From NCBI RefSeq assembly GCF_003053565.1, contig NZ_QAXS01000018.1, positions 1 to 58,151 of the forward strand: a stretch of 58,151 nt of DNA, given 5' to 3'. This DNA is from Halanaerobium saccharolyticum (GTDB taxonomy: Bacteria; Bacillota; Halanaerobiia; Halanaerobiales; Halanaerobiaceae). This document shows, one piece after another, positions 1 through 58,151 of this stretch. Positions within the stretch are counted from its first letter, which is position 1; every line of letters starts with the position of its first letter. The notes beneath the pieces are model-generated. The model searched no databases and had not been told where the DNA came from. It saw only the letters and a list, made by a program, of their open reading frames with translations. A program made the position numbers and the translations under genes.

Positions 1-79
1 AAAGGATAAGGTAGTGACTGAATATTCTGTAGATAGTATATGTTCTCAATAACTTAAATTTGACAATGCTTAAATATTT

Positions 80-319
80 TTATGCAATGCTAGTGAAAAA
101 AGCAGATAAAATACTGATTATGAGATAGATTGGGTTAGCAAGAGAAACAGGTAAATCTTTATTTATTAATATATCTCTAATAGTCCCTCCGGCAACTGCA
201 GTAGTTATTCCAAAAACAGCAACCCCATAATAATCCATCTCCTTTTCTATAGCACGCAGAGCTCCTGACATTGCAAAAGCTATAGTTCCTATAATGTCAA
301 CAATCGAAATAAATTCCAT
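80..319 (-). pseudogene. Truncated TRIC/UPF0126-type membrane protein (N-terminal half only)
   Basis: The 79-residue product looks like the first half of a trimeric intracellular cation channel (UPF0126, YadS/YicG-like) protein. It has a hydrophobic first helix with FAMSGALRA and the loop GITTAVAGGTIRDIL, both typical of the first family repeat. Family members are about 200 residues with two such repeats, so the second half is missing: a TAA follows SAFFTSIA and nothing family-like continues towards position 1. The start is ATG at 319, preceded by AGGAGG, so the 5' end is intact. It lies downstream of fabI but behind that gene's terminator. Probably a decayed gene cut by an older rearrangement; a channel function cannot be assumed for the fragment. 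Confidence 0.6.
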
Positions 320-338
320 TTTAACCTCCTGATTTATT

Positions 339-395
339 AAAAAAAGTCCTCAGAAAATCTCCATTATTTAACGGAAAAATGAACATTCTCTGAGG
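339..395 (-). terminator. Rho-independent terminator of fabI
   Basis: CCTCAGAAAAT (348-358) pairs with ATTCTCTGAGG (385-395), an 11-bp stem with one mismatch. Read on the minus strand it is followed by seven T (339-345). It sits 34 bp past the fabI stop and just before the ribosome binding site of the truncated TRIC gene. Confidence 0.75.
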
Positions 396-428
396 GGAAA
401 TCATCTTCCAAAATGTTATTTTAAAAGA

Positions 429-1208
429 TTATCCCTGGGTGTGATAACCGCCATCTACATGAAGAATCTCTCCGGTTACCATGCTCGATAGATCACTGAG
501 TAGATAAAGGGCACTTGCAGCAACTTCTTTCTGCTCAACTAATCTTTTCATCGGAGATTTATCTTTAAAATTTTTCATTAGATCTCTAAAATCAGAAATA
601 CCGCTGGCAGCTCTGGTTAGAATTGGACCTGGCGAAAGGGCATTAACTCTAATATTATCACGCCCGAGATCTGCGGCAAGGTATTGAACTGAAGATTCGA
701 GGGCAGCTTTAGCAACTCCCATAACATTATAATTTGGAATCACCTTTTCCCCTCCATAATAGGTCAAAGTAACTGCTGCTCCTCCCTTTTCTTTCATAAA
801 CGGATAAGCCAGCTGAAGAGCTTTAACATAAGAGTAAACACTTATTTCCATACTGCGCAGAAAACTGCTGCGGGCTGTATCCATATATTTCCCTTTTAAA
901 TCTTGTTTATTAGGACCACCGGCAATTGCATGGACTATAAAATCAAATTGACCTCCAAACTCTTCTCCAATCTTTTCAAAAACTTCCTCGAACTCCTGGT
1001 CATCTGTGATATCTAGCGTGTGATAACCTGCGGCTCCAATCTCTTTAAATAAAGGGATTACCTTTTCGCCAATTTTTTCATTCTGATAGGTAAAAGCAAG
1101 TTCTGCTCCCTCTTTTTTTAATCTCTCTGCAGTCTCCCAGGCAATGGATTTTTTATTTGCTACCCCCATAATTATTCCCTTTTTACCTGACATTAATCCA
1201 GCCATCAT
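429..1208 (-). CDS. fabI: Enoyl-[acyl-carrier-protein] reductase (NADH), FabI
   Basis: FabI reduces trans-2-enoyl-ACP in the last step of each fatty-acid elongation cycle, in the cytoplasm. The protein is a divergent short-chain dehydrogenase: nucleotide-binding segment GIIMGVANKKSIAWETA near the N-terminus, the FabI-type catalytic Tyr-x6-Lys in YNVMGVAKAALE, and NALSPGPILTRAASGI after it. Length (about 260 residues) is normal. The frame can be extended to a TTG at 1223, but GGGAGG lies inside that extension (1214-1219), so translation starts at ATG 1208 or the adjacent ATG 1205. It is monocistronic, with its own terminator, and is divergent from arsR. A 13-bp palindrome upstream may be its operator. 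Confidence 0.93.
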   Translation of the reverse strand: MMAGLMSGKKGIIMGVANKKSIAWETAERLKKEGAELAFTYQNEKIGEKVIPLFKEIGAAGYHTLDITDDQEFEEVFEKIGEEFGGQFDFIVHAIAGGPNKQDLKGKYMDTARSSFLRSMEISVYSYVKALQLAYPFMKEKGGAAVTLTYYGGEKVIPNYNVMGVAKAALESSVQYLAADLGRDNIRVNALSPGPILTRAASGISDFRDLMKNFKDKSPMKRLVEQKEVAASALYLLSDLSSMVTGEILHVDGGYHTQG

Positions 1209-1282
1209 AATTACCTCCCACAATAAATTGATTTAGTTTCAGATGAAATTAATAATTCTTTTTAAGTAAAAATATTTCATTC

Positions 1283-1295
1283 TATACTTAGTATA
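1283..1295. promoter_or_regulatory. Palindrome in the fabI-arsR divergent region
   Basis: TATACT-T-AGTATA is a perfect inverted repeat about 75 bp upstream of the fabI start. The minus strand offers TATACT and TATAGA as -10 candidates inside it, so it could be an operator over the fabI promoter (FapR or FabT type control is known for this gene in other Firmicutes, but the bases do not match a consensus I can vouch for). The rest of the gene-free stretch 1209-1492 is AT-rich and shows nothing else I can support. Confidence 0.35.
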
Positions 1296-1492
1296 ATTCA
1301 TCTAAAACAAAGGTATTCCTTCAATTTTATCAAATATAAATAATTAACACTTCTTTTTATAATTCCAATTTAATAGAGTTCGATTTAAGTTAATTATTAC
1401 AAAAAAATCATTTTTTATCAGTATTGACTTTAACAATCAAAATTTAACTCTTAGCAACTATGTAAAATAAATGTTAAATTATTGTAAATGAC

Positions 1493-1521
1493 TTGACTAT
1501 CTAAAAAAATACAAATATAAT
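1493..1521 (+). promoter_or_regulatory. arsR-arsC promoter
   Basis: TTGACT (1493-1498), a 17-bp spacer and TATAAT (1516-1521) form a near-consensus sigma-A promoter. Transcription would begin around 1528. This rules against the ATG at 1528 as the normal arsR start and supports the GTG at 1567. ArsR would be expected to bind here and release on As(III). Confidence 0.8.
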
Positions 1522-1566
1522 TTAAATATGATTAAAATCGAATATCCAAATATAGGAGGTCATAAA

Positions 1567-1935
1567 GTGGAGATTATTGAAGTCTTAAAGGCTCTGGCCC
1601 ATGAAAACAGAATTAGGATTTTAAATCTTTTGGCTAAAAGTGAACTCTGTGTCTGCGAATTAGAAAATATTATGCAGGTTAATCAGTCCAATGCCTCCCG
1701 ACATCTGGCGAAATTAAAGCAGGTCAATTTAATTAAAGGTAGAAAAAAAGCTCAGTGGATATACTATCATCTCAACGAAAAAATGCTGGCTGAGCATAAA
1801 TTTATCAAACTTTTAATTGAAGATGAACTGGACGACTTTGCTGAGGCCAGAAAAGATTTAAAAAGGCTTAAAAAATACAATAACAGTTCTTTAAGCTGTG
1901 AAACACTTCCTGAAAGTAATCTATTTTCAAAATAG
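1567..1935 (+). CDS. arsR: ArsR-family arsenite-responsive repressor
   Basis: A 122-residue ArsR/SmtB winged-helix repressor. The metal site ELCVCE (Cys28, Cys30 from the GTG start) is the classical ArsR As(III) motif, followed by the recognition helix region NQSNASRHLAKLKQ. The start is set at GTG 1567 because AGGAGG lies at 1554-1559, seven bases upstream; the in-frame ATG at 1528 falls at the predicted transcription start and has no ribosome binding site. First gene of an arsR-arsC-acr3 cluster, so it most likely represses these genes and itself until arsenite or antimonite binds. Confidence 0.92.
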   Translation: MEIIEVLKALAHENRIRILNLLAKSELCVCELENIMQVNQSNASRHLAKLKQVNLIKGRKKAQWIYYHLNEKMLAEHKFIKLLIEDELDDFAEARKDLKRLKKYNNSSLSCETLPESNLFSK

Positions 1936-1983
1936 TAATTTTTTATTTAAAACATAATAACTATTTATAAGGAGAGATATTTA

Positions 1984-2385
1984 ATGAAGTATAAAGTTGG
2001 ATTTATTTGTGTTGGTAATTCCTGCCGCAGTCAAATGGCAGAAGGTTTTGCAAGAGAATATGCTGGTGATATTTTAGAAGTTTACAGTGCAGGTACTGAT
2101 CCATCTCCGGAGGTTAAAGCAAATGCTGTTAAGGCGATGGATGAAGTTGGAATAGATATCAGTGATCATTATCCAAAACTACTGGAAGAAATCCCTTCTG
2201 AACTGGATATTTTAATTACAATGGGCTGTGGTGTTGAATGTCCCTACATACCCTGTAAGTTTAGAGAAGACTGGGGTTTAGATGATCCGGCCGGTCACCC
2301 AATGGAAGTTTTTAGAGAAACCAGAGAAATTATTGATCAGAAAGTTAAAGAGCTAATTGAAAAAGTGAAGAATGATGAAATCTAA
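1984..2385 (+). CDS. arsC: Arsenate reductase, low-molecular-weight phosphatase type
   Basis: ArsC reduces As(V) to As(III) in the cytoplasm, using thioredoxin in this family. The 133-residue protein has the P-loop CVGNSCR (nucleophile Cys9, Arg15), the relay cysteines at 82, 86 and 91 in MGCGVECPYIPC, and the DPAGHP loop with the general-acid Asp. These identify the thioredoxin-coupled ArsC family rather than the glutaredoxin-coupled one. The gene follows arsR by 48 bp with GGAGAG upstream of its ATG. A hairpin with a T-run follows the stop, before acr3. Confidence 0.93.
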   Translation: MKYKVGFICVGNSCRSQMAEGFAREYAGDILEVYSAGTDPSPEVKANAVKAMDEVGIDISDHYPKLLEEIPSELDILITMGCGVECPYIPCKFREDWGLDDPAGHPMEVFRETREIIDQKVKELIEKVKNDEI

Positions 2386-2394
2386 TTAAATAAA

Positions 2395-2444
2395 AACAGC
2401 AGTTTAAGCTTAGTCTGTTCGTTTGAGCTGCTGTTCTATTTTTT
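2395..2444 (+). terminator. Terminator or attenuator between arsC and acr3
   Basis: AACAGCAG (2395-2402) pairs with CTGCTGTT (2428-2435), and the stem extends inwards with G-U pairs; six T follow (2439-2444). Transcripts may stop after arsC, with partial readthrough into acr3, which has no obvious promoter of its own in the 50 bp that remain. Confidence 0.7.
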
Positions 2445-2496
2445 AAGCAGGCATATGATTAAAACCGAATCTATTAATGTGAAATGAGGGATAATT

Positions 2497-3579
2497 ATGA
2501 GCAATAATTTTAAAAAAGAAAATTCTAAAACAGAAATTGAAGTGAAAAATGAGGACAATTCTTTAAGTATTTTTGAAAAATATTTAAGTGTCTGGGTAGG
2601 ACTCTGCATTGTTATCGGAGTTGCTATCGGAAGGTTATGGCCAGCTTTTCCTAATACTTTAAGCAAATTTGAATATGCTCAAGTTTCTATTCCGGTTGCT
2701 ATCTTAATCTGGTTTATGATCTATCCCATGATGGTCCAGATTGATTTCAGCTCTATTTTTGAGGCCGGTAAAAAACCAAAAGGATTAACTGTTACCCTGG
2801 TCAGCAACTGGTTGATTAAACCTTTTACGATGTACTTTTTTGCCTGGCTGTTTCTGCAGGTGATCTTTAAAAACTTAATCCCTGCCGGACTGGCCCAGGA
2901 GTATGTTGCAGGTGCAATACTGCTCGGAGCAGCACCCTGTACAGCTATGGTTTTTGTCTGGAGTTATTTAACTGATGGAGATCCAGCTTATACCTTAATT
3001 CAGGTTTCAGTCAATGATCTGGTCCTGATCTTTGCCTATGCTCCGCTGGTTATGTTTCTTTTAGGCTTAAATAATTTAACAGTTCCCTGGGATACAATTT
3101 TACTCTCAGTAATTTTATATATTGTTATACCTCTGACAGCAGGTTACCTTTCTCGCAAATATTTGCTTAAACACAAAGGAAAAGAATGGTTTGAAGGGGT
3201 TTTTCTTAAAAATTTAAGTGAGCTCACAGTAATTGGTCTACTATTAACTTTGATTATCCTTTTCTCATTTCAGGGAGATGTGATTTTAAATAATCCCTTC
3301 CATATTCTTTTAATTGCTGTTCCCCTGACTATCCAGACCTTCTTTATTTTTGCGATAGCTTATGGCTGGTCCAAACTCTGGAAGATCAATCATTCGGTAG
3401 CTGCACCGGCAGGAATGATTGGAGCCAGCAACTTTTTTGAACTGGCTGTAGCAACAGCAATCTCAGTTTTTGGACTGCAGTCCGGAGCTGCACTGGCGAC
3501 AGTAGTTGGAGTTTTAGTTGAAGTTCCTGTTATGCTGGCTCTGGTCAAAATAGCTAATAAGACCAGAAAGTATTTTTAA
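2497..3579 (+). CDS. acr3: Arsenite efflux permease, ACR3 family
   Basis: ACR3 exports arsenite through the cytoplasmic membrane by proton antiport. The 360-residue protein has about ten hydrophobic segments and the family's essential cysteine in GAAPCTAMVFVWS (Cys148), with the second characteristic segment near GASNFFELAVATAI. It lacks a signal peptide but has a charged N-terminal tail of about 25 residues. Start ATG with a weak GAGGGA site. It completes the arsenic operon: ArsC makes arsenite and ACR3 removes it. Confidence 0.93.
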   Translation: MSNNFKKENSKTEIEVKNEDNSLSIFEKYLSVWVGLCIVIGVAIGRLWPAFPNTLSKFEYAQVSIPVAILIWFMIYPMMVQIDFSSIFEAGKKPKGLTVTLVSNWLIKPFTMYFFAWLFLQVIFKNLIPAGLAQEYVAGAILLGAAPCTAMVFVWSYLTDGDPAYTLIQVSVNDLVLIFAYAPLVMFLLGLNNLTVPWDTILLSVILYIVIPLTAGYLSRKYLLKHKGKEWFEGVFLKNLSELTVIGLLLTLIILFSFQGDVILNNPFHILLIAVPLTIQTFFIFAIAYGWSKLWKINHSVAAPAGMIGASNFFELAVATAISVFGLQSGAALATVVGVLVEVPVMLALVKIANKTRKYF

Positions 3580-3590
3580 TATTATTTATT

Positions 3591-3630
3591 AAAGCCACCT
3601 TAAATATTAACAGCTAAAGGTGGCTTTTTA
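3591..3630 (+). terminator. Terminator of the arsenic operon
   Basis: AAAGCCACCTT (3591-3601) pairs with AAAGGTGGCTTT, followed by five T. The A-run in front means it may also work for minus-strand transcripts coming from aroC. Confidence 0.85.
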
Positions 3631-3631
3631 T

Positions 3632-3772
3632 TTAAATAAATGTCTCAGCTTCTTTTCTTTCCTCGCCAAAATTCTCGATTAAATAATCGGTGATTTCTTC
3701 AAAATGATGATGATCCATATATTTAGCCTCAATAGGACATTTTTGAATACAGCTGCAGCATTTTCCTTTCCA
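3632..3772 (-). pseudogene. Start-less ferredoxin-like remnant directly after aroC
   Basis: Immediately after the aroC TAA, in the same frame, 46 codons remain open. They encode a ferredoxin-like cysteine cluster, WKGKCCSCIQKCPIEA, followed by MDHHHFEEITDYLIENF and a charged end. The Cys-x2-Cys-x3-Cys-Pro pattern is what one sees at the second cluster of 4Fe-4S proteins. There is no start codon, no ribosome binding site and no upstream half, so this appears to be the 3' stub of a lost ferredoxin-type gene. Alternatives are a chance frame or rare stop-codon readthrough from aroC. Confidence 0.45.
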
Positions 3773-4879
3773 TTATTTATTTTCACCATATACTTTTTCA
3801 AGGTTAGCCATTTTGGCTGTCATATTCTTTAAAAGCAGATCTACTAAAATTAAAGATATCATTGCTTCTACAACCACAACTGCTCGGGGAACAATTACCG
3901 GATCATGTCGTCCCTCAATATTAATTTCAATATTTTCACCAGCTTTATTTACAGTCTGCTGAGTTTTTTCGATTGAAGGAGTTGGTTTAACAGCAGCTCT
4001 CAATACAATATCACTGCCATCTGTAATCCCACCTAAGGTACCGCCTGCATTATTAGTTAATTTAGTTATTTTTCCCTGCTGATAATTAAAAAAATCATTA
4101 TGCTGATGACCTGTCATTCTGGCAGCTTTGAAACCACTGCCGATTTCCACTCCCTTGACCGCTCCAATTGACATAATAGCTCTGGCAAGCAGGGCATCTG
4201 TTTTATCAAAGACCGGATTTCCCAGCCCATCAGGTATATTCTTTACCCTGCATTCAATTGTACCTCCAGAAGAATTATTTTCTTCAATTAATTTTGTTAA
4301 ATATGCTTCTGCCTCCTGAGCTGCAGCCAGATCCGGCATATATAAAAAGTTTTTTGGGATATCATCCTGATTAAAATTTTCTGAATCAATTTTCACAGGT
4401 CCGATCGAAGCTGTGTAGGCTGTAATTTCAACTCCAAGTTCTGCCAGTATCTTTCTTGCTACCGCTCCGGCTGCAACTCTGGCTGCAGTTTCTCTGCCTG
4501 AAGCACGTCCACTTCCTCTGTGATCTCTAAAACCATATTTTAAATCATAACTATAATCAGATTGGGCCGGTCTGTAGACATCTTTTAAAGCAGAATAATC
4601 CTTTGAACGCTGATTTTTATTATAAATAATCATCGAAATTGGAGTTCCAGTTGTCTTACCTTCAAATACACCCGAAAGAATTTCTACCTCATCTTTTTCC
4701 TTGCGGGGAGTTGTAAATGGTGACTGACCTGGCTTTCTCCTATCTAAGTCTTTTTGGATATCAGCTTCTGAAATTTCAAGTCCGGCCGGACAGCCGTCAA
4801 TTACAACACCTAAAGCCTTACCGTGTGATTCTCCCCAGGTTGAAATTTTAAATAAATCTCCCAGTACTGATCCTGACAT
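3773..4879 (-). CDS. aroC: Chorismate synthase
   Basis: AroC converts 5-enolpyruvylshikimate 3-phosphate to chorismate with reduced FMN, the last step of the shikimate pathway. The 368-residue protein carries all family signatures: GESHG near residue 17, DHRGSGRASGRETAARVAAG in the middle, and GGTLGGITDGSDI in the C-terminal half; RHDPVIVPRAVVVVEAM lies near the end. Start ATG with GAGGTGA seven bases upstream. It stands alone rather than with other aro genes. A ferredoxin-like remnant follows its stop in frame. Confidence 0.96.
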   Translation of the reverse strand: MSGSVLGDLFKISTWGESHGKALGVVIDGCPAGLEISEADIQKDLDRRKPGQSPFTTPRKEKDEVEILSGVFEGKTTGTPISMIIYNKNQRSKDYSALKDVYRPAQSDYSYDLKYGFRDHRGSGRASGRETAARVAAGAVARKILAELGVEITAYTASIGPVKIDSENFNQDDIPKNFLYMPDLAAAQEAEAYLTKLIEENNSSGGTIECRVKNIPDGLGNPVFDKTDALLARAIMSIGAVKGVEIGSGFKAARMTGHQHNDFFNYQQGKITKLTNNAGGTLGGITDGSDIVLRAAVKPTPSIEKTQQTVNKAGENIEINIEGRHDPVIVPRAVVVVEAMISLILVDLLLKNMTAKMANLEKVYGENK

Positions 4880-4902
4880 TTATCTCACCTCTTTTAAATT
4901 TT

Positions 4903-4942
4903 AAAACCCGAAAGAACAGAAAATTATTCTATTTCTTTCGGG
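4903..4942 (-). terminator. Terminator of the DsrE-like gene
   Basis: CCCGAAAGAA (4907-4916) pairs perfectly with TTCTTTCGGG (4933-4942). Read on the minus strand a short T-run follows. It separates the DsrE-like gene from aroC. Confidence 0.7.
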
Positions 4943-4989
4943 CTCAGATCCTTTATTTTTATTTTAATAATTAAATTACTTTTATAAAT

Positions 4990-5328
4990 CTACATAGTTA
5001 TAATTTGATAACCATCTTTTATGTAGGCTTCCATAGAAGGATGACCACTCATATCACCTTTGAGAGGAATATCTGTTTTCTCGTTATATTCTAATACTCC
5101 CAGTTTAGCAGAACAGGCTTTACAGATACAGTCGATTAATCCTTTCTCTTTAGCTTCAAAATAGTGCTTGTTATTTGACTCTTCCAGCTTTTGAACCAGT
5201 TTTACGGCTTCACCTTCAAAAATAATCTTTGCCTCATGTCCTTTTTCAGCTAAGTCCAGTGCATTGAGCAGTACATGCTGAAAACACATTAATTCTCCGT
5301 TAAATGCGAAAAATGCAAATTTATCCAT
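4990..5328 (-). CDS. DsrE/F-like small protein with CxxC
   Basis: A 112-residue cytoplasmic protein of the DsrE/DsrF-like fold: beta strand KFAFFAFNG, helix with FQHVLLNALDLAEKGHEAKIIF, and a C-terminal DIPLKGDMSGHPSMEAYIKDGYQIITM. It has DCICKACS, giving a CxxC pair. DsrE-like proteins often carry sulfur as persulfide, but this small clade has no assigned job, so a sulfur role is only inferred. ATG 5328 is chosen because GAGGTG overlaps the alternative GTG at 5337. Confidence 0.75.
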   Translation of the reverse strand: MDKFAFFAFNGELMCFQHVLLNALDLAEKGHEAKIIFEGEAVKLVQKLEESNNKHYFEAKEKGLIDCICKACSAKLGVLEYNEKTDIPLKGDMSGHPSMEAYIKDGYQIITM

Positions 5329-5364
5329 TAATATCACCTCTTTTATAATTTATAAAAAATAATA

Positions 5365-6474
5365 TCATAATTTATTCTTTTTTTCATGCTCAAGCAGCCA
5401 CTTTTTCCGCCAGATTCCTGCCCCATAACCACCTATTTTACCACTGCTTGCAGTTACCCGGTGGCAGGGAATGATAACTGGAATGCTGTTTTTATTATTG
5501 GCGTTACCAACTGCTCTGTAAGCTTTATTATTCCCGATTGCTTCTGCCACTTCCTTATAAGAAAAGGTAGCTCCATAAGGAATTTCCCTTAGCTGTCTCC
5601 AGACACTTTCTTGAAAATCTGTACCTTCAATTCTAAGTGGAAGTTTGAATTTTTTCCTTTCACCCTCAAAATACTCATCCAGCTGCTTTTTTGCAGCTGC
5701 CAAAACAGCTGCCTCCCCTTCCTGATAGCGCTTTACTTCCTGAAAATGAAGTCGCAACAGCTCACCCTGACTAGCCTGGAGCTCAATTAACCCAATTGGT
5801 GAGTCATAATACGCCACTTTATTAGCAGTAGATAATTCTCCAGCATTTTTAAATACCTGATCAAGATTTTGGGCTGTTATCTCCCAGATATAAAAAGAAG
5901 CTGCTGTGTTGTAAGGAGTGAAATTTCGTTCAAACTTTTTGAAATCTTTTTCTGTCGGCTCAGATTTCAAGCCATAAAACCACTGAATCCCCTTCCTAAT
6001 ACCTAGATCATGATAACTGATTACATTTCTTCTAGCTAAAGAAAATATTAAAAACATCTCTGCTGTCCAGCGGCCAATCCCTTTAACAGCTGTTAACTGT
6101 TCAATTATTTCTTCATCTGAAAGCTCTTCAATTTTAGCAAGCTGAACATTATTCTTCAAAACCGCTTCTGCAAGATTATTAAGGTAATTAACTTTACGCT
6201 CGGATAGACCGGCTTCTTTCAGTTTGCTTTCAGGAACTGCAGCAACAGCCGCAGGCGTTAATTTAGGAAGAATATTATTTACTTTCTTCCAGATAGAATC
6301 AGCCGCACTGCCAGAAAGCTGCTGGTAGACAATACTCTGAGTTAGAGAAGTAAAAGGATCAGGAGTATAATATCTATTTATTTCACCAAGATATTCAATT
6401 AAATCTGACATCCTCCTGTCTTTAACTTTTAGGTGATCAATTTCTGCTTGAGAAATTTTTATTTTCTTTTTCAT
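5365..6474 (-). CDS. Fusion of AlkA-type 3-methyladenine glycosylase and O6-methylguanine-DNA methyltransferase
   Basis: A two-domain DNA alkylation repair protein of 369 residues. Residues 1 to about 205 form a HhH-GPD glycosylase: LTQSIVYQQLSGSAADSIW, the hairpin-helix-hairpin LTAVKGIGRWTAEMFL, and HDLGIRKG holding the presumed catalytic Asp. Residues from about 220 form an Ogt/MGMT domain with YKEVAEAIG and the methyl-accepting Cys337 in PCHRV, then GGYGAGIWRKKWLLEHE. It therefore combines base excision of alkylated purines with direct reversal of O6-methylguanine. It lacks the Ada regulatory zinc domain. GAGGTG is ten bases before the ATG. Confidence 0.88.
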   Translation of the reverse strand: MKKKIKISQAEIDHLKVKDRRMSDLIEYLGEINRYYTPDPFTSLTQSIVYQQLSGSAADSIWKKVNNILPKLTPAAVAAVPESKLKEAGLSERKVNYLNNLAEAVLKNNVQLAKIEELSDEEIIEQLTAVKGIGRWTAEMFLIFSLARRNVISYHDLGIRKGIQWFYGLKSEPTEKDFKKFERNFTPYNTAASFYIWEITAQNLDQVFKNAGELSTANKVAYYDSPIGLIELQASQGELLRLHFQEVKRYQEGEAAVLAAAKKQLDEYFEGERKKFKLPLRIEGTDFQESVWRQLREIPYGATFSYKEVAEAIGNNKAYRAVGNANNKNSIPVIIPCHRVTASSGKIGGYGAGIWRKKWLLEHEKKNKL

Positions 6475-6522
6475 AATCTAAAAACACCTCAATTAAAGGA
6501 GATCTTAACTAAATCTACCTAT

Positions 6523-7251
6523 TTAATTACCATTCAATTCTTCTTCAATATCCTCTTTTTTAGTGGCTATAGAGTCAGCCAGGTGAAGAAGTCTCACATC
6601 AGGATAGAGTTCTTCTGCTTTACTTCTTTTGCGCTCATCAAAGGGGCCATAAGGTCCCATATGATAGGTAATCGCAAGGATATCCCTCTCTTCTAAGTTA
6701 ATGAATTTAGATGCTTCAAGAATTGCCCGCATTGAATGGTTTAATGGCAAATTATCCTCGTTATAATTCCAGTCATTTCTTAAATCAGGTGGAGCAACAT
6801 TCCGTCCATCCTTAAACCACTTGATCAAATCACTGGCATATTCTTTGGAAATTATAAATTCCTTATCCTCAACATATTTATCAAGACCATAATTATTATA
6901 CATTTCCATATTATCTCTAACCAGACTTCTTAAAAAATTATTCTGGCCGGGAGTAATAGTATGCTGCATCTCTGAAGTATAAGCAAAACATTTTTCGATA
7001 TCATGCAGGGAAGCCTGAAGAATAATATTTTCCCGTGGTATGCCTGCAGAAATTTCTTCATTTAATTTTAAATATTCTCTCTTAACATTTTCAGTGTGTT
7101 CTAAAAGTCCACCAGTCCTATTTAAATGATGTCTAATACTGGCCGGCTTTTTATAAAAATCAATTTCTTCTAAAAAAACTAACAATTCTTCAATTCCATT
7201 TTTTCCGGTCTGTTTAAGATCGGCAATAAAACTTTCTTTCAGTTCCTTCAT
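6523..7251 (-). CDS. HD-domain protein, probable metal-dependent phosphohydrolase
   Basis: A 242-residue cytoplasmic protein with the HD pattern spread along it: GGLLEHTENV (first His), ASLHDIEKCFAY (His-Asp), and later NHSMRAILEASKFI with YHMGPYGPF, then LHLADSIATKK, which resembles the last Asp motif. Such proteins hydrolyse phosphate esters or cyclic nucleotides, but the substrate is not visible here. Start ATG with AGAGGTG upstream. It lies 48 bp upstream of the AlkA-Ogt fusion on the same strand, so they may be co-transcribed. Confidence 0.7.
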   Translation of the reverse strand: MKELKESFIADLKQTGKNGIEELLVFLEEIDFYKKPASIRHHLNRTGGLLEHTENVKREYLKLNEEISAGIPRENIILQASLHDIEKCFAYTSEMQHTITPGQNNFLRSLVRDNMEMYNNYGLDKYVEDKEFIISKEYASDLIKWFKDGRNVAPPDLRNDWNYNEDNLPLNHSMRAILEASKFINLEERDILAITYHMGPYGPFDERKRSKAEELYPDVRLLHLADSIATKKEDIEEELNGN

Positions 7252-7388
7252 TTTTGCACCTCTTGTATATTCTAGTTATTTTAAATCCTGTTGTTTTAAA
7301 TCCTAATTCTTAATAACTTACTTATCAAATTTTAACATTTAAAGACCTATAAAACAAGTTAAATTGATAAGCAGGTATATTTTTTGGA

Positions 7389-7958
7389 TTAAACCCGCAG
7401 TGATCCGCGAAAGCCTCGAGAACTATAATATGATTGAGCACCATTATGATAAACAAAAACATGATCATAGCGGCGGTCACAGAAAAGTGCTCCACCCAGT
7501 TCTCGAATTCCTTCAGGTGTTTTTATCCAGCTTGAAGTTTTTAAATCAAAGGCTCCCAGCTCCTGCAGCTTGCGGTATTCTTTTTCTGTTAAAATTTCTA
7601 TCCCCATATCCGCAGCCAGATCAAGGGCACTATTTTCAGGCTTATTCTTTTTTCTTGACTCAAGTGCTTCCCGATCATAGCAGAAACTCCTTCTTCCGGC
7701 AGGACTTTCAGCTGCACAGTCGACAAATATATATTCTCCACTATTCTGGTCAAAATCAACAGCATCCGGTTCTCCACCTGTTTTCTCCATTTCATTTAGC
7801 GACCACAATTCTTCCGGTTTAGATAAAAGTCTTTTTTCTACCGCAGACCATTTAAGATTCTGATGACGATCCATATTTTTTTCAAATCGTTCTTTTAAAA
7901 TTTCAATTAATTTCTGCTCCTGTTCTGCAGATAATTCTTTTTTAGCGTTTTTCTTCAC
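7389..7958 (-). CDS. DUF4256 family protein
   Basis: This 189-residue protein matches what I recall of DUF4256: W-S-A-V near residue 38, SLNEMEKTGGEPDAVDF, IFVDCAAESPAGRRSFCYD, and a C-terminal segment GGALFCDRRYDHVFVYHNGA ending in SRGFRG. No enzyme motif is known to me. The invariant His/Asp/Cys-rich stretches suggest a soluble enzyme. The start is GTG with AGGGGGAT just upstream. It stands alone between the HD gene and the DUF302 operon. Confidence 0.8.
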   Translation of the reverse strand: MKKNAKKELSAEQEQKLIEILKERFEKNMDRHQNLKWSAVEKRLLSKPEELWSLNEMEKTGGEPDAVDFDQNSGEYIFVDCAAESPAGRRSFCYDREALESRKKNKPENSALDLAADMGIEILTEKEYRKLQELGAFDLKTSSWIKTPEGIRELGGALFCDRRYDHVFVYHNGAQSYYSSRGFRGSLRV

Positions 7959-8072
7959 CTTTTATCCCCCTATAACTTTAGCGGTTTTATAAATAAATTT
8001 TTAGTTTCTCTCTATAAATATAGTATATTACTCTGAAATAATTATAGCAACACCATTGATAATTAAATAGAA

Positions 8073-8118
8073 AACCTGTATAACTACAGCTAATTAGGCC
8101 ACTGCCGTTATACAGGTT
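8073..8118 (-). terminator. Terminator of the DUF305-SHOCT-DUF302 operon
   Basis: AACCTGTATAAC (8073-8084) pairs perfectly over 12 bp with GTTATACAGGTT (8107-8118); a T-rich stretch follows on the minus strand. It is 21 bp past the DUF302 stop. Confidence 0.75.
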
Positions 8119-8138
8119 AAGTTAAAATATTTATTAGT

Positions 8139-8531
8139 CTAAATATTTTCAATTACTCTTGTTAATCTTGATTTTATTTCTTTTGCTATTTCATTAACTC
8201 TTTTGTCTTCTGACATTCCCAGGGCCTTTACAGGATCAATCGCTGCTACTTCTGTTTCTCCACTGTCATTTTCATAGACGATCACATTACAGGGCAGCAG
8301 CAGTCCAAGTTCTGATTCCTCACCTATTCCTTCAAAAGCAAAGGCGGGGTTACAGGCCTCAAGAATTAAATAGTTATTCATATCTTTATCCAGCTTCTCT
8401 TTAAAAGTCTTCTGCATATCGATTTCTGCCAGGACACCAAAACCCTCTTCTTTTAACTCATTTTTCACCTTAGTTACTGCCTCAGAATAGGAAAGTTCAA
8501 CTGTTTTTTGAATTCCATATTTACTCATCAT
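8139..8531 (-). CDS. DUF302 family protein
   Basis: A 130-residue protein of the DUF302 fold: an N-terminal segment that folds like a small alpha-beta domain (SYSEAVTKVKNELKEEGFGV), the ILEACNPAFAFEGI loop holding a Cys, and LGLLLPCNVIVYEN with a second Cys, then IDPVKALGM. These are the family's conserved points. There is no signal peptide, so it should be cytoplasmic. Biochemistry of DUF302 is unknown to me; members often sit with metal or thiol stress genes. Here it is the last gene of an operon whose promoter carries a CsoR-type operator. AGGAGG precedes the tandem ATG. Confidence 0.82.
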   Translation of the reverse strand: MMSKYGIQKTVELSYSEAVTKVKNELKEEGFGVLAEIDMQKTFKEKLDKDMNNYLILEACNPAFAFEGIGEESELGLLLPCNVIVYENDSGETEVAAIDPVKALGMSEDKRVNEIAKEIKSRLTRVIENI

Positions 8532-8566
8532 TATTCCTCCTTATATTTTAAGGTTGAATTTTGAAT

Positions 8567-8884
8567 CTAATTGTTTAAATTATCAAGTATTTCTTTTAAC
8601 TCTTCTTTAGTGATTTCGCCTTTAGCATAACGCTCTCTGGCAATTTTTTCTGCACTATCTTCACTTTTTCTATATTCAATTTCTCTGCTATTGTTAAATC
8701 TATCTTGCTGGTCAGTAAATTTACTGTGACCGCTATAGGGTGGACCACCATTTCTGCGATCATGACGACTGTGATGATTGTGCCTGTTATATTCCTTAAA
8801 GAAATAATAGACAACACCAATGATTACAATCCAAAAAATAATTGAAAATCCTCCGCCCATCATTCCTGGGCCAAAACCCATCAT
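8567..8884 (-). CDS. Single-pass membrane protein with SHOCT domain
   Basis: A 105-residue protein with Gly/Met-rich start GFGPGMMGGG, one transmembrane helix (about residues 13-30, SIIFWIVIIGVVYYFF), a His/Arg-rich linker (RHNHHSRHDRR) and a C-terminal SHOCT motif, ERYAKGEITKEELKEILDNL. SHOCT tails are short oligomerisation or targeting helices. Met- and His-rich stretches fit copper contact. The same GFGPGMMG string occurs after the signal peptide of the DUF305 gene upstream, which ties the two together. AGGAGG lies eight bases before the ATG. Confidence 0.8.
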   Translation of the reverse strand: MMGFGPGMMGGGFSIIFWIVIIGVVYYFFKEYNRHNHHSRHDRRNGGPPYSGHSKFTDQQDRFNNSREIEYRKSEDSAEKIARERYAKGEITKEELKEILDNLNN

Positions 8885-8939
8885 AATTATACCTCCTAAT
8901 TATTATTCCAACTTTTTATTCTAAACTAATGAATAATCT

Positions 8940-9506
8940 TTAGTACCATCTGTCAAGCCAGTCGCGCATCATAAAAATTTCCTGACGCTGGCTGTCTCTA
9001 ATACTTTCAGCAAGTAAATAAACTGATCGATGTTCAGCTAGATCCTGAACAATTAACTGCTGTGACATCATAACAGCTCCCATATGGTGGAAAATCATAT
9101 CTTCTAAAAAGGCATAATCCAATTCTTCGCCAGCTAATCCTTCATAATTTCCCATCATTGGTTGATACTGATAGTTATTTGATCTATTAGGATACCACTC
9201 AGCCAGGTACTTTTCCATTTCTTCAATTTCCTGAGTCTGAACCTCTATAATATCTTTAGCAAATTCTCGCATTTCTTCCCGGTTAGTATTATCTCTTAAA
9301 ATCTTTGCCTTGGTTACAGCTTCTTCATGATGAGGTATCATTTTGACTAAAAATTCATATTCACTGTTTACTGATTCCATCATTCCAGGCCTCATCATAC
9401 CCGGCCCCATCATTCCGGGTCCAAATCCAGGCTGGGCAAAAACAAGATTAGCTCCAATACCAACTGCTGCTAATATAATTAAAGTAATTATTAAATTTTT
9501 CTTCAT
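8940..9506 (-). CDS. Exported DUF305 protein, Met/His-rich, probable copper binding
   Basis: A 188-residue secreted protein: signal peptide (residues 1-24, cut after VFAQ), then Met-rich PGFGPGMMGPGMMRPGMM, then two DUF305 repeats each with a double His, MIPHHEEAV (His59-60) and MIFHHMGAVMMSQ. DUF305 forms a ferritin-like helical bundle, and such proteins often travel with copper efflux genes. Location outside the membrane plus Met and His clusters suggest it sequesters Cu(I). First gene of an operon with SHOCT and DUF302 proteins. Its promoter contains a CsoR-type operator, as in copB and copZ. Confidence 0.88.
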   Translation of the reverse strand: MKKNLIITLIILAAVGIGANLVFAQPGFGPGMMGPGMMRPGMMESVNSEYEFLVKMIPHHEEAVTKAKILRDNTNREEMREFAKDIIEVQTQEIEEMEKYLAEWYPNRSNNYQYQPMMGNYEGLAGEELDYAFLEDMIFHHMGAVMMSQQLIVQDLAEHRSVYLLAESIRDSQRQEIFMMRDWLDRWY

Positions 9507-9544
9507 TTAGTTATCCTCCTTTAAGCTTAAATCAGCTCTCAATA

Positions 9545-9598
9545 TACCCCTATTAGGTATCTTAAACATAGTATAGCACTCGGGATTAATTCTGTCAA
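9545..9598 (-). promoter_or_regulatory. CsoR-type regulated promoter of the DUF305 operon
   Basis: On the minus strand TTGACA (9593-9598), a 17-bp spacer and TATACT (9570-9575) make a near-perfect promoter. Ten bases downstream of the -10 lies the operator TACCTAATAGGGGTA (9545-9559). The same layout occurs before copB and the methyltransferase gene. Confidence 0.82.
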
Positions 9599-9724
9599 GA
9601 CTTATATCGTAATTGTTAAATATTAAACTCTACTATTCCTATCAGCTTTACTCTAAATTAATTATAGGATAGAAATGTGAAGAGAATATGAATTAATGAT
9701 AAAGATATTTTAATTTTTGATAAG

Positions 9725-9754
9725 AAAAAAGAGCGGCTGACGAAAAGCCCCTCC
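9725..9754 (-). terminator. Terminator of the YhdH-like gene
   Basis: On the minus strand GAG-G-GGCT pairs with AGCC-G-CTC across one mismatch, and six T follow (9725-9730). Confidence 0.65.
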
Positions 9755-9784
9755 TCTAGAACAAATTATTTAGTTGGCTAAAAA

Positions 9785-10771
9785 TTATAGTTTAACTATT
9801 ACTCTGCCTTTTGAATTTCCAGCCAGCATGTTTTCAATCTGCCTATCTAAATCTTCTAATCGTACTTCTGTTGTAAACTCATCCAGTTGATCAAGCTTCC
9901 AGTCTGTGGCAATTTTCTGCCAGACATCTTCTCTTAAAGTTCTTTCACACTGAACTGAATCTATACCAATAAGACTGATCCCTCTTAAGATAAATGGATA
10001 CACATTTAGATCTAATTTTGCAGATGCAACATTTCCACAGCAGGTTACAGCTCCATTATAGCTGGTTGATTTAATGGCATTAGAAAGCAGATTGCCACCT
10101 ACAGTATCAATAACGCCTGACCACTTTTCTTTTAACAGCATCTTACCGGAATCATCAGCAAGCTCTTTTCTATTTATAATATTTTTTACCCCTAAGTTAT
10201 TGAAATATTCTTCTGCCTCAGTTTTTCCAGTTGCTGCTGTAACATCATAACCGAGCTTTGCTAAAATAGCAGAAGCAAAACTGCCGACCCCTCCGGAAGC
10301 ACCAGTAACCAGGATATTTCCTCGTTCAACATCTGCTGCTAAAAGTTTATAAACCGAAAGTGCTGCTGTAAACCCAGCAGTCCCATAAATCATACTTTCT
10401 CTTAAAGACAGATTCTCTGGTAATTTCACAGCCCACTCTGCAGGGATTCGGATATATTCCTCAAAGCCACCGTCAGTATTCATTCCTAAATCATAACCGG
10501 TAACTATAACCTGATCACCTTTTTGATAAGTTCCACTCTGATCCTCCACAACTTTACCTGCTGCATCTATACCAGGCGTATGAGGATATTCTCTGGTAAC
10601 TCCTTTATTTCCAGCTGCAGAAAGAGCATCTTTATAATTTAAAGAAGAGTATTTAACCTTAATTATTAAATCACCTGCTGGCAGATCCTCAATTTCTTTT
10701 TCTATAACTTTTCTTGTATATTCTCCCTCAACTTCACTTACTTCCAGTGCCTTAAACTTTATATTATCCAT
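9785..10771 (-). CDS. YhdH/AcuI-type zinc-free MDR oxidoreductase, probable acryloyl-CoA reductase
   Basis: The protein (328 residues from ATG 10771) is a medium-chain dehydrogenase/reductase. It has YSSLNYKDALSAAGNKGVTR and PHTPGIDAAGKV in the substrate half, ILVTGASGGVGSFASAILAKLGY as the NADPH-binding Rossmann loop, and FILRGISLIGIDSVQC late. These are the hallmarks of YhdH/AcuI, which reduces acryloyl-CoA with NADPH. Zinc-binding Cys ligands are absent, as in that clade. The frame can extend to GTG 10783, but that codon overlaps the AGGAAGTG site. No operon partner; a terminator follows. The physiological substrate here is not fixed by context. Confidence 0.82.
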   Translation of the reverse strand: MDNIKFKALEVSEVEGEYTRKVIEKEIEDLPAGDLIIKVKYSSLNYKDALSAAGNKGVTREYPHTPGIDAAGKVVEDQSGTYQKGDQVIVTGYDLGMNTDGGFEEYIRIPAEWAVKLPENLSLRESMIYGTAGFTAALSVYKLLAADVERGNILVTGASGGVGSFASAILAKLGYDVTAATGKTEAEEYFNNLGVKNIINRKELADDSGKMLLKEKWSGVIDTVGGNLLSNAIKSTSYNGAVTCCGNVASAKLDLNVYPFILRGISLIGIDSVQCERTLREDVWQKIATDWKLDQLDEFTTEVRLEDLDRQIENMLAGNSKGRVIVKL

Positions 10772-10828
10772 CTTTATTATCACTTCCTTTAGCCTTATCT
10801 TAACATAAGCGCTCTTGAAATTAAATAT

Positions 10829-11848
10829 TTAAATCTGGCCAATAAACAGCTGAACTGTAAAAGAAACAATAACTACCAGTGAAGAAATAATAAAACCGTG
10901 CAGTAATGGTTTAATTCCTGAATCAGATACCTCGCTAAAATTAGTTGTCAGGCCAATTGCTCCTAAAGACATAATCATCATGAATTTAGATATTGAAGCA
11001 ATATTGCTGCTTAATTCAGCTGAGATAAAACCGGTACTTTTTACGGCCACCATTACTAGAAATAAGAGAATAAAATAGGGAAATATATTTTTAATTTCAA
11101 CTTTTTCTTCCTGCTCATTTGAACTTAAACCCATTTTTTTATTTTCTCTGGCATTGATCAAAGAAAAAATCATTACAATAGGCACAATAGAAAGGGTTCT
11201 GGTTAATTTTACGATTACCGCAAAAGAACCAGCAGCATCCGAAAAAGCATAGCCAGCTGCTACCACCGAGGAGGTATCATTAACTGCTGTTCCCGCCCAG
11301 AGGCCAAAACCTAAATCACTCATGCCAAAATATCTGCCTGCAAGAGGAAATAAGATTACCATCAGCACATCAAAAATGAAAGTGGCAGAAATAGCATAGG
11401 CAATATGACTGTTGTCTGCCTCAATTGTTGGAGCTACTGCAGCGATTGCAGAGCCACCGCAGACACCAGTACCAGCCGAAATTAGACTTGAAAGTTTCCA
11501 GTTCATATTAAAAAGACGGCCAAATAAATATCCTCCTCCAAAGGCTGTCAGCAGAGTAAAGGTCATCACAATTAATGAATAACCACCGACAGATAAAACC
11601 TGAGAAAAACTCAAAGTAAGTCCCATCAGTACAATTCCTGCCTTTAAAATTTTCTTCGAAACAAAATTGATGCCGCTATTGAAAATAGAAATTTCTCTAA
11701 TAATCGGATTTAAAAGCATCCCCAGCATTAGTGACAGAACACTGCCGCTGATCAAATGCATAGGTATGTAAGTGCTTACTGCCTTAGCAGTCAAAGCTAA
11801 TAAAATTGTAAGGATGATTCCTGCTAGATAATCACTAAACTTATTCAT
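10829..11848 (-). CDS. YeiH/UPF0324-type membrane protein, putative sulfate or sulfite exporter
   Basis: A 339-residue membrane protein with about ten helices and UPF0324 features: GMLLNPIIREISIFNSGINFVSKKILKAGIVLMGL, then GTGVCGGSAIAAVAPTIEA and GLWAGTAVNDTSSVVAAGYAF. The family is annotated as putative sulfate exporters; E. coli YeiH sits next to the LysR regulator YeiE, and here too a LysR gene is transcribed divergently. Transport of sulfite or sulfate is therefore plausible but not shown. Start ATG follows GGGGGAAG. Confidence 0.82.
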   Translation of the reverse strand: MNKFSDYLAGIILTILLALTAKAVSTYIPMHLISGSVLSLMLGMLLNPIIREISIFNSGINFVSKKILKAGIVLMGLTLSFSQVLSVGGYSLIVMTFTLLTAFGGGYLFGRLFNMNWKLSSLISAGTGVCGGSAIAAVAPTIEADNSHIAYAISATFIFDVLMVILFPLAGRYFGMSDLGFGLWAGTAVNDTSSVVAAGYAFSDAAGSFAVIVKLTRTLSIVPIVMIFSLINARENKKMGLSSNEQEEKVEIKNIFPYFILLFLVMVAVKSTGFISAELSSNIASISKFMMIMSLGAIGLTTNFSEVSDSGIKPLLHGFIISSLVVIVSFTVQLFIGQI

Positions 11849-11990
11849 TTTATCTTCCCCCTTATAGTTTACAATCTTGATTTTATAACAGATTATCGAT
11901 AAAATAAAATTATAATATTTTATAAATATATAAATTTAAATTATAGTAACCCTTTTAATAATTGAATTCATAGACCGGGAGGAAATAAAT

Positions 11991-12875
11991 ATGATCGATT
12001 TTAGACATCAGACTTTCTTGGAACTCTGTCAGATCAAAAACTACACTAAAACTGCTGAAAAACTACATATTACACAGCCCACTGTTTCCCAGCACATTAA
12101 ACATTTAGAAGAATATTACGGGGTTAAATTATTTAATTACAGCAGCAAAAAGCTTAATCTAACTGCGGCTGGTAAAAAGCTATATCATTATACAGAAAGG
12201 ATGCGCGCTGACAGTAGAGAAATAGCAAAAACTATCAGCAATAAATCATCCAAGCAAAATATAAAATTTGGGGCGACTCTCTCAATTGGTGAGTTTGTAA
12301 TGCCGGATATATTAGATCAGGCGATGGAGGAAAATCCGGAGCTTAATTTTGATATGCTGGTTGAAAACACAGCCACTCTGCTCCAAAAATTAAAAGCGGG
12401 AGAAATTAATTTTGCCATTCTGGAAGGTTTTTTTGACAAGACTAAGTATGGATATCACCTTTTTAGTAGAGAGAAGTTTATTGGTATCTGCTCTGCTGAA
12501 TCAAAATTAAGCAGCGAGAAAATAAAATTGGATGAGCTCTTAGATTTTCGCCTGATTTTAAGAGAAAGTGGATCTGGAACCAGAGAAATCTTAGAACAAA
12601 TTCTTTATACAAATAATTTAAATCAAAAAAGCTTTGCTAAAACTTTAGAAATTGGCAATCTAAATGCGATTAAAGCTCTGGTATCCCAGGGTAAAGGCAT
12701 TTCTTTTATGTATCAAGCAGCAGCTAAAAGAGATTTAGAGGCGGATAAAATCTCAGCCTTAAAGATTAAGAATTTTAATATTGAAAGAGAATTTAATTTT
12801 GTCTATTTAAAAGACAGTGTTTTTGCAGAAGAATATCGTAAATATTTTGAGCTTTTTATTAATTTAAGAACCTAA
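11991..12875 (+). CDS. LysR-family transcriptional regulator (YeiE/CysL-like)
   Basis: A 294-residue LysR regulator: N-terminal winged helix with FLELCQIKNYTKTAEKLHITQPTVSQHIKHLE (about residues 7-38) and an effector-binding domain from about residue 90 with LRESGSGTREILEQIL and KALVSQGKGISFMYQ. RESGSGTR is typical of the CysL/YeiE/CbbR branch. It is divergent from the yeiH-like gene across 142 AT-rich bases, so it most likely controls that gene. GGGAGG precedes the ATG. The inducer is not visible. Confidence 0.88.
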   Translation: MIDFRHQTFLELCQIKNYTKTAEKLHITQPTVSQHIKHLEEYYGVKLFNYSSKKLNLTAAGKKLYHYTERMRADSREIAKTISNKSSKQNIKFGATLSIGEFVMPDILDQAMEENPELNFDMLVENTATLLQKLKAGEINFAILEGFFDKTKYGYHLFSREKFIGICSAESKLSSEKIKLDELLDFRLILRESGSGTREILEQILYTNNLNQKSFAKTLEIGNLNAIKALVSQGKGISFMYQAAAKRDLEADKISALKIKNFNIEREFNFVYLKDSVFAEEYRKYFELFINLRT

Positions 12876-12880
12876 AATGA

Positions 12881-12924
12881 AAAAAGCTGTTCTGACAGCT
12901 TAAATTCACTATCAAAACAGCTTT
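12881..12924. terminator. Bidirectional terminator between lysR and the ADP-ribosylglycohydrolase gene
   Basis: AAAGCTGTT (12883-12891) pairs with AACAGCTTT (12916-12924). The T-run is better on the minus strand (GCTTTTTT), weaker on the plus strand. Confidence 0.75.
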
Positions 12925-12943
12925 ATATTCAAGTTTCATTTAT

Positions 12944-14023
12944 TTAAATTTTTTCTACCAGTTTATCAGTTAAGCTGAGCAATTCATCTTTCTGCTGTAA
13001 TCCTTCAATAAATCTTTCTGGGATCCTGGGAAAACCAACCTGAGCTCCGATTAAAGCACCGGTCAGCATTGTTCTCACCTGATTCTGGCCGCCTCCATTG
13101 AGGGCATGGAGTACTCCTGCTTCAAAATCATCTTTAAATCTAGCCGCTAGATAATAAACTGCAGGCAGCATATGATATATTGCACAGGGCATTCCGTAAA
13201 CAACTGCAGCCTTCCAGGCAGGTTCAATCTCTATATCTTCATCTACCGCTGCTCTGGCCATATAGGAAGGTGAGAGCAACCCATCAGGAGAGGCAAAGAT
13301 TCCCTCACCATAAAGATCAGATTCTTTGACCATGTTATCTCCAGCAGGTGGATTTAAATTATCAGAAGTTACCTTATGGAATGGTAATTTACCATCGTCT
13401 ACAGCCTGCATAAGTTTTGCAGATATTTGGGGATCCAATTTTTCTCCCCTGACCAGTAGAGCAAGTACTGAACTGTAAGCAACCGTTAAAGAACCAATCA
13501 AATTGTCTGACTGGGTTAAGGCTGTATTTTCAGTTATATTCAAGCTCAAAGCCTCAAGGTCATCTGCATAGAAAATTGCCTGAGCAATATTTCTTTCAAT
13601 TGCCTCAGTCGTATCTGCATTACCGGCGACCTGATCCCAGGGCAGCTCATTTTTTACTCTTGCCCGCCAGAGATGCCGAATCGACTGACTTGTATATCCT
13701 CCCGGGCCAGCCATCGCCTTCCCAGAGATTTTTGGCAAAAAGTCATCGTCCATCATTTTGCAGAAAGCAGTCTGATCATAACCGTCATTTTCGATTAAAT
13801 GCTCAGTCATCATTTTCAGCAGAATACCAGCCTGAGAAATTTCGCCAGCCTTAAGTCCCCCGTGATACCTGTCAGTTTTGGGTTCAGTATAATCATCAAT
13901 CCAGTCACCATATTCTTGCCGCATTTCTTCTAAATCATAATACCAGTGAGGTCCAACACCAAGAGCTTCTCCAATAAAAGCACCCATCAGCGCCCCTTTT
14001 GCTCTTTCTTTTTTACTGACCAT
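12944..14023 (-). CDS. ADP-ribosylglycohydrolase-like protein lacking the usual metal-binding Asp motif
   Basis: A 359-residue helical protein of the ARH/DraG/J1-crystallin superfamily. The N-terminus GALMGAFIGEALGVGPHWYYD matches the family, and the C-terminus has NGGGQNQVRTMLTGALIGA where active enzymes have GGDTDT. The first TDDT motif is also replaced (GGLKAGEISQAG). The binuclear Mg site is thus probably altered, so ADP-ribose hydrolysis is uncertain. It follows pncB by 48 bp in a five-gene operon, which points to NAD or ADP-ribose metabolism. The start is ATG 14023 after AGGGGGA; the frame runs on to a TTG at 14044 that lies in front of that site. Confidence 0.75.
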   Translation of the reverse strand: MVSKKERAKGALMGAFIGEALGVGPHWYYDLEEMRQEYGDWIDDYTEPKTDRYHGGLKAGEISQAGILLKMMTEHLIENDGYDQTAFCKMMDDDFLPKISGKAMAGPGGYTSQSIRHLWRARVKNELPWDQVAGNADTTEAIERNIAQAIFYADDLEALSLNITENTALTQSDNLIGSLTVAYSSVLALLVRGEKLDPQISAKLMQAVDDGKLPFHKVTSDNLNPPAGDNMVKESDLYGEGIFASPDGLLSPSYMARAAVDEDIEIEPAWKAAVVYGMPCAIYHMLPAVYYLAARFKDDFEAGVLHALNGGGQNQVRTMLTGALIGAQVGFPRIPERFIEGLQQKDELLSLTDKLVEKI

Positions 14024-14071
14024 AATTATTAGTCCCCCCTTCAACTTAGCCTCTGATTCGGTTTTAAAACC

Positions 14072-15502
14072 TTACTTTTCCATTTTATTTTCCTGAATAA
14101 GTTTTTGCTTTAATTCATATAATTCATCTGAGAGATCTACTTTCATTTTATGGGGATTGGTCAACCTTTTATATTCTGCCCCCAGACTTTCTTTTTCTTT
14201 TTCTGCATATTTCTTAATTTCAGCCACTGTTGGGGAATCATAAACTAATTTCCCCCTTTTAAAAATTGGCTCCATCATTTCTCTAAGTTCATAATCACCC
14301 TTTTTAAGAGTGGTAGTTTTCCAGGTATCTCTGGCATCAAATAAAACTAAATCACTATCTGCACTAATTTTTTCTTTATCCAGAGCAATCAAATCTGCTC
14401 TAATTTCTCCAGATTTTCTATCATAAATTCTAATCAGTTTTTTATTTCCCGGATCAGTCATCTTTTCAATATTATCAGAAAGCTTAATTTTGGGCTGATC
14501 ATTATATTCACTCATCTTATAAACTGCTCCAAAAGCAGGACAGTCATATGAAGTAATCAGTTTTGTTCCAACTCCATAAAGATCAATCTTTGCTCCCTGC
14601 AGGTTGAGAGAAGTTATAATATCTTCATCAAGATTATTAGAAGCGACTATCACTGCATCTTCCAGCCCGGCCTGGTCAAGCATTTTTCGAGCCTCTTTAG
14701 AAAGATAGGCTAGATCACCACTGTCCAGTCTAATACCAAAGAGCTTTGATTCAATTCCATTTTCCTTCATCTCTTTAAAAACTTTAATTGCATTAGGAAC
14801 CCCCGATTTTAAAGTATCATAGGTATCAACCAGTAATATAGCACTATTGGGGAAATTATCAGCATAGGTTCTAAAAGCTTCCAGTTCACTTTCAAAACTC
14901 ATTACCCAGCTGTGGGCATGGGTTCCGCTGACCTTAACTCCAAATTTTTTACCGGTTAAGACATTGGAAGTCCCTGAGCAGCCACCGATTACTGCTGCCC
15001 TTGCTCCATAGACCCCAGCATCTGGGCCGTGAGCCCGACGTAGACCAAATTCCAGCACATTCTTTCCCTGAGCTGCTTCATTAATTCTGGCAGCCTTAGT
15101 AGCAATTAATGCCTGGTGGTTAATAAAATTTAAAAGTGGAGTTTCTAATAACTGGGCCTGTAAAATAGGAGCTTCTACCTTAAGCAGCGGCTCTTTTGGA
15201 AAAACAACACTGCCCTCCGGTACTGAATAAATATCTCCTGTAAATTCAAAATTCTTTAGATAATCTAAAAATCTTTCTTTAAATCCCTGGCTTCTTAAAT
15301 ATTCAATATCATCTTCTTTAAACTCTAAATTCTCTACAAATTCAATAATCTGCTCCAAACCAGCAAAAACAGCATAACCATTACCACTGGGATTATCTCT
15401 GTAAAAAAGATCAAATACTGCCTTTTCTGTTTTTCCTTTTTCACAGTATCCCTGGGCCATAGTCAGCTGATAGAAATCTGTTAAAAGACTTAAATCTCTC
15501 AT
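14072..15502 (-). CDS. pncB: Nicotinate phosphoribosyltransferase
   Basis: Converts nicotinate and PRPP to nicotinate mononucleotide (with ATP) in NAD salvage. The 476-residue protein has TDFYQLTMAQGY at the start, EFGLRRAHGPDAGVYGARAA, the presumed phosphoryl His in VSGTHAHSWV, and the phosphate loop segment GIRLDSGDLAYLSKEARKML with LYGVGTKLITSYDCPA. It belongs to the longer class with a C-terminal extension. Start ATG 15502; the GTG at 15517 overlaps the weak GGTTGGTG site. Between the corA-like gene and the ADP-ribosylglycohydrolase-like gene in one operon. Confidence 0.92.
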   Translation of the reverse strand: MRDLSLLTDFYQLTMAQGYCEKGKTEKAVFDLFYRDNPSGNGYAVFAGLEQIIEFVENLEFKEDDIEYLRSQGFKERFLDYLKNFEFTGDIYSVPEGSVVFPKEPLLKVEAPILQAQLLETPLLNFINHQALIATKAARINEAAQGKNVLEFGLRRAHGPDAGVYGARAAVIGGCSGTSNVLTGKKFGVKVSGTHAHSWVMSFESELEAFRTYADNFPNSAILLVDTYDTLKSGVPNAIKVFKEMKENGIESKLFGIRLDSGDLAYLSKEARKMLDQAGLEDAVIVASNNLDEDIITSLNLQGAKIDLYGVGTKLITSYDCPAFGAVYKMSEYNDQPKIKLSDNIEKMTDPGNKKLIRIYDRKSGEIRADLIALDKEKISADSDLVLFDARDTWKTTTLKKGDYELREMMEPIFKRGKLVYDSPTVAEIKKYAEKEKESLGAEYKRLTNPHKMKVDLSDELYELKQKLIQENKMEK

Positions 15503-15564
15503 TCTAATATACACCAACCTTATTTAATTATTTGCTATTATAAAATTTTAACATCTAAGGTGGA

Positions 15565-16530
15565 TTAAATCCAGTCATTCCGTTTAAAGAGCCAGTATTC
15601 AATTCCAATAATCACCAGCATTAAAACTGAAAAAATCCCAAAAGCTGCACCGCTCTCAGTCCCCGGCATCCCACCAATATTAATTCCAAATAAGCCGGTT
15701 AGAAAACCTAAAGGCAAAAAGATACTACCAACTATCGAAAGAATATACATTGTTCTATTCATCTGATCATTGATCTTATTATTTAATTCTTCCTGAACCA
15801 AAGCTGCCCGGTCTCGGATAGTATCCAACTCTTCAATCTGACGGATTGAGCGGTTGGAAAATTCATAAACATATTCTTTATCATCCTCATCCAGCCAGCC
15901 AATCTTTTCTTTATATAATCGGGCCATCGATTCCCGCTGAGGCACTATATAGCGCCTGATAATAACAGCTTCTCTTCTCTTTTCCGAAATCATTGAGCGC
16001 AGTTTAGCTCTTTCGGCTGTTAAAACTTCTTCTTCCATTTCATCAATCTGTTCTTCTATATCATAGATATAATCACTAATCCGGTCAATTACACCATCAA
16101 GTACTCTGATTAAAAAATCAGCTGTACTCCGCGGACCATTCCCTCGCTGATAACTCTGATCAATATCATCAATGGTAAATACCCGCTCACTGCGGGTGGT
16201 AATTATTCTGCCGGGCTCAATCCACATGTGCAGAGAAACCATATCCTCCTCATCTGAATCAGGATTTAAATTTAAGCCCCGCAGATTGAGCAGAATTCCA
16301 TCCTCATCCTTTAAAACCCGGGGCCTGGTCTCTTCGGAAATCAGTTCTTTAATCACAATCTCAGATAAACCACTTTTTTCTTTTAACCAATCTTTTGCTT
16401 CTGTCTCCAGCACATTGAGGTGATACCAGCTAAAGGAATCTTCATTCTTGTTAGAAATTTCTTCGGATAAATTTTCAAATTTTTTAATATAATCTTTTTC
16501 TATATAATAACCTGTAATCAGTGCCGCCAT
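15565..16530 (-). CDS. CorA/ZntB-family divalent cation transporter
   Basis: A 321-residue protein with a large cytoplasmic N-domain, a long coiled helix (roughly residues 150-250), and two C-terminal helices. The signature before TM1's end is GLFGINIGGMPG, i.e. GIN in place of the GMN of CorA. GxN followed by IGGxPG is typical of the ZntB branch, so zinc is as likely as magnesium. Start ATG with AGGGGGT four bases upstream, 13 bp after the tautomerase stop: clearly co-transcribed. Confidence 0.87.
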   Translation of the reverse strand: MAALITGYYIEKDYIKKFENLSEEISNKNEDSFSWYHLNVLETEAKDWLKEKSGLSEIVIKELISEETRPRVLKDEDGILLNLRGLNLNPDSDEEDMVSLHMWIEPGRIITTRSERVFTIDDIDQSYQRGNGPRSTADFLIRVLDGVIDRISDYIYDIEEQIDEMEEEVLTAERAKLRSMISEKRREAVIIRRYIVPQRESMARLYKEKIGWLDEDDKEYVYEFSNRSIRQIEELDTIRDRAALVQEELNNKINDQMNRTMYILSIVGSIFLPLGFLTGLFGINIGGMPGTESGAAFGIFSVLMLVIIGIEYWLFKRNDWI

Positions 16531-16543
16531 AAATACCCCCTAG

Positions 16544-16882
16544 CTAAAAGGTGCCTCCATCCCAGCCCCACATTGCTCCTGGAGCATCAGCAAATTCAAT
16601 ATAAATTCTATCCTGTTCTATTTCCAGTTCCTGTTCCATAAATTCACAGATAAATTGTGATAATTCTTCGGTCATTGACTGCTTTAAACCGATACTTTTA
16701 ACTTCAATAAAGGCAGTTTTTTCTGTACTGCCGCCAAATGTCATCTTCAGATCGGCTTCTAGTGCAGTCATAATATATGATTCTGGTTTTCCCAGCTGTT
16801 CTGCCATCTCAGCTGATAGTTTTTCTAGCAACTCTTCTTTTCTTTCTACTTGCTGATTGGTCTGTACTTTAATATAAGGCAT
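16544..16882 (-). CDS. MIF/4-oxalocrotonate-like tautomerase
   Basis: A 112-residue protein starting Met-Pro-Tyr-Ile-Lys, which exposes the catalytic Pro1 of the tautomerase superfamily after Met removal. KPESYIMTALEADLKMTFGGSTEKTAFIEVKSIG and the DRIYIEFADAPGAMWGWDGGTF ending follow the macrophage migration inhibitory factor (MIF) layout of about 115 residues. Start is ATG 16882 behind GGAGTG; the longer GTG start would hide Pro1. Substrate unknown. Confidence 0.85.
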   Translation of the reverse strand: MPYIKVQTNQQVERKEELLEKLSAEMAEQLGKPESYIMTALEADLKMTFGGSTEKTAFIEVKSIGLKQSMTEELSQFICEFMEQELEIEQDRIYIEFADAPGAMWGWDGGTF

Positions 16883-16914
16883 TAAAAACACTCCTTTTTA
16901 AATTTTAGATTTTT

Positions 16915-17667
16915 CTACTCACTTAAATTGCGAACTATACCATATTTCCTTAAAACTATTAAGTCGGCATCAATTCTGCCACTTGTTTCAGGAGCATAAT
17001 CTACATCGATCAACTCAATGAACTCTGCTGTATAATCTTTTAAAACTCCATTATATTTAACCCATTCACTGCCCTTTTTAAGCTCTAAAATTACTCTTTC
17101 ACCAATATAATCTTCCAGTAGAGGTTCATAAGATGTTTCAACCAGCCCATAAAGTTCATTCTTCATTTTATTAACTTCACGGTCATTACTGCTGATAGCT
17201 GCACCAACAGGTGTTGTTTTAGATAGGTGACTGGTCATTAAATTAAGAATTTCAATAACTGCATCCTTAATGATCTTAAAAAAATTCAAGATCGAACGCC
17301 TGAGTCGGCGCCAGCGGGAAGGATGAAAAGTTTTTTCAAAGTCTTCCTGCCGCAATTTTTTACCTTCCGCTGTTAAATCATGATGATAGCGGACAACTGC
17401 CTGAATGTCTGGATATTCATTTTTATAGAGCAAAAAACTTAAAAACTTTAAGCTCTGTTCATCTTTAATCAACTCTGGATAGTCAAACTTCAGTCCGGAG
17501 CTTTTTAACTTTAATTCTCCCTTGTACTGCTGACCATTTAAAAGTTCTAAAGTAACCATATCATCTCTAAAATCTTTAAGACATTTATCTTTCTTAATTT
17601 TTCTTAAGACAACTGCTACCAGTGCTGAAAGAACAATAAATATAATTGTTATAGTTGTAGCATCCAA
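16915..17667 (-). CDS. Membrane-anchored protein of unknown function
   Basis: I do not recognise this 250-residue protein. Residues 3-22 form one transmembrane helix followed by KIKKDK, so the bulk should be cytoplasmic. It has two short beta-rich segments that look alike: MVTLELLNGQQYKGELKLKS near residue 37 and RVILELKKGSEWVKYNGVLKDYTAEFIELIDV near residue 190. These resemble Sm-like or PRC-like small barrels. Between them lies a basic amphipathic stretch (SRWRRLRRSILNFFKIIKDAV). First gene of the operon with the tautomerase, corA-like, pncB and ADP-ribosylglycohydrolase-like genes. Confidence 0.6.
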   Translation of the reverse strand: MDATTITIIFIVLSALVAVVLRKIKKDKCLKDFRDDMVTLELLNGQQYKGELKLKSSGLKFDYPELIKDEQSLKFLSFLLYKNEYPDIQAVVRYHHDLTAEGKKLRQEDFEKTFHPSRWRRLRRSILNFFKIIKDAVIEILNLMTSHLSKTTPVGAAISSNDREVNKMKNELYGLVETSYEPLLEDYIGERVILELKKGSEWVKYNGVLKDYTAEFIELIDVDYAPETSGRIDADLIVLRKYGIVRNLSE

Positions 17668-17722
17668 GATTTAACCTCCCTGGCCAAATTTTTTCAAGCA
17701 GATTACAAATTAATTTAAAAAT

Positions 17723-18283
17723 TTAGCTGTTATCAATTTCTTTAATCACTCTGGCAGGATTACCACCGACAAAATGATCGGCCGGTACATCTTTAGTTAC
17801 TACTGCTCCAGCTCCAATTACAGCATTATCACCAATTTTTACTCCCGGCTGGATAATAGCTCCTCCACCAATCCAGACATTGTCACCAATCTCGACAGGA
17901 AAACCAAGTTCCCGGCCTGAATTGCGGGCCTTTTCTTCCAGAGGATGTGTGGCAGTATAGATCTGGACTGCCGGTCCCAGCATTACATTATTACCGATAG
18001 TTATTGTATTTACATCAAGTAAAACACAGTTGTGATTAGCATAAAACATTTCACCAATGTTGATATTATAACCATAATCACAGTAAAAATTAGGCTCTAT
18101 GTAGGGTGCCTTATCTGTCTGCAGCAGTTCTTTTAAGACAAGCTTTTTCTTTTCTCCCTCCTGAGGAGCCAGATTATTATACTTATAGCATAATTTTTTT
18201 GCCCTTAATCTATCTGCTGCCAGTTCTTTATCCTGAGGATTGTACATCTCTCCTGCTAACATCTTTTCTTTTTCTGTTTTCAT
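17723..18283 (-). CDS. Maltose/galactoside O-acetyltransferase-type hexapeptide acetyltransferase
   Basis: A 186-residue LacA/Maa-type acetyltransferase, transferring acetyl from acetyl-CoA to a sugar hydroxyl. It has [18 protein letters not shown] at the start, [26 protein letters not shown], the catalytic His in YTATHPLE, and left-handed beta-helix repeats ending [31 protein letters not shown] 18283 is used; the upstream GTG overlaps AAGGTGG. Stands alone. Confidence 0.88.
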
Positions 18284-18384
18284 AATAACCACCTTTTTTA
18301 TTTATTTGATCACTATATCCATATTTAAACAAAGAGAAAGAAATTCCTCTATTTTGAAAACCTAATTTCTCATCAAATTTTAAT

Positions 18385-18413
18385 TTGTATAAGCTGTAAT
18401 ATTGCTGTAGAAT
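18385..18413 (+). promoter_or_regulatory. Putative htpX promoter
   Basis: TTGTAT (18385-18390), 17-bp spacer, TAGAAT (18408-18413), then 42 bp to the ATG. A reasonable sigma-A promoter; no heat-shock operator (CIRCE or CtsR box) is visible. Confidence 0.5.
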
Positions 18414-18455
18414 TAGATTAGAAATAGATATATTTTACTCTAAGGAGGAGATCTT

Positions 18456-19292
18456 ATGCACCGCACAAAAACATTTTTATTAATGTTTTCTTTAATAATT
18501 GTTTTTATGTTTTTTGGAGGAATGATTGCTGGTGAGGATGGAATTGTGATGGCTTTTGTTTTTGCCCTGGCAATTAACTTAATCAGCTACTGGAACAGTG
18601 ATCAGCTTGCAATTAAAATGACTAAGTCTAAACCTTTAAGTGAGGCTGAAGCACCTGAAATCTACAGAATAGTCCGCAGGCTCAGTCAAAATGCTGAACT
18701 GCCGATGCCAGATATATATTTAACACCGTCAAATCAGCCCAATGCCTTTGCAACCGGTAGAAATCCCGAACATGCAGCTGTTGCTGTTACTCAGGGTTTA
18801 ATTAACTTGTTAAATGAAGATGAATTAGAGGGGGTAATTGCCCACGAGCTGGCCCATGTAAAAAATAGGGATACCCTGATCAGCACCATGGCCGCTGTAA
18901 TGGCGGGAGCACTTGCCTTCTTAGCCAGAATGGGAAGGTTCAGAATGATTTTTGGCGGCCGCCGCAATAATAATGGCGCTGGAGCTTTACTGCAGCTGGT
19001 TGCTATTATCTTTGCTCCGCTGGCAGCTATTTTAATCAAAATGGCGATATCCAGATCAAGAGAGTATATTGCTGATGAAACAGGTGGGAAAATCTCTGGT
19101 AATCCTGAAGGACTGGCCAGCGCTTTAGAAAAGATGGAGCGCTACAGTCAGGGAGGCCAGCCGATGCAGGTTAATGAAGCTGCAGCCCACATGTTTATTT
19201 TAAATCCACTCTCCCGAGAAGGAATGGCTAAATTATTCAGTTCCCATCCACCTACAGCAGAAAGAATAAAAAGACTGCGCCAGGTCAAATAA
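18456..19292 (+). CDS. htpX: Membrane zinc metalloprotease HtpX
   Basis: HtpX is an M48 membrane protease that degrades damaged membrane proteins. The 278-residue protein has two N-terminal helices (about residues 7-46), the zinc motif HELAHVKNRDTL, two more hydrophobic stretches, and EYIADETGG supplying the third ligand. The end has SSHPPTAERIKRL, also typical. AGGAGG lies upstream of ATG 18456. Monocistronic, ends in a clean terminator. Confidence 0.93.
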   Translation: MHRTKTFLLMFSLIIVFMFFGGMIAGEDGIVMAFVFALAINLISYWNSDQLAIKMTKSKPLSEAEAPEIYRIVRRLSQNAELPMPDIYLTPSNQPNAFATGRNPEHAAVAVTQGLINLLNEDELEGVIAHELAHVKNRDTLISTMAAVMAGALAFLARMGRFRMIFGGRRNNNGAGALLQLVAIIFAPLAAILIKMAISRSREYIADETGGKISGNPEGLASALEKMERYSQGGQPMQVNEAAAHMFILNPLSREGMAKLFSSHPPTAERIKRLRQVK

Positions 19293-19322
19293 TACAGTAA
19301 ATTATTTTATCCAAAAATAGTT

Positions 19323-19370
19323 AAAGCCATAAATCTTCTGCAAAAACAGAAAATTTATGGCTTTCTTTTT
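19323..19370 (+). terminator. htpX terminator
   Basis: AAAGCCATAAAT (19323-19334) pairs with ATTTATGGCTTT (19353-19364), 12 bp, followed by CTTTTT. Confidence 0.85.
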
Positions 19371-19442
19371 ATCAAATTATTCATACCAGTGGTTAACATC
19401 ATAGCGGCCGCTGAAAAAACAGCCTGCATTTGTTGTAATTTT

Positions 19443-20930
19443 TTATGATTTCCAGGCTTTAGGATTTAAAAGAATAATTAGAGGTATTATTTCTAACCTG
19501 CCGGCAATCATTCCCACTATATGTACTATCTTAACAATTGGAGATAGATCTGCCAGCTTGTTGACAGAGATAAAGGAAGGTCCAATATTGCCAACTGCTG
19601 AAAACATAGTTGAATAAGCTTCCCAGCTGCTTAAATCAGAAAATAAGGCGGTTATAATTCCGCCGGCTGCAATTAAAAAGAGCCAGAATGAAAATAAGCC
19701 AGTTAATTTAAAGATCTCATCTTTGTCCAGAATCTGCTTATCTATAGTTACCGGCAGCACAGCATGAGCCGGGTAATAAATTTTTTTGATATCCCTCTTA
19801 AAAAGTCTCCCCAAAATTTTAATTCTCATTACTTTAATTCCACCAGAAGTAGAACCAACACTTCCTCCAATCAGCATTAAAAGCAGAAAAAACATTTTAG
19901 CTGCAGCAGGAAAAAAGCTGGAATTTATATTTTCAGTGCTAAAACCAGTTGTCGTTAATAAAGCAGTAATCTGAAAAAGACTTTTCCTAAAAATTTCTTC
20001 AGCAGAACTGTCAGCTGTCTTTAAAACAATTACCGCGGCTGAAATTATGACTGCTGAATATATTATTATTTTAGAATATGTTTTAAATTCACTGTTATTG
20101 ATAACTCCTTTATAATCACCAGTGAAAAGACGGTAGTGTAGAAGGAAATTGACTCCTCCTAAGAACATAAAAAAGATAATAACATATTCGATTAAAATAT
20201 AGTTTTCAAAACCGCTGGCAGCAAAATGACCAATACTCTGATCATAGTGCGAGAAACCTCCAGTAGAAATAGTAGTGAAGCTGTGGGTTAAGGCATCAAA
20301 AAAACTCAAACCCAGCAGTTTTAGAATTACTGTTTCTGCAATAATAAATAAAATATAAATGCCCCAGAGAATTTTAACTGTTCTAAATATATTGGGAACC
20401 GGTCTGGAAACATTAAATTTATGTCCTTCTGCACTAAAAAACTGCCAGGTCTCTCCTCCTGCGCGACTGGCAATCAGCAGGAAAAAAGTTAAAATTCCCA
20501 GTCCACCAAGAAACTGCATTAAGCTGCGCCAGAAAATAATAGACTTCGGCAGCAGATTGAGACCACTAAAAACTGTAAGCCCAGCAGAAGTAAAACCAGC
20601 AGTTGACTCAAATAAGGCATCGATGAATGTCTTTTCAATTCCAATTATAAAAGGTAGGGCACCAAATAGAGAGACAACAATCCAGCTGAAAGCACAGAGC
20701 AGCATTGCAGTAGTCAGATTTATTTCAATCTTATTTTTCTGAGCCAGAGCTCTTAGCAGAAAAGCAGCAAGCAGAGTAAATAAAATTGCAAAGTAATATG
20801 CCTGATATAATTGATTTCCTTCATTATATAATAGAGAGATGATTAAAGGAATAATCAACATCGGCACCAGTAAAAATAAGAGGTGGCTTAGATAATATGT
20901 AATTGTATTTAAGCGGCTTGATTTAAGCAA
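19443..20930 (-). CDS. trkH: Trk/Ktr-type potassium transporter membrane subunit
   Basis: A 495-residue TrkH/KtrB protein that takes up potassium. It has four pore-like loops, of which FESTAGFTSAGLT, FTTISTGGFSHYDQSIG, LLTTTGFST and FSAVGNIGPSF are visible, each with a central Gly, and GGSVGSTSGGIKVMRI between them. No trkA gene is adjacent, so the regulatory subunit must be elsewhere. The frame starts at ATG 20957, but a TATAAT (20966-20971) ends nine bases before it and AGGAGG lies inside (20939-20944). The TTG at 20930, eight bases past AGGAGG, is therefore the likelier start. Confidence 0.87.
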   Translation of the reverse strand: MLKSSRLNTITYYLSHLLFLLVPMLIIPLIISLLYNEGNQLYQAYYFAILFTLLAAFLLRALAQKNKIEINLTTAMLLCAFSWIVVSLFGALPFIIGIEKTFIDALFESTAGFTSAGLTVFSGLNLLPKSIIFWRSLMQFLGGLGILTFFLLIASRAGGETWQFFSAEGHKFNVSRPVPNIFRTVKILWGIYILFIIAETVILKLLGLSFFDALTHSFTTISTGGFSHYDQSIGHFAASGFENYILIEYVIIFFMFLGGVNFLLHYRLFTGDYKGVINNSEFKTYSKIIIYSAVIISAAVIVLKTADSSAEEIFRKSLFQITALLTTTGFSTENINSSFFPAAAKMFFLLLMLIGGSVGSTSGGIKVMRIKILGRLFKRDIKKIYYPAHAVLPVTIDKQILDKDEIFKLTGLFSFWLFLIAAGGIITALFSDLSSWEAYSTMFSAVGNIGPSFISVNKLADLSPIVKIVHIVGMIAGRLEIIPLIILLNPKAWKS

Positions 20931-20965
20931 TGACTTTTCCTCCTCTAATAAAAACATCTAATATC

Positions 20966-20995
20966 ATTATACAGGTTATCAATCAATATCAGCAA
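20966..20995 (-). promoter_or_regulatory. trkH promoter
   Basis: TTGCTG (20990-20995), 18-bp spacer, TATAAT (20966-20971) on the minus strand. Predicted transcription starts at about the upstream ATG, which supports the internal TTG start. Confidence 0.55.
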
Positions 20996-21076
20996 GCTTT
21001 TGCAAAATATTTCAAGACAAAAACCAATTAATTTTTGTAAAATAAAATACAATTAATCTAAAAATGAAGTTCTCCC

Positions 21077-21138
21077 TTGACTATTTAAAGCAAATCATAT
21101 ATTATATTTATAGTACTTAATAGTAATGATTACTATTA
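21077..21138 (+). promoter_or_regulatory. dps promoter with Fur/PerR-type operator
   Basis: TTGACT (21077-21082) and TATTAT (21100-21105) are separated by 17 bp. Downstream lies a perfect 10-1-10 palindrome (21118-21138), TAATAGTAAT-G-ATTACTATTA. Its 7-1-7 core TAGTAAT-G-ATTACTA has the shape of Fur-family boxes; before dps, PerR (peroxide) is the most likely member. Confidence 0.65.
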
Positions 21139-21165
21139 CTAATAATATAACAGGAGGAATTTATA

Positions 21166-21600
21166 ATGAAAGATTACAAAAAAATGAACACTTATTTAGC
21201 AAACCTGGCAGTTTTAAACACAAAATTACACAATTTACACTGGAATGTTGAGGGTAAACAGTTTATGCAGGTTCATAACTTTACAGAAGAACTTTACGAT
21301 GATTTCTTTGAAAAGTATGATGAGGTTGCAGAGATTATGAAAATGAAAGGTGAATTTCCGCTGGTAAAGCTAAGTGAATACCAGGAAGCTGCAACAGTTG
21401 AAGAATTAGATTCTAAAAAATATGGGGTAGATGAAGTATTAAATGAGGTTTTAGCTGATTTAAAAGAAATGAAAAAATTAGCTACAGAAATCAGAAATGA
21501 TGCTGATCAAGTTGGTGACTTCGAAGTTGTTGGGGCCTTTGAAGATCATGTAGCTGGCTACAGTCAGAACATCTGGTTTGTGAGATCTATTTTAGCATAA
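21166..21600 (+). CDS. dps: Dps-family ferritin-like DNA-protection protein
   Basis: Dps forms a 12-subunit cage that oxidises Fe(II) with hydrogen peroxide. The 144-residue protein has the ferroxidase residues in TKLHNLHWNVEGKQFMQVH (His, His, Trp) and EELYDDFFEKYDEVAEIM, and the family ending SQNIWFVRSILA. AGGAGG precedes ATG 21166. The promoter carries a Fur/PerR-like palindrome, which fits peroxide control in an anaerobe. Confidence 0.9.
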   Translation: MKDYKKMNTYLANLAVLNTKLHNLHWNVEGKQFMQVHNFTEELYDDFFEKYDEVAEIMKMKGEFPLVKLSEYQEAATVEELDSKKYGVDEVLNEVLADLKEMKKLATEIRNDADQVGDFEVVGAFEDHVAGYSQNIWFVRSILA

Positions 21601-21622
21601 TTGAAACTTAATTTAGATTAGT

Positions 21623-21650
21623 AAAGCCAGGGGATATCCCCTGGCTTTTT
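21623..21650. terminator. dps terminator, possibly bidirectional
   Basis: AAAGCCAGGGG and CCCCTGGCTTT (21623-21648) pair perfectly around ATAT, with T-runs on both strands. It can serve dps and the convergent lipoprotein gene. Confidence 0.85.
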
Positions 21651-21693
21651 CTATTTCTTAAACTAATCAAAATCTATTTTTAACTCCAAAAAT

Positions 21694-22233
21694 TTAATTT
21701 CTGATTTCTATACTGCCAGTAACTTCACTATCTTCTGTAATTTCGGCTGAATCCTGATATTCTTCAGCTGCATAATAAATATTCCCTTCAACAGTTCCAT
21801 CATAAAGAGTAAATCCATTTGCCTCCACAATAATATCTCCTACAAATGTCCCTGCCTGAAAGCGTGTGTTTGGACTTTTGATAATCATTTCTGGGGCTGT
21901 AATTGTATATCTATCTGTTATATTACGCTCATCATCCTGAGCATAAGCTGCTATTTTTCTGTAGAGATCATTTTCTGAATCACCACCATTATAGAACTCA
22001 CCTTCAACTGTTATTGCTTCTTCAAAAGTTAAATCATTCAAAGCTGCTATGATCCAGCTGCCATCAGAACTAATTGCTTCCCTAAATGCTGCTTCTTCAC
22101 TTACAATTGAAGCTGTCGTTACCGTATCAGCAGCCTGTTCCTCCTCGGCTGCCTGCTCAGAATCACCCGAACATGCCGCAAGACCAAAAAGTGACAAAAG
22201 AACAATTAAAATAAATATTACTTTTTTCTTCAC
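21694..22233 (-). CDS. Lipoprotein of unknown function with beta-helix-like repeats
   Basis: A 179-residue lipoprotein: signal peptide with lipobox LAAC (Cys21), an acidic linker (EQAAEEEQAAD), then hydrophobic-alternating segments that resemble polymer-forming or pectin-lyase-like folds (WIIAALNDLTFEEAITVEGEFY, FVGDIIVEANGFTLYDGTVEGNIYY, SEVTGSIEIRN). I do not recognise the family. Start GTG 22233 behind AGGAGG. It lies 66 bp downstream of csoR on the same strand with no terminator between, so it may belong to the copper operon. Confidence 0.65.
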   Translation of the reverse strand: MKKKVIFILIVLLSLFGLAACSGDSEQAAEEEQAADTVTTASIVSEEAAFREAISSDGSWIIAALNDLTFEEAITVEGEFYNGGDSENDLYRKIAAYAQDDERNITDRYTITAPEMIIKSPNTRFQAGTFVGDIIVEANGFTLYDGTVEGNIYYAAEEYQDSAEITEDSEVTGSIEIRN

Positions 22234-22298
22234 TGCTTATTCCTCCTTAATTAAATAATGACAAAATTAAAATAGTCGTTTTTGTGCTAATTAATCTC

Positions 22299-22574
22299 TT
22301 AGTCAGTAAACTTGGCCAGCACATCCATCAGTTCATCAATAATCTCATCGCCCTCTTCATTTTTGACTGCTCTCTGAACACAGCCGTGGACATGTTTGTC
22401 TAAAATCTTAAGTCCAACTTTTTTGAGCCCACCCTGAACAGCATTTATCTGATGCAGGATATCAACACAGTACTTTTCTTCATCGACCATTCGCTGTAGA
22501 CCACGGACCTGACCTTCTATTCTTCTTAAACGAGTTATCAGCTCTTTTTTATCCAGATCACATAAGGAATTCAT
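22299..22574 (-). CDS. csoR: CsoR copper-sensing repressor
   Basis: A 91-residue all-helical repressor. From ATG 22574 the Cu(I) ligands fall at Cys36, His61 and Cys65 (EKYCVDILHQI; DKHVHGC), the same numbering as in the M. tuberculosis CsoR. Arg15 and the RRIEGQVRGLQRMV helix form the DNA-facing surface. CsoR binds its operator without copper and releases it when Cu(I) is bound. Five CsoR-type operators lie in this window. The gene follows copA by 58 bp and ends the copZ-LDCC-copA-csoR array. GGGAGG precedes the ATG. Confidence 0.93.
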   Translation of the reverse strand: MNSLCDLDKKELITRLRRIEGQVRGLQRMVDEEKYCVDILHQINAVQGGLKKVGLKILDKHVHGCVQRAVKNEEGDEIIDELMDVLAKFTD

Positions 22575-22632
22575 CAAATCCCTCCCAATTCTTCTATTTA
22601 ATTATATCATATCAAATAACTAATAATCTATT

Positions 22633-25119
22633 TTATTTATAATCAGCCTGCACATTTTCACTTCTTAAAAGGTTGGCATTAGTCACAACACTGATTGAAC
22701 TTGTAGCCATTGCCATTTCAGCAATAACAGGATGTAATAGTCCCATAATTGCAACCGGAATCGCAATGAGGTTGTAAAAGAAAGCCCAGAACAAGTTCTG
22801 TTTGATCTTCTTAAAGGTTGCTCGAGATAGTTTAACTGCTGTAATGACTGAAGATAGATCTCCCCGCACCAGAGTGATATCTGAAGATTCAATTGCAATA
22901 TCAGTCCCGGTACCAATTGCAATTCCAACATTGGCCTGAGTTAAGGCCGGTGCATCATTGATACCATCACCAACCATGGCAATAATTCCAAATTGAGACT
23001 GCAGTTCTTTAACCTTATCTACCTTACCATCTGGCAGAACTTCTGCCACTACATGGTCGATTCCTACTTCTCTGGCAATAGCTTCAGCTGTACGCTGATT
23101 ATCACCGGTGATCATTGCTGTTTTTAAACCTAATTTTTTAAGTTCGGCAATTGCTTTAACTGAATCTTCTTTTAAAGCATCTGCCACAGCAACTATTCCC
23201 AGCATCTGACCATCTGCTGCAGCCAGCATTGCTGTTTTGGCTTCGTTTTCCAGCCTTTTTAGTTCAGCTTCAAAACTGGAGGTGTCTATTCCTGCTTCTT
23301 CCATCAGTTTTCTACTGCCGACTAGAATTTCTTTGCCTTCAACTTCTGCCTTAACCCCTTTACCGGTAACAGAATTAAAGTTTTTAATTTCTTTTACTTC
23401 AATTTCTCTATCTTTTGCTCCTCTAACTATTGCTTCTCCCAGTGGATGTTCAGAACCTGCTTCTACACTTGCAGCCAGCTGTAGTAATTTTTCTTCGCTG
23501 CTTTTTTCGGCTGCTATTAAATCTGTTACTTCCGGCTTACCTTTAGTAATGGTTCCTGTCTTATCAAAAACAATTGTGTGTACATCCTTCATAGTCTGGA
23601 TTGCCTCACCTTTACGGATTAAAACTCCATTTTCAGCTCCAATTCCACTTCCAACCATCAGAGCAGTTGGAGTTGCCAGCCCTAAAGCACAGGGACAGGC
23701 TATAACTAAAACGGCAATTGTTGCGAAAATTGCCAGGGTAAATGTTCCAAGTGTTGGATCAACCCAGGGCAGAAAAGATTGAGCCCAGAAGCCAACTTCT
23801 CTTAATGCATCAGGAAAGATCAGCCATAATCCAAAGGTCGAGACTGCTATAACTAAAACAGTTGGCACAAAAATCCCTGTAATTTTATCAGCAAATTCCT
23901 GGATCGGAACCTTAGTTCCCTGAGCTTCCTCTACCATCTTAACTACCTGTGAGAGGAAGGTATCCTTTCCAACTTTAGTTGCCTTTACTTTGATCAATCC
24001 ATTTTGATTAACTGTAGCACCGATTACTTCATCACCGTTTGTTCTTTCAACAGGCATTGATTCACCAGTTGCCATTGACTCATCAACAGTTGTCTTTCCT
24101 TCAACTATTTCTCCGTCAGTAGGTATTTTTTCTCCCGGTTTAACCAGCATAATATCACCAGGCTGTACATCTTCAATTGCAACTTCCTTTTCTTCACCAG
24201 CTTCAATAATTGTTGCAGTTTTTGCTCCCAGTTCCAGTAATTTTCTGATTGCCTGAGAAGCTCTGCCTTTTGCGGTTTCTTCTATATAGCGACCGGTTAA
24301 ATGAAAGGCCATAATCATAGCTGAAACTCCAGCATAATTAGCAATCGGAGTAAAAAATACTGCCGGACCGGTTATAAAGGCTGCTCCAGTACCCATTGCG
24401 ATTAAAACATCCATATTGGCACTGCCGTGGCTGACTGCTCTATAGGCAGTTATAAAAGTTTTGCGTCCAAAAACAAAAAGTGGTGGAATTGCTAAAACAA
24501 TCATTCCTAAATTAAAAATCTGCATATTAGGCCAGGCAACCCCAAAGAACATCTCCGGAATCATCCAGAGCATGATTGGAATTGTAAAAGCCCAGGTACC
24601 CCACATTTTTTTCTTTGCTTCCTTAACTTTTTTCATATCATCACTGAGTTCGTCCTCAGCATTTTCACGACTTTTATCTGTTTCTTCATCTTCAAAACTG
24701 AGCAGTTCATAACCAGAATTCTTAACAATTTCTCTAAAGTCATTTTTGCTTAAGACTTCTGGATTATATTCTACACTGCCTTTTTCAGTTGCAATATTAA
24801 CATTTGCCTCGTAAATACCTTCACTTTTATTTAAAGCCTTTTCTACAGCTGCTGAACAGCTGGCACAGGTCATTCCACCTATCTTAAAAGAAGTCTTTGC
24901 CTTTTCTTCTTTAACACCATAACCACTATTTTTAACAACCTCAATTAATTGCTCTCTGCTGCTTTGAGCTGGATCAAAAGTTATATAAGCTTTTTCAGCA
25001 GCAAAATTAACCTGTGCTTCAGTGACTCCTTCAGCTTTATTTAGAGCTTTTTCTACTGCTTGAGCACAGCTGGCACAGCTCATATCCTGTATTTTTAAAG
25101 TTATTTTCTTATTCGCCAT
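22633..25119 (-). CDS. copA: Copper-exporting P1B-1 ATPase CopA
   Basis: An 828-residue Cu(I) efflux pump. Two N-terminal HMA domains each have CASC (Cys15/18 and Cys85/88). Then come eight membrane helices with TGES in the actuator, CPC in helix 6 ([11 protein letters not shown]), DKTGT phosphorylation site, SEHPLGEAI (HP motif), [10 protein letters not shown] and [15 protein letters not shown] near the end follows the Met/Ser helix that CopA uses. GGAGGTG precedes the ATG. It lies between the LDCC protein gene and csoR. Confidence 0.96.
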
Positions 25120-25180
25120 TATTCTGCACCTCCATTAAGATTATATAAATTATTTCTAAAATAATATCCAGCTAATAAAT

Positions 25181-25318
25181 CTACTTTCCATTTTCTTTTT
25201 TTGTTTTTCCATCACCACAGCAGTCCGGTACATCATCTCCATACTGCTTCTCGTTGGCGGAAGCAAGTTTGTCAACAAAGTTCTGCCACCAGCTTTTTTG
25301 GTTTTTATTCTGAGCCAT
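25181..25318 (-). CDS. LDCC-motif small putative metal-binding protein (45 residues)
   Basis: A small gene in the copZ-copA gap: ATG 25318 preceded by GAGGAGG. The product starts MAQNKNQKSWWQNFVDKLAS and continues ANEKQYGDDVPDCCGDGK to a Lys-rich end. The -DCCG- pair after a short amphipathic helix matches the small LDCC putative metal-binding proteins I recall in Clostridia and relatives (here PDCC). A different minus-strand frame covering 25156-25341 also stays open but has no comparable motif. Its place between copZ and copA suggests Cu(I) handling, perhaps as a thiol donor or copper carrier. Confidence 0.75.
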   Translation of the reverse strand: MAQNKNQKSWWQNFVDKLASANEKQYGDDVPDCCGDGKTKKENGK

Positions 25319-25526
25319 CTTGTATCCTCCTCAAAATACATAATATATTAATTCTATAAGTACAATTAATTTATCACTTAAACTTCTAAAAGCAAATTCG
25401 TGCAGCTCTAATATATTTACGTAATTTCAATTTATTACTCTTTTAATTGTCGGTTGAAACGAAGAATTTTTTTCAAGATAGGAATTAAGTAGTTTGTTTA
25501 TTAAAAACGAAAGAATTAAAAAAATA

Positions 25527-25541
25527 TACCCCTACCATGTA
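25527..25541. promoter_or_regulatory. CsoR-type operator between copZ and the LDCC gene
   Basis: TACCCCTACCATGTA on the plus strand, the same 15-bp form as the operator before copB. No strong -35/-10 pair is visible just upstream on the minus strand. ATATAC and GTATAT around it could also form a weak hairpin followed by a T-run, so a terminator role after copZ is an alternative. The rest of 25319-25565 is AT-rich without other features I can support. Confidence 0.6.
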
Positions 25542-25565
25542 TATTAAGATTAAAATTTTTTAAAT

Positions 25566-25775
25566 TTATTTGGTCTTTATATACTCGTAGCCAGCTTCTT
25601 CAACAGCTGCTTTAAATTCAGCTTCTGCTACTTCTTTTTCTAATTCTACAACTGCCTCACCTTTATCAGCATCAGCTGCTGCAGAAATAACACCATCAAT
25701 CTTTTCTAATTCTTTTACAGTATGCATCTCACAGTGTTCACAGGACATACCTTCTATAATAATAGTTTTTTTCAT
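25566..25775 (-). CDS. copZ: CopZ-like copper chaperone (HMA domain)
   Basis: A 69-residue HMA protein with MSCEHCE (CxxC at residues 12-15), a ferredoxin-like fold of the Atx1/CopZ type. It carries Cu(I) to CopA. The extra His in CEHCEMH is a common copper-chaperone variant. AAGGAGAT lies upstream of ATG 25775. Its promoter (25801-25850) has a CsoR-type operator. A second, diverged HMA protein is encoded at 27383-27598. Confidence 0.88.
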   Translation of the reverse strand: MKKTIIIEGMSCEHCEMHTVKELEKIDGVISAAADADKGEAVVELEKEVAEAEFKAAVEEAGYEYIKTK

Positions 25776-25800
25776 TTTTTAACATCTCCTTTATACGCTA

Positions 25801-25850
25801 TACATGTAAGGGGTATAATTAATGATAGCATCACCAACTAACTTTGTCAA
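25801..25850 (-). promoter_or_regulatory. CsoR-type regulated promoter of copZ
   Basis: On the minus strand TTGACA (25845-25850), 17-bp spacer, TATCAT (25822-25827), then the operator TACCCCTTACATGTA (25801-25815), here in the opposite orientation to the other promoters. The -35 lies seven bases past the methyltransferase stop. Confidence 0.8.
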
Positions 25851-25856
25851 GATTAG

Positions 25857-26489
25857 TTATTTTTTAAGCTCGATTTCTTTAACAATATCGGACATCAAAT
25901 CATTCACCTCAACCAGCTTCAGTCCAGCTTTTTCGATATTCTCGATAGTTTTACGGTTGATATTCGCTCCCCAGGTGTAGAGGCTGACCCAGTTAAATAA
26001 ATCCATCAGCTTACCAACCAGCTCATTCTGACTCCGCATATGCTCCAGCATTATTATCCTGCCGTCTTTTTTTAAGACTCTTTTCAGTTCTTTTAACCCT
26101 TTAACTGGATCAGGTACCGAACAGAATACACAGCTGGTGACAATTAGATCAAAATTATTATCTTCAAAATTAAGATCCTGAATGTCCATTTCCAGTAACT
26201 TTACTTCCCGATTATATTTCTTAGCCTTTTTTTCAGCTTCCTGAATCATTTTGGGACTGAAATCTATGGCATAAATTTCAATATTATCCGGATAATATTC
26301 AATATTTTTACCACTGCCAACCCCAGCTTCTAGAAGTCTCATATTATCTTTATCAATTTTATCTTCAACCCTCTGCCAGAGATTCTGGCGCCAATCTCCC
26401 ATTTTCCCTTTTTCCATTAAATATTCAAGAGAATCATAAACTGGAGCCACTCGGTCATAGCGTTTTTTAATTTTATTATTTTCACTCAT
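25857..26489 (-). CDS. Class I SAM-dependent methyltransferase
   Basis: A 210-residue class I methyltransferase of the UbiE/Methyltransf_11 type: motif I LLEAGVGSGKNIEYYP, acidic motif II IYAIDFSPKMIQEA, post-motif FDLIVTSCVFCSVPDPVKGL and LKKDGRIIMLEHM. It starts with the YDRVAPVYDSLEYLME segment common in this group. The substrate is not visible; the family includes small-molecule and metalloid methylases, but no ArsM-type Cys set is seen. Its promoter has the layout of copB and DUF305, with a weaker operator, so it is probably expressed under copper stress. Confidence 0.8.
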   Translation of the reverse strand: MSENNKIKKRYDRVAPVYDSLEYLMEKGKMGDWRQNLWQRVEDKIDKDNMRLLEAGVGSGKNIEYYPDNIEIYAIDFSPKMIQEAEKKAKKYNREVKLLEMDIQDLNFEDNNFDLIVTSCVFCSVPDPVKGLKELKRVLKKDGRIIMLEHMRSQNELVGKLMDLFNWVSLYTWGANINRKTIENIEKAGLKLVEVNDLMSDIVKEIELKK

Positions 26490-26517
26490 AATAATAGCAC
26501 CTCATTTTGACACTATA

Positions 26518-26571
26518 TATCCCTATCTAGTATCTTAAGTATAGTATAACACTCAGGATTGTTGGTGTCAA
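26518..26571 (-). promoter_or_regulatory. CsoR-type regulated promoter of the methyltransferase gene
   Basis: On the minus strand TTGACA (26566-26571), 17-bp spacer, TATACT (26543-26548), then TACTAGATAGGGATA (26518-26532). The operator has one G-to-A change in the GGGG run. The -35 overlaps the T-run of the crp/fnr terminator. Confidence 0.72.
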
Positions 26572-26605
26572 AAAAGATGCTTTCCCTCAAGTAAGAAAGC
26601 ATCTT
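26571..26605 (-). terminator. Terminator of the crp/fnr-like gene
   Basis: AAGATGCTTTC (26574-26584) pairs perfectly with GAAAGCATCTT (26595-26605); read on the minus strand a run of T follows the stem. Confidence 0.82.
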
Positions 26606-26615
26606 AAAATTAAAT

Positions 26616-27284
26616 CTAAGCATTTTTAATTAAAATCTTTTTCTGTCCCTGCAGTGATATGATCTTTTCCTGCTGCAGTTCTGATAATTTACGGCTTAAT
26701 GTTTCCTGAGTTGTTCCAATTAAATTTGCCAGACCATCCCGACTCAGCGGTAAATTAATTAAAATCCCGTTTTCTTTTTTTATTCCACTTTCCTTGGCCA
26801 GCTCCAGCAGTAAACGCATTGTTTTTTCTTTTGCATCTTCCAGAGCCAGAGACTGCAGTTTATTTTCTGTTTTGTTTAAGCGGCTGCTAATTGCTGATAG
26901 TAATTTATATGAAAGTTCTGGTGATGATTTAATTAATTTTTCCAGTTCATCTTTGGGAAGCATGCAAATTGTGCAGTCCCCTACCGCTTCTGCACTGCTG
27001 CTTAACTCTTCTTCTTTAAATAATACCAGTTCTCCCAAAAAATCTCCTTCTTTTAACAACCTCAATATATACTGATTTCCCTCTTCATTGCTTCGATACA
27101 ATTTGACCAGTCCGGATTCAATAATATAAATATTCTTTCCTATTTCTCCTTCCAGATAGATTAATTCTCCATTTTTAAACTTTTTTTGTTTGACCAGATT
27201 ATTTAATTTATTTATTTTTTGATGATCCAGCTCAGAAAAAATTGGTACTTTTCTTACACATGCTTCATGATTACAATTTTCCAT
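26616..27284 (-). CDS. Crp/Fnr-family transcriptional regulator
   Basis: A 222-residue regulator with a cyclic-nucleotide-binding-type beta-barrel (residues 15-130, GELIYLEGEIGKNIYIIESGLVKLY) and a C-terminal HTH (LSRDGLANLIGTTQETLSRKLSELQ). The N-terminus MENCNHEACVRKVPIF carries two Cys; a third pair that FNR uses for its [4Fe-4S] cluster is not obvious, though DCTIC (CxxC) lies in the barrel. It sits downstream of the HMA and CPG ATPase genes, so it may sense redox or metal. Start ATG 27284 after GAGGGTG. Confidence 0.83.
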   Translation of the reverse strand: MENCNHEACVRKVPIFSELDHQKINKLNNLVKQKKFKNGELIYLEGEIGKNIYIIESGLVKLYRSNEEGNQYILRLLKEGDFLGELVLFKEEELSSSAEAVGDCTICMLPKDELEKLIKSSPELSYKLLSAISSRLNKTENKLQSLALEDAKEKTMRLLLELAKESGIKKENGILINLPLSRDGLANLIGTTQETLSRKLSELQQEKIISLQGQKKILIKNA

Positions 27285-27308
27285 AATATCACCCTCATAA
27301 TTAATGTT

Positions 27309-27373
27309 GGCATCTGCTTTCTCCAATTAATGAACTTTTTGGTTTAACTAATTTTAAGGAAAAAACAGATGCC
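27309..27373 (-). promoter_or_regulatory. Long stem-loop in the leader of the crp/fnr-like gene
   Basis: GGCATCTGCTTTCTCC (27309-27324) and GGAAAAAACAGATGCC (27358-27373) can pair over 16 bp in the minus-strand RNA, with two G-U pairs, around a 33-base loop. It lies between the HMA stop (27383) and the start site of crp/fnr. There is no T-run, so it is not a plain terminator; an RNA control element or processing site is possible. Confidence 0.5.
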
Positions 27374-27382
27374 CTTTATTAT

Positions 27383-27598
27383 CTATTTAGTCTTTTCTAC
27401 TTTATATCCTGTTTTTGCAACTGCTTTTTTCAGACCTGAGATATCTATTTTATCAGGATCATACTCTACATTAGCTTTGCTGGTTGTATAATGAACATCA
27501 GCTTTTTTGACTCCTTCTGTTTTATTTAAAACCATTTCTACCTTATTTGCACAGTCAGGACAGCTCAGTTCTTCTAAATAAAGTTTAATTTTTTTCAT
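27383..27598 (-). CDS. HMA-domain metal-binding protein, partner of the adjacent ATPase
   Basis: A 71-residue HMA protein from ATG 27598 (preceded by GGAGGT) with ELSCPDCANKVEMVLNKTEGV, CxxC being CPDC. The next ATPase upstream (27665-29506) lacks an N-terminal HMA domain, so this looks like that domain encoded as a separate protein. The spacing is 66 bp. CPDC with an Asp resembles zinc or cadmium HMA sites more than the CASC of copper ones, though this is not decisive. Confidence 0.85.
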   Translation of the reverse strand: MKKIKLYLEELSCPDCANKVEMVLNKTEGVKKADVHYTTSKANVEYDPDKIDISGLKKAVAKTGYKVEKTK

Positions 27599-27664
27599 TT
27601 TTTTTACCTCCAAATTTTATTATTTTAAGTTATTCTTAAAAATCTTAAATCAATATTATTTATT

Positions 27665-29506
27665 TTAAGCTGCATCATATCTCAATAGACGCATTGCATT
27701 AAAGATTACTATTAAAACACTTAACTCATGAACAAGCATTCCAGAAGCCAGAAAAACTTTCTGACCTAAAACACCTGCCAGTAGAGCGAAAACAACCAGA
27801 ACAGCAAAGACTACATTTTGTTTTATATTTCGATTTGCCGCTTTGCTGAGTCCAATTGCATATGGTAGTTTATTTAAGTTATCTGCCATTAGAGTAATAT
27901 CTGCTGTATCAATAGCAGCATCTGTACCGGCTGCTCCCATTGCAATCCCAATATCTGCTGTTACTAAAGAAGGGGTATCATTTATTCCGTCTCCTACCAT
28001 AGCCACTTTATAACCTTCTTTTTGATATTCTTCTACTGCCTTTACCTTATCTTCCGGCAGCAGCTCGGCTCTATAACCATCAAGATTCAGTTCATTAGCA
28101 ACCGATTCTGCAATCCTCTCATTATCACCGGTTAACATCACTACTTTTTTGATACCCACCTGCTTTAATTTTTCTACAATCTGATAGGCATTTTCTCTGG
28201 GTCGATCAGCAATTGAGATCAGAGCTATTATTTGATCATTTTCTGCCACTATTACAACTGTTTTCCCCTCTTCTTCCAGTCGATTTTTTTGCTCTTCAAT
28301 TTCTGGCTTAATCTCAATTTCCTCTTCCTTAAATAACCTGCTGTTTCCAATCATAATTTCTTTACCATCAATTTGGGCTGTTACACCTTTTCCGGTATGA
28401 GTCTCAAAGGCTACTGGAGATTTAATTTCTGTTTTCACTGTCTTTTCTGCTTTCTTTTTGATGGCCCGGGCCAGGTGATGTTCAGAGTTAAATTCAGCGA
28501 TTGCATCCAGTCTTAAAACTTCAGCCTCACTTTTATCATAAGTTATGAGCTGATCAACTTCGGCTTCTCCCTTACTCAAGGTCCCAGTTTTATCAAAAGC
28601 AAGCATATCAATTTCGCCTGATTTTTCTAAGTACTCACCTCCTTTGATTAAAATTCCATTTTTAGCCCCATTACCGATCCCAGCCACAATAGATATCGGT
28701 GTCGAGATAACCAGTGCTCCCGGACAACCAATAACCAGCAGAGTTAATGAAAGTCTGACACTGCCGCTGAAAAAATAGGAAATAATTGAAAGCAGAATTA
28801 TTCCAGGAGTATAATATTTAGAAAAACGCTCCATCAACTTTTGAGTAGGTGCTTTTTCCTCCTGTGCTTCCTCTACCAGCTCTATTATTTTACCAAAGGT
28901 TGTGTCATCTCCAACCTTTTCAGTTTTAATTTCCAGATAACCATTTTTATTTATGGTCCCACTGAAGACCTCATCTCCAATTTCTTTTCTAACCGGCACT
29001 GATTCGCCGGTAATTGCAGCCTGATTGACCTCACTTTTACCTTTAACTACTCTTCCATCAACCGGAATTTTTTCTCCAGGCCTGACAATTACTACTTCCT
29101 CAACCTCTACTTCTTCTGCTGCTATCTCCTTTTCTTCTCCCTCTCTGATAACTGTAGCCAGATTAGGAGCCAGATCCATTAAGTCTCTAATTGCATCTCT
29201 GGCTTTCCCTACTGTTCTGCTTTCTAAATAGGAACCAAAGGCAAAGAGAAAGGTAACTGCAGCCGCCTCCCAATATTCTCCAATAATAACTGCCCCAACT
29301 GCAGCAATTGATACCAGTAAATTAATACTTATCACTTTCATTTTTAAAGTATTATAGGCACTAATCGCTACTTGATAACCCGCAACTACTGCAGCTGCCA
29401 CCATGGCTGTATCAAAAATTAGGGGATTAAAATTTAATAAATTGCTCAACCAGCCTACTCCAATTAAAAACCCTGATATAGTAACTATTTTTAATTTCTT
29501 TTTCAT
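27665..29506 (-). CDS. P1B-type heavy-metal ATPase with CPG motif
   Basis: A 613-residue P-type ATPase with TGES (166-169), CPG (261-263) in the membrane helix where most P1B pumps have CPC, DKTGT (305-309), SEHH (341-344) in place of SEHP, TGDN and GDGINDTPSL. The last helix has HELSVLIVIFNAMRLL, which recalls the HEGG motif of P1B-4 pumps. No N-terminal HMA domain; a separate HMA protein follows. The usual copper CPC and the zinc-specific features are not clear, so the ion (Zn, Cd, Co or Fe) is open. Start ATG 29506 after GGGAGG. Confidence 0.85.
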   Translation of the reverse strand: MKKKLKIVTISGFLIGVGWLSNLLNFNPLIFDTAMVAAAVVAGYQVAISAYNTLKMKVISINLLVSIAAVGAVIIGEYWEAAAVTFLFAFGSYLESRTVGKARDAIRDLMDLAPNLATVIREGEEKEIAAEEVEVEEVVIVRPGEKIPVDGRVVKGKSEVNQAAITGESVPVRKEIGDEVFSGTINKNGYLEIKTEKVGDDTTFGKIIELVEEAQEEKAPTQKLMERFSKYYTPGIILLSIISYFFSGSVRLSLTLLVIGCPGALVISTPISIVAGIGNGAKNGILIKGGEYLEKSGEIDMLAFDKTGTLSKGEAEVDQLITYDKSEAEVLRLDAIAEFNSEHHLARAIKKKAEKTVKTEIKSPVAFETHTGKGVTAQIDGKEIMIGNSRLFKEEEIEIKPEIEEQKNRLEEEGKTVVIVAENDQIIALISIADRPRENAYQIVEKLKQVGIKKVVMLTGDNERIAESVANELNLDGYRAELLPEDKVKAVEEYQKEGYKVAMVGDGINDTPSLVTADIGIAMGAAGTDAAIDTADITLMADNLNKLPYAIGLSKAANRNIKQNVVFAVLVVFALLAGVLGQKVFLASGMLVHELSVLIVIFNAMRLLRYDAA

Positions 29507-29588
29507 CTCAACCAACCTCCCTGATTACTTTGTACCACCAGTATAACAATTTTCCAGAAAGGCAGCTATGATATAAATCATTTTTTAC

Positions 29589-29633
29589 AAAAAAAGACCT
29601 CAGCCAGCTTTAAAAATACAAAGTGACTGAGGT
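29589..29633 (-). terminator. copB terminator
   Basis: ACCTCAG-C-CA-GC-TTT (29597-29611) pairs with AAAGTGACTGAGGT (29620-29633) with mismatches; seven or so T follow on the minus strand. Confidence 0.75.
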
Positions 29634-29704
29634 ATAACTCATTATATTTAATTTTTTGATTAGCTTTAAAAGCCAAGATTTTATTATTTAAATTGAAACT
29701 CATC

Positions 29705-31639
29705 TTAAAATTTTAACATCTTGGCATTGATTGCTACAATAACTGTACTCATTGACATCAGTACTGCACCAACTGCCGGAGAAATCATAATTCCAAATCC
29801 GGCCAGCACACCGGCTGCCAGTGGAATCGCAAAGGCATTATAGCCTGTAGCCCAGAATAAATTCTGAATCATCTTCTTAAATGTCAGGCTGCCAAATTCA
29901 ATCAGTTTTAGCACATCAAGTGGGTCACTTTCAACCAGGATAATATCTGCTGTTTCTGCTGCCACGTCTGTACCTGAGCCGATGGCAATCCCGATATCTG
30001 CTTTGGCCAGGGCAGGTGCATCATTAACACCATCACCGGTCATTGCAACAAAGGCTCCTTCAGCCTGCAGCTCCTCAACTTTCTGCTGTTTTTGATCGGG
30101 CAGTACTTCGGCAAAATAATCAGTCAGACCGAGTTCATTACTCACATATTCAGCAGTTTTTTGATTATCTCCAGTCAGCATCTTAACTTTAATGCCTCTG
30201 TCTTTAAGCTTTTGAACTGCCTCATAGGAACTTTCTCTAATCTGATCAGCCAGTCTGATCATTCCAATTAAACTTCCTGCCTCTAAAATAAAGACTTCGG
30301 TAAATGGTCCTTCCTTTAAAGCATTCTCCGGTACCTCAATTTCATTTTCTTCCAGATAACCAGGAGAAACAGCTTTCATATCAGTTCCATCAATTTTTCC
30401 AATAACACCTTTACCTTTTATAATTTCAAAATCATCAACTTTTAGCAGTTCAAGTTCATCTGTCTCAGCTTTTTTTACTATTCCATTTGCTATTGGATGT
30501 TCTGATTCCTGTTCTAAAGAAGCTGCTTTCTGCAGGATGTCCTGCTCATTATAATTATCAGCAAAGCTTTCTACTGCTTCAACTCCAAATTCTCCTTCAG
30601 TTAAGGTCCCAGTTTTATCAAATAATACTGTATCTATTTTGCGAGCATTTTCAAAAGCTGTCCGGTTGCGGATTAAAAGTCCATTTTTAGCAGATAGAGT
30701 TGTAGATACCGCAACTACCAGTGGAATTGCAAGTCCCAGAGCATGAGGACAGGTAATAACCATCACTGTTGCCATTCTTTCAATAGCAAAAGCCAGGTCC
30801 CCGGTGATATAGAACCAGCTGCCAAAGGTTAAAGTACCTGCTGTAATTGCAATAATAGTCAGCCATAAAGCTGCTCGGTCAGCAAAATTCTGTGTTTTTG
30901 ATTTAGCTGCCTGGGACTCTTTAACCATCTCTATAACCTGAGATAAGTAACTTTCATCTCCTGCTTTTTCAATTTTAATTTTAATTGAGCTGTCACCATT
31001 AACAGAACCACCTATTACTTCATCATCAACTTTTCTTTCAACGGGTTCTGATTCTCCGGTTAACATGGACTCATCTATATAGGAATCTCCTTCGTAAATC
31101 ACTCCATCAGCTGGGATTTTTTCTCCCGGCTTTACCAGAACCTGATCTCCTTTTTCTAACTCTTTAATCTTAATTTCCTTAACTTCTCCCTCAACAATTT
31201 TATGAGCCTGATCCGGCATCAACTTTGCCAGTTCTTCTAAGGCCTGCGAGGCTCCCATAACTGAACGCATTTCAATCCAGTGACCTAAAAGCATAATTAC
31301 AATTAAAGTTGCCAGCTCCCAGAAGAAAAATCTACCTTCCAGACCAAAGACAACGGCTGAACTGTAAAAATAGGCGACAGAAATTGCCAGGGCAATTAAG
31401 GTCATCATTCCCGGATTTTTATCGCTCAATTCATCCTTGAGGCCTGAAAGAAATGGCCAGCCACCATAGAAAAAGATTACTGTTGAAAGTAGAAATAAAA
31501 GATATTTGCTGCCTGCAAATTCGAGTGTATAACCAAAAAAGCTCTGAATCATAGGTGAAAGTACTAAAATTGGTACTGTGATCACTAAAGATATTTTAAA
31601 TCGCTTTTTAAAATCCTCTAACATTTTCTGATGATCCAT
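29705..31639 (-). CDS. copB: Copper P1B-3 ATPase CopB
   Basis: A 644-residue pump with CPH (297-299) in helix 6, the mark of the P1B-3 group that exports Cu(II) or Cu(I). It also has TGES (194-197), DKTGT (341-345), [19 protein letters not shown] and [10 protein letters not shown]. There is no HMA domain, which fits CopB. AGGAGG lies ahead of ATG 31639. Its promoter (31664-31716) holds a CsoR-type operator and is nearly identical in layout to those of DUF305 and the methyltransferase, so CopA and CopB appear to be induced by the same signal. Confidence 0.93.
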
Positions 31640-31663
31640 TTTTAATACCTCCTTATTTAACTA

Positions 31664-31716
31664 TACCCCTGTAATGTATCTTAAATACAGTATAACACTC
31701 AGATTATTTGAGTCAA
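31664..31716 (-). promoter_or_regulatory. CsoR-type regulated promoter of copB
   Basis: On the minus strand TTGACT (31711-31716), 16-bp spacer, TATACT (31689-31694), then operator TACATTACAGGGGTA (31664-31678). The stop of the rrf2 gene lies just upstream. Confidence 0.82.
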
Positions 31717-31717
31717 A

Positions 31718-32167
31718 TTAAATATAATACATATATCCTTCTCCTTTTTCTTTCCTTACTTCTTCTATCCTCACTTTTAGGTCGGCTAGAGTAATAGATT
31801 TCATCAACTCCTGCAGACCATCTTCCAGCTTTAACCAGATCTCCTGGGCAACTGTTTGAAAAACTACTTCCTCTCCCTGCTCATTATCAATATTAATTTC
31901 TGGTACAATTTTCCCTTCTAATACTGCCAGTATATCAGCCAGACTTATTTCCTCAGGTGGCTGATTTAATAAATAACCACCGTGAGCCCCCCTGATACTT
32001 CTGATAAGACCAGCTTTTTTTAACTCTGCAAAAATCTGCTCCAAATATCGTTCCGAAATATTCTGCCTTTCTGATATTTCCCGCAGAGAAACTGCATTTG
32101 AGTCAGCATTGACTGCCAGATCTATTAAAGCTCTAACTCCATATCTTCCCTGAGTTGAAATTTCCAT
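31718..32167 (-). CDS. Rrf2-family regulator, CymR-like (no cluster cysteines)
   Basis: A 149-residue Rrf2 protein: STQGRYGVRALIDLA at the start, winged helix with REISERQNISERYLEQIFAELKKAGLIRSIRGAHGGYLL. IscR and NsrR use three Cys between residues 90 and 106; this protein has none, so it does not hold an iron-sulfur cluster. Cys-less Rrf2 proteins next to cysK are typical of CymR, which represses sulfur-uptake genes together with CysK. Divergent from a NitT/TauT importer and cysK, it is probably their repressor. GAGGTG precedes the ATG. Confidence 0.85.
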   Translation of the reverse strand: MEISTQGRYGVRALIDLAVNADSNAVSLREISERQNISERYLEQIFAELKKAGLIRSIRGAHGGYLLNQPPEEISLADILAVLEGKIVPEINIDNEQGEEVVFQTVAQEIWLKLEDGLQELMKSITLADLKVRIEEVRKEKGEGYMYYI

Positions 32168-32274
32168 TTTAATAACACCTCATTATTTATTGTATAAAGA
32201 AAGAATCAGACTTTTATGTAAATTCTTTTACTACTAAAATTTTACTACAGCAGGAAATTAAAAGCAAACTGGAC

Positions 32275-32303
32275 TTGACAAAATAATATGAACTGTATAT
32301 AAT
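32275..32303 (+). promoter_or_regulatory. Promoter of the importer-cysK operon
   Basis: TTGACA (32275-32280), 17-bp spacer and TATAAT (32298-32303) match the sigma-A consensus. The 55-base leader that follows contains TTAATTCCTATAG; an AATTCC-like half-site would suit CymR, but I cannot confirm a box. Confidence 0.8.
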
Positions 32304-32358
32304 TTAAGCAGCATATATGTTAATTCCTATAGACTTACCGTAGATTAGGGGTGGTTAA

Positions 32359-33150
32359 ATGAATCTATTAAATATTAAAGATCTTAATAAAAATTTCAAG
32401 CAGGAAAATGAAAATAAGTTAGAGGTTTTAAAAGGGATAAATTTAAAAATAAAAGAAAAGGAATTTATTAGTTTTATTGGTCCTTCCGGCTGTGGTAAAT
32501 CAACTCTGTTAAATATTTTAGCGGGCTTAATACCTGCCAGTTCCGGACAGGTGATGCTAAAAAATAAGTTGATCCAAAATCCTGGTAATGATCGAGTTAT
32601 GGTATTTCAAGAAGCTGCTCTATTTCCCTGGCTTACTGTCATAGAAAATGTACTTTTCGGTTTAAAAATAAAAAAAATAGATAAAAAGAAGGCATATCAA
32701 AAAGCCTTAGACCAGTTAGAAGCAGTGCAGCTTAAGAACTTTAAAGATTCCTATCCTCATCAGCTCTCTGGCGGCATGAAACAGCGGGTGGCAATTGCCA
32801 GAGCACTGGTCATAGATCCGGAAATATTATTAATGGATGAACCTTTTGGCGCTCTGGATGAACAGACAAGATTAATGCTCCACCGCCAGTTAATAAAGCT
32901 CTGGCAGGATACAGAAAAAACTATCGTCTTTGTAACTCATAATATTAGGGAAGCAGTTAAACTTTCTGACCGAATCATTGTTTTTGGCAGTAATCCAGGG
33001 AGAATTGTGGAAGAATTTAAAATTGATATTCCACAACCCAGAGACAGAGAAAATCCTACTTTAATTAGATTAGAAAATAAAATTTTAAAGTTATTAGAAA
33101 AAGAAATTAAAAAACAGGGTGAAAAAAAATATGAAAAAATTGCTACCTAA
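32359..33150 (+). CDS. ABC transporter ATP-binding protein, NitT/TauT (SsuB-like)
   Basis: A 263-residue ATPase with Walker A GPSGCGKST, signature LSGGMKQR, Walker B ILLMDEP and switch His in VTHNIREA. It groups with SsuB/TauB (FQEAALFPWLTVIENV), which drive sulfonate, taurine or nitrate uptake. The end overlaps the permease start by 20 bases. Operon order ATPase-permease-binding protein-cysK, with the Cys-less Rrf2 regulator divergent, points to a sulfur source as substrate. Confidence 0.88.
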   Translation: MNLLNIKDLNKNFKQENENKLEVLKGINLKIKEKEFISFIGPSGCGKSTLLNILAGLIPASSGQVMLKNKLIQNPGNDRVMVFQEAALFPWLTVIENVLFGLKIKKIDKKKAYQKALDQLEAVQLKNFKDSYPHQLSGGMKQRVAIARALVIDPEILLMDEPFGALDEQTRLMLHRQLIKLWQDTEKTIVFVTHNIREAVKLSDRIIVFGSNPGRIVEEFKIDIPQPRDRENPTLIRLENKILKLLEKEIKKQGEKKYEKIAT

Positions 33151-33886
33151 AACTATTTTTATTTTATTAATTCTGGCAATCTGGCAGTTTTTATTTCAAC
33201 TGAATATCTGGCCTGATTTTCTCTTTCCTTCTCCTCAGATGGTAATGATAACCCTGATTGAAGGTTTTAAAGATGGAACATTTACCTTTGCCATCACAGC
33301 AAGTTTTAAAAGATTACTGATAGGTTACAGTATTTCTCTTCTCTTTGGTTTGATGCTTGGTGTTTTAATTGCCAGTTTCCAGCTAATTGAAGATACAATC
33401 GGCCCCTTTATACTCGCCCTACAGAGTGTACCAAGTGTTGTCTGGCTGCCTCTAGCCCTACTCTGGTTTTCAATGGGAGAGAAAGCAATTATTTTTGTGG
33501 TAGTTCTTGGTGGTACCTGGAATATGGTGATTAATGCCAGTACGGGAATTAAAAATGTTCAGCCTGTTTTAATTAAGGCTGCTAAAACAATGGGGGTTAA
33601 CAAGATTCAACTTTTCTGGAAGGTAATTTTACCGGCAGCTGTACCTCATTTAATAACTGGAATGCGTCTCTCCTGGGCTTTTTCCTGGCGAGCTTTAATG
33701 GCTGGGGAGCTAATTGGAAGTGGAGATGGTCTTGGCCAGATTTTGATGTGGGGTAGAGATATGGGCAATATGAGTCTGGTAATCACAGTCATTTTACTTA
33801 TTGGATCAATTGGCTATCTCACAGATAATTATTTATTTAAAAAAGCAGAAACAGTAGTCCTCAATCGCTGGGGCTTAAATAACTAG
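33131..33886 (+). CDS. ABC transporter permease, NitT/TauT (SsuC-like)
   Basis: A 251-residue permease with six helices and the EAA loop KAAKTMGVNKIQLFWKVILPAAVPHLITG that contacts the ATPase. Start ATG 33131 lies eight bases past AGGGTGA, inside the end of the ATPase gene; the in-frame GTG at 33119 overlaps that site. Together with the ATPase and the binding protein it forms one importer. Confidence 0.87.
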   Translation: MKKLLPKTIFILLILAIWQFLFQLNIWPDFLFPSPQMVMITLIEGFKDGTFTFAITASFKRLLIGYSISLLFGLMLGVLIASFQLIEDTIGPFILALQSVPSVVWLPLALLWFSMGEKAIIFVVVLGGTWNMVINASTGIKNVQPVLIKAAKTMGVNKIQLFWKVILPAAVPHLITGMRLSWAFSWRALMAGELIGSGDGLGQILMWGRDMGNMSLVITVILLIGSIGYLTDNYLFKKAETVVLNRWGLNN

Positions 33887-33953
33887 TAAATTTTAATTAA
33901 AATAAATTATTCATAATAGATTAACAAAATATTTTAAAAGGAGAATTTAAATA

Positions 33954-34958
33954 ATGAAAAGAATAAATCTTAAAATCAGCATTTTAGTCCTAATAGTCCT
34001 AAGTTTATTAATTTTTACAGCAGCCGGAACAGGGGCGGCTTCTGATCTGAAAGAAATAACTATCGGTTATTTTCCCAACATCACCCATGCACCGGCAATT
34101 GTTGGAGTTAGTGAAAATATATTTGTTGATCAGCTAAATGGAATTAAGGTCAAAACTAAAATTTTTCCAAATGGATCACTTTTTATGGACGCTCTGGCCA
34201 CAGATCAAATTGATCTGGGTTATGTTGGACCCGGGCCAGCTATCAATCGTTACCTGCAGGGGGCAGATGTAAAAGCTCTGGCCAGTGCCAGTAACGGGGG
34301 AACAGTTTTAGTTACCCGAAAGGATTTTGAATATAATTCTCTAGCAGATTTAAAAGATAAAATCATTGCAACTCCTGCTCTGGGCTGTACCCATGATCTG
34401 CTATTTAGGCAGTTGATTAAAGACAATAACCTAAATACAAATCGTCGCGGAGGAACTATTGACCACCGGGCTCAAAAACCGGCAACAATGGTTGGCCTTT
34501 TTGCTACCAAACAGCTTGATGCTGCAGTAGTTTCTGAACCCTGGGCCGCAAAAATGGAAGCAGAGATTGGTTCTAAAGTAGTTGTCGACTGGGATCAGAT
34601 GCCCTGGGATGGTAAGCTGCCCGCTGCTGTAGTTGTCTCAACCAGTAAATTTATCGACAATAATCCAGTTTTAATAAATAACTTTCTTAAGGCTCACCAA
34701 AAAACAGTTGAATATATCAATGAAAATCCCCTTAAGAGCAGTAAAATTATTCAGCAGAAAATAAAAGATATAACCAGACAGGAACTGTCTCTAGAAATAA
34801 TTAAAACTTCAATGCAGAGAACCAATATCACTTCCAGGCTCGATAATTCTGCCGTACAAAAGCTTGCTGATCTTTCTGCAGAATTGGGCTTTATTAAAGG
34901 TGATTCTGATCTAAATGGATTTATAGATTCTTCATATTTAGATGAAATAACCAGATAA
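33954..34958 (+). CDS. ABC transporter substrate-binding protein, NitT/TauT family
   Basis: A 334-residue exported binding protein: signal peptide (LVLIVLSLLIFTAAGTGAAS), then ITIGYFPNITHAPAIVGV, DALATDQIDLGYVGPGPAINRYLQG and VVSEPWAAKMEAEIG. It resembles SsuA/NrtA-like proteins. Unlike the two other binding proteins in this window it has no lipobox, so it must be free or anchored by an uncleaved signal peptide. The ligand is probably a sulfur compound, judged from cysK downstream. GGAG lies upstream of the ATG. Confidence 0.86.
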   Translation: MKRINLKISILVLIVLSLLIFTAAGTGAASDLKEITIGYFPNITHAPAIVGVSENIFVDQLNGIKVKTKIFPNGSLFMDALATDQIDLGYVGPGPAINRYLQGADVKALASASNGGTVLVTRKDFEYNSLADLKDKIIATPALGCTHDLLFRQLIKDNNLNTNRRGGTIDHRAQKPATMVGLFATKQLDAAVVSEPWAAKMEAEIGSKVVVDWDQMPWDGKLPAAVVVSTSKFIDNNPVLINNFLKAHQKTVEYINENPLKSSKIIQQKIKDITRQELSLEIIKTSMQRTNITSRLDNSAVQKLADLSAELGFIKGDSDLNGFIDSSYLDEITR

Positions 34959-35044
34959 AATTTGTTATTAATCTGAAATTTTGAAATAATGTATTTAAAG
35001 TTACTGTTTAGATTGATAATCTTAAAAAGTTAGGAAGGATAAAA

Positions 35045-35962
35045 ATGAAGGTAGTAAATAATATAACAGAATTAATTGGTGAAACACCGGTTGTTAAATT
35101 ACAAAAACTTACTAATAAAAATGATGCGGATGTTTATGTTAAATTAGAGTATTTTAACCCCAGCGGCAGTGTAAAGGATCGTCCTGCTTTAAATATGATA
35201 GAGGAAGCCGAAAAAACCGGAAAACTTAATACTGGAGGGACAATAATAGAACCTACCAGCGGCAATACAGGGATTGGACTGGCAATGATTGCTGCAGCTA
35301 GAGGATATAACTGTATTATTATTATGCCTGATAGTGCTTCTCAGGAAAGAATAAATATCTTAAAGGCCTATGGAGCTGAGGTAGTACTTACTCCTGCTCA
35401 AAAAATGATGCAGGGAGCAATTGACAGAGCACATGAATTAAAAAGCAAAATCAATAATTCTTTTATTCCCAACCAGTTTGAAAACCCGGCAAATCCTGCA
35501 GTCCATCGAAAGACAACTGCCCCGGAAATTTTAGAACAGATGAATGGTCAGCTGGATGCTTTTGTAGCCTCAGCAGGTACAGGAGGAACAATTTCTGGCA
35601 CCGGAAATAAACTAAAAGAAAAATTACCTGAATTAAAAATATATACTGTAGAGTCAGAAAATTCTCCTGTTCTCGCCGGTGGTCAACCAGGTCCTCATAA
35701 AATTCCCGGCACCGGACCTGGCTTTATTCCCCAAACTCTGGACAGCAATATTTATGATAAAATCTATCATATTTCTGATCATAATGTAATTGAAATAACT
35801 AAAAAACTGGCTGCTGAAGAAGGCCTTCTTCTCGGCCCCTCTTCTGGTGCAGCTGTCTGGACTGCACTGCAGGTAGCTAAAAATTTAGATCCAGAAAAGA
35901 AAGTGCTTGCTATCGCCGCAGACACCGGACAGAGATATCTTGGGGGAGAGTTTTTTAGTTAA
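35045..35962 (+). CDS. cysK: Cysteine synthase (O-acetylserine sulfhydrylase)
   Basis: CysK makes cysteine from O-acetylserine and sulfide with PLP. The 305-residue protein has the PLP-Lys in NPSGSVKDR (Lys43 or so), the phosphate loop PTSGNTGIGLAM, GTGGTISGTG, and SSGAAVWTALQ near the C-terminus. SVKDR and length are typical for CysK or CysM. Fourth gene of the Rrf2-controlled operon, 86 bp past the binding protein. In CymR systems CysK also acts as co-repressor, which would fit this layout. Confidence 0.94.
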   Translation: MKVVNNITELIGETPVVKLQKLTNKNDADVYVKLEYFNPSGSVKDRPALNMIEEAEKTGKLNTGGTIIEPTSGNTGIGLAMIAAARGYNCIIIMPDSASQERINILKAYGAEVVLTPAQKMMQGAIDRAHELKSKINNSFIPNQFENPANPAVHRKTTAPEILEQMNGQLDAFVASAGTGGTISGTGNKLKEKLPELKIYTVESENSPVLAGGQPGPHKIPGTGPGFIPQTLDSNIYDKIYHISDHNVIEITKKLAAEEGLLLGPSSGAAVWTALQVAKNLDPEKKVLAIAADTGQRYLGGEFFS

Positions 35963-35978
35963 ATATATACTAAATTAC

Positions 35979-36000
35979 AGGGCCTCAATTATGAGGCCTT
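35979..36000. terminator. Hairpin shared by cysK and the EamA gene
   Basis: GGCCTCA (35981-35987) pairs with TGAGGCC (35992-35998) around four bases. It overlaps the last codons of the EamA gene. Neither strand has a long T-run, so termination may be partial. Confidence 0.5.
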
Positions 36001-36902
36001 AGTCGCTCTTCTATTGGAAGCCGTTTTAGTTTCATCAGCTGTTGAAATCCTGCCAGCTTTACGAAGTTTTGATGCATAAAAGTTGATAAATCCTGCCATA
36101 ATTATCGCTGAACCTCCAAAAATGCTGAGTGAATCAGGTATTTCACTAAAAATAATTATTCCAATAATGACTGAAAAAACAATATTTGAATAAGCATAAA
36201 TTGATACTTCACCGGCTTCACTAAAACGATAAGCCTTAGTTACAAAAAACTGAGCTAGCAAAGCGAATAGTCCAAGTGCAAAAAGAGCTAAAACTTCTCT
36301 CAAATCTGGAACAACAAATTTACCTGTAAAAAGAAAAGGTAAGGTTGCCAGAGTTGAGAAAGTACAAAATGCAAGAACAATTGTCTCTGATGATTCACTT
36401 TTTCTTAAGTGTCTTAAAAGGGTATAAGATATACCGGATAATATCCCAGCACTCAATGCGATTAAGGCAGGGAACATCTCAGAGCTTAGACTTGGCTTAA
36501 TTACAAAGAGAGCTCCCAAAACCGCAAAAGACAAAGAAAAAAGCTGCGTCTTTTTTATCTTTTCATTTAAGAATAAGGCAGCAAAAATCATCACAAAAAA
36601 TGGAGATGTTTTATTCAAAATAACTGCATCTGCCATTTTCATCTGACCAATTGCATAAAAATAACTGGCAATACTAAAAAAACCAATCAGGCTTCTCAGT
36701 AAAACTAATTTAACATTATTAACTTTTATTTTTTTTCCGTTTCTACTGACCATAAACAATCCAAATAAGATTCCAACAAGATTCCTAAAAAAATCTTTTC
36801 TGCCAGTGGAATATCACCCAAAAATTTAACGGTTGCCGCCATTAGTGCAAAAAATGCTGAAGATAAAACCATATACATTATACCCTTTTCATCATCATCC
36901 AC
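35989..36902 (-). pseudogene. EamA/RhaT-type transporter, frameshifted at a seven-T run
   Basis: Two frames together encode a complete ten-helix EamA transporter of about 300 residues. The first frame, from GTG 36902 (after GAGGTG), gives YMVLSSAFFALMAATVKFLGDIPLAEKIF. Past the A7 tract at 36787-36793 the reading has to shift. With one more base it continues FRNLVGILFGLFMVSRNGKK into the downstream frame, which includes NKTSPFFVMIFAALFLNEK and ends KTASNRRATKAS. The break lies in a homopolymer, so a sequencing slip, a real mutation or a phase-variable tract are all possible. Substrate unknown; such proteins often export amino acids or related metabolites. Confidence 0.75.
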
Positions 36903-37221
36903 TTTTAACACCTCATTATTAAATTTATTATCTTTCAGATTTTAACTGCCACTCATTATACAAGTATACACTCCCTATGTAAAGGCTTAAATAGAGATTA
37001 TTTTATTTTTTTTATTTGTATTTTTTTTAGATGAAAATTAGGCTGCTATAAACACTAGACTAAGCATTAAACAACCTCTGAATCTATCTAAATATTAATG
37101 TTAACCCTAACTCTAAAATACTCTCGCTAAATAACTTTTATGTTTATCAAAATCTTATATAAAATAAAGTTATCCAACATAAGATATTATTATTTTAGTA
37201 TTGATAATAAATAGTATATAA

Positions 37222-37250
37222 TTGATATAGAAACTTGTGAATAATATTAT
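37222..37250 (+). promoter_or_regulatory. Putative promoter of the sulfur module
   Basis: TTGATA (37222-37227), 17-bp spacer, TATTAT (37245-37250), 119 bp ahead of the yeeE-like start. TTGTGAA lies in the spacer, a half-site of the Rex/Fnr kind. The gene-free stretch 36903-37369 is very AT-rich; apart from this and the hairpin at 37302-37331 I see nothing certain in it. Confidence 0.4.
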
Positions 37251-37301
37251 AAATAACTTTTGAGCAAAAATTAAGCAGTAAATTTTGAACTGACATAATT
37301 T

Positions 37302-37331
37302 TTTGTTCTGCTTTGCGAATTTTAGAACAAA
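37302..37331 (+). promoter_or_regulatory. Leader hairpin ahead of the yeeE-like gene
   Basis: TTTGTTCT (37302-37309) pairs with AGAACAAA (37324-37331) in the leader, 20 bases before AGGAGGG. No T-run. It might stabilise the message. Confidence 0.4.
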
Positions 37332-37369
37332 GTTATTTACTATTCAAAAATATGAGGAGGGATTTTTTA

Positions 37370-38629
37370 ATGAAAAAATTTGAAAAAGTTTTAGGATTTA
37401 TAGCCATTATTATTGTATTAGCAGCAGCTAAGTTCTGGCTGAAGACAGATCTTCTATTTTTTAGACTATTAGCAGGAGCTGGACTGGGTTATGCTCTGGC
37501 CAGAGCCTACACCGGATTTGCCGGCAGTGTTAACAGAGCCTACAGAACGGGTTCAACCAAGTTGATGAGAACAATGTTATTTATGTTCTTTATTACAGCC
37601 GTTTTAATGACAGCATTTCTATTTGATAAAGATCCAGCAAGCTACAATCTCTGGATTAAACCAATTAATATTGGATTAATGCTGGGAGGTTTTCTGTTTG
37701 GTTTTGGAATGTCTATTTCTGTCTGCTGTGCCAGTGGAGTTTTAACTGATCTACCACAGGCTTTACCGAGAGCATTTACAACACTTATCTTCTTTATGAT
37801 TGGTGTTTTTGTAGGTTTCCCAATTCAGTATACTGCCGACTGGGTTCAGGAATCATGGTTTAGCAGTTATATTGGCTATAGAACAATGGGTGGTGTTTTC
37901 CTTCCCGACTTATTCCAGGGAGATGGATTTGAAGGTTACTTAGGAGCTTTAATTGTTTTTGGTGCAATTTGTCTGCTCTTTACTTTTCTTTCATACTATT
38001 ATGAAAAAAGACAGAAAAAATCTGGAAAATATAGTGGTTTAGAAATCGAAAGAATTCAGGAAAACTTAGAACCAATGGATTTGAAAAACTTTAAATTATT
38101 TAGTCCAGATACTTATTACCATCTGTTTGAAAAACCATGGACTTTAAAACAGGGTGCTATAGCACTTGCTGTAATTGTTACAGTTATGATGGGAGTTACA
38201 GGTTATGGCTGGGGAGTTTCTCAAGCCTATGGTATCTGGTTTGGTAAAATATTAATGTTATTTGGTATTTCAGCTGAAGCAATTGGAGAATTTACTCAGT
38301 TATCAGCCCAAAATTTTGCTACTCCATTTTTTGAACACCAGACTTCCGTTCAGAACTTTGGTATTCTAATTGGTGCAATTATTTACCTTTTAACTGCCGG
38401 TAAATTTATGGAGTTTTTCAACTCTGAACTGCATATTAACAAAAAACAGGTAGCAATGTATTCTCTTGGTGGTTTAACAATGGGCTTTGGTACTCGTCTT
38501 GCACAGGGATGTAATGTTGGAGCCTTATTCACACCAATTTCTAATTTTTCTCTATCAGGTTGGGTATTCCTTATCTTTATGATTATTGGTGGAATAATAA
38601 GTAATAAGTTTAGCGAAAAAGTATTTTAA
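37370..38629 (+). CDS. YeeE/YedE-family sulfur transporter (thiosulfate-type)
   Basis: A 419-residue membrane protein of the YeeE/YedE (sulfur transport) family, whose best-studied member TsuA takes up thiosulfate. It has two homologous halves. Key Cys segments are GFGMSISVCCASGVLTDL in the first and GFGTRLAQGCNVGALFTP in the second; thiol-mediated relay of thiosulfate depends on such Cys. Start ATG 37370 nine bases after GGAGGG; the longer frame to 37313 lacks a binding site. First gene of a run with a CoA-disulfide reductase-rhodanese and a TauABC-like importer, which backs a sulfur role. Confidence 0.86.
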   Translation: MKKFEKVLGFIAIIIVLAAAKFWLKTDLLFFRLLAGAGLGYALARAYTGFAGSVNRAYRTGSTKLMRTMLFMFFITAVLMTAFLFDKDPASYNLWIKPINIGLMLGGFLFGFGMSISVCCASGVLTDLPQALPRAFTTLIFFMIGVFVGFPIQYTADWVQESWFSSYIGYRTMGGVFLPDLFQGDGFEGYLGALIVFGAICLLFTFLSYYYEKRQKKSGKYSGLEIERIQENLEPMDLKNFKLFSPDTYYHLFEKPWTLKQGAIALAVIVTVMMGVTGYGWGVSQAYGIWFGKILMLFGISAEAIGEFTQLSAQNFATPFFEHQTSVQNFGILIGAIIYLLTAGKFMEFFNSELHINKKQVAMYSLGGLTMGFGTRLAQGCNVGALFTPISNFSLSGWVFLIFMIIGGIISNKFSEKVF

Positions 38630-38648
38630 ATTTAGTAAGTAACATGTT

Positions 38649-38673
38649 CTCTCAAACACTATTTTTTTGAGAG
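38649..38673 (+). promoter_or_regulatory. Intercistronic hairpin yeeE-like to CDR
   Basis: CTCTCAAA (38649-38656) pairs with TTTGAGAG (38666-38673). No T-run follows, so a processing or stabilising element is likelier than termination. Confidence 0.4.
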
Positions 38674-38709
38674 TGATTTATAATATAAAATTTACAGGAG
38701 GAATAAAAT

Positions 38710-40407
38710 ATGAGTAAAAGAGTTTTAATTGTTGGGGGAGTAGCTGGTGGAGCTGGTACAGCTGCTAGAGTAAGAAGACTGGATGAAGACGCAGAAGTAA
38801 TTATGTTTGAACGGGGTTCACATGTTTCTTTTTCTAACTGTTCTCTACCTTATCACTTAAGTGGAATTGTTAGAGATTGTGATGATTTAGTTTTAATGTG
38901 CCCTTCCAAATTTGCCGAGCAGTACAATATTGATGCCCGTGTTAACAGTGAAGTTACAAGAATTAATAGAGAAGAAAAAACAATTGAAGTTAAAAATTTA
39001 GAAACTGGTGAAACATACACTGAAGCCTATGATAAATTAATGCTCTCTCCTGGTGCCAATCCAATTAGACCTGGAAGTATCAAGGGAGTAAATAATGATA
39101 ATGTCTTTACTATCAGAAATGTTGATGATATTGACAAATTAAATCAGTATGTTAAGAAAAATAAAGTTGAAAATGTGGCAGTAATTGGTGCCGGTTATAT
39201 CGGAGTTGAAATTGCTGAGAACTTTATCCACTCTGACAAAAATGTAGCTTTAGTTGAAGCTATGGATCAGGTCTTAAATCCTTTTGATTATGATATGGCT
39301 CAAATTATTCAAAAAGAGCTTCATGATAATGGAGTAAATGTAGTTTTATCAGATCCTTTATCTGAGGTAAATGATGACCATGTTGTTTTAAAATCTGGCA
39401 AGAAACTTGACGCTGAAGCTGTTGTTTTAGCTATCGGTGTTAGTCCAGAAACCAAACTTGCTAAAGATGCAGGTTTAAAAATTGGTGAAACAGGTGGAAT
39501 TGAAGTAAATCATAACTATGTAACAAGTGATCCTGATATTTATGCTGTTGGAGATGTAATTGAAGTTTATTCTAAGATTGCCCGCTCTAAAACAAGATTA
39601 CCACTTGCTGGACCAGCCCAGAGACAGGCTCGTGCTGCAGCAAACCACATGTATAATATTCCAAATAAGAACAATGGTGTAATTGGAACTTCTATCATCA
39701 GAGCCTTTAATTACAATGCTGGTGCAACAGGTCTTAATGAAAAACAGCTCCAGGATGCTGGTATTTCATATGATTTTGTTTATGTAATACCTACTGATAA
39801 AGTTGGTCTAATGCCAGATGCTAATCCTTTACACTTTAAATTAATTTACGAAGTGCCAACAGGTAAGATTTTAGGTGCTCAGGCTGTAGGTAAAGGTAAT
39901 GTAGATAAAAGAATTGATGTTATGGCAACAGCTATCTTAATGGATGCAACAGTAGAAGATTTAACTGAATCAGAGTTAGCTTATGCTCCTCTTTTCTCTA
40001 CTCCCAGAAACGCTGTTAATCAGGCCAGCCTGGTAGCAACTAACTTAATCAATAACCGCTACAATCAGATTCCTGTAACTAAGGTTAGAGAATTAGTGGA
40101 AAATGATGCCTTTATCGTTGATGTTCGCGAAAAAGATGAATATGAAGCCGGTCACCTGATTAATTCAGTCAATATTCCTTTAAGTGAATTAAGAGAAAGA
40201 ACTGATGAGATTCCTAAAGACCAGCCAGTTTACTTACACTGCCGTTCAGGCCAGAGAAGTTACAATGCTGTTCTAGCATTACAGGGTAGAGGTTATGATA
40301 ATGTGACTAATATCGCTGGATCTTTCCTAGGAATTTCTTTCTATGAATATTTCCAGGATCAGACAACAGATCGCGAAAAAATTGTAACTGAGTATAACTT
40401 TGAGTAA
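38710..40407 (+). CDS. CoA-disulfide reductase with C-terminal rhodanese domain (NADH-dependent persulfide reductase type)
   Basis: A 565-residue FAD enzyme. Residues 1-450: FAD motif VLIVGGVAGGAGTAARVRRL, single redox Cys44 in FSNCSLPYHLSG, NAD motif AVIGAGYIGVEIAENF. Residues about 465-560: rhodanese with Cys511 in HCRSGQRSY. Such fusions (Npsr in Shewanella, CDR-RHD) reduce CoA-persulfide or polysulfide to sulfide. This fits a partner of the thiosulfate-type transporter upstream and of the exported rhodaneses. AGGAGG upstream of the ATG. Confidence 0.91.
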   Translation: MSKRVLIVGGVAGGAGTAARVRRLDEDAEVIMFERGSHVSFSNCSLPYHLSGIVRDCDDLVLMCPSKFAEQYNIDARVNSEVTRINREEKTIEVKNLETGETYTEAYDKLMLSPGANPIRPGSIKGVNNDNVFTIRNVDDIDKLNQYVKKNKVENVAVIGAGYIGVEIAENFIHSDKNVALVEAMDQVLNPFDYDMAQIIQKELHDNGVNVVLSDPLSEVNDDHVVLKSGKKLDAEAVVLAIGVSPETKLAKDAGLKIGETGGIEVNHNYVTSDPDIYAVGDVIEVYSKIARSKTRLPLAGPAQRQARAAANHMYNIPNKNNGVIGTSIIRAFNYNAGATGLNEKQLQDAGISYDFVYVIPTDKVGLMPDANPLHFKLIYEVPTGKILGAQAVGKGNVDKRIDVMATAILMDATVEDLTESELAYAPLFSTPRNAVNQASLVATNLINNRYNQIPVTKVRELVENDAFIVDVREKDEYEAGHLINSVNIPLSELRERTDEIPKDQPVYLHCRSGQRSYNAVLALQGRGYDNVTNIAGSFLGISFYEYFQDQTTDREKIVTEYNFE

Positions 40408-40510
40408 AATCTTATAGGTACCGGTTACTTGAGAATTTTTTCCAATTAATCCGGTTTTAAATAGTTATAATTTAAAAAATAAAAAGTACCGGCATAAGGA
40501 CGTGTAAACA

Positions 40511-41374
40511 ATGGCTTTAGATAATAAAAAAGAGATCAACAAAGATCAATCCTCATCTAATCATTCTTCAACTCAGAATATCAGCAGAGAGCCAGCTAAA
40601 AATAAAAAAACTAAAACAGAAAGAGCGCTCACTTTTTTAACCTGGACTTCTATTTTTCTTATCTGGTATGTTATAACTAAATTAGGAATTTTTACGCCGA
40701 CTCTACTGCCGGGACCAGCAAGAGTCTGGAGAGCTTTCTTAAGAATTTTAGCTGAAGGTTATAATGGAGTTTCTCTCTGGCTGCATTTAGGAGCCAGTTT
40801 CAAACGTCTCTTTGTTGCTTTATTCTTTGCAATTTTTACCGCTGTTCCGCTGGGACTACTAAGCGGTTATTTTGACAAAGTTGAGGCAGTAATTGATTCT
40901 GTAGTTGAATTTTATCGTCCACTGCCACCACTTGCCTATTATACGCTTTTAGTTCTCTGGTTCGGTATTGATGACACCTCAAAACAGATTCTCTTATTTT
41001 TAGCTGCCTTTGCTCCTATTTATATTGCCTGTGTCTCTGCAGTTAGAAAGTTAAATCAGGATTTTGTGCTAAGTGCCAGATCACTGGGAGCAGCTCAAAA
41101 GGATGTTTTTTTCAAAATTGTGCTGCCGGCTTCTCTGCCCGAAATTTTTACCGGAATCCGAACTGCATTTGGAGTCGCTTATACCACCCTCGTTTCTTCC
41201 GAAATGGTTGCTGCGACTTCCGGTATTGGCTGGATGGTTCTGGATGCATCTAATTTTTTGAAAAGTGATGTGATTTTTGTAGGTATTATAATTATGGGAA
41301 TTACAGGAGTAATAATTGATGCTGGCTTAAGGTTTTTAGAAAGAAAGATAATTTTCTGGAAAGGACATGTCTAA
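40511..41374 (+). CDS. ABC transporter permease, TauC/SsuC-like
   Basis: A 287-residue permease with a long hydrophilic N-terminus (about 35 residues, Lys/Asn/Ser rich) and six helices. The EAA loop is SARSLGAAQKDVFFKIVLPASLPEIFTG. LLPGPARVWRAFLRIL and PLPPLAYYTLLVLWFGID are typical of TauC/SsuC. AAGGACGTG precedes the ATG. Gene order permease-binding protein-ATPase differs from the 32359 operon. Confidence 0.87.
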   Translation: MALDNKKEINKDQSSSNHSSTQNISREPAKNKKTKTERALTFLTWTSIFLIWYVITKLGIFTPTLLPGPARVWRAFLRILAEGYNGVSLWLHLGASFKRLFVALFFAIFTAVPLGLLSGYFDKVEAVIDSVVEFYRPLPPLAYYTLLVLWFGIDDTSKQILLFLAAFAPIYIACVSAVRKLNQDFVLSARSLGAAQKDVFFKIVLPASLPEIFTGIRTAFGVAYTTLVSSEMVAATSGIGWMVLDASNFLKSDVIFVGIIIMGITGVIIDAGLRFLERKIIFWKGHV

Positions 41375-41469
41375 AACTTATAATTTAAATTCTAATTACA
41401 CTTTACGATTGAACTTATGCTGAGAATAAATTTGATTTGAGATAATTCAAAAAATTTGGAGGTACTGAA

Positions 41470-42555
41470 ATGAAAAAAAGTTACTTAAAAAAATTATTTC
41501 TGTTATTTATAGTGGCAGCACTTGCTTTAACGCTAACAGCCTGCGGGAGTGATCAGGCTCAAAATGATAGTTCAGAAACTGAAAATACAGCTGCCCAGGA
41601 ATCACTGCCTGAAGAGATTAATTTTGGTATTTTAAGAGTTCCTAATGATGAAACTATTGCAGTTGCTGAAGGTTTTTTCGATGATTATTTTACTGAACGT
41701 GGAATCGAGGTTAATACCAGAGTTTTTGATTCCGGAGTCGAAGCCAATCAGGCCCTTGCTTCTGGAAGTATTGATTTTGCTACTATGGGAAATACAAATG
41801 CAATTACCGCTCTCGCCCGTGAACTCAATGTCGAATTAATCTGGATCCATGAGGTTCTGGGAGAAAATGAAGCGCTGGCAGTCAAAAATGGTTCTGGGAT
41901 TGAAACAGTTGAAGATCTGGTTGGAGAAAGAATTGCAGTTCCTTTTGCTTCTACCGCCCACTATATTCTTTTAAATGTTCTAAAAGAAGCTGGGATTGAA
42001 AAAGATGTTCAGCTTTTAGATATGCAGACTGCCGAAATTGTAGCCGCCTGGGAACGGGGAGATGTCAAGGCAGCTTATACCTGGCAGCCAACTCTGGCCC
42101 AGCTTTTAAAAAGCGGCTCTACTTTAACTGACAGCAGAGAAATGGCTGAAAAAGGCTATATTACCGCCAATGTTGACGTTGTCCGCAAAGGATTTTCTGA
42201 GGAATACCCAGAATTAGTTGCTGATTTTATTTCTGCTCTGACTAAGGCTGGAGATATTTATAGAAGTGACCCTGAAAAAGCTGCTGAAATTGCAGGTAAG
42301 GAACTCGGCCTGGAAACTGAAGTTGCTCTGCATCAAATGCGTGGTACCACCTGGAAAACAAGAGAAGAACTCTTAAGTGAAGATTTCTTTGGTACAATTG
42401 ATCAACCCGGAAACTTTGCCAAAGTAATGAAAGATACTTCCGACTTCCTGCAGAATCAGGGTTCTATTGAAGAATCTCCTTCTCAGGAAGCCTTTAATGA
42501 ATATGTTAATCCTGAATATATCAAAATGTCACTGGAAAATGAAGAAAATAATTAA
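41470..42555 (+). CDS. ABC transporter substrate-binding lipoprotein, TauA-like
   Basis: A 361-residue lipoprotein with lipobox LTAC (Cys25), followed by an acidic linker and INFGILRVPNDETIAVAEGFFDDYF. VDGNQALASG-type loops (DSGVEANQALASGSIDFATMGN), AWERGDVKAAYTWQPTL and MRGTTWKTREELL are in the TauA/SsuA pattern. The ligand is likely a sulfonate such as taurine or another sulfur compound. GGAGGT precedes the ATG. Confidence 0.87.
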   Translation: MKKSYLKKLFLLFIVAALALTLTACGSDQAQNDSSETENTAAQESLPEEINFGILRVPNDETIAVAEGFFDDYFTERGIEVNTRVFDSGVEANQALASGSIDFATMGNTNAITALARELNVELIWIHEVLGENEALAVKNGSGIETVEDLVGERIAVPFASTAHYILLNVLKEAGIEKDVQLLDMQTAEIVAAWERGDVKAAYTWQPTLAQLLKSGSTLTDSREMAEKGYITANVDVVRKGFSEEYPELVADFISALTKAGDIYRSDPEKAAEIAGKELGLETEVALHQMRGTTWKTREELLSEDFFGTIDQPGNFAKVMKDTSDFLQNQGSIEESPSQEAFNEYVNPEYIKMSLENEENN

Positions 42556-42619
42556 TTTTAATATTTAAGATTTTAACTTAATCAATGTAATTAAAGCTAA
42601 TCAGGAAAGGATATATTTT

Positions 42620-43414
42620 ATGTCTGCTCAAACAAAAAAAGAGAGCTTAATTAAAATTGAAGATATGAGCCTGGAATATGGTGAAAGTATTAATTCTACA
42701 CTTGCCCTTAAAAATATTAACTTAGAAATTAATAAAGGTGAATTTATCTGTGTTTTAGGCCCTTCTGGCTGTGGTAAGAGTTCACTGCTTAAATGTATTG
42801 CCGGCTATGTGAAGCCAAGTTCTGGCAGAGTTATGATGCAGGGGAAGCAGGTTGAGGGTCCTGACTGGCACCGGGGAGTTGTCTTTCAATCTCCTACCCT
42901 CTATCCCTGGATGACTGTGAATGAAAATGTTGAATTTGGACCTAAAATGCGAGATCTACCCAGGGCTGAAATTAAAGAAATTCGGGAATATTTTTTAGAT
43001 GAAGTTAATTTGAGTGGATTCGGTGAAAATTATACCTTTGAATTATCCGGGGGTATGAAACAGCGAGTTGCTATTGCTCGGGTGCTGGCTAATTATCCTC
43101 AGGTTGTCTTAATGGATGAACCTTTTGGAGCCCTGGATGCTTTAACCAGAGAAAATATGCAGAACTTAATCCGCAACATTTGGGAAGAAAATAATACGAC
43201 CATCTTTTTTATCACCCATGATGTGGATGAAGCACTTTTACTGGCCAATCGAGTTGTTGTGATGTCAAAACAGCCGGGAGAGATTATTAAAATCTTTGAT
43301 GTTGATTTTACAAATCAGATATTTGAAAAGGGAACAAAAGAAGTAATTTACAATGAGGATTATTTTGCAGTTAAAAATGAAATTATGGATATTATTCACG
43401 GTCAAATCGATTAA
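42620..43414 (+). CDS. ABC transporter ATP-binding protein, TauB-like
   Basis: A 264-residue ATPase with Walker A GPSGCGKSS, signature LSGGMKQR, Walker B VVLMDEP and ITHDVDEALLLA. FQSPTLYPWMTVNENV is typical of NitT/TauT ATPases. It completes the TauABC-type importer and is followed by a strong terminator at 43479-43504, so the sulfur operon runs from 37370 to here or in two parts. Confidence 0.88.
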   Translation: MSAQTKKESLIKIEDMSLEYGESINSTLALKNINLEINKGEFICVLGPSGCGKSSLLKCIAGYVKPSSGRVMMQGKQVEGPDWHRGVVFQSPTLYPWMTVNENVEFGPKMRDLPRAEIKEIREYFLDEVNLSGFGENYTFELSGGMKQRVAIARVLANYPQVVLMDEPFGALDALTRENMQNLIRNIWEENNTTIFFITHDVDEALLLANRVVVMSKQPGEIIKIFDVDFTNQIFEKGTKEVIYNEDYFAVKNEIMDIIHGQID

Positions 43415-43478
43415 TTTTTAATCTAGTGCTTAGTCCAAAATAATTTTAGGATAAATATTATAGCAACATATAATGCAG

Positions 43479-43504
43479 AAAGGAGCCCAAATGGGCTCCT
43501 TTCT
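43479..43504. terminator. Terminator after tauB-like gene, bidirectional
   Basis: GAAAGGAGCCC and GGGCTCCTTTC pair perfectly around AAAT. It lies between the convergent tauB-like and rhodanese genes. Confidence 0.8.
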
Positions 43505-43559
43505 TGTATAAAGATTAATTTTATACTTATCTTCTGCTTAATTTAATTTTTAACTCAGA

Positions 43560-44459
43560 TTACTGAACTACTTCGTATCCCTGATTAGCCCAACCAAGTG
43601 GTGCATTAGCATCAGTTCCCATACCACCATTAAGTGATACAGCATCATAGCCTAACATTCTTAAACCAGCTACTGCCTGACCTGCAGTTTGACCTGTGTA
43701 ACAGTAAACAACTAACTTCTGATCCTGTGGAAGCTGTCCAAAATACTGCTCCATACCAGCACCCCAGGGAATATTAACTGCACCTTCTATATGACCTTCA
43801 GCGAAAGCTCCTGGCTGTCTAATTGAAACTACCATCATATCTGCATCAGAGTCTACAGCCATCTTTAACATATCTTCAGCAATTTTATAGTTCTTATACA
43901 TTGAATCACTAACATCAGCTAAACCTGCATAATAGTCTTCAATAGCAGCTTTAACATCTGAATTAATTTCATAATCTGTAGCTCCACCAAGTTCATTTGC
44001 CTCAGTTTCAACTATTTCTTCATAACCATCAACTTGAGAAATTCCAAGATTCCAACCAAATCTAACTGATTTAGCTTCAAAACCGGCAAAGTTTAATAAA
44101 GCAACCGCCTGATTTGCAGTCTGAGCTGTATAACAGTAAACATAAATAGTCTCATCACCAGGTAACTTGTCTAAAGCAGCTGGCATAGCGTCTGGACCCC
44201 AGGGTACATTTACTGCACCTTTGACATGTCCTTCATTATAAACATCAGGCTGTCTGATATCTAAAACAAAGAGATCTTCTCCAGCTTTAACTTTTTCTAC
44301 AAAAGCTTCTTCCCCAATCATGCCATTATCTTCTGGAAGATTTGCAAAATAACCATTAACCGCATCCTCTACTGCATCTGAAACTGCAAGTGCTGAACTG
44401 GAAACTACAAGTAAAGCCATCATAACTATTGCCATTGATAATAAAATTCTTTTTTTCAT
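43560..44459 (-). CDS. Exported two-domain rhodanese, both active sites kept
   Basis: A 299-residue sulfurtransferase. Signal peptide (residues 1-25, cut after ALA). Two rhodanese domains: about 50-140 with the persulfide Cys109 in CYTAQTA, and about 205-295 with Cys253 in CYTGQTA. In normal tandem rhodaneses the first domain is dead; here both have the Cys loop. It would move sulfane sulfur from thiosulfate outside the cell. AGGAGG lies before the ATG. The inverted repeat at 44505-44540 may control it. Confidence 0.88.
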   Translation of the reverse strand: MKKRILLSMAIVMMALLVVSSSALAVSDAVEDAVNGYFANLPEDNGMIGEEAFVEKVKAGEDLFVLDIRQPDVYNEGHVKGAVNVPWGPDAMPAALDKLPGDETIYVYCYTAQTANQAVALLNFAGFEAKSVRFGWNLGISQVDGYEEIVETEANELGGATDYEINSDVKAAIEDYYAGLADVSDSMYKNYKIAEDMLKMAVDSDADMMVVSIRQPGAFAEGHIEGAVNIPWGAGMEQYFGQLPQDQKLVVYCYTGQTAGQAVAGLRMLGYDAVSLNGGMGTDANAPLGWANQGYEVVQ

Positions 44460-44504
44460 TCTTATTCCTCCTAATTTTTTGATGAAATATTAAAGATAAC
44501 TAAA

Positions 44505-44540
44505 TTGTGAAATTGCAATACATTAAAATATATTTCACAA
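44505..44540. promoter_or_regulatory. Split inverted repeat upstream of the exported rhodanese
   Basis: TTGTGAAAT (44505-44513) and ATTTCACAA (44532-44540) are perfect 9-bp inverted copies, 18 bp apart. Each half matches the Rex half-site TTGTGAA and the Fnr/Crp TGTGA, though in both cases the normal spacing is far shorter (4 or 6 bp). It sits 45-80 bp upstream of the start. Confidence 0.5.
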
Positions 44541-44550
44541 ACTTTCTTAA

Positions 44551-44581
44551 ATAAAAGTTCTCAACTCACTGTTAAGAACTT
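44551..44581 (-). terminator. Terminator of the rhodanese lipoprotein gene
   Basis: AAGTTCTCAAC (44555-44565) pairs with GTTAAGAACTT (44571-44581) with one G-U pair in the minus-strand RNA; CTTTTATTT follows. Confidence 0.7.
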
Positions 44582-44615
44582 CTATTATCAACATTAATTT
44601 GTTAAAATAATTTAC

Positions 44616-45536
44616 TTAAGAACCATCCTGAGCACTTGGTTCAGCAGGAGCACCACTTAGCATTCCCTTTGGAGTTGAGCTATCTGATGACCATTCGATC
44701 CAGGCACCGTCGTAAAGCTTAAGATCTCTATAACCAGCATTATGTAGAGCTAAGAAGCTTTGAGCAGCTCTAATTGAAGTTTGACAGTACATTATAACCT
44801 CTTTATCTGGAGTGATATCATTATCTGGATAATATCTTTGAATATAACTTGGTGGATAAAATTCTCCATTATCCTTATTATTGTCGACATAATTGATATG
44901 AATAGCTCCAGGAATAATACCCTCACTAACCTCATCGGCAGTTCTAACATCTAAAATAACAACATCTTCAGCAGGATTGTTTGCCTGTTCAAGAACTTCT
45001 TCCTTAGTAGCAATTAGCTCCTCATTCTTTTCAGCAGCAGTGTATTCTGCAGCCTCAACCTCGTAGTCACCGGAAACAAATTCTGCTCCAGCTTCTTCTA
45101 AAGCATTTAAACCTCCACTAATGACTTTCATATTTGCAGTGTCATGGCCGTAAACCAGCATTGTCCACCATAAACGAGCTGCATCCATATTATTGTTATT
45201 ATCATAAATTATTACCTTTGTCTGATTGGAAATACCATTCTCCCCCAAAGAAGATTCTAATTTGGAAGCATCGGCCAGCATATTTGGATAAGGACCAAAA
45301 GTAGTAATATCATTTCTGGCAATGTTTACTGAACCTTCAAGGTGCTGGTCTTCAAAGTCACCAGAGTTTTGAGTATCAACTACAACTACCTCTTCTTCCT
45401 CAATCATCTTTAAAGCTTCATCAGCTGTAATTATATCCTGCCCCACTTCACCGGGAACAGAAATATCCGCTTCACAGCCTGTGAGAATAATCGCAAAAGC
45501 TAATAAAATAAATAATACCTTTATTGATTTTTTCAT
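44616..45536 (-). CDS. Thiosulfate sulfurtransferase lipoprotein
   Basis: A 306-residue lipoprotein, lipobox LTGC (Cys21), with two rhodanese domains in the classical order: an inactive first one (YDNNNNMDAARLWW where the Cys loop would be) and an active second with Cys251 in CQTSIRA. EWSSDSSTPKG at the end is typical of thiosulfate:cyanide sulfurtransferases. GGAGGTG precedes the ATG. It and the two-active-site rhodanese downstream would split thiosulfate outside the cytoplasm, upstream of the YeeE transporter and persulfide reductase. Confidence 0.88.
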   Translation of the reverse strand: MKKSIKVLFILLAFAIILTGCEADISVPGEVGQDIITADEALKMIEEEEVVVVDTQNSGDFEDQHLEGSVNIARNDITTFGPYPNMLADASKLESSLGENGISNQTKVIIYDNNNNMDAARLWWTMLVYGHDTANMKVISGGLNALEEAGAEFVSGDYEVEAAEYTAAEKNEELIATKEEVLEQANNPAEDVVILDVRTADEVSEGIIPGAIHINYVDNNKDNGEFYPPSYIQRYYPDNDITPDKEVIMYCQTSIRAAQSFLALHNAGYRDLKLYDGAWIEWSSDSSTPKGMLSGAPAEPSAQDGS

Positions 45537-45693
45537 TTTTCCACCTCCGAATTTATATTGTTAAAATTGGAACAATCTCTAATAATATTATAAAACATAT
45601 TCCCCACTTATAGTTATAACAATTGCTAATAGTATATTCAATTATCAAATGAAAAGGCTTTATTGGCAATATTTTAAAATAAAACCTTGATTG

Positions 45694-45709
45694 TGGTATA
45701 ATAATACCA
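45694..45709 (+). promoter_or_regulatory. Extended -10 with overlapping palindrome, GT39 promoter
   Basis: TGGTATAAT is an extended -10 (TATAAT at 45697-45702). It is part of the inverted repeat TGGTAT-AATA-ATACCA (45694-45709), 30 bp before the GT39 start, so a dimeric repressor could occlude the promoter. Confidence 0.5.
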
Positions 45710-45739
45710 ATCTAATAAATATTTTTTAGGAGCGTTCAT

Positions 45740-47359
45740 ATGTATTTTACTGTTAAAGATATCTTTAAAAAAATAAAAGCCTGGAATTTAATAGTTCTCT
45801 TTTTTATTATAAACCTTTTCTTTCTCAAAAACTTTCCCTTTGTTCATTCAGACGAGGCCTGGTTGAGCGGGCTTTCTCGACAGATAATGCAGACAAATAA
45901 CCCAGCCAGCACTGAAACGTTTTTTGATCTGCTGCCGCGGAACCCACATGCAATCAAAATCTTTTTTCACTTTTTACAGATCATTTTTATTAAGTTATTA
46001 GGTTATCAAGTCTTTACTTTTCGCTTAATTTCACTGCTGGCCGGCAGTTTGAGTCTTTTTATCTTTTATAAAATAACTTTTTTAATTACCAACTCTAAAA
46101 AATTAAGTATACTGGCTTTAATTATACTGGGCCTGGACATTCATTTTATTTATAGTTCCCATCTGGCCCGGCAGGAAATTATATTAGTTTTAATATTCTT
46201 AACTGCACTCTATTATTTTTTAAATGCGATAGAAAAAACTGATGAAAAAAATTATTCAGAATCAAAAAAAGAAGACACAATTAAAAAAGATATCTATCTT
46301 GGCCTTATTCTGGGCTCAGCTATTGGTTTCCATCCAAATGCTTTTATTATTTCCATGCCCTTTATAATGATCTACAGCTGGAAACTGGCTTTCAATAAAA
46401 AAACTAAACTTAAAAATTATTTAAGTTTTGGGGGAACTTTAGCAGTAACTGCCTTCTTTTTTATTTTTTTAAGTTTTCTCTTTGATCCTAATTTTATTGG
46501 CAATTACAGCAGCTATGGAGCTCAGTTGGGTGTGCTGGATTCTTTACTGCTTAAATTAGAAAATTTTAAAGATTTTTATCTAAAATTATTTTATCAGGTA
46601 AGCGGTACCTATTATGTTCCTCCGATTAAATTTCAACTGGTATTTTTTGCAGCTGCAGCTCTGGCTTCACTGGCTAAACTTTTACTTAACAAAGATAAGT
46701 TAAATTTATTTTTGCTTATCAGTCTATTAGCTGTTAATCTGGGATATTTAATTATCGGCAGATACAATCAAACTTCAATAATTTTTATCTTTCCGATTGC
46801 TTATCTTATATTTATCAACCTAATAAAAAATTTAAATTTTAAACTGAGCGGCAGCTTAATCCTGATTTTAATTGCGCTTTTAACCCTGAACAGTGGGACT
46901 ACAATAATTGAGGAGAGCCATTATAATTACCAGGATTATCTGCAGCAGATTGCAGAGGTAGTGCCGCGAGATGCCAGGGTGCTGGCAAATCTAAATACAG
47001 ACTATTATTTTGAAAATGGAAGCCTTGTTGATTACCGAAACCTTGCTTATCTGCAGGAAAATAATCTCTCTTTTGCTGATTATATAAATCAAAATGAAAT
47101 CGAATATATAATTTATCCCGAAGAAATGGATTATATCTACAACAGCCGACCAAGCTGGAATATTCTCTACGGCAATCTCTATCCTTATTATCAAGAAATG
47201 CAGCATTTTCTCAATCAGGAAACTGAACTAATCAAAGAGTTTACTAATTCTACCTATCCAATGAGAATTGTAAGAAAAATTGGAGCCAAAAACTGGTCAG
47301 TTAAAATTTATAAAGTCAATTCTACAGCTGAGACTGGAGCTTTTCAAAAAGCTGATTAA
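45740..47359 (+). CDS. GT39/ArnT-like membrane glycosyltransferase
   Basis: A 539-residue membrane protein with about eleven helices of the PMT/ArnT (GT-C) type. The catalytic acidic motif is in the first loop: FVHSDEAWLSGLSRQIM. GT39 enzymes take a sugar from a polyprenyl phosphate and put it on a protein, lipid or glycan outside the membrane. LARQEIILVLIFLTALYY and GSAIGFHPNAFIISMP also fit the family. AGGAG precedes the ATG. Its end overlaps the convergent ABC ATPase gene by 38 bp. Linked by place to the amino-sugar operon 47322-53963. Confidence 0.82.
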   Translation: MYFTVKDIFKKIKAWNLIVLFFIINLFFLKNFPFVHSDEAWLSGLSRQIMQTNNPASTETFFDLLPRNPHAIKIFFHFLQIIFIKLLGYQVFTFRLISLLAGSLSLFIFYKITFLITNSKKLSILALIILGLDIHFIYSSHLARQEIILVLIFLTALYYFLNAIEKTDEKNYSESKKEDTIKKDIYLGLILGSAIGFHPNAFIISMPFIMIYSWKLAFNKKTKLKNYLSFGGTLAVTAFFFIFLSFLFDPNFIGNYSSYGAQLGVLDSLLLKLENFKDFYLKLFYQVSGTYYVPPIKFQLVFFAAAALASLAKLLLNKDKLNLFLLISLLAVNLGYLIIGRYNQTSIIFIFPIAYLIFINLIKNLNFKLSGSLILILIALLTLNSGTTIIEESHYNYQDYLQQIAEVVPRDARVLANLNTDYYFENGSLVDYRNLAYLQENNLSFADYINQNEIEYIIYPEEMDYIYNSRPSWNILYGNLYPYYQEMQHFLNQETELIKEFTNSTYPMRIVRKIGAKNWSVKIYKVNSTAETGAFQKAD

Positions 47360-48083
47360 AATCTCTGCTGCTCCGAATACGAGGGTATGGAAGTTTATTT
47401 TCAATAATATTAATTACTTCGCCCGGCTCATTTTTCATCAGCACTATTCTTTGGGAAAGAAAAACTGCCTCCCTGATATCATGGGTCACAAAAATAATTG
47501 TTCTCTCTTCTTCCTGCCAGAGCTGAACCAAAAGCTGCTGCAGCTCCTGGCGAGTCTGGCTGTCTACACTGCCAAATGGTTCGTCCATTAACATAATTTC
47601 AGCTTCTGCAGCCAGGGTTCTGGCCAGAGCAGCTCTCTGCTTCATTCCTCCGGAAAGCTGATGTGGATAATAATTCTGATAGTCCAGGAGTTTAACTTCT
47701 TCTAGATATTTAAGAGCTTTTTCTTTAATCTCTGCTGAACTTAGCTTTTCTTTGTTGTTTTTAGCTGCTGCTTTAACTGCAAATTCTACATTGTCAATTA
47801 CCTTCTGCCAGGAAAAAAGTTGCTCAAAATCCTGAAATAACATTATTCTATCTAAACCCGCTTCTATAAGTTCTTCTCCTTCTTTTAAAAACTGACCTCT
47901 ATCTGTTTTGCTGAAACCGGCTATTATTTTAAGTAAAGTTGATTTACCACAACCGGAAGGACCTAAGATCGTCAAAAATTCATTTTCTTTAATCTCTAAA
48001 TTAATATCCTTTAAAGCAATCTTTTTTTCTTTTTCGGTCTCAAAACTTTTATTAACATTTTTAAGTTCTAAATAGGATTTCAT
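47322..48083 (-). CDS. ABC transporter ATP-binding protein, NitT/TauT type (amino-sugar operon)
   Basis: A 253-residue ATPase: Walker A GPSGCGKST, LSGGMKQR, IMLMDEP, VTHDIREAVFLS. It resembles TauB/SsuB. Last gene of the operon. ATG 48083 overlaps the permease stop as ATGA, so the two are translationally coupled; the in-frame ATG at 48098 is upstream of that overlap. The final 38 bases overlap the convergent GT39 gene. Confidence 0.86.
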   Translation of the reverse strand: MKSYLELKNVNKSFETEKEKKIALKDINLEIKENEFLTILGPSGCGKSTLLKIIAGFSKTDRGQFLKEGEELIEAGLDRIMLFQDFEQLFSWQKVIDNVEFAVKAAAKNNKEKLSSAEIKEKALKYLEEVKLLDYQNYYPHQLSGGMKQRAALARTLAAEAEIMLMDEPFGSVDSQTRQELQQLLVQLWQEEERTIIFVTHDIREAVFLSQRIVLMKNEPGEVINIIENKLPYPRIRSSRDFNQLFEKLQSQL

Positions 48084-48850
48084 TTTAACATTCCCCATTT
48101 TTTAACTGTTTTTGCTTCCAGCTTTTCAAAAATAAAATCTTCAACAGCTATCCCAATTAGAATAATCACAATTATCCCGGCAAATACCCCCGGCAAATCA
48201 AAGAAAACCCTTTTTTGAAAAATATACCAGCCAAGACCTCCCAGACTGTTAATTGCACCAAAGAGCATTTCAGCACTAATTAACGCCCGCCAGGATCTGG
48301 CCCAGGCTATTTTTAAACCGGAAATAAAGTAAGGTAAGGAAGCGGGGATTAATATCTTATACATAAATTCTAATTTATTTAAACGATAATTTTTGGCAAT
48401 CAGAGTATAAATATCAGGAATAGAATTAAAACCTGTACTTAAATTTAAAACTAAAGGCCATAAAACTGAATGAATAATTACAATCAAAATTGCTGTTTTG
48501 CCAGAACCAAACCAGATCAAAATTAAAGGCATCAGAGCTATTCCAGGCAGGGGATGCGCAAGAGCAGTAAGAGTATCTATCAAACCAGCAGCATAACTAG
48601 AAAAATAAGCTGTCAGAGAAAGAATCAAAGCTGTAATAGTGGCCAGAAATAGACCCTGGGCAATCACTGATAATGAAAATCCTATCTGCTTAATTAAGGT
48701 GCCATCTTTTAGTGACTCAAATAGAGCAATTAATATCTGGTCAAGGCCGGGAAAAATCATTTCCGAAAAAATTCCGCTTACTGCTGTCAGCTGCCAGATC
48801 AGAGATAAAATCATCCCCCAAAAAAATCGCTGTTTATATTTACTCTTCAT
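48080..48850 (-). CDS. ABC transporter permease, NitT/TauT type (amino-sugar operon)
   Basis: A 256-residue six-helix permease with the EAA loop IAKNYRLNKLEFMYKILIPASLPYFISG and the downstream ARSWRALISAEMLFG that the family shares. Its start overlaps the end of the binding protein gene by 11 bases and its stop overlaps the ATPase start. Confidence 0.86.
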   Translation of the reverse strand: MKSKYKQRFFWGMILSLIWQLTAVSGIFSEMIFPGLDQILIALFESLKDGTLIKQIGFSLSVIAQGLFLATITALILSLTAYFSSYAAGLIDTLTALAHPLPGIALMPLILIWFGSGKTAILIVIIHSVLWPLVLNLSTGFNSIPDIYTLIAKNYRLNKLEFMYKILIPASLPYFISGLKIAWARSWRALISAEMLFGAINSLGGLGWYIFQKRVFFDLPGVFAGIIVIILIGIAVEDFIFEKLEAKTVKKWGMLK

Positions 48851-49847
48851 TTTGGACAGCTTCCTCCTCTGAAGCAGTTTCCCTGCCGGTTAAATTTTTT
48901 TCAAAAACAAGCTCAGAATACTGATAATTATTTGCTTCCAGATAGGCTTCTGCAGTCATAAAGTCAATAAATTTATCCAGTCCTTTGACCTCAGAACTGT
49001 ATATCATTCCCGGCCAGTTTAAATATTCCAGCATTTCAGTCTGACTTAAACTATAATTATCTGCCAGAATTTCCGCTGCTTCTTCTGGCTGGCCTTCTAT
49101 AAATTCTATCGCTTTCTCCAGAGCGTCCAGAAAATAAGCATAATTTTTAGGCTGCTGCTCGTAAAACTCCTCAGTACTGACACCTATAATAAAGGTGAAG
49201 TCACCACCAAAGGCTTTTCTGCCGCTTAAGATCTTTTTAATTCCTTCTTCTCTGCTTTCTAAAAAAAGATAAGGAGGGGAGGCAAAATGAGCACTTACTT
49301 CTCTGCCGGCAAGCAGAGCATTCATTGCATCAGGATGACTCATTGTCAAAAGCTGTTCATCAAATCTATCAACTTCTCCAAATTCTCTTTCAGCTGCCAT
49401 TGAGAGCAGAATATGCTGAATACTTCCGGGCTGGGGAAGTGCAATTTTAGCATCAGTTTTAAAATCTGCCAGACTATTAATATCTCCTCTGTTAGTCATT
49501 AAGCCCAGGGGACTCTCAGAAAGACCGGAGATAATTTTCCACTCCATCCCCTTATCGCGAGCAATTAAAAAAGGAGGAATGGCCATAAAAGCTATATCAA
49601 CTTCGCCAGCCAGCATTGACTCTCTAATAGAAGTAGTATTGCTCAGCTGCTTCCATTCGACTTTTAAATTTGGGTTGGCTTCTTCTAAAAACTTAAGTTC
49701 TTTGATTAACTGTACAGGAGCATAGGCCAGCCCGTACTGTTCGGCAATAGTAATTTTTTGCTGTGGCCCTGCTTCATTATTTTCACAGCCGCTGACCAAC
49801 AGCAGAGTTAAGAGCAAAACTATAATAATTGTTAGATACTTTTTCAT
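48840..49847 (-). CDS. ABC transporter substrate-binding lipoprotein (amino-sugar operon)
   Basis: A 335-residue lipoprotein with lipobox VSGC (Cys21). ITIAEQYGLAYAPVQLIKEL, MLAGEVDIAFMAIPPFLIARDKGM, IALPQPGSIQHILLSMAAERE and VSAHFASPPYLFLES follow the NitT/TauT binding-protein layout. The ligand is unknown; unlike the other two importers no sulfur gene is next to it. It begins 18 bp after the ATP-grasp stop, behind AGGAGTG. Confidence 0.85.
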   Translation of the reverse strand: MKKYLTIIIVLLLTLLLVSGCENNEAGPQQKITIAEQYGLAYAPVQLIKELKFLEEANPNLKVEWKQLSNTTSIRESMLAGEVDIAFMAIPPFLIARDKGMEWKIISGLSESPLGLMTNRGDINSLADFKTDAKIALPQPGSIQHILLSMAAEREFGEVDRFDEQLLTMSHPDAMNALLAGREVSAHFASPPYLFLESREEGIKKILSGRKAFGGDFTFIIGVSTEEFYEQQPKNYAYFLDALEKAIEFIEGQPEEAAEILADNYSLSQTEMLEYLNWPGMIYSSEVKGLDKFIDFMTAEAYLEANNYQYSELVFEKNLTGRETASEEEAVQNEE

Positions 49848-49864
49848 ACTTACACTCCTGATTT

Positions 49865-51109
49865 TTAAAAGTTTTCTCCGATTTCTCTATAAACAAGATT
49901 CTTTCCCTTCTGGTCAATAATCTTTAACTTATCATATACAGCAGCTACCCGCTGCTGAAGCTCTTCTTTATTATCTGCCAGCACTATAAAATAACCGGCT
50001 CTGGCAGTTGCATTTTCTATATCCGGAATCCGCTCTCCAGGCCTGTAGTTAAAACCAACTTTTAAAAGTCCGGGTAATTTCTGCAGTTCAGAGCTTTCAG
50101 TTATAAGGTCTATCCTGCCCGGGCCAGCAAAGAAAAGCTGTGAAGATAAATATTTTTGATTGGCCTGCAGAGAATAATCCTGCAGTGCTTTCTCCTCAAA
50201 CGGCTCACCTGCTGCCAGCCTGACCATCATTTTCAAAATATCAACTCCTGTCAGCGCTGGCATAAAATCTCCCTCATAGGCGCCTCCGATTCTGCAGGCT
50301 ATTTCGTTAACCTTTAGTCCCTCTTCCCCAATTAAAAATTGAAAATATATTGGCCCATTTTCAATTCCAAACTCAGCCACAATTTTTTCAGTTATATTCT
50401 TAATTTCAAAATAATATTTTTTTAAATGCTTTGAAGGAAAAAGATGGGAAGAACAAATTCCAATATGAATTCCCGCTTCAAATCGCAGGCGGTCAGTAAC
50501 CGTTAAAATTGTTGTCTTTCCATCTACAACCCAGCCACTAACTGTAATTTCATCTGATTTATAATATTCTTCTAGCAAAATTTCATCCTCTCGAGAATAA
50601 GAAAGAACTTCGTTAAATTTTTCTCTAATTTGAGCAGTTGTCTCCAATTTAAAGACACCCCTCTGCCCCTGACTGTCCAGAGGTTTAATAACAAAGGGTC
50701 TCTCAAAGTCTTCCAGTTCCTGGTCAGAAAAATCTGCTGCTAAAATTTTATATTTCACTGTTGGGATAGCTGTTCTGCTGAATTTATTTTTCATAACTTT
50801 TTTGTTAGTTACCGCCTCAGCTGTTCCTGTTGAAAGATACTGTGTTAAATCCAATCGTTTAGCTACCCGGGCAGCAGTATAGACTGGCTGATCTGTTCCA
50901 GCCGTTAAAATACCGTCCACCTTATATTTTTCTGCAGTTTTAAGGTTGGCCTCAAGATCGAAAGTGCTGCTTTCAGAACTGAAATCAGCAATCTTTTTGC
51001 CGGGAGCATCCTGATAATAATCTGAAACAACTACCTCATGCCCCAGCTCTTTTGCCTTTCTAATTAAACTCAACTGGCCACTGCCTCCACCAAGAATTAA
51101 TAACCGCAT
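49865..51109 (-). CDS. ATP-grasp ligase, carboxylate-amine type
   Basis: A 414-residue ATP-grasp protein. An N-terminal Rossmann-like part (LLILGGGSGQLSLIRKAKELGHEVVVSDY) resembles PurK/CarB/biotin carboxylase N-domains. The ATP-grasp core has KPLDSQGQRGVF, ILLEEYYKSDEITVSGWVVDG and the Mg-binding segment VNEIACRIGGAYEGDFMP. Such enzymes join a carboxylate, activated as acyl phosphate, to an amine. In this operon it may add an amino acid or other acid to an amino sugar made by the aminotransferase. Start overlaps the GT2 gene by 13 bases. Confidence 0.82.
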   Translation of the reverse strand: MRLLILGGGSGQLSLIRKAKELGHEVVVSDYYQDAPGKKIADFSSESSTFDLEANLKTAEKYKVDGILTAGTDQPVYTAARVAKRLDLTQYLSTGTAEAVTNKKVMKNKFSRTAIPTVKYKILAADFSDQELEDFERPFVIKPLDSQGQRGVFKLETTAQIREKFNEVLSYSREDEILLEEYYKSDEITVSGWVVDGKTTILTVTDRLRFEAGIHIGICSSHLFPSKHLKKYYFEIKNITEKIVAEFGIENGPIYFQFLIGEEGLKVNEIACRIGGAYEGDFMPALTGVDILKMMVRLAAGEPFEEKALQDYSLQANQKYLSSQLFFAGPGRIDLITESSELQKLPGLLKVGFNYRPGERIPDIENATARAGYFIVLADNKEELQQRVAAVYDKLKIIDQKGKNLVYREIGENF

Positions 51110-51864
51110 TTTGATTCCTCTTTTTCTCTAAAAGTTTTTTCTGCAATTAAATACTGTTCTTTTTTTGAGCGTAAATATTTTAAAAAAGGAAATTCTCCGT
51201 AATAGATAAAAAGCTTTAAAAATAATTTTAATAACTTTAAAAAACTATAATTGGACTGACCATATTTGCGCTGCTGCTGTTTTGTATAGATATTTGCAAT
51301 CGCTGGCTCTTCTTTTAAAATGATAGCCGAAAGATAGATAAAAGATTTTTTTGAAGCTGTAATTTTAGCAAGCATTTCTCTGGTAATTATTCTAAAACTG
51401 CTGACTCTAAGCCCATCTTTTTTGGGAGTGATCAGATTAAAGAGCCAGTTGGTCAGCCTGGAGCCTATTCTTCTATAGAAACTGTGTGCTCTCACTTCTG
51501 GAATTGCATATACTACATCATAACCCTCTTTAATTTTCTGCAGCAGCAGTACTATATCCGAAGGCTGATGCTGCAGATCATCATCCATAGTGATTATATA
51601 ATCTCCAGCAGCATAATTAAAAGCACAAAAAATAGCATTCTGCTGGCCAAAATTTCTTTCCAGACGAATACCCTTAATTCTGCTGTCCTGATGACTGAGC
51701 TCCACAATTTTTTGATAGCTTTGATCCGAACTGCAGTCATCTACCATAATTAATTCAAATTCAAAATTATTTGTTACAGCAACTTTCTTCACCGCCTGGT
51801 AAAGTTCTTCCAGAGAATCCTCACCATTATAAACAGGTACTACAATAGAAATTAAATCAGTCAT
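51097..51864 (-). CDS. GT2 glycosyltransferase, ArnC/DPM1-like without C-terminal membrane helices
   Basis: A 255-residue family 2 glycosyltransferase. It has ISIVVPVYNGEDSLEELYQAV, MVDDCSSDQSYQKI, LERNFGQQNAIFCAFNYAAGDYIITMDDDLQHQPSD and RKYGQSNYSFLKL, the pattern of ArnC, DPM1 and GtrB enzymes that load undecaprenyl phosphate. ArnC has about 320 residues with two C-terminal helices; here only one short hydrophobic stretch (LKLFLKLFIYY) remains and the protein ends early. Overlaps the aminotransferase gene by eight bases; coupled translation. Confidence 0.83.
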   Translation of the reverse strand: MTDLISIVVPVYNGEDSLEELYQAVKKVAVTNNFEFELIMVDDCSSDQSYQKIVELSHQDSRIKGIRLERNFGQQNAIFCAFNYAAGDYIITMDDDLQHQPSDIVLLLQKIKEGYDVVYAIPEVRAHSFYRRIGSRLTNWLFNLITPKKDGLRVSSFRIITREMLAKITASKKSFIYLSAIILKEEPAIANIYTKQQQRKYGQSNYSFLKLLKLFLKLFIYYGEFPFLKYLRSKKEQYLIAEKTFREKEESKCGY

Positions 51865-53032
51865 TAACTTCCTCCACCTGCCTGTTTAAGCTGCAAAAAA
51901 TTTCTTCCAGAGCTTGAATTATATAATCTAATTCCCGCCGGGAAAGTTCTGGATAAATTGGCAGACGGAGCAGACTGGAAGCAACCTGATTTGTCAGCTG
52001 CAGATCTTCTGCTTGATAACCAAGTTTTTTTCCCATTGGCGAGGCATGTAAAGGCTGAAAATGAAAAGCAGCCTCTATTCCTCTGGCCTTAAGCTCTTTT
52101 AAAACAAAATCTCTTACTTTTTGATTTTTAAATTTTAAATAATAAATATGATAATTGCTTTTTTTAACAGCAGGAACTACCGGTAAAAGATCTAGAAAAT
52201 CCTCATCTAAAAATTTCTTCAAATTTTGATTGTAATAATCAAATACTCTTTTCCGCTGAGCAGTAATATAATCAATCTCCTGCAGCTGGGCAAATAAAAG
52301 TGCCATCAATATGTCTGATGGCAGATAACTTGAGCCCTCACCAACCCAGCTGTATTTATCGATTTCTCCTCTTAAAAAACGGGAACGATTTGTTCCTTTC
52401 TCTCTGATGACTTCTGCTTTTTGAATCAGTTTTTGCTGTTGAGAATTAATAACTAAGGCTCCACCTTCACCACTGACAAAATTTTTGCTGCCGTGAAAGC
52501 TGTAACAGCCAAAATCTCCCATGCCACCTGCAGGCTCCCCATTATAAAAACTATTAACTGCATGAGCAGCATCTTCAATAACATAGATATCATTTTTTGC
52601 TGCAATTTCCCTAATCAGATCCATTTCACAGCTAATACCGGCATAGTGAACCGGAATAACAGCCTTTGTTTTAGAGGTGATTTTTGACTCAAAATCAGCA
52701 GGATCAAGGTTAAAGCTATTTCTTTTAATTTCTGCAAAAACAGGTCTGGCCCCTTCTTTTAAAACTGCATTCGCAGTAGAACTAAAAGTAAAAGAAGGCA
52801 TAATAACTTCATCACCTGTTTTTAATCCTATTAATTGAGCAGCCATTTCCAGAGCATGAGTAGCTGAAGTAGTCATTAAAACTCTATTTAGATCAAACTT
52901 TTCTTCCAGAAATTCACTGACCCGGGCTGTATAATATCCATCACCACTTATACTGCCTCTTTGAAGGGCATCAGTTATATATTCGTTTTCTTTTCCACTC
53001 AGATAAGTTTTATTAAAATCAATTTTCAACAT
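51857..53032 (-). CDS. DegT/DnrJ/EryC1/StrS aminotransferase, WecE-like
   Basis: A 391-residue PLP enzyme that puts an amino group on a nucleotide-linked keto sugar. The PLP lysine lies in YSFHGSKNFVSGEGGAL, the WecE/RffA pattern, so a dTDP-4-keto-6-deoxyhexose, giving a 4-amino sugar, is the likely substrate. EDAAHAVNS precedes it. RfbB at 54103 would supply the keto sugar. First enzyme gene of the operon, 40 bp after the LysR stop, with GGAG upstream of ATG. Confidence 0.88.
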   Translation of the reverse strand: MLKIDFNKTYLSGKENEYITDALQRGSISGDGYYTARVSEFLEEKFDLNRVLMTTSATHALEMAAQLIGLKTGDEVIMPSFTFSSTANAVLKEGARPVFAEIKRNSFNLDPADFESKITSKTKAVIPVHYAGISCEMDLIREIAAKNDIYVIEDAAHAVNSFYNGEPAGGMGDFGCYSFHGSKNFVSGEGGALVINSQQQKLIQKAEVIREKGTNRSRFLRGEIDKYSWVGEGSSYLPSDILMALLFAQLQEIDYITAQRKRVFDYYNQNLKKFLDEDFLDLLPVVPAVKKSNYHIYYLKFKNQKVRDFVLKELKARGIEAAFHFQPLHASPMGKKLGYQAEDLQLTNQVASSLLRLPIYPELSRRELDYIIQALEEIFCSLNRQVEEVND

Positions 53033-53072
53033 AAATTACTCCGCTCCAAACTTTCAGGCTCTTAATTTTTAC

Positions 53073-53963
53073 TTAATAACAGATATGTCTACCCAATTTT
53101 TTAAAGTTCGCTATAAAATCTTTTACATCATCAGATAAAAACTCTGCTTTTTTATTAATCATATAAATATCATAATCAAGATCATAATCAGTAATTCTGG
53201 AGACATTAATTTCTTTAGCACTAAATTCATCTCGAACTGCATTATATGGTACAAAAGCAACTCCATAACCTTTGCGAACCAGAGTCTTTATTGCTTCTGT
53301 AGAATCCAGACGTGATATAATTTCTATCTCTGAAAAATTATGACCAACATCTGCCAGCACCTCTTTAAAATTTTCCTTTATTATACAGTCTTCTTTTAAA
53401 ATCACAAATTTATGATCCAGAATTTCCTCCAGCTTCACCTTTTCCGGCAGATCAAATGCAGGTGGTGAAATAAGCACTACTTTTTCGTTAATTACCTCTT
53501 CAGAGTGAAGCTCTTCAGCCTGAGCTGGATGAGTTGTAAACCCAATTTCGCAGATATCACTTAGAACATCCTGCTCTATTTTATCTGAAGAAGCGGCAAC
53601 CAGATTATACTTATGATTTGGAAACTTAAACTGCATATTTAAAATTGCACAGGGGAGACAGTAAGTAGCAATAGTATATTCTCCCTCAATCTTTATTTCC
53701 TGACTTTCCTGTTCGTTTAAATCCGAAAGCATCTTATTATAGGTTCGAATAATATTATCTGCATATTTTAATACTACCTCACCTGAATTGGTCAGCTTTA
53801 CTCCTCGATTGCTGCGGATAAAAAGTTCTTTCCCCAGTGAATCTTCAAGTTTTTGAATCTGCTGACTCAAAGCAGGCTGAGATATGTGAGAATTATTTGC
53901 AACTTTGGAGATGCTTTTTACTTCTGCAATCTCCTGAAAATATTTTAAGCTTTCAATATGCAT
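53073..53963 (-). CDS. LysR-family transcriptional regulator of the amino-sugar operon
   Basis: A 296-residue LysR protein with ESLKYFQEIAEVKSISKVANNSHISQPALSQQIQKLE at the N-terminus and an effector domain of YTIATYCLPCAILN and LVRKGYGVAFVPYNAV. It is co-directional with and just upstream of the aminotransferase gene, so it is either the first gene of the operon or an autoregulated neighbour. GAGGGTG precedes the ATG. The inducer cannot be read from the sequence. Confidence 0.86.
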   Translation of the reverse strand: MHIESLKYFQEIAEVKSISKVANNSHISQPALSQQIQKLEDSLGKELFIRSNRGVKLTNSGEVVLKYADNIIRTYNKMLSDLNEQESQEIKIEGEYTIATYCLPCAILNMQFKFPNHKYNLVAASSDKIEQDVLSDICEIGFTTHPAQAEELHSEEVINEKVVLISPPAFDLPEKVKLEEILDHKFVILKEDCIIKENFKEVLADVGHNFSEIEIISRLDSTEAIKTLVRKGYGVAFVPYNAVRDEFSAKEINVSRITDYDLDYDIYMINKKAEFLSDDVKDFIANFKKLGRHICY

Positions 53964-54057
53964 AACTACACCCTCTCATTGACAGTTAATATAATTTAGA
54001 AAATACTGTTTTAAGCTAATGTTCTTAATTAATTATATTATTAATCAAAAGAAATAA

Positions 54058-54090
54058 CAAGAGTTAATCTCGAAAGCAAAATATTAACTC
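54058..54090 (-). terminator. Weak terminator after rfbB
   Basis: GAGTTAAT (54061-54068) pairs perfectly with ATTAACTC (54083-54090); on the minus strand a T-rich but broken stretch follows. Confidence 0.45.
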
Positions 54091-54102
54091 GATTCCCCAA
54101 AT

Positions 54103-55062
54103 CTAGATCAAATTTTTCCACCACTGCTTGTGATCAAGATACCAGTTCAAAGTTTTCTCTACTGCCTGCTCAAAATCATATTCCACTTTCCAGCCCAGTA
54201 CATTTTTTATCTTACTGGTATCGACTGCATAACGGTAATCATGACCTTTTCGGTCTTCTACATGTTTGATTAAAAGCTCTGATTTTGACAGCAACGATAA
54301 GATTTTCTGGGTTATTTCCAGATTGCTCTTTTCATTGTTTGCTCCAATATTATATATTTCACCACTATCTCCCCGCCGCATTACCAGATCAATTGCCCGG
54401 CAGTGATCTTTAACATAAATCCAGTCTCGGATATTACTTCCATCACCATAAAGAGGCAGTTTCTCATTCTGAAGTGCATTAATAATAAAAAGAGGAATTA
54501 ACTTTTCTGGATACTGATAGGGACCAAAATTATTGGAAGACCTAGTGATATTAACAGGCAGCTCATATGTTTTTGCATATGATTTAACTAAAAGATCGGC
54601 GGCTGCTTTCGAAGCAGCATAAGGACTGGACGGATTTAACGGACTATCTTCTTTAAACTTCCCTTCCGGACCAAGACTTCCGTAAACCTCATCAGTAGAT
54701 ATCTGCACAAACCTTTTAACTCCAAATTTAAGAGCCAGATCAAGTAAATTCTGGGTCCCTTCAATATTTGTTTTAACGAATACCGAAGGATCTTCTATAC
54801 TCCGATCAACATGAGATTCAGCTGCAAAATTCACTATATAGTCTATTCCCTGATGCATAATCTGATCAATTTTTTCTTTATTACAGATATCCATTTTTTT
54901 AAATTCATAATTAGGACTGTTCTCAACAGCTTTCAAATTATCAAGGTTACCGGCATAACTAAGTTTATCTACATTAATAATTTGATCATCATAATTTTCA
55001 AGCTGATAACGAATAAAATTACTGCCAATAAAACCGGCTCCACCTGTAACTAAAATCTTCAT
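54103..55062 (-). CDS. rfbB: dTDP-glucose 4,6-dehydratase
   Basis: RfbB makes dTDP-4-keto-6-deoxyglucose from dTDP-glucose. The 319-residue extended SDR has NAD motif TGGAGFIGSNFI, NFAAESHVDRSI, TDEVYGSLG, the YAASKAAADLLV catalytic Tyr-x3-Lys, and NNFGPYQYPEKLIPLFI. It would feed the WecE-like aminotransferase in the next operon. No rfbA, C or D genes lie close by. AGGAGGGG precedes the ATG. Confidence 0.92.
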   Translation of the reverse strand: MKILVTGGAGFIGSNFIRYQLENYDDQIINVDKLSYAGNLDNLKAVENSPNYEFKKMDICNKEKIDQIMHQGIDYIVNFAAESHVDRSIEDPSVFVKTNIEGTQNLLDLALKFGVKRFVQISTDEVYGSLGPEGKFKEDSPLNPSSPYAASKAAADLLVKSYAKTYELPVNITRSSNNFGPYQYPEKLIPLFIINALQNEKLPLYGDGSNIRDWIYVKDHCRAIDLVMRRGDSGEIYNIGANNEKSNLEITQKILSLLSKSELLIKHVEDRKGHDYRYAVDTSKIKNVLGWKVEYDFEQAVEKTLNWYLDHKQWWKNLI

Positions 55063-55197
55063 CTGTTCAAACCCCTCCTATGAAAATATATTAGATAAAA
55101 TCAAAAATTTCTCTCATAAAATACCAATATTCTTTAAAACTATTATATCATATTGAGCCTTAATTCTACATTAAATCCGGATCTTTTTTAAAAGAAC

Positions 55198-55226
55198 TTG
55201 TTTTGCGAACACTTGTATGCTAAAAT
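55198..55226 (+). promoter_or_regulatory. yolD promoter with LexA box
   Basis: TTGTTT (55198-55203), 17-bp spacer, TAAAAT (55221-55226). CGAACACTTGTATG (55206-55219) fills the spacer and resembles the Gram-positive SOS box CGAAC-N4-GTTCG (half of it perfect). Confidence 0.65.
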
Positions 55227-55280
55227 TAAATATATAGTGCTTTAGCTCTGCCTAATAGCCAAACCAAAGGAGTTGATAAA

Positions 55281-55610
55281 ATGAATTTTAAAGACAGAGG
55301 TAATAAAAAATGGAATTCCTTAATGCTGGTTGAACATCAGAAAAGATTAAAAGAATTAAAAATGAAGGAAGCCGAAGTAGAAAAACCGGAACTTGACCAG
55401 CAGGAGCTAAAAGAGATTAATTTTAAACTTAAAGAAGCATTAACGAAAAACTTAACTGTCAGCATAAAATTTTATGAAGATAAGATAATTAAAGACATAA
55501 AGGGCAAAATTTTAAAACTCGAAAATTATGAACAGCAGCTTAAAATTGAAAAGCTTAATCAGGAAATCAAAAAACTTAAATTTAGCCAAATTATAGAATT
55601 TGAATTTTAA
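55281..55610 (+). CDS. YolD-like protein, partner of the Y-family polymerase
   Basis: A 109-residue protein starting MNFKDRGNKKWNSLMLVEHQ, the signature of YolD-like proteins, followed by a long charged coiled-coil-like helix (EAEVEKPELDQQELKEINF, then KLENYEQQLKIEKLNQEIKKL). YolD-like proteins are encoded next to Y-family polymerases such as YqjW/UvrX and are thought to assist them. It is convergent with the polymerase gene (15-base gap) instead of in its operon, with a LexA-like box of its own. AAGGAG precedes the ATG. Confidence 0.87.
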   Translation: MNFKDRGNKKWNSLMLVEHQKRLKELKMKEAEVEKPELDQQELKEINFKLKEALTKNLTVSIKFYEDKIIKDIKGKILKLENYEQQLKIEKLNQEIKKLKFSQIIEFEF

Positions 55611-55625
55611 ATTTTCAGGAAAGAA

Positions 55626-56882
55626 TTATTTGTGGTGCCCACCAATGGTATTTTCAATTCTCTCTTTAATATTTCCTTTTTCTAGATTGCGGGCATAATA
55701 TAAAACATCTTTTCCCATTTTGCTGGCCAGTCGGTCTCTAAGCTGATTAATTTCTGATCTTTTTAAATCATTTTCAAATAGATTTAACTGCTGATAATCA
55801 CTATCCGTAAATTTCGTTAAATAAAGACTTATTTTTCTGACCTTTTCGCCCTGATAATGTTTATTTAAAATAACCACTGCTGCCTGATAAATATCTCTAG
55901 TCAGATCCGTTCTTTTTTCCAGACTTAGCTGTCTGGAAAAACCCTTTTTGTTTTCACTTTTTGAATAGCCCAGAGCAAGCGAAACTGTTTTACCTTTTAG
56001 ATTGTTTTGACGAACTCTTTTACTAACTTCTTCAGCCAGGTTAAAAATTACAGTTTTGATTTCTTCCAGGCAGGTATAATCACTGTAAAGTGTGATTCCT
56101 CGTCCAACTGCTTTTTTGCGGTCATCAAAATGCCCCTCTACTTCTGAATAGTCTATTCCCCAGGCATGATAGTAAAGCTGATTACCGATGATTCCAAATT
56201 TATTTTCCAAATATTCCAGTGGAAGTTGAGCCAGTTCACCAATTGTATAAACTCCAATTTTATTCAGCTTTTTTTCAGTCCGACTGCCAATTCCCCAGCA
56301 GTCAGATAAATTTAAAGGCCATAACTTCTCAGGAATATCACTATAATCCCAGCGGCAGAGACCGCTTTTTTTTCCTTCGTTGTCCATTGCTACCTTGGCC
56401 ATAAACATGTTGGGGCCAATCCCCATACTGCAGGGCAGACCATATTTACTCCAAATTTCTTCTTTGATTTTTACTGCCAGTTCAAATGGATCACCATACT
56501 TTTTCTGACTTCCATTTAATTTAAGCCAGGCCTCATCTATTGAATAGATATGTATTGCTTCCAGCGGCAGATAAGAATTAAAAATTTCAGTTATTTTCAT
56601 TGAAATTTCAAGATAAAGCCCCATATTAGCTTCAGCCAGTATAATTTCTTCCCTGTCCGGGATTTGATATAAACGGTGAGCTGTTTTTATTCCATATTTT
56701 TGCTTAAGAGCAGCAGATGCTGCTAAGACAACTGATCCTTTTCTTTTCTTATCACCAATTACAGCCAGATAGCCCTTAAGTGGATGAATATTTCTTTTAA
56801 CCAATTCAATGCTGGCATAAAATGACTTCATATCAACACATAAAATTTGATTCTGAGGAGCATCACTATAATCAGGCTGCAT
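55626..56882 (-). CDS. Y-family DNA polymerase (UvrX/YqjW/UmuC-like)
   Basis: A 418-residue translesion polymerase. The catalytic N-terminus is CVDMKSFYASIE, with IYSIDEAWLKL holding the second metal site, and GIGPNMFMAKVAMDNEGKKSG in the palm. The finger and little-finger parts follow (WGIGSRTEKKLNKIGVYTIGELA). It copies past lesions under SOS conditions. AGGAGG lies upstream of the ATG, and two LexA-like boxes flank its promoter. Confidence 0.9.
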   Translation of the reverse strand: MQPDYSDAPQNQILCVDMKSFYASIELVKRNIHPLKGYLAVIGDKKRKGSVVLAASAALKQKYGIKTAHRLYQIPDREEIILAEANMGLYLEISMKITEIFNSYLPLEAIHIYSIDEAWLKLNGSQKKYGDPFELAVKIKEEIWSKYGLPCSMGIGPNMFMAKVAMDNEGKKSGLCRWDYSDIPEKLWPLNLSDCWGIGSRTEKKLNKIGVYTIGELAQLPLEYLENKFGIIGNQLYYHAWGIDYSEVEGHFDDRKKAVGRGITLYSDYTCLEEIKTVIFNLAEEVSKRVRQNNLKGKTVSLALGYSKSENKKGFSRQLSLEKRTDLTRDIYQAAVVILNKHYQGEKVRKISLYLTKFTDSDYQQLNLFENDLKRSEINQLRDRLASKMGKDVLYYARNLEKGNIKERIENTIGGHHK

Positions 56883-56898
56883 ACTAAAACCTCCTTAA

Positions 56899-56957
56899 CG
56901 AACATTTGTTTAAATATATTTTAGCATATTTTTTCGGTTTTAGCAAACATAGGTTCG
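56899..56957 (-). promoter_or_regulatory. SOS promoter of the Y-family polymerase, two LexA boxes
   Basis: CGAACATTTGTTTA (56899-56912) and, read on the minus strand, CGAACCTATGTTTG (56944-56957) match CGAAC-N4-GTTYG well; the latter is one base off the perfect form. Between them on the minus strand are TTTGCT-like -35 and TAAAAT -10 elements about 17-18 bp apart. Confidence 0.7.
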
Positions 56958-56967
56958 ATAAAGTCTT

Positions 56968-56989
56968 GAGTCTCTTTTGAGTCTCTTTT
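56968..56989. repeat. Tandem 11-bp repeat
   Basis: GAGTCTCTTTT occurs twice in a row (56968-56978 and 56979-56989). It abuts and slightly overlaps the large palindrome. Only two copies. Confidence 0.8.
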
Positions 56990-57027
56990 GGACCAGGTTC
57001 AAATAGACCTATTTGAACCTGGTCCAA
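56988..57027. repeat. Perfect 19-bp inverted repeat, 2-bp centre
   Basis: TTGGACCAGGTTCAAATAG (56988-57006), AC, then its exact reverse complement (57009-57027). It lies in the 3' exon about eight bases past the group II intron end. A transcript would form a near-perfect 17-19 bp hairpin. No T-run follows on either strand, so it is not a simple terminator. Confidence 0.85.
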
Positions 57028-57035
57028 TTAAAATA

Positions 57036-58151
57036 GAGTAGGACCAGCTTTTCAGCTGGGACCCCTCGTCAAACTGCACGTACGGTTCTCCCGTATACAG
57101 CTTTCCGTCAGTCGTTGCCCCACCATCTCAAGGAATAAGTCTTCGTCACTGTGTTACCACAGCTGTATATTTTAATCCTCTAAGACAATCTAGTAAGTAG
57201 TGAAACGAGTCCCTTCTTCCTGAAAAAGGAATTGGGGATTCTTTTGTTTTGATTCATAACTGCTTTCTTTTTCTCCATATATGACCTTAACCGCATTCGT
57301 ATCCATTTATCTAAGCGCCGGAAAAGTTTCTTAACATTTCCATGACCGAAATAATTAGCCCAGCCATATATTTTAGCATTTAACCTTTTTATAATGGATT
57401 CCACTTTCCAGGGCTGATTTCTCTTAGTAACTTTTCTAACATTGTCTTTGAATTTTTCTAGTGATTTCTTTCTCGGTCTTTTGTATCTCCAGGCTATGAA
57501 TTCAAATCCCAAAAATACAAAACCTTCACCAAAGTTAGTTATTACTGTCTTTTCTGGATGCAGTTCTAATTTGAGTTTTTCTGTAATAATTTCTTTAACT
57601 ACCTCATAAGCTCTTTTGGCTTTCCTTTTTGATTTTGTCATTACCACAAAATCATCAGCAAATCGCACCAGCTTGTATCCTCTTTCTACCATTACTTTAT
57701 CAAACTCATGCAGAAAGATATTTGCCAGAAGTGGCGATATTACGCCACCCTGAGGGGTTCCTTTTCCTGTGGGTATGTATTCTCCATCTTTCATGACTCC
57801 CATGGTCAGCCACGATTTTATTATTTCAATCACCCAACTATCTGTTACTTTTTGCCTGATGAATTCTATTAAAAGCTCATGATCTATATTATCGAAAAAC
57901 CCTTTAATGTCTGCATCTAATACCCATTTGTATCCCTGTTCTTTGTATTCTTCTATTTTGTTTATCGCATCTATCTGCGATTTACCTTTCCTAAATCCCA
58001 AAGAACAGTCACAGAATTCTTTTTCATATATCGGCTCCAGTATTCCTCTCACTGCAGCCTGAGCTATTCTGTCTTTAACTGTGGGTATTCCAAGTGGTCT
58101 CTGTCTTCCATCACTTTTCGGGATGAATACTCTAAGTGCCGGTTTGGGTTG
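57036..58151 (-). mobile_element. Group II intron, 3' part (runs off the window end)
   Basis: The intron-encoded protein (57180-58151) is followed on the minus strand by catalytic RNA domains. Domain V (57071-57105) begins GAAAGCTGTATACGGGAGAA and returns CCGTACGTGCAGTTT, with the AGC catalytic triad region. Domain VI (57036-57068) has the hairpin GTCCCAGCTGAAAAGCTGG and the end CCTACTCTAT, typical for bacterial group II introns. The 3' boundary is near 57035. The protein lacks an endonuclease domain, as in class C introns; the 5' end and its target lie beyond 58151. Confidence 0.85.
57180..58151 (-). CDS. ltrA: Group II intron reverse transcriptase/maturase, partial at the window end
   Basis: The frame stays open to the last base of the window (323 codons visible). 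It has RVFIPKSDGRQRPLGIPTV (RT block 1), GFRKGKSQIDAI, DADIKGFFDNIDHELL (block 3), TGKGTPQGGVISPLLANIF (block 4), RFADDFVV (block 5, catalytic Asp pair) and FLGFEF. The thumb/maturase X domain follows (YGWANYFGHGNVKKLFRRLDKW) and the protein ends SLLTRLS. There is no HNH endonuclease. Window edge: N-terminus missing. It sits inside the intron RNA. Confidence 0.93.
   Translation of the reverse strand, partial: QPKPALRVFIPKSDGRQRPLGIPTVKDRIAQAAVRGILEPIYEKEFCDCSLGFRKGKSQIDAINKIEEYKEQGYKWVLDADIKGFFDNIDHELLIEFIRQKVTDSWVIEIIKSWLTMGVMKDGEYIPTGKGTPQGGVISPLLANIFLHEFDKVMVERGYKLVRFADDFVVMTKSKRKAKRAYEVVKEIITEKLKLELHPEKTVITNFGEGFVFLGFEFIAWRYKRPRKKSLEKFKDNVRKVTKRNQPWKVESIIKRLNAKIYGWANYFGHGNVKKLFRRLDKWIRMRLRSYMEKKKAVMNQNKRIPNSFFRKKGLVSLLTRLS

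Follow-up and report, generated by a model that had tools for sequence, protein, structure and literature searches.

The seven genes at positions 37370-45536 of the window, the whole analysed stretch of 58,151 nucleotides from Halanaerobium saccharolyticum, form a module that is conserved across the class and kept together in a range of halophilic anaerobes. The encoded proteins are a YedE/YeeE-family sulfur transporter, a persulfide reductase-like flavoprotein, the three subunits of a TauABC-like ABC importer and two exported rhodaneses, and the module is a new combination of known parts. Judged from the sequences, it may be a sulfane-sulfur module, in which the outer sulfur of thiosulfate is stripped outside the cell and reduced to sulfide inside; we regard the case for and against this reading as evenly balanced. 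A preliminary description of the region had listed seven sulfur-related genes lying side by side. All seven are full open reading frames with the expected domains, and they are adjacent, but the rhodanese pair lies on the opposite strand and is not co-operonic with the other genes here.

The preliminary description had also suggested searching other genomes for the same gene set. The gene yedE followed by coadr (the CoA-disulfide-reductase/rhodanese gene) is found in 20 of the 59 class genomes, including 10 of the 12 Halanaerobium genomes, and the carriers span seven different family labels. The order yedE-coadr is present in 20/20 carriers, coadr-tauC in 18 of the 19 testable genomes, tauC-tauA in 18/18 and tauA-tauB in 17/17, where 19 carriers were assessed by neighbourhood comparison and the H. 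saccharolyticum genome was added from its own open reading frames; a one-residue tauC product in G040 entered no count. Conservation of this order across seven family labels is more than chance. The importer is not universal in the module, since the yedE-coadr pair of G011 has no adjacent tauCAB. The exported rhodanese genes lie upstream of and colinear with the block in four genomes outside the genus (G019, G024, G029 and G040), and are inverted and downstream of it in the genus Halanaerobium and in G030. The conserved neighbourhood exceeds the sulfur genes, as it includes a GT39-like gene, another ABC importer and an ATP-grasp gene, which makes adjacency weaker as proof of a common pathway. 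G002, probably the genome of H. hydrogeniformans, lacks the module. A split-YedE neighbourhood was read as open reading frames in G002 and was detected by homology search only in G004. A wider contig scan returned nine loci, every one titled Halanaerobium or Halanaerobiales; the nearest named relatives belong to Halanaerobium, which bears out the genus given in the preliminary description. Immediately upstream of yedE lie cysK and ssu genes (32359-35962), which were considered as part of the module and rejected, because among the loci fetched close homologues adjacent to yedE occur only in G003 (L105).

The transporter gene (37370-38629, forward strand) encodes a protein of 419 residues with a Sulf_transp domain (PF04143, E 9.6e-49), profile matches to PDB entries 6leo and 8j4c, and the two half-protein cysteines of the YeeE/YedE superfamily. 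Cys120 and Cys381 are present in all 14 sequences compared and are also invariant columns in a 10-sequence alignment, while an additional adjacent cysteine, in the motif CCASG, occurs in 13 of the 14. These 14 represent the 20 carriers without G003, G009, G011 and G020, and without G010 and G040, which were dropped as fragments of at most 400 residues; G003, G009 and G011 are present in the separate 10-row alignment. The earlier label of a thiosulfate-type YeeE/YedE transporter is thus correct for the family, but not for the TsuA equivalog, to which the protein scores 42 bits against an NCBIfam cut-off of 400 and with which it shares two of three conserved cysteines. Of the S. thermophila TsuA cysteines, the equivalents of Cys91 and Cys293 are kept and the first is absent. 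TsuA/YeeE, SoxT and YedE1E2/PmpAB all belong to the same Pfam family as the module protein, which keeps the Cys91 and Cys293 equivalents but differs in the missing first TsuA cysteine, the added CCASG cysteine and the partner gene: inspection of the adjacent open reading frames by eye revealed no TsuB/TusA-like gene. An identity as the selenium-linked YedE/FdhT protein was rejected on its score (NF033796, 93 versus 350 bits). In the literature TsuA is described as a thiosulfate importer and YedE1E2 as an importer of zero-valent sulfur (PMC10812762).

The flavoprotein gene (38710-40407, forward strand) encodes 565 residues with, according to Pfam, a pyridine nucleotide-disulfide oxidoreductase fold and a C-terminal rhodanese domain. 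The match to PDB entry 3icr (E 1.8e-143) covers residues 2-539, that to 3nta falls in two stretches, and the CoA-persulfide reductase 8a56 is among the further matches. These results bear out the proposed CoA-disulfide reductase-rhodanese, an FAD-dependent enzyme, in its architecture; the score against the CoA-disulfide reductase equivalog TIGR03385 is 453.5 bits, below the cut-off of 578.8. Cys44 on the FAD side and Cys511 in the rhodanese domain are conserved in 16/16 sequences compared (the 20 carriers without G003, G009, G011 and G020). By fold and by both cysteines the protein fits the Npsr/CoA-persulfide reductase class, with a putative NADH-dependent persulfide-reducing activity. It matches Npsr and the CoADR-RHD proteins of S. 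loihica, B. anthracis and A. fulgidus over nearly its full length and has both catalytic cysteines in common with them, but differs from these in that its gene belongs to a conserved block which also codes for exported rhodaneses and an ABC importer. The mechanism of Npsr has been described, with persulfide and polysulfide as preferred substrates (PMC7969121).

Both exported proteins contain rhodanese domains with an active-site cysteine and are putative acceptors of sulfur from thiosulfate. The gene at 43560-44459 (reverse strand) encodes a protein with a signal peptide recognised by eye and PF00581 in two stretches with the loops CYTAQT and CYTGQT, so that the announced rhodanese with two active sites is indeed encoded. 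Its Cys109 and Cys253 are present in all 12 sequences compared, a 194-residue sequence having been dropped and G040 left out. The thiosulfate sulfurtransferase lipoprotein of the preliminary description corresponds to 44616-45536 (reverse strand), with PF00581 again in two stretches, a match to 3hwi (E 4.5e-26) and an LTGC lipobox recognised by eye. Of its two rhodanese domains only one has the active cysteine (loop CQTSIR); Cys21 and Cys251 are conserved in 15/15 sequences, G040 being left out. The rdlA gene of H. congolense is said to encode a rhodanese, reported by Ravot in 2005, and RdlA (protein record Q6Q1E2, cited in PMC5573963) may be one of these two exported rhodaneses.

The importer is encoded on the forward strand by tauC (permease, 40511-41374), tauA (substrate-binding lipoprotein with a lipobox seen by eye, 41470-42555; 6ssy, E 2.6e-42) and tauB (ATPase, 42620-43414). 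The subunit make-up is TauABC-like, as had been claimed in the preliminary description, which gave the importer no part in its route, but all three subunits stay below their taurine-equivalog cut-offs (TauA 216 versus 304 bits, TauB 251 versus 357 for NF008421, TauC 236 versus 342 for NF007545). In the TauA pocket Asp205 is replaced by Asn, Gln30 by Val or Ile and Leu204 by Ala in all 18 orthologues compared (of 20 carriers), the Gln30 column being less certain because it lies near alignment gaps, while Glu106 and Thr132 are kept in 18/18. Two of the four taurine-contact residues Gln30, Glu106, Thr132 and Asp205 are therefore replaced, and the pocket predicted in this way argues against plain taurine as the ligand. 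Compared with E. coli TauABC, the module importer has the same subunit make-up and much of the pocket in common, but differs in the altered residues, in the equivalog scores and in having no adjoining TauD-like gene.

Two non-coding elements flank the forward-strand genes. Upstream of yedE, on the same strand, a conserved block (37160-37260) contains an imperfect dyad (37160-37174/37183-37197, an inverted repeat with 80% complementarity) and promoter-like sequence, and 63 of the 87 positions in 37164-37250 are identical across the seven genus sequences compared. An RNA leader was rejected: an Rfam search of the locus gave no match, and none of 36 pairs shows changes on both sides (0/36), a promoter/operator being the likelier reading of the block. 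Where tauB and the rhodanese genes converge, a GC-rich palindrome read by eye (43479-43502) is a probable two-way terminator, which is not in the list of the consensus terminator scan; with the rhodanese genes on the other strand behind it, they do not form one operon with the remaining genes here. The promoter and terminator scans performed no better than on shuffled sequences (35 hits versus a mean of 32.1, and 6 versus 5.4).

The proposed conversion would proceed in three steps. First, the lipoprotein and the double rhodanese would take the outer sulfur of thiosulfate as a cysteine persulfide in the periplasm, leaving sulfite outside. The YedE-family channel would then pass the persulfide sulfur into the cell, using its pair of conserved cysteines. 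The last step is modelled on homologues that have been studied: the cytoplasmic flavoprotein would accept the sulfur on its rhodanese domain, enzyme-bound CoA would hand it over to the cysteine on the FAD side, and its reduction to sulfide would draw on NADH. The net effect would be an electron sink independent of sulfite reductase. The TauABC-like importer would supply the module with a sulfonate-like ligand, perhaps thiosulfate or else a small thiosulfonate. On a further reading, the importer would have a role specific to thiosulfate metabolism: in place of taurine it would bring in a carrier of sulfane sulfur whose head group is sulfonate-like, such as thiosulfate or a small thiosulfonate (e.g. 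thiotaurine, loaded by the exported rhodaneses), to be unloaded by the rhodanese domain of the flavoprotein, and the seven genes together would make up the whole route from thiosulfate to sulfide without any need for Asr. This further reading seems to us rather doubtful.

The distribution of sulfite reductases bears on the need for such a pathway. H. praevalens (G005) carries the module, and its genome yields no PF01077 (siroheme sulfite reductase) match at E 0.001, no PF00384 (molybdopterin oxidoreductase) match at E 1e-10 and no AsrC over the cut-off. Since this species is recorded as positive for thiosulfate reduction (PMC3156398), another route must exist unless an unrecognised enzyme is at work. 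Within the genus, 5 of 10 carriers have no PF01077 match, two of these five genomes being 83% and 75% complete; to carriers devoid of any PF01077 protein the published route of a rhodanese plus Asr cannot apply as it stands. H. congolense (G001) has the module and a PF01077 protein but no AsrC over the cut-off, and, by the title of a 1997 paper of Ravot, reportedly reduces both thiosulfate and sulfur. The module is absent from G004, probably H. polyolivorans, a species described as using S0 but not thiosulfate (PMC10536098). Where both are known, presence or absence of the module fits published thiosulfate use, but the contrast is only suggestive because few species are compared, and since the two module-free genomes of the genus, both also without selD over the cut-off, look like close relatives, other gene losses would fit it equally well. 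What stands of the earlier proposal that this gene set gives a route from thiosulfate is thus a conserved module with catalytic cysteines that appear intact, and a fit to thiosulfate use in a few species.

The published Asr route is real in many strains. According to Booker et al. 2017 (PMC5497025), all three asr genes occur in six of eight isolates; AsrC exceeds the cut-off in 3 of our 12 genus genomes. The H. saccharolyticum genome has no AsrC over the cut-off and three AsrB matches, all below it (best 66.8 versus 288.6 bits), a cut-off that none of 14 control genomes exceeds either; it does contain a siroheme protein resembling assimilatory sulfite reductase. A molybdopterin thiosulfate reductase was rejected, as the single PF00384 protein found in this genome, inspected by eye together with its neighbour, looks like an enzyme of the NAD-linked formate dehydrogenase type. 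As far as it is set out in PMC5497025, the AsrABC route shares with our proposal the splitting of thiosulfate by a rhodanese, sulfide as the product and the genus, but it reduces the sulfite half, whereas the module would reduce the sulfane half and dispense with sulfite reductase; the main text of that paper contains none of the words transporter, persulfide and YeeE. A 2025 paper (PMC12093946) states, in the part considered here, that rhodanese-type enzymes alone would yield no sulfide, its formation being made possible by asr and sir.

As an alternative to periplasmic stripping, intact thiosulfate might enter through YedE or the TauABC-like importer and be reduced by the cytoplasmic flavoprotein, much as has been suggested in Thermotoga; the rhodaneses outside the cell would then be accessory. 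The NSR of T. maritima is described as an NAD(P)H thiosulfate reductase that also acts on sulfane sulfur; thiosulfate raises the expression of both nsr and yeeE, the latter 42.6-fold (PMC9431562). That system resembles the module in its YeeE-family transporter and cytoplasmic NAD(P)H sulfane reductase, but its nsr and yeeE locus tags are distant and dsrE/tusA adjoin yeeE; the word rhodanese is absent from the main text of the report, and TauABC is not mentioned in the part considered. Import of intact thiosulfate is also in line with TsuA being a family member and with the TauA pocket, which retains the sulfonate-contact glycine positions as well as Thr132. We nevertheless think it unlikely, because YedE is far from TsuA in score and lacks its first cysteine, a TsuB/TusA-like neighbour was not seen by eye, and the invariant active sites of both exported rhodaneses sit ill with an accessory role.

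Under the stripping scheme the module serves as an electron sink, and a role in sulfane-sulfur homeostasis, detoxification or assimilation instead appears improbable. The match to the CoA-persulfide reductase 8a56 would suit such a role, a protective function has been discussed for Npsr of A. fulgidus (PMC7969121), and an Acinetobacter yedE1-yedE2-pdo2 operon is linked to sulfur detoxification (PMC10812762), but exported enzymes of the thiosulfate-sulfurtransferase type point to an outside substrate, and absence of the module from the probable genome of the thiosulfate non-user H. polyolivorans fits a dissimilatory role. That same genome speaks against elemental sulfur or polysulfide as the main substrate, as H. 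polyolivorans reduces S0; apart from this species, PMC10536098 names just H. saccharolyticum subsp. saccharolyticum and the module carrier H. congolense as previously reported sulfur reducers, while the module occurs in more species, and the lipoprotein rhodanese resembles thiosulfate sulfurtransferases. Despite the zero-valent sulfur import by YedE1E2, the substrate preference of Npsr and the sulfur reduction by H. congolense, we hold such a substrate to be distinctly unlikely.

There is also little probability that tauC, tauA and tauB encode an ordinary sulfonate importer and lie in a conserved neighbourhood by coincidence. The apparently unrelated genes in this neighbourhood, the taurine-pocket Glu106 kept throughout and two more NMT1-type importers in the window would agree with this, but the importer genes adjoin the flavoprotein gene in 18/19 testable genomes under seven family labels, every subunit is below its taurine cut-off, and the sole PFL-like glycyl radical enzyme found in the H. 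saccharolyticum genome at E 1e-40 adjoins an activase-like gene and, by eye, reads as a pyruvate formate-lyase. A locus for selenium uptake or handling is very improbable: Lin et al. 2015 tied YedE to selD (PMC5322559), and selD is over the cut-off in 9/10 genus carriers (in two pieces in G010) and 0/2 non-carriers, but this co-occurrence does not hold class-wide (17/20 carriers versus 25/39 non-carriers, Fisher p 0.13), the module occurs without selD over the cut-off in G024, a single-contig genome of 99% completeness, and in G040, of 90% completeness, and YedE scores far below the YedE/FdhT cut-off.

Halanaerobium is described as dominant in fractured shale wells and as making sulfide from thiosulfate (PMC5497025). 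In strains without the usual sulfite-reducing enzyme, the module is a concrete candidate route. If the sulfane-sulfur reading is true, a function would be suggested for a conserved TauABC-type importer that name-based annotation would label a taurine importer. Screening of wells for asr genes would then miss sulfide producers, and yedE together with the flavoprotein gene would be the better marker.

All seven sulfur genes of the preliminary description are confirmed as complete open reading frames with the expected domains, in a source genome (G000) of 3.2 Mb, 94 contigs and 98.7% completeness. On the forward strand lie yedE (37370–38629), the flavoprotein gene coadr for a CoA-disulfide reductase-rhodanese (CoADR; 38710–40407), tauC (40511–41374), tauA (41470–42555) and tauB (42620–43414), followed on the reverse strand by the exported double rhodanese rhdX (43560–44459) and the lipoprotein rhodanese tstL (44616–45536). 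The YedE-family protein falls well under the NCBIfam cut-off for TsuA, and also well under that for the selenium-linked YedE/FdhT. In a structure-database profile comparison the flavoprotein matches 3icr (CoA-disulfide reductase with a rhodanese domain), 3nta (Npsr) and 8a56 (CoA-persulfide reductase) across nearly its whole length. The source species assigned to 3icr and 3nta agree with PMC7969121. TstL matches thiosulfate sulfurtransferase structures, and RhdX gives weak matches to various rhodanese domains.

The key cysteines are invariant in the sequences compared: Cys44 and Cys511 of the flavoprotein (16/16), Cys109 and Cys253 of the double rhodanese (12/12), Cys21 (lipobox) and Cys251 of the lipoprotein rhodanese (15/15), and Cys120 and Cys381 of YedE (14/14); signal peptides and lipoboxes were assigned by eye. 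The two YedE cysteines align with sites described in PMC11582611 as essential to S. thermophila TsuA and as occurring in PmpB and PmpA. The first cysteine of TsuA is absent from window-type YedE.

The class was searched with a YedE alignment as query, which gave matches at E 1e-30 in 28 of 59 genomes, and at least one stretch from each of the 27 matching genomes besides G000 was compared with the window proteins. The YedE-CoADR pair, part of the gene set that the preliminary description had proposed to look for in other genomes, occurs in 20 of the 59, G000 included. Same-strand adjacency holds for yedE-coadr in 20/20, for coadr-tauC in 18 of 19 testable cases (the G003 contig breaks off there; in the exception, G011, the next gene reads as glutamate dehydrogenase), for tauC-tauA in 18/18 and for tauA-tauB in 17/17, with contigs ending in G010 and G020. 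Four genomes (G019, G024, G029 and G040, the last assembled from two contigs with the break inside yedE) show the order tstL-rhdX-yedE-coadr-tauC-tauA-tauB in one direction throughout. Behind tauB, tstL occurs without rhdX in G041, G042 and G045, and in G006 rhdX and tauB lie ∼4.2 kb apart with a distant cysK-like match (30%) between them. No rhodanese genes of the rhdX/tstL kind were seen in the stretches compared from G010, G011, G020 and G051, the last of which has a distant YedE (34% identity).

Conservation of the neighbourhood extends beyond the sulfur genes, since a GT39-like gene, another ABC importer and an ATP-grasp gene are retained next to them. In genomes of several families the GT39-like gene, an ssuBCA-like importer and the ATP-grasp gene (45740–51109 in the window; named by eye) adjoin the rhodanese genes; parts of this set also occur in two genomes in which no YedE-CoADR-Tau block was seen, G026 and G027. 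Elsewhere in the window, three P-type metal ATPases (22633–25119, 27665–29515 and 29705–31639) lie close to a CsoR-like (22299) and an Fnr/Crp-type (26616) regulator gene, all named by eye, and a group II intron match (RF00029) is located near the window end at 57033–57105 on the minus strand. In a search across the 59 class genomes, full-length selD matches contain an in-frame TGA except in G057 and G058, which makes SelD a probable selenoprotein in the majority of the class.

The binding protein of the importer has TauA as its best structural matches (6ssy, E 2.6e-42). E. coli TauA binds taurine via Gln30, Glu106, Thr132 and Asp205, as established by mutagenesis (PMC6906117). The module proteins (n=18) retain Glu106 and Thr132, while Asp205 is replaced by Asn, Leu204 by Ala and Gln30, in an alignment column with gaps nearby, by Val or Ile. 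At E 1e-40, G000 yields just one PFL-like glycyl radical enzyme, which, with an activase-like gene alongside, reads by eye as pyruvate formate-lyase. Because of these pocket replacements and this apparent assignment of the only PFL-like enzyme, the one kind of sulfonate-cleaving candidate searched for, plain taurine uptake is not supported, but it may still occur. Three sulfonate/NMT1-type ABC importers lie within ∼18 kb (32359–34958, 40511–43414 and 47322–49847), the first followed by cysK (35045–35962).

The published Halanaerobium model (PMC5497025) combines rhodanese with anaerobic sulfite reductase (Asr); three rhodaneses are up with thiosulfate there. In G000 neither AsrB nor AsrC exceeds its cut-off, with weaker matches to both; no control genome exceeds the AsrB cut-off either, and AsrC does so in 3 of 12 genus genomes. 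The one siroheme protein of G000, with a TusA-like end, resembles by eye an assimilatory sulfite reductase. PF01077 (siroheme sulfite reductase family) is matched in 5 of 12 genus genomes and not in five of ten genus carriers of the module (G003, G005, G006, and the incomplete drafts G010 and G011); PF00384 (molybdopterin oxidoreductase family) at E 1e-10 has no match in G005, G007, G008, G009 and G011. Both searches work, since each matched 11 of 14 control genomes.

Seven genus sequences share 63 of 87 identical positions upstream of yedE (37164–37250), in a block that holds an imperfect dyad and is a candidate operator; one 23-base segment of this block has a single occurrence in the window when up to 3 mismatches are allowed. 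Upstream of rhdX, a perfect 9-nt inverted repeat (TTGTGAAAT/ATTTCACAA, arms 18 nt apart) lies at 44505–44540, its gene-distal arm present in 6 of 7 aligned genus sequences.

Within the genus, window-type YedE occurs in 10 of 12 genomes (partial, at a contig start, in G010). As far as contigs extend, the order is yedE-coadr-tauC-tauA-tauB followed by inverted rhodaneses, an arrangement shared by named relatives including H. congolense and H. saccharolyticum. The remaining two genomes, G002 (probably H. hydrogeniformans) and G004 (probably H. polyolivorans), have YedE only as split distant forms. Through its rhodanese domain, a frame of flavoprotein length was also hit by the double-rhodanese query in all ten carriers, and no such frame was hit in G002 or G004, an indirect sign that the flavoprotein is missing there too. 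Their split YedE lies near an exported sulfurtransferase-like gene only ∼27% identical to tstL (stretches L078, 9482–13356, and L077, 9807–13643, respectively), with a regulator-like gene between the two in G002; these genes possibly represent an alternative sulfur system.

Thiosulfate reduction and rhodanese activity in H. praevalens GSL are both given as positive in PMC3156398, which cites Ravot 2005. G004 and G002 share 87.6% nucleotide identity across 7.5 kb, the longest piece of the two stretches compared. In PMC10536098, H. hydrogeniformans is the nearest relative of H. polyolivorans, which used elemental sulfur as its only electron acceptor, thiosulfate being among those tested. No report concerning thiosulfate in H. 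hydrogeniformans was found in the parts of the literature examined. A 2026 genus-wide genome comparison (PMC13340142) describes TST as universal and asrA as occurring chiefly in genomes from reservoirs, so that a TST gene alone cannot separate thiosulfate users from others. The gene set is described in no title or abstract opening among the open papers, within the matches listed for Halanaerobium thiosulfate/rhodanese, YeeE/YedE, CoA-disulfide reductase, TauABC and persulfide.

Since few lineages are involved, species names are inferred and other genes differ too, the fit between the module and reported thiosulfate use is suggestive rather than proof: H. praevalens (G005) and H. congolense have it, and the probable H. 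polyolivorans is without it. The earlier interpretation, in which thiosulfate would be split or carried at the surface and persulfide reduced inside, is partly supported, and both synteny and the case of H. praevalens strengthen it.
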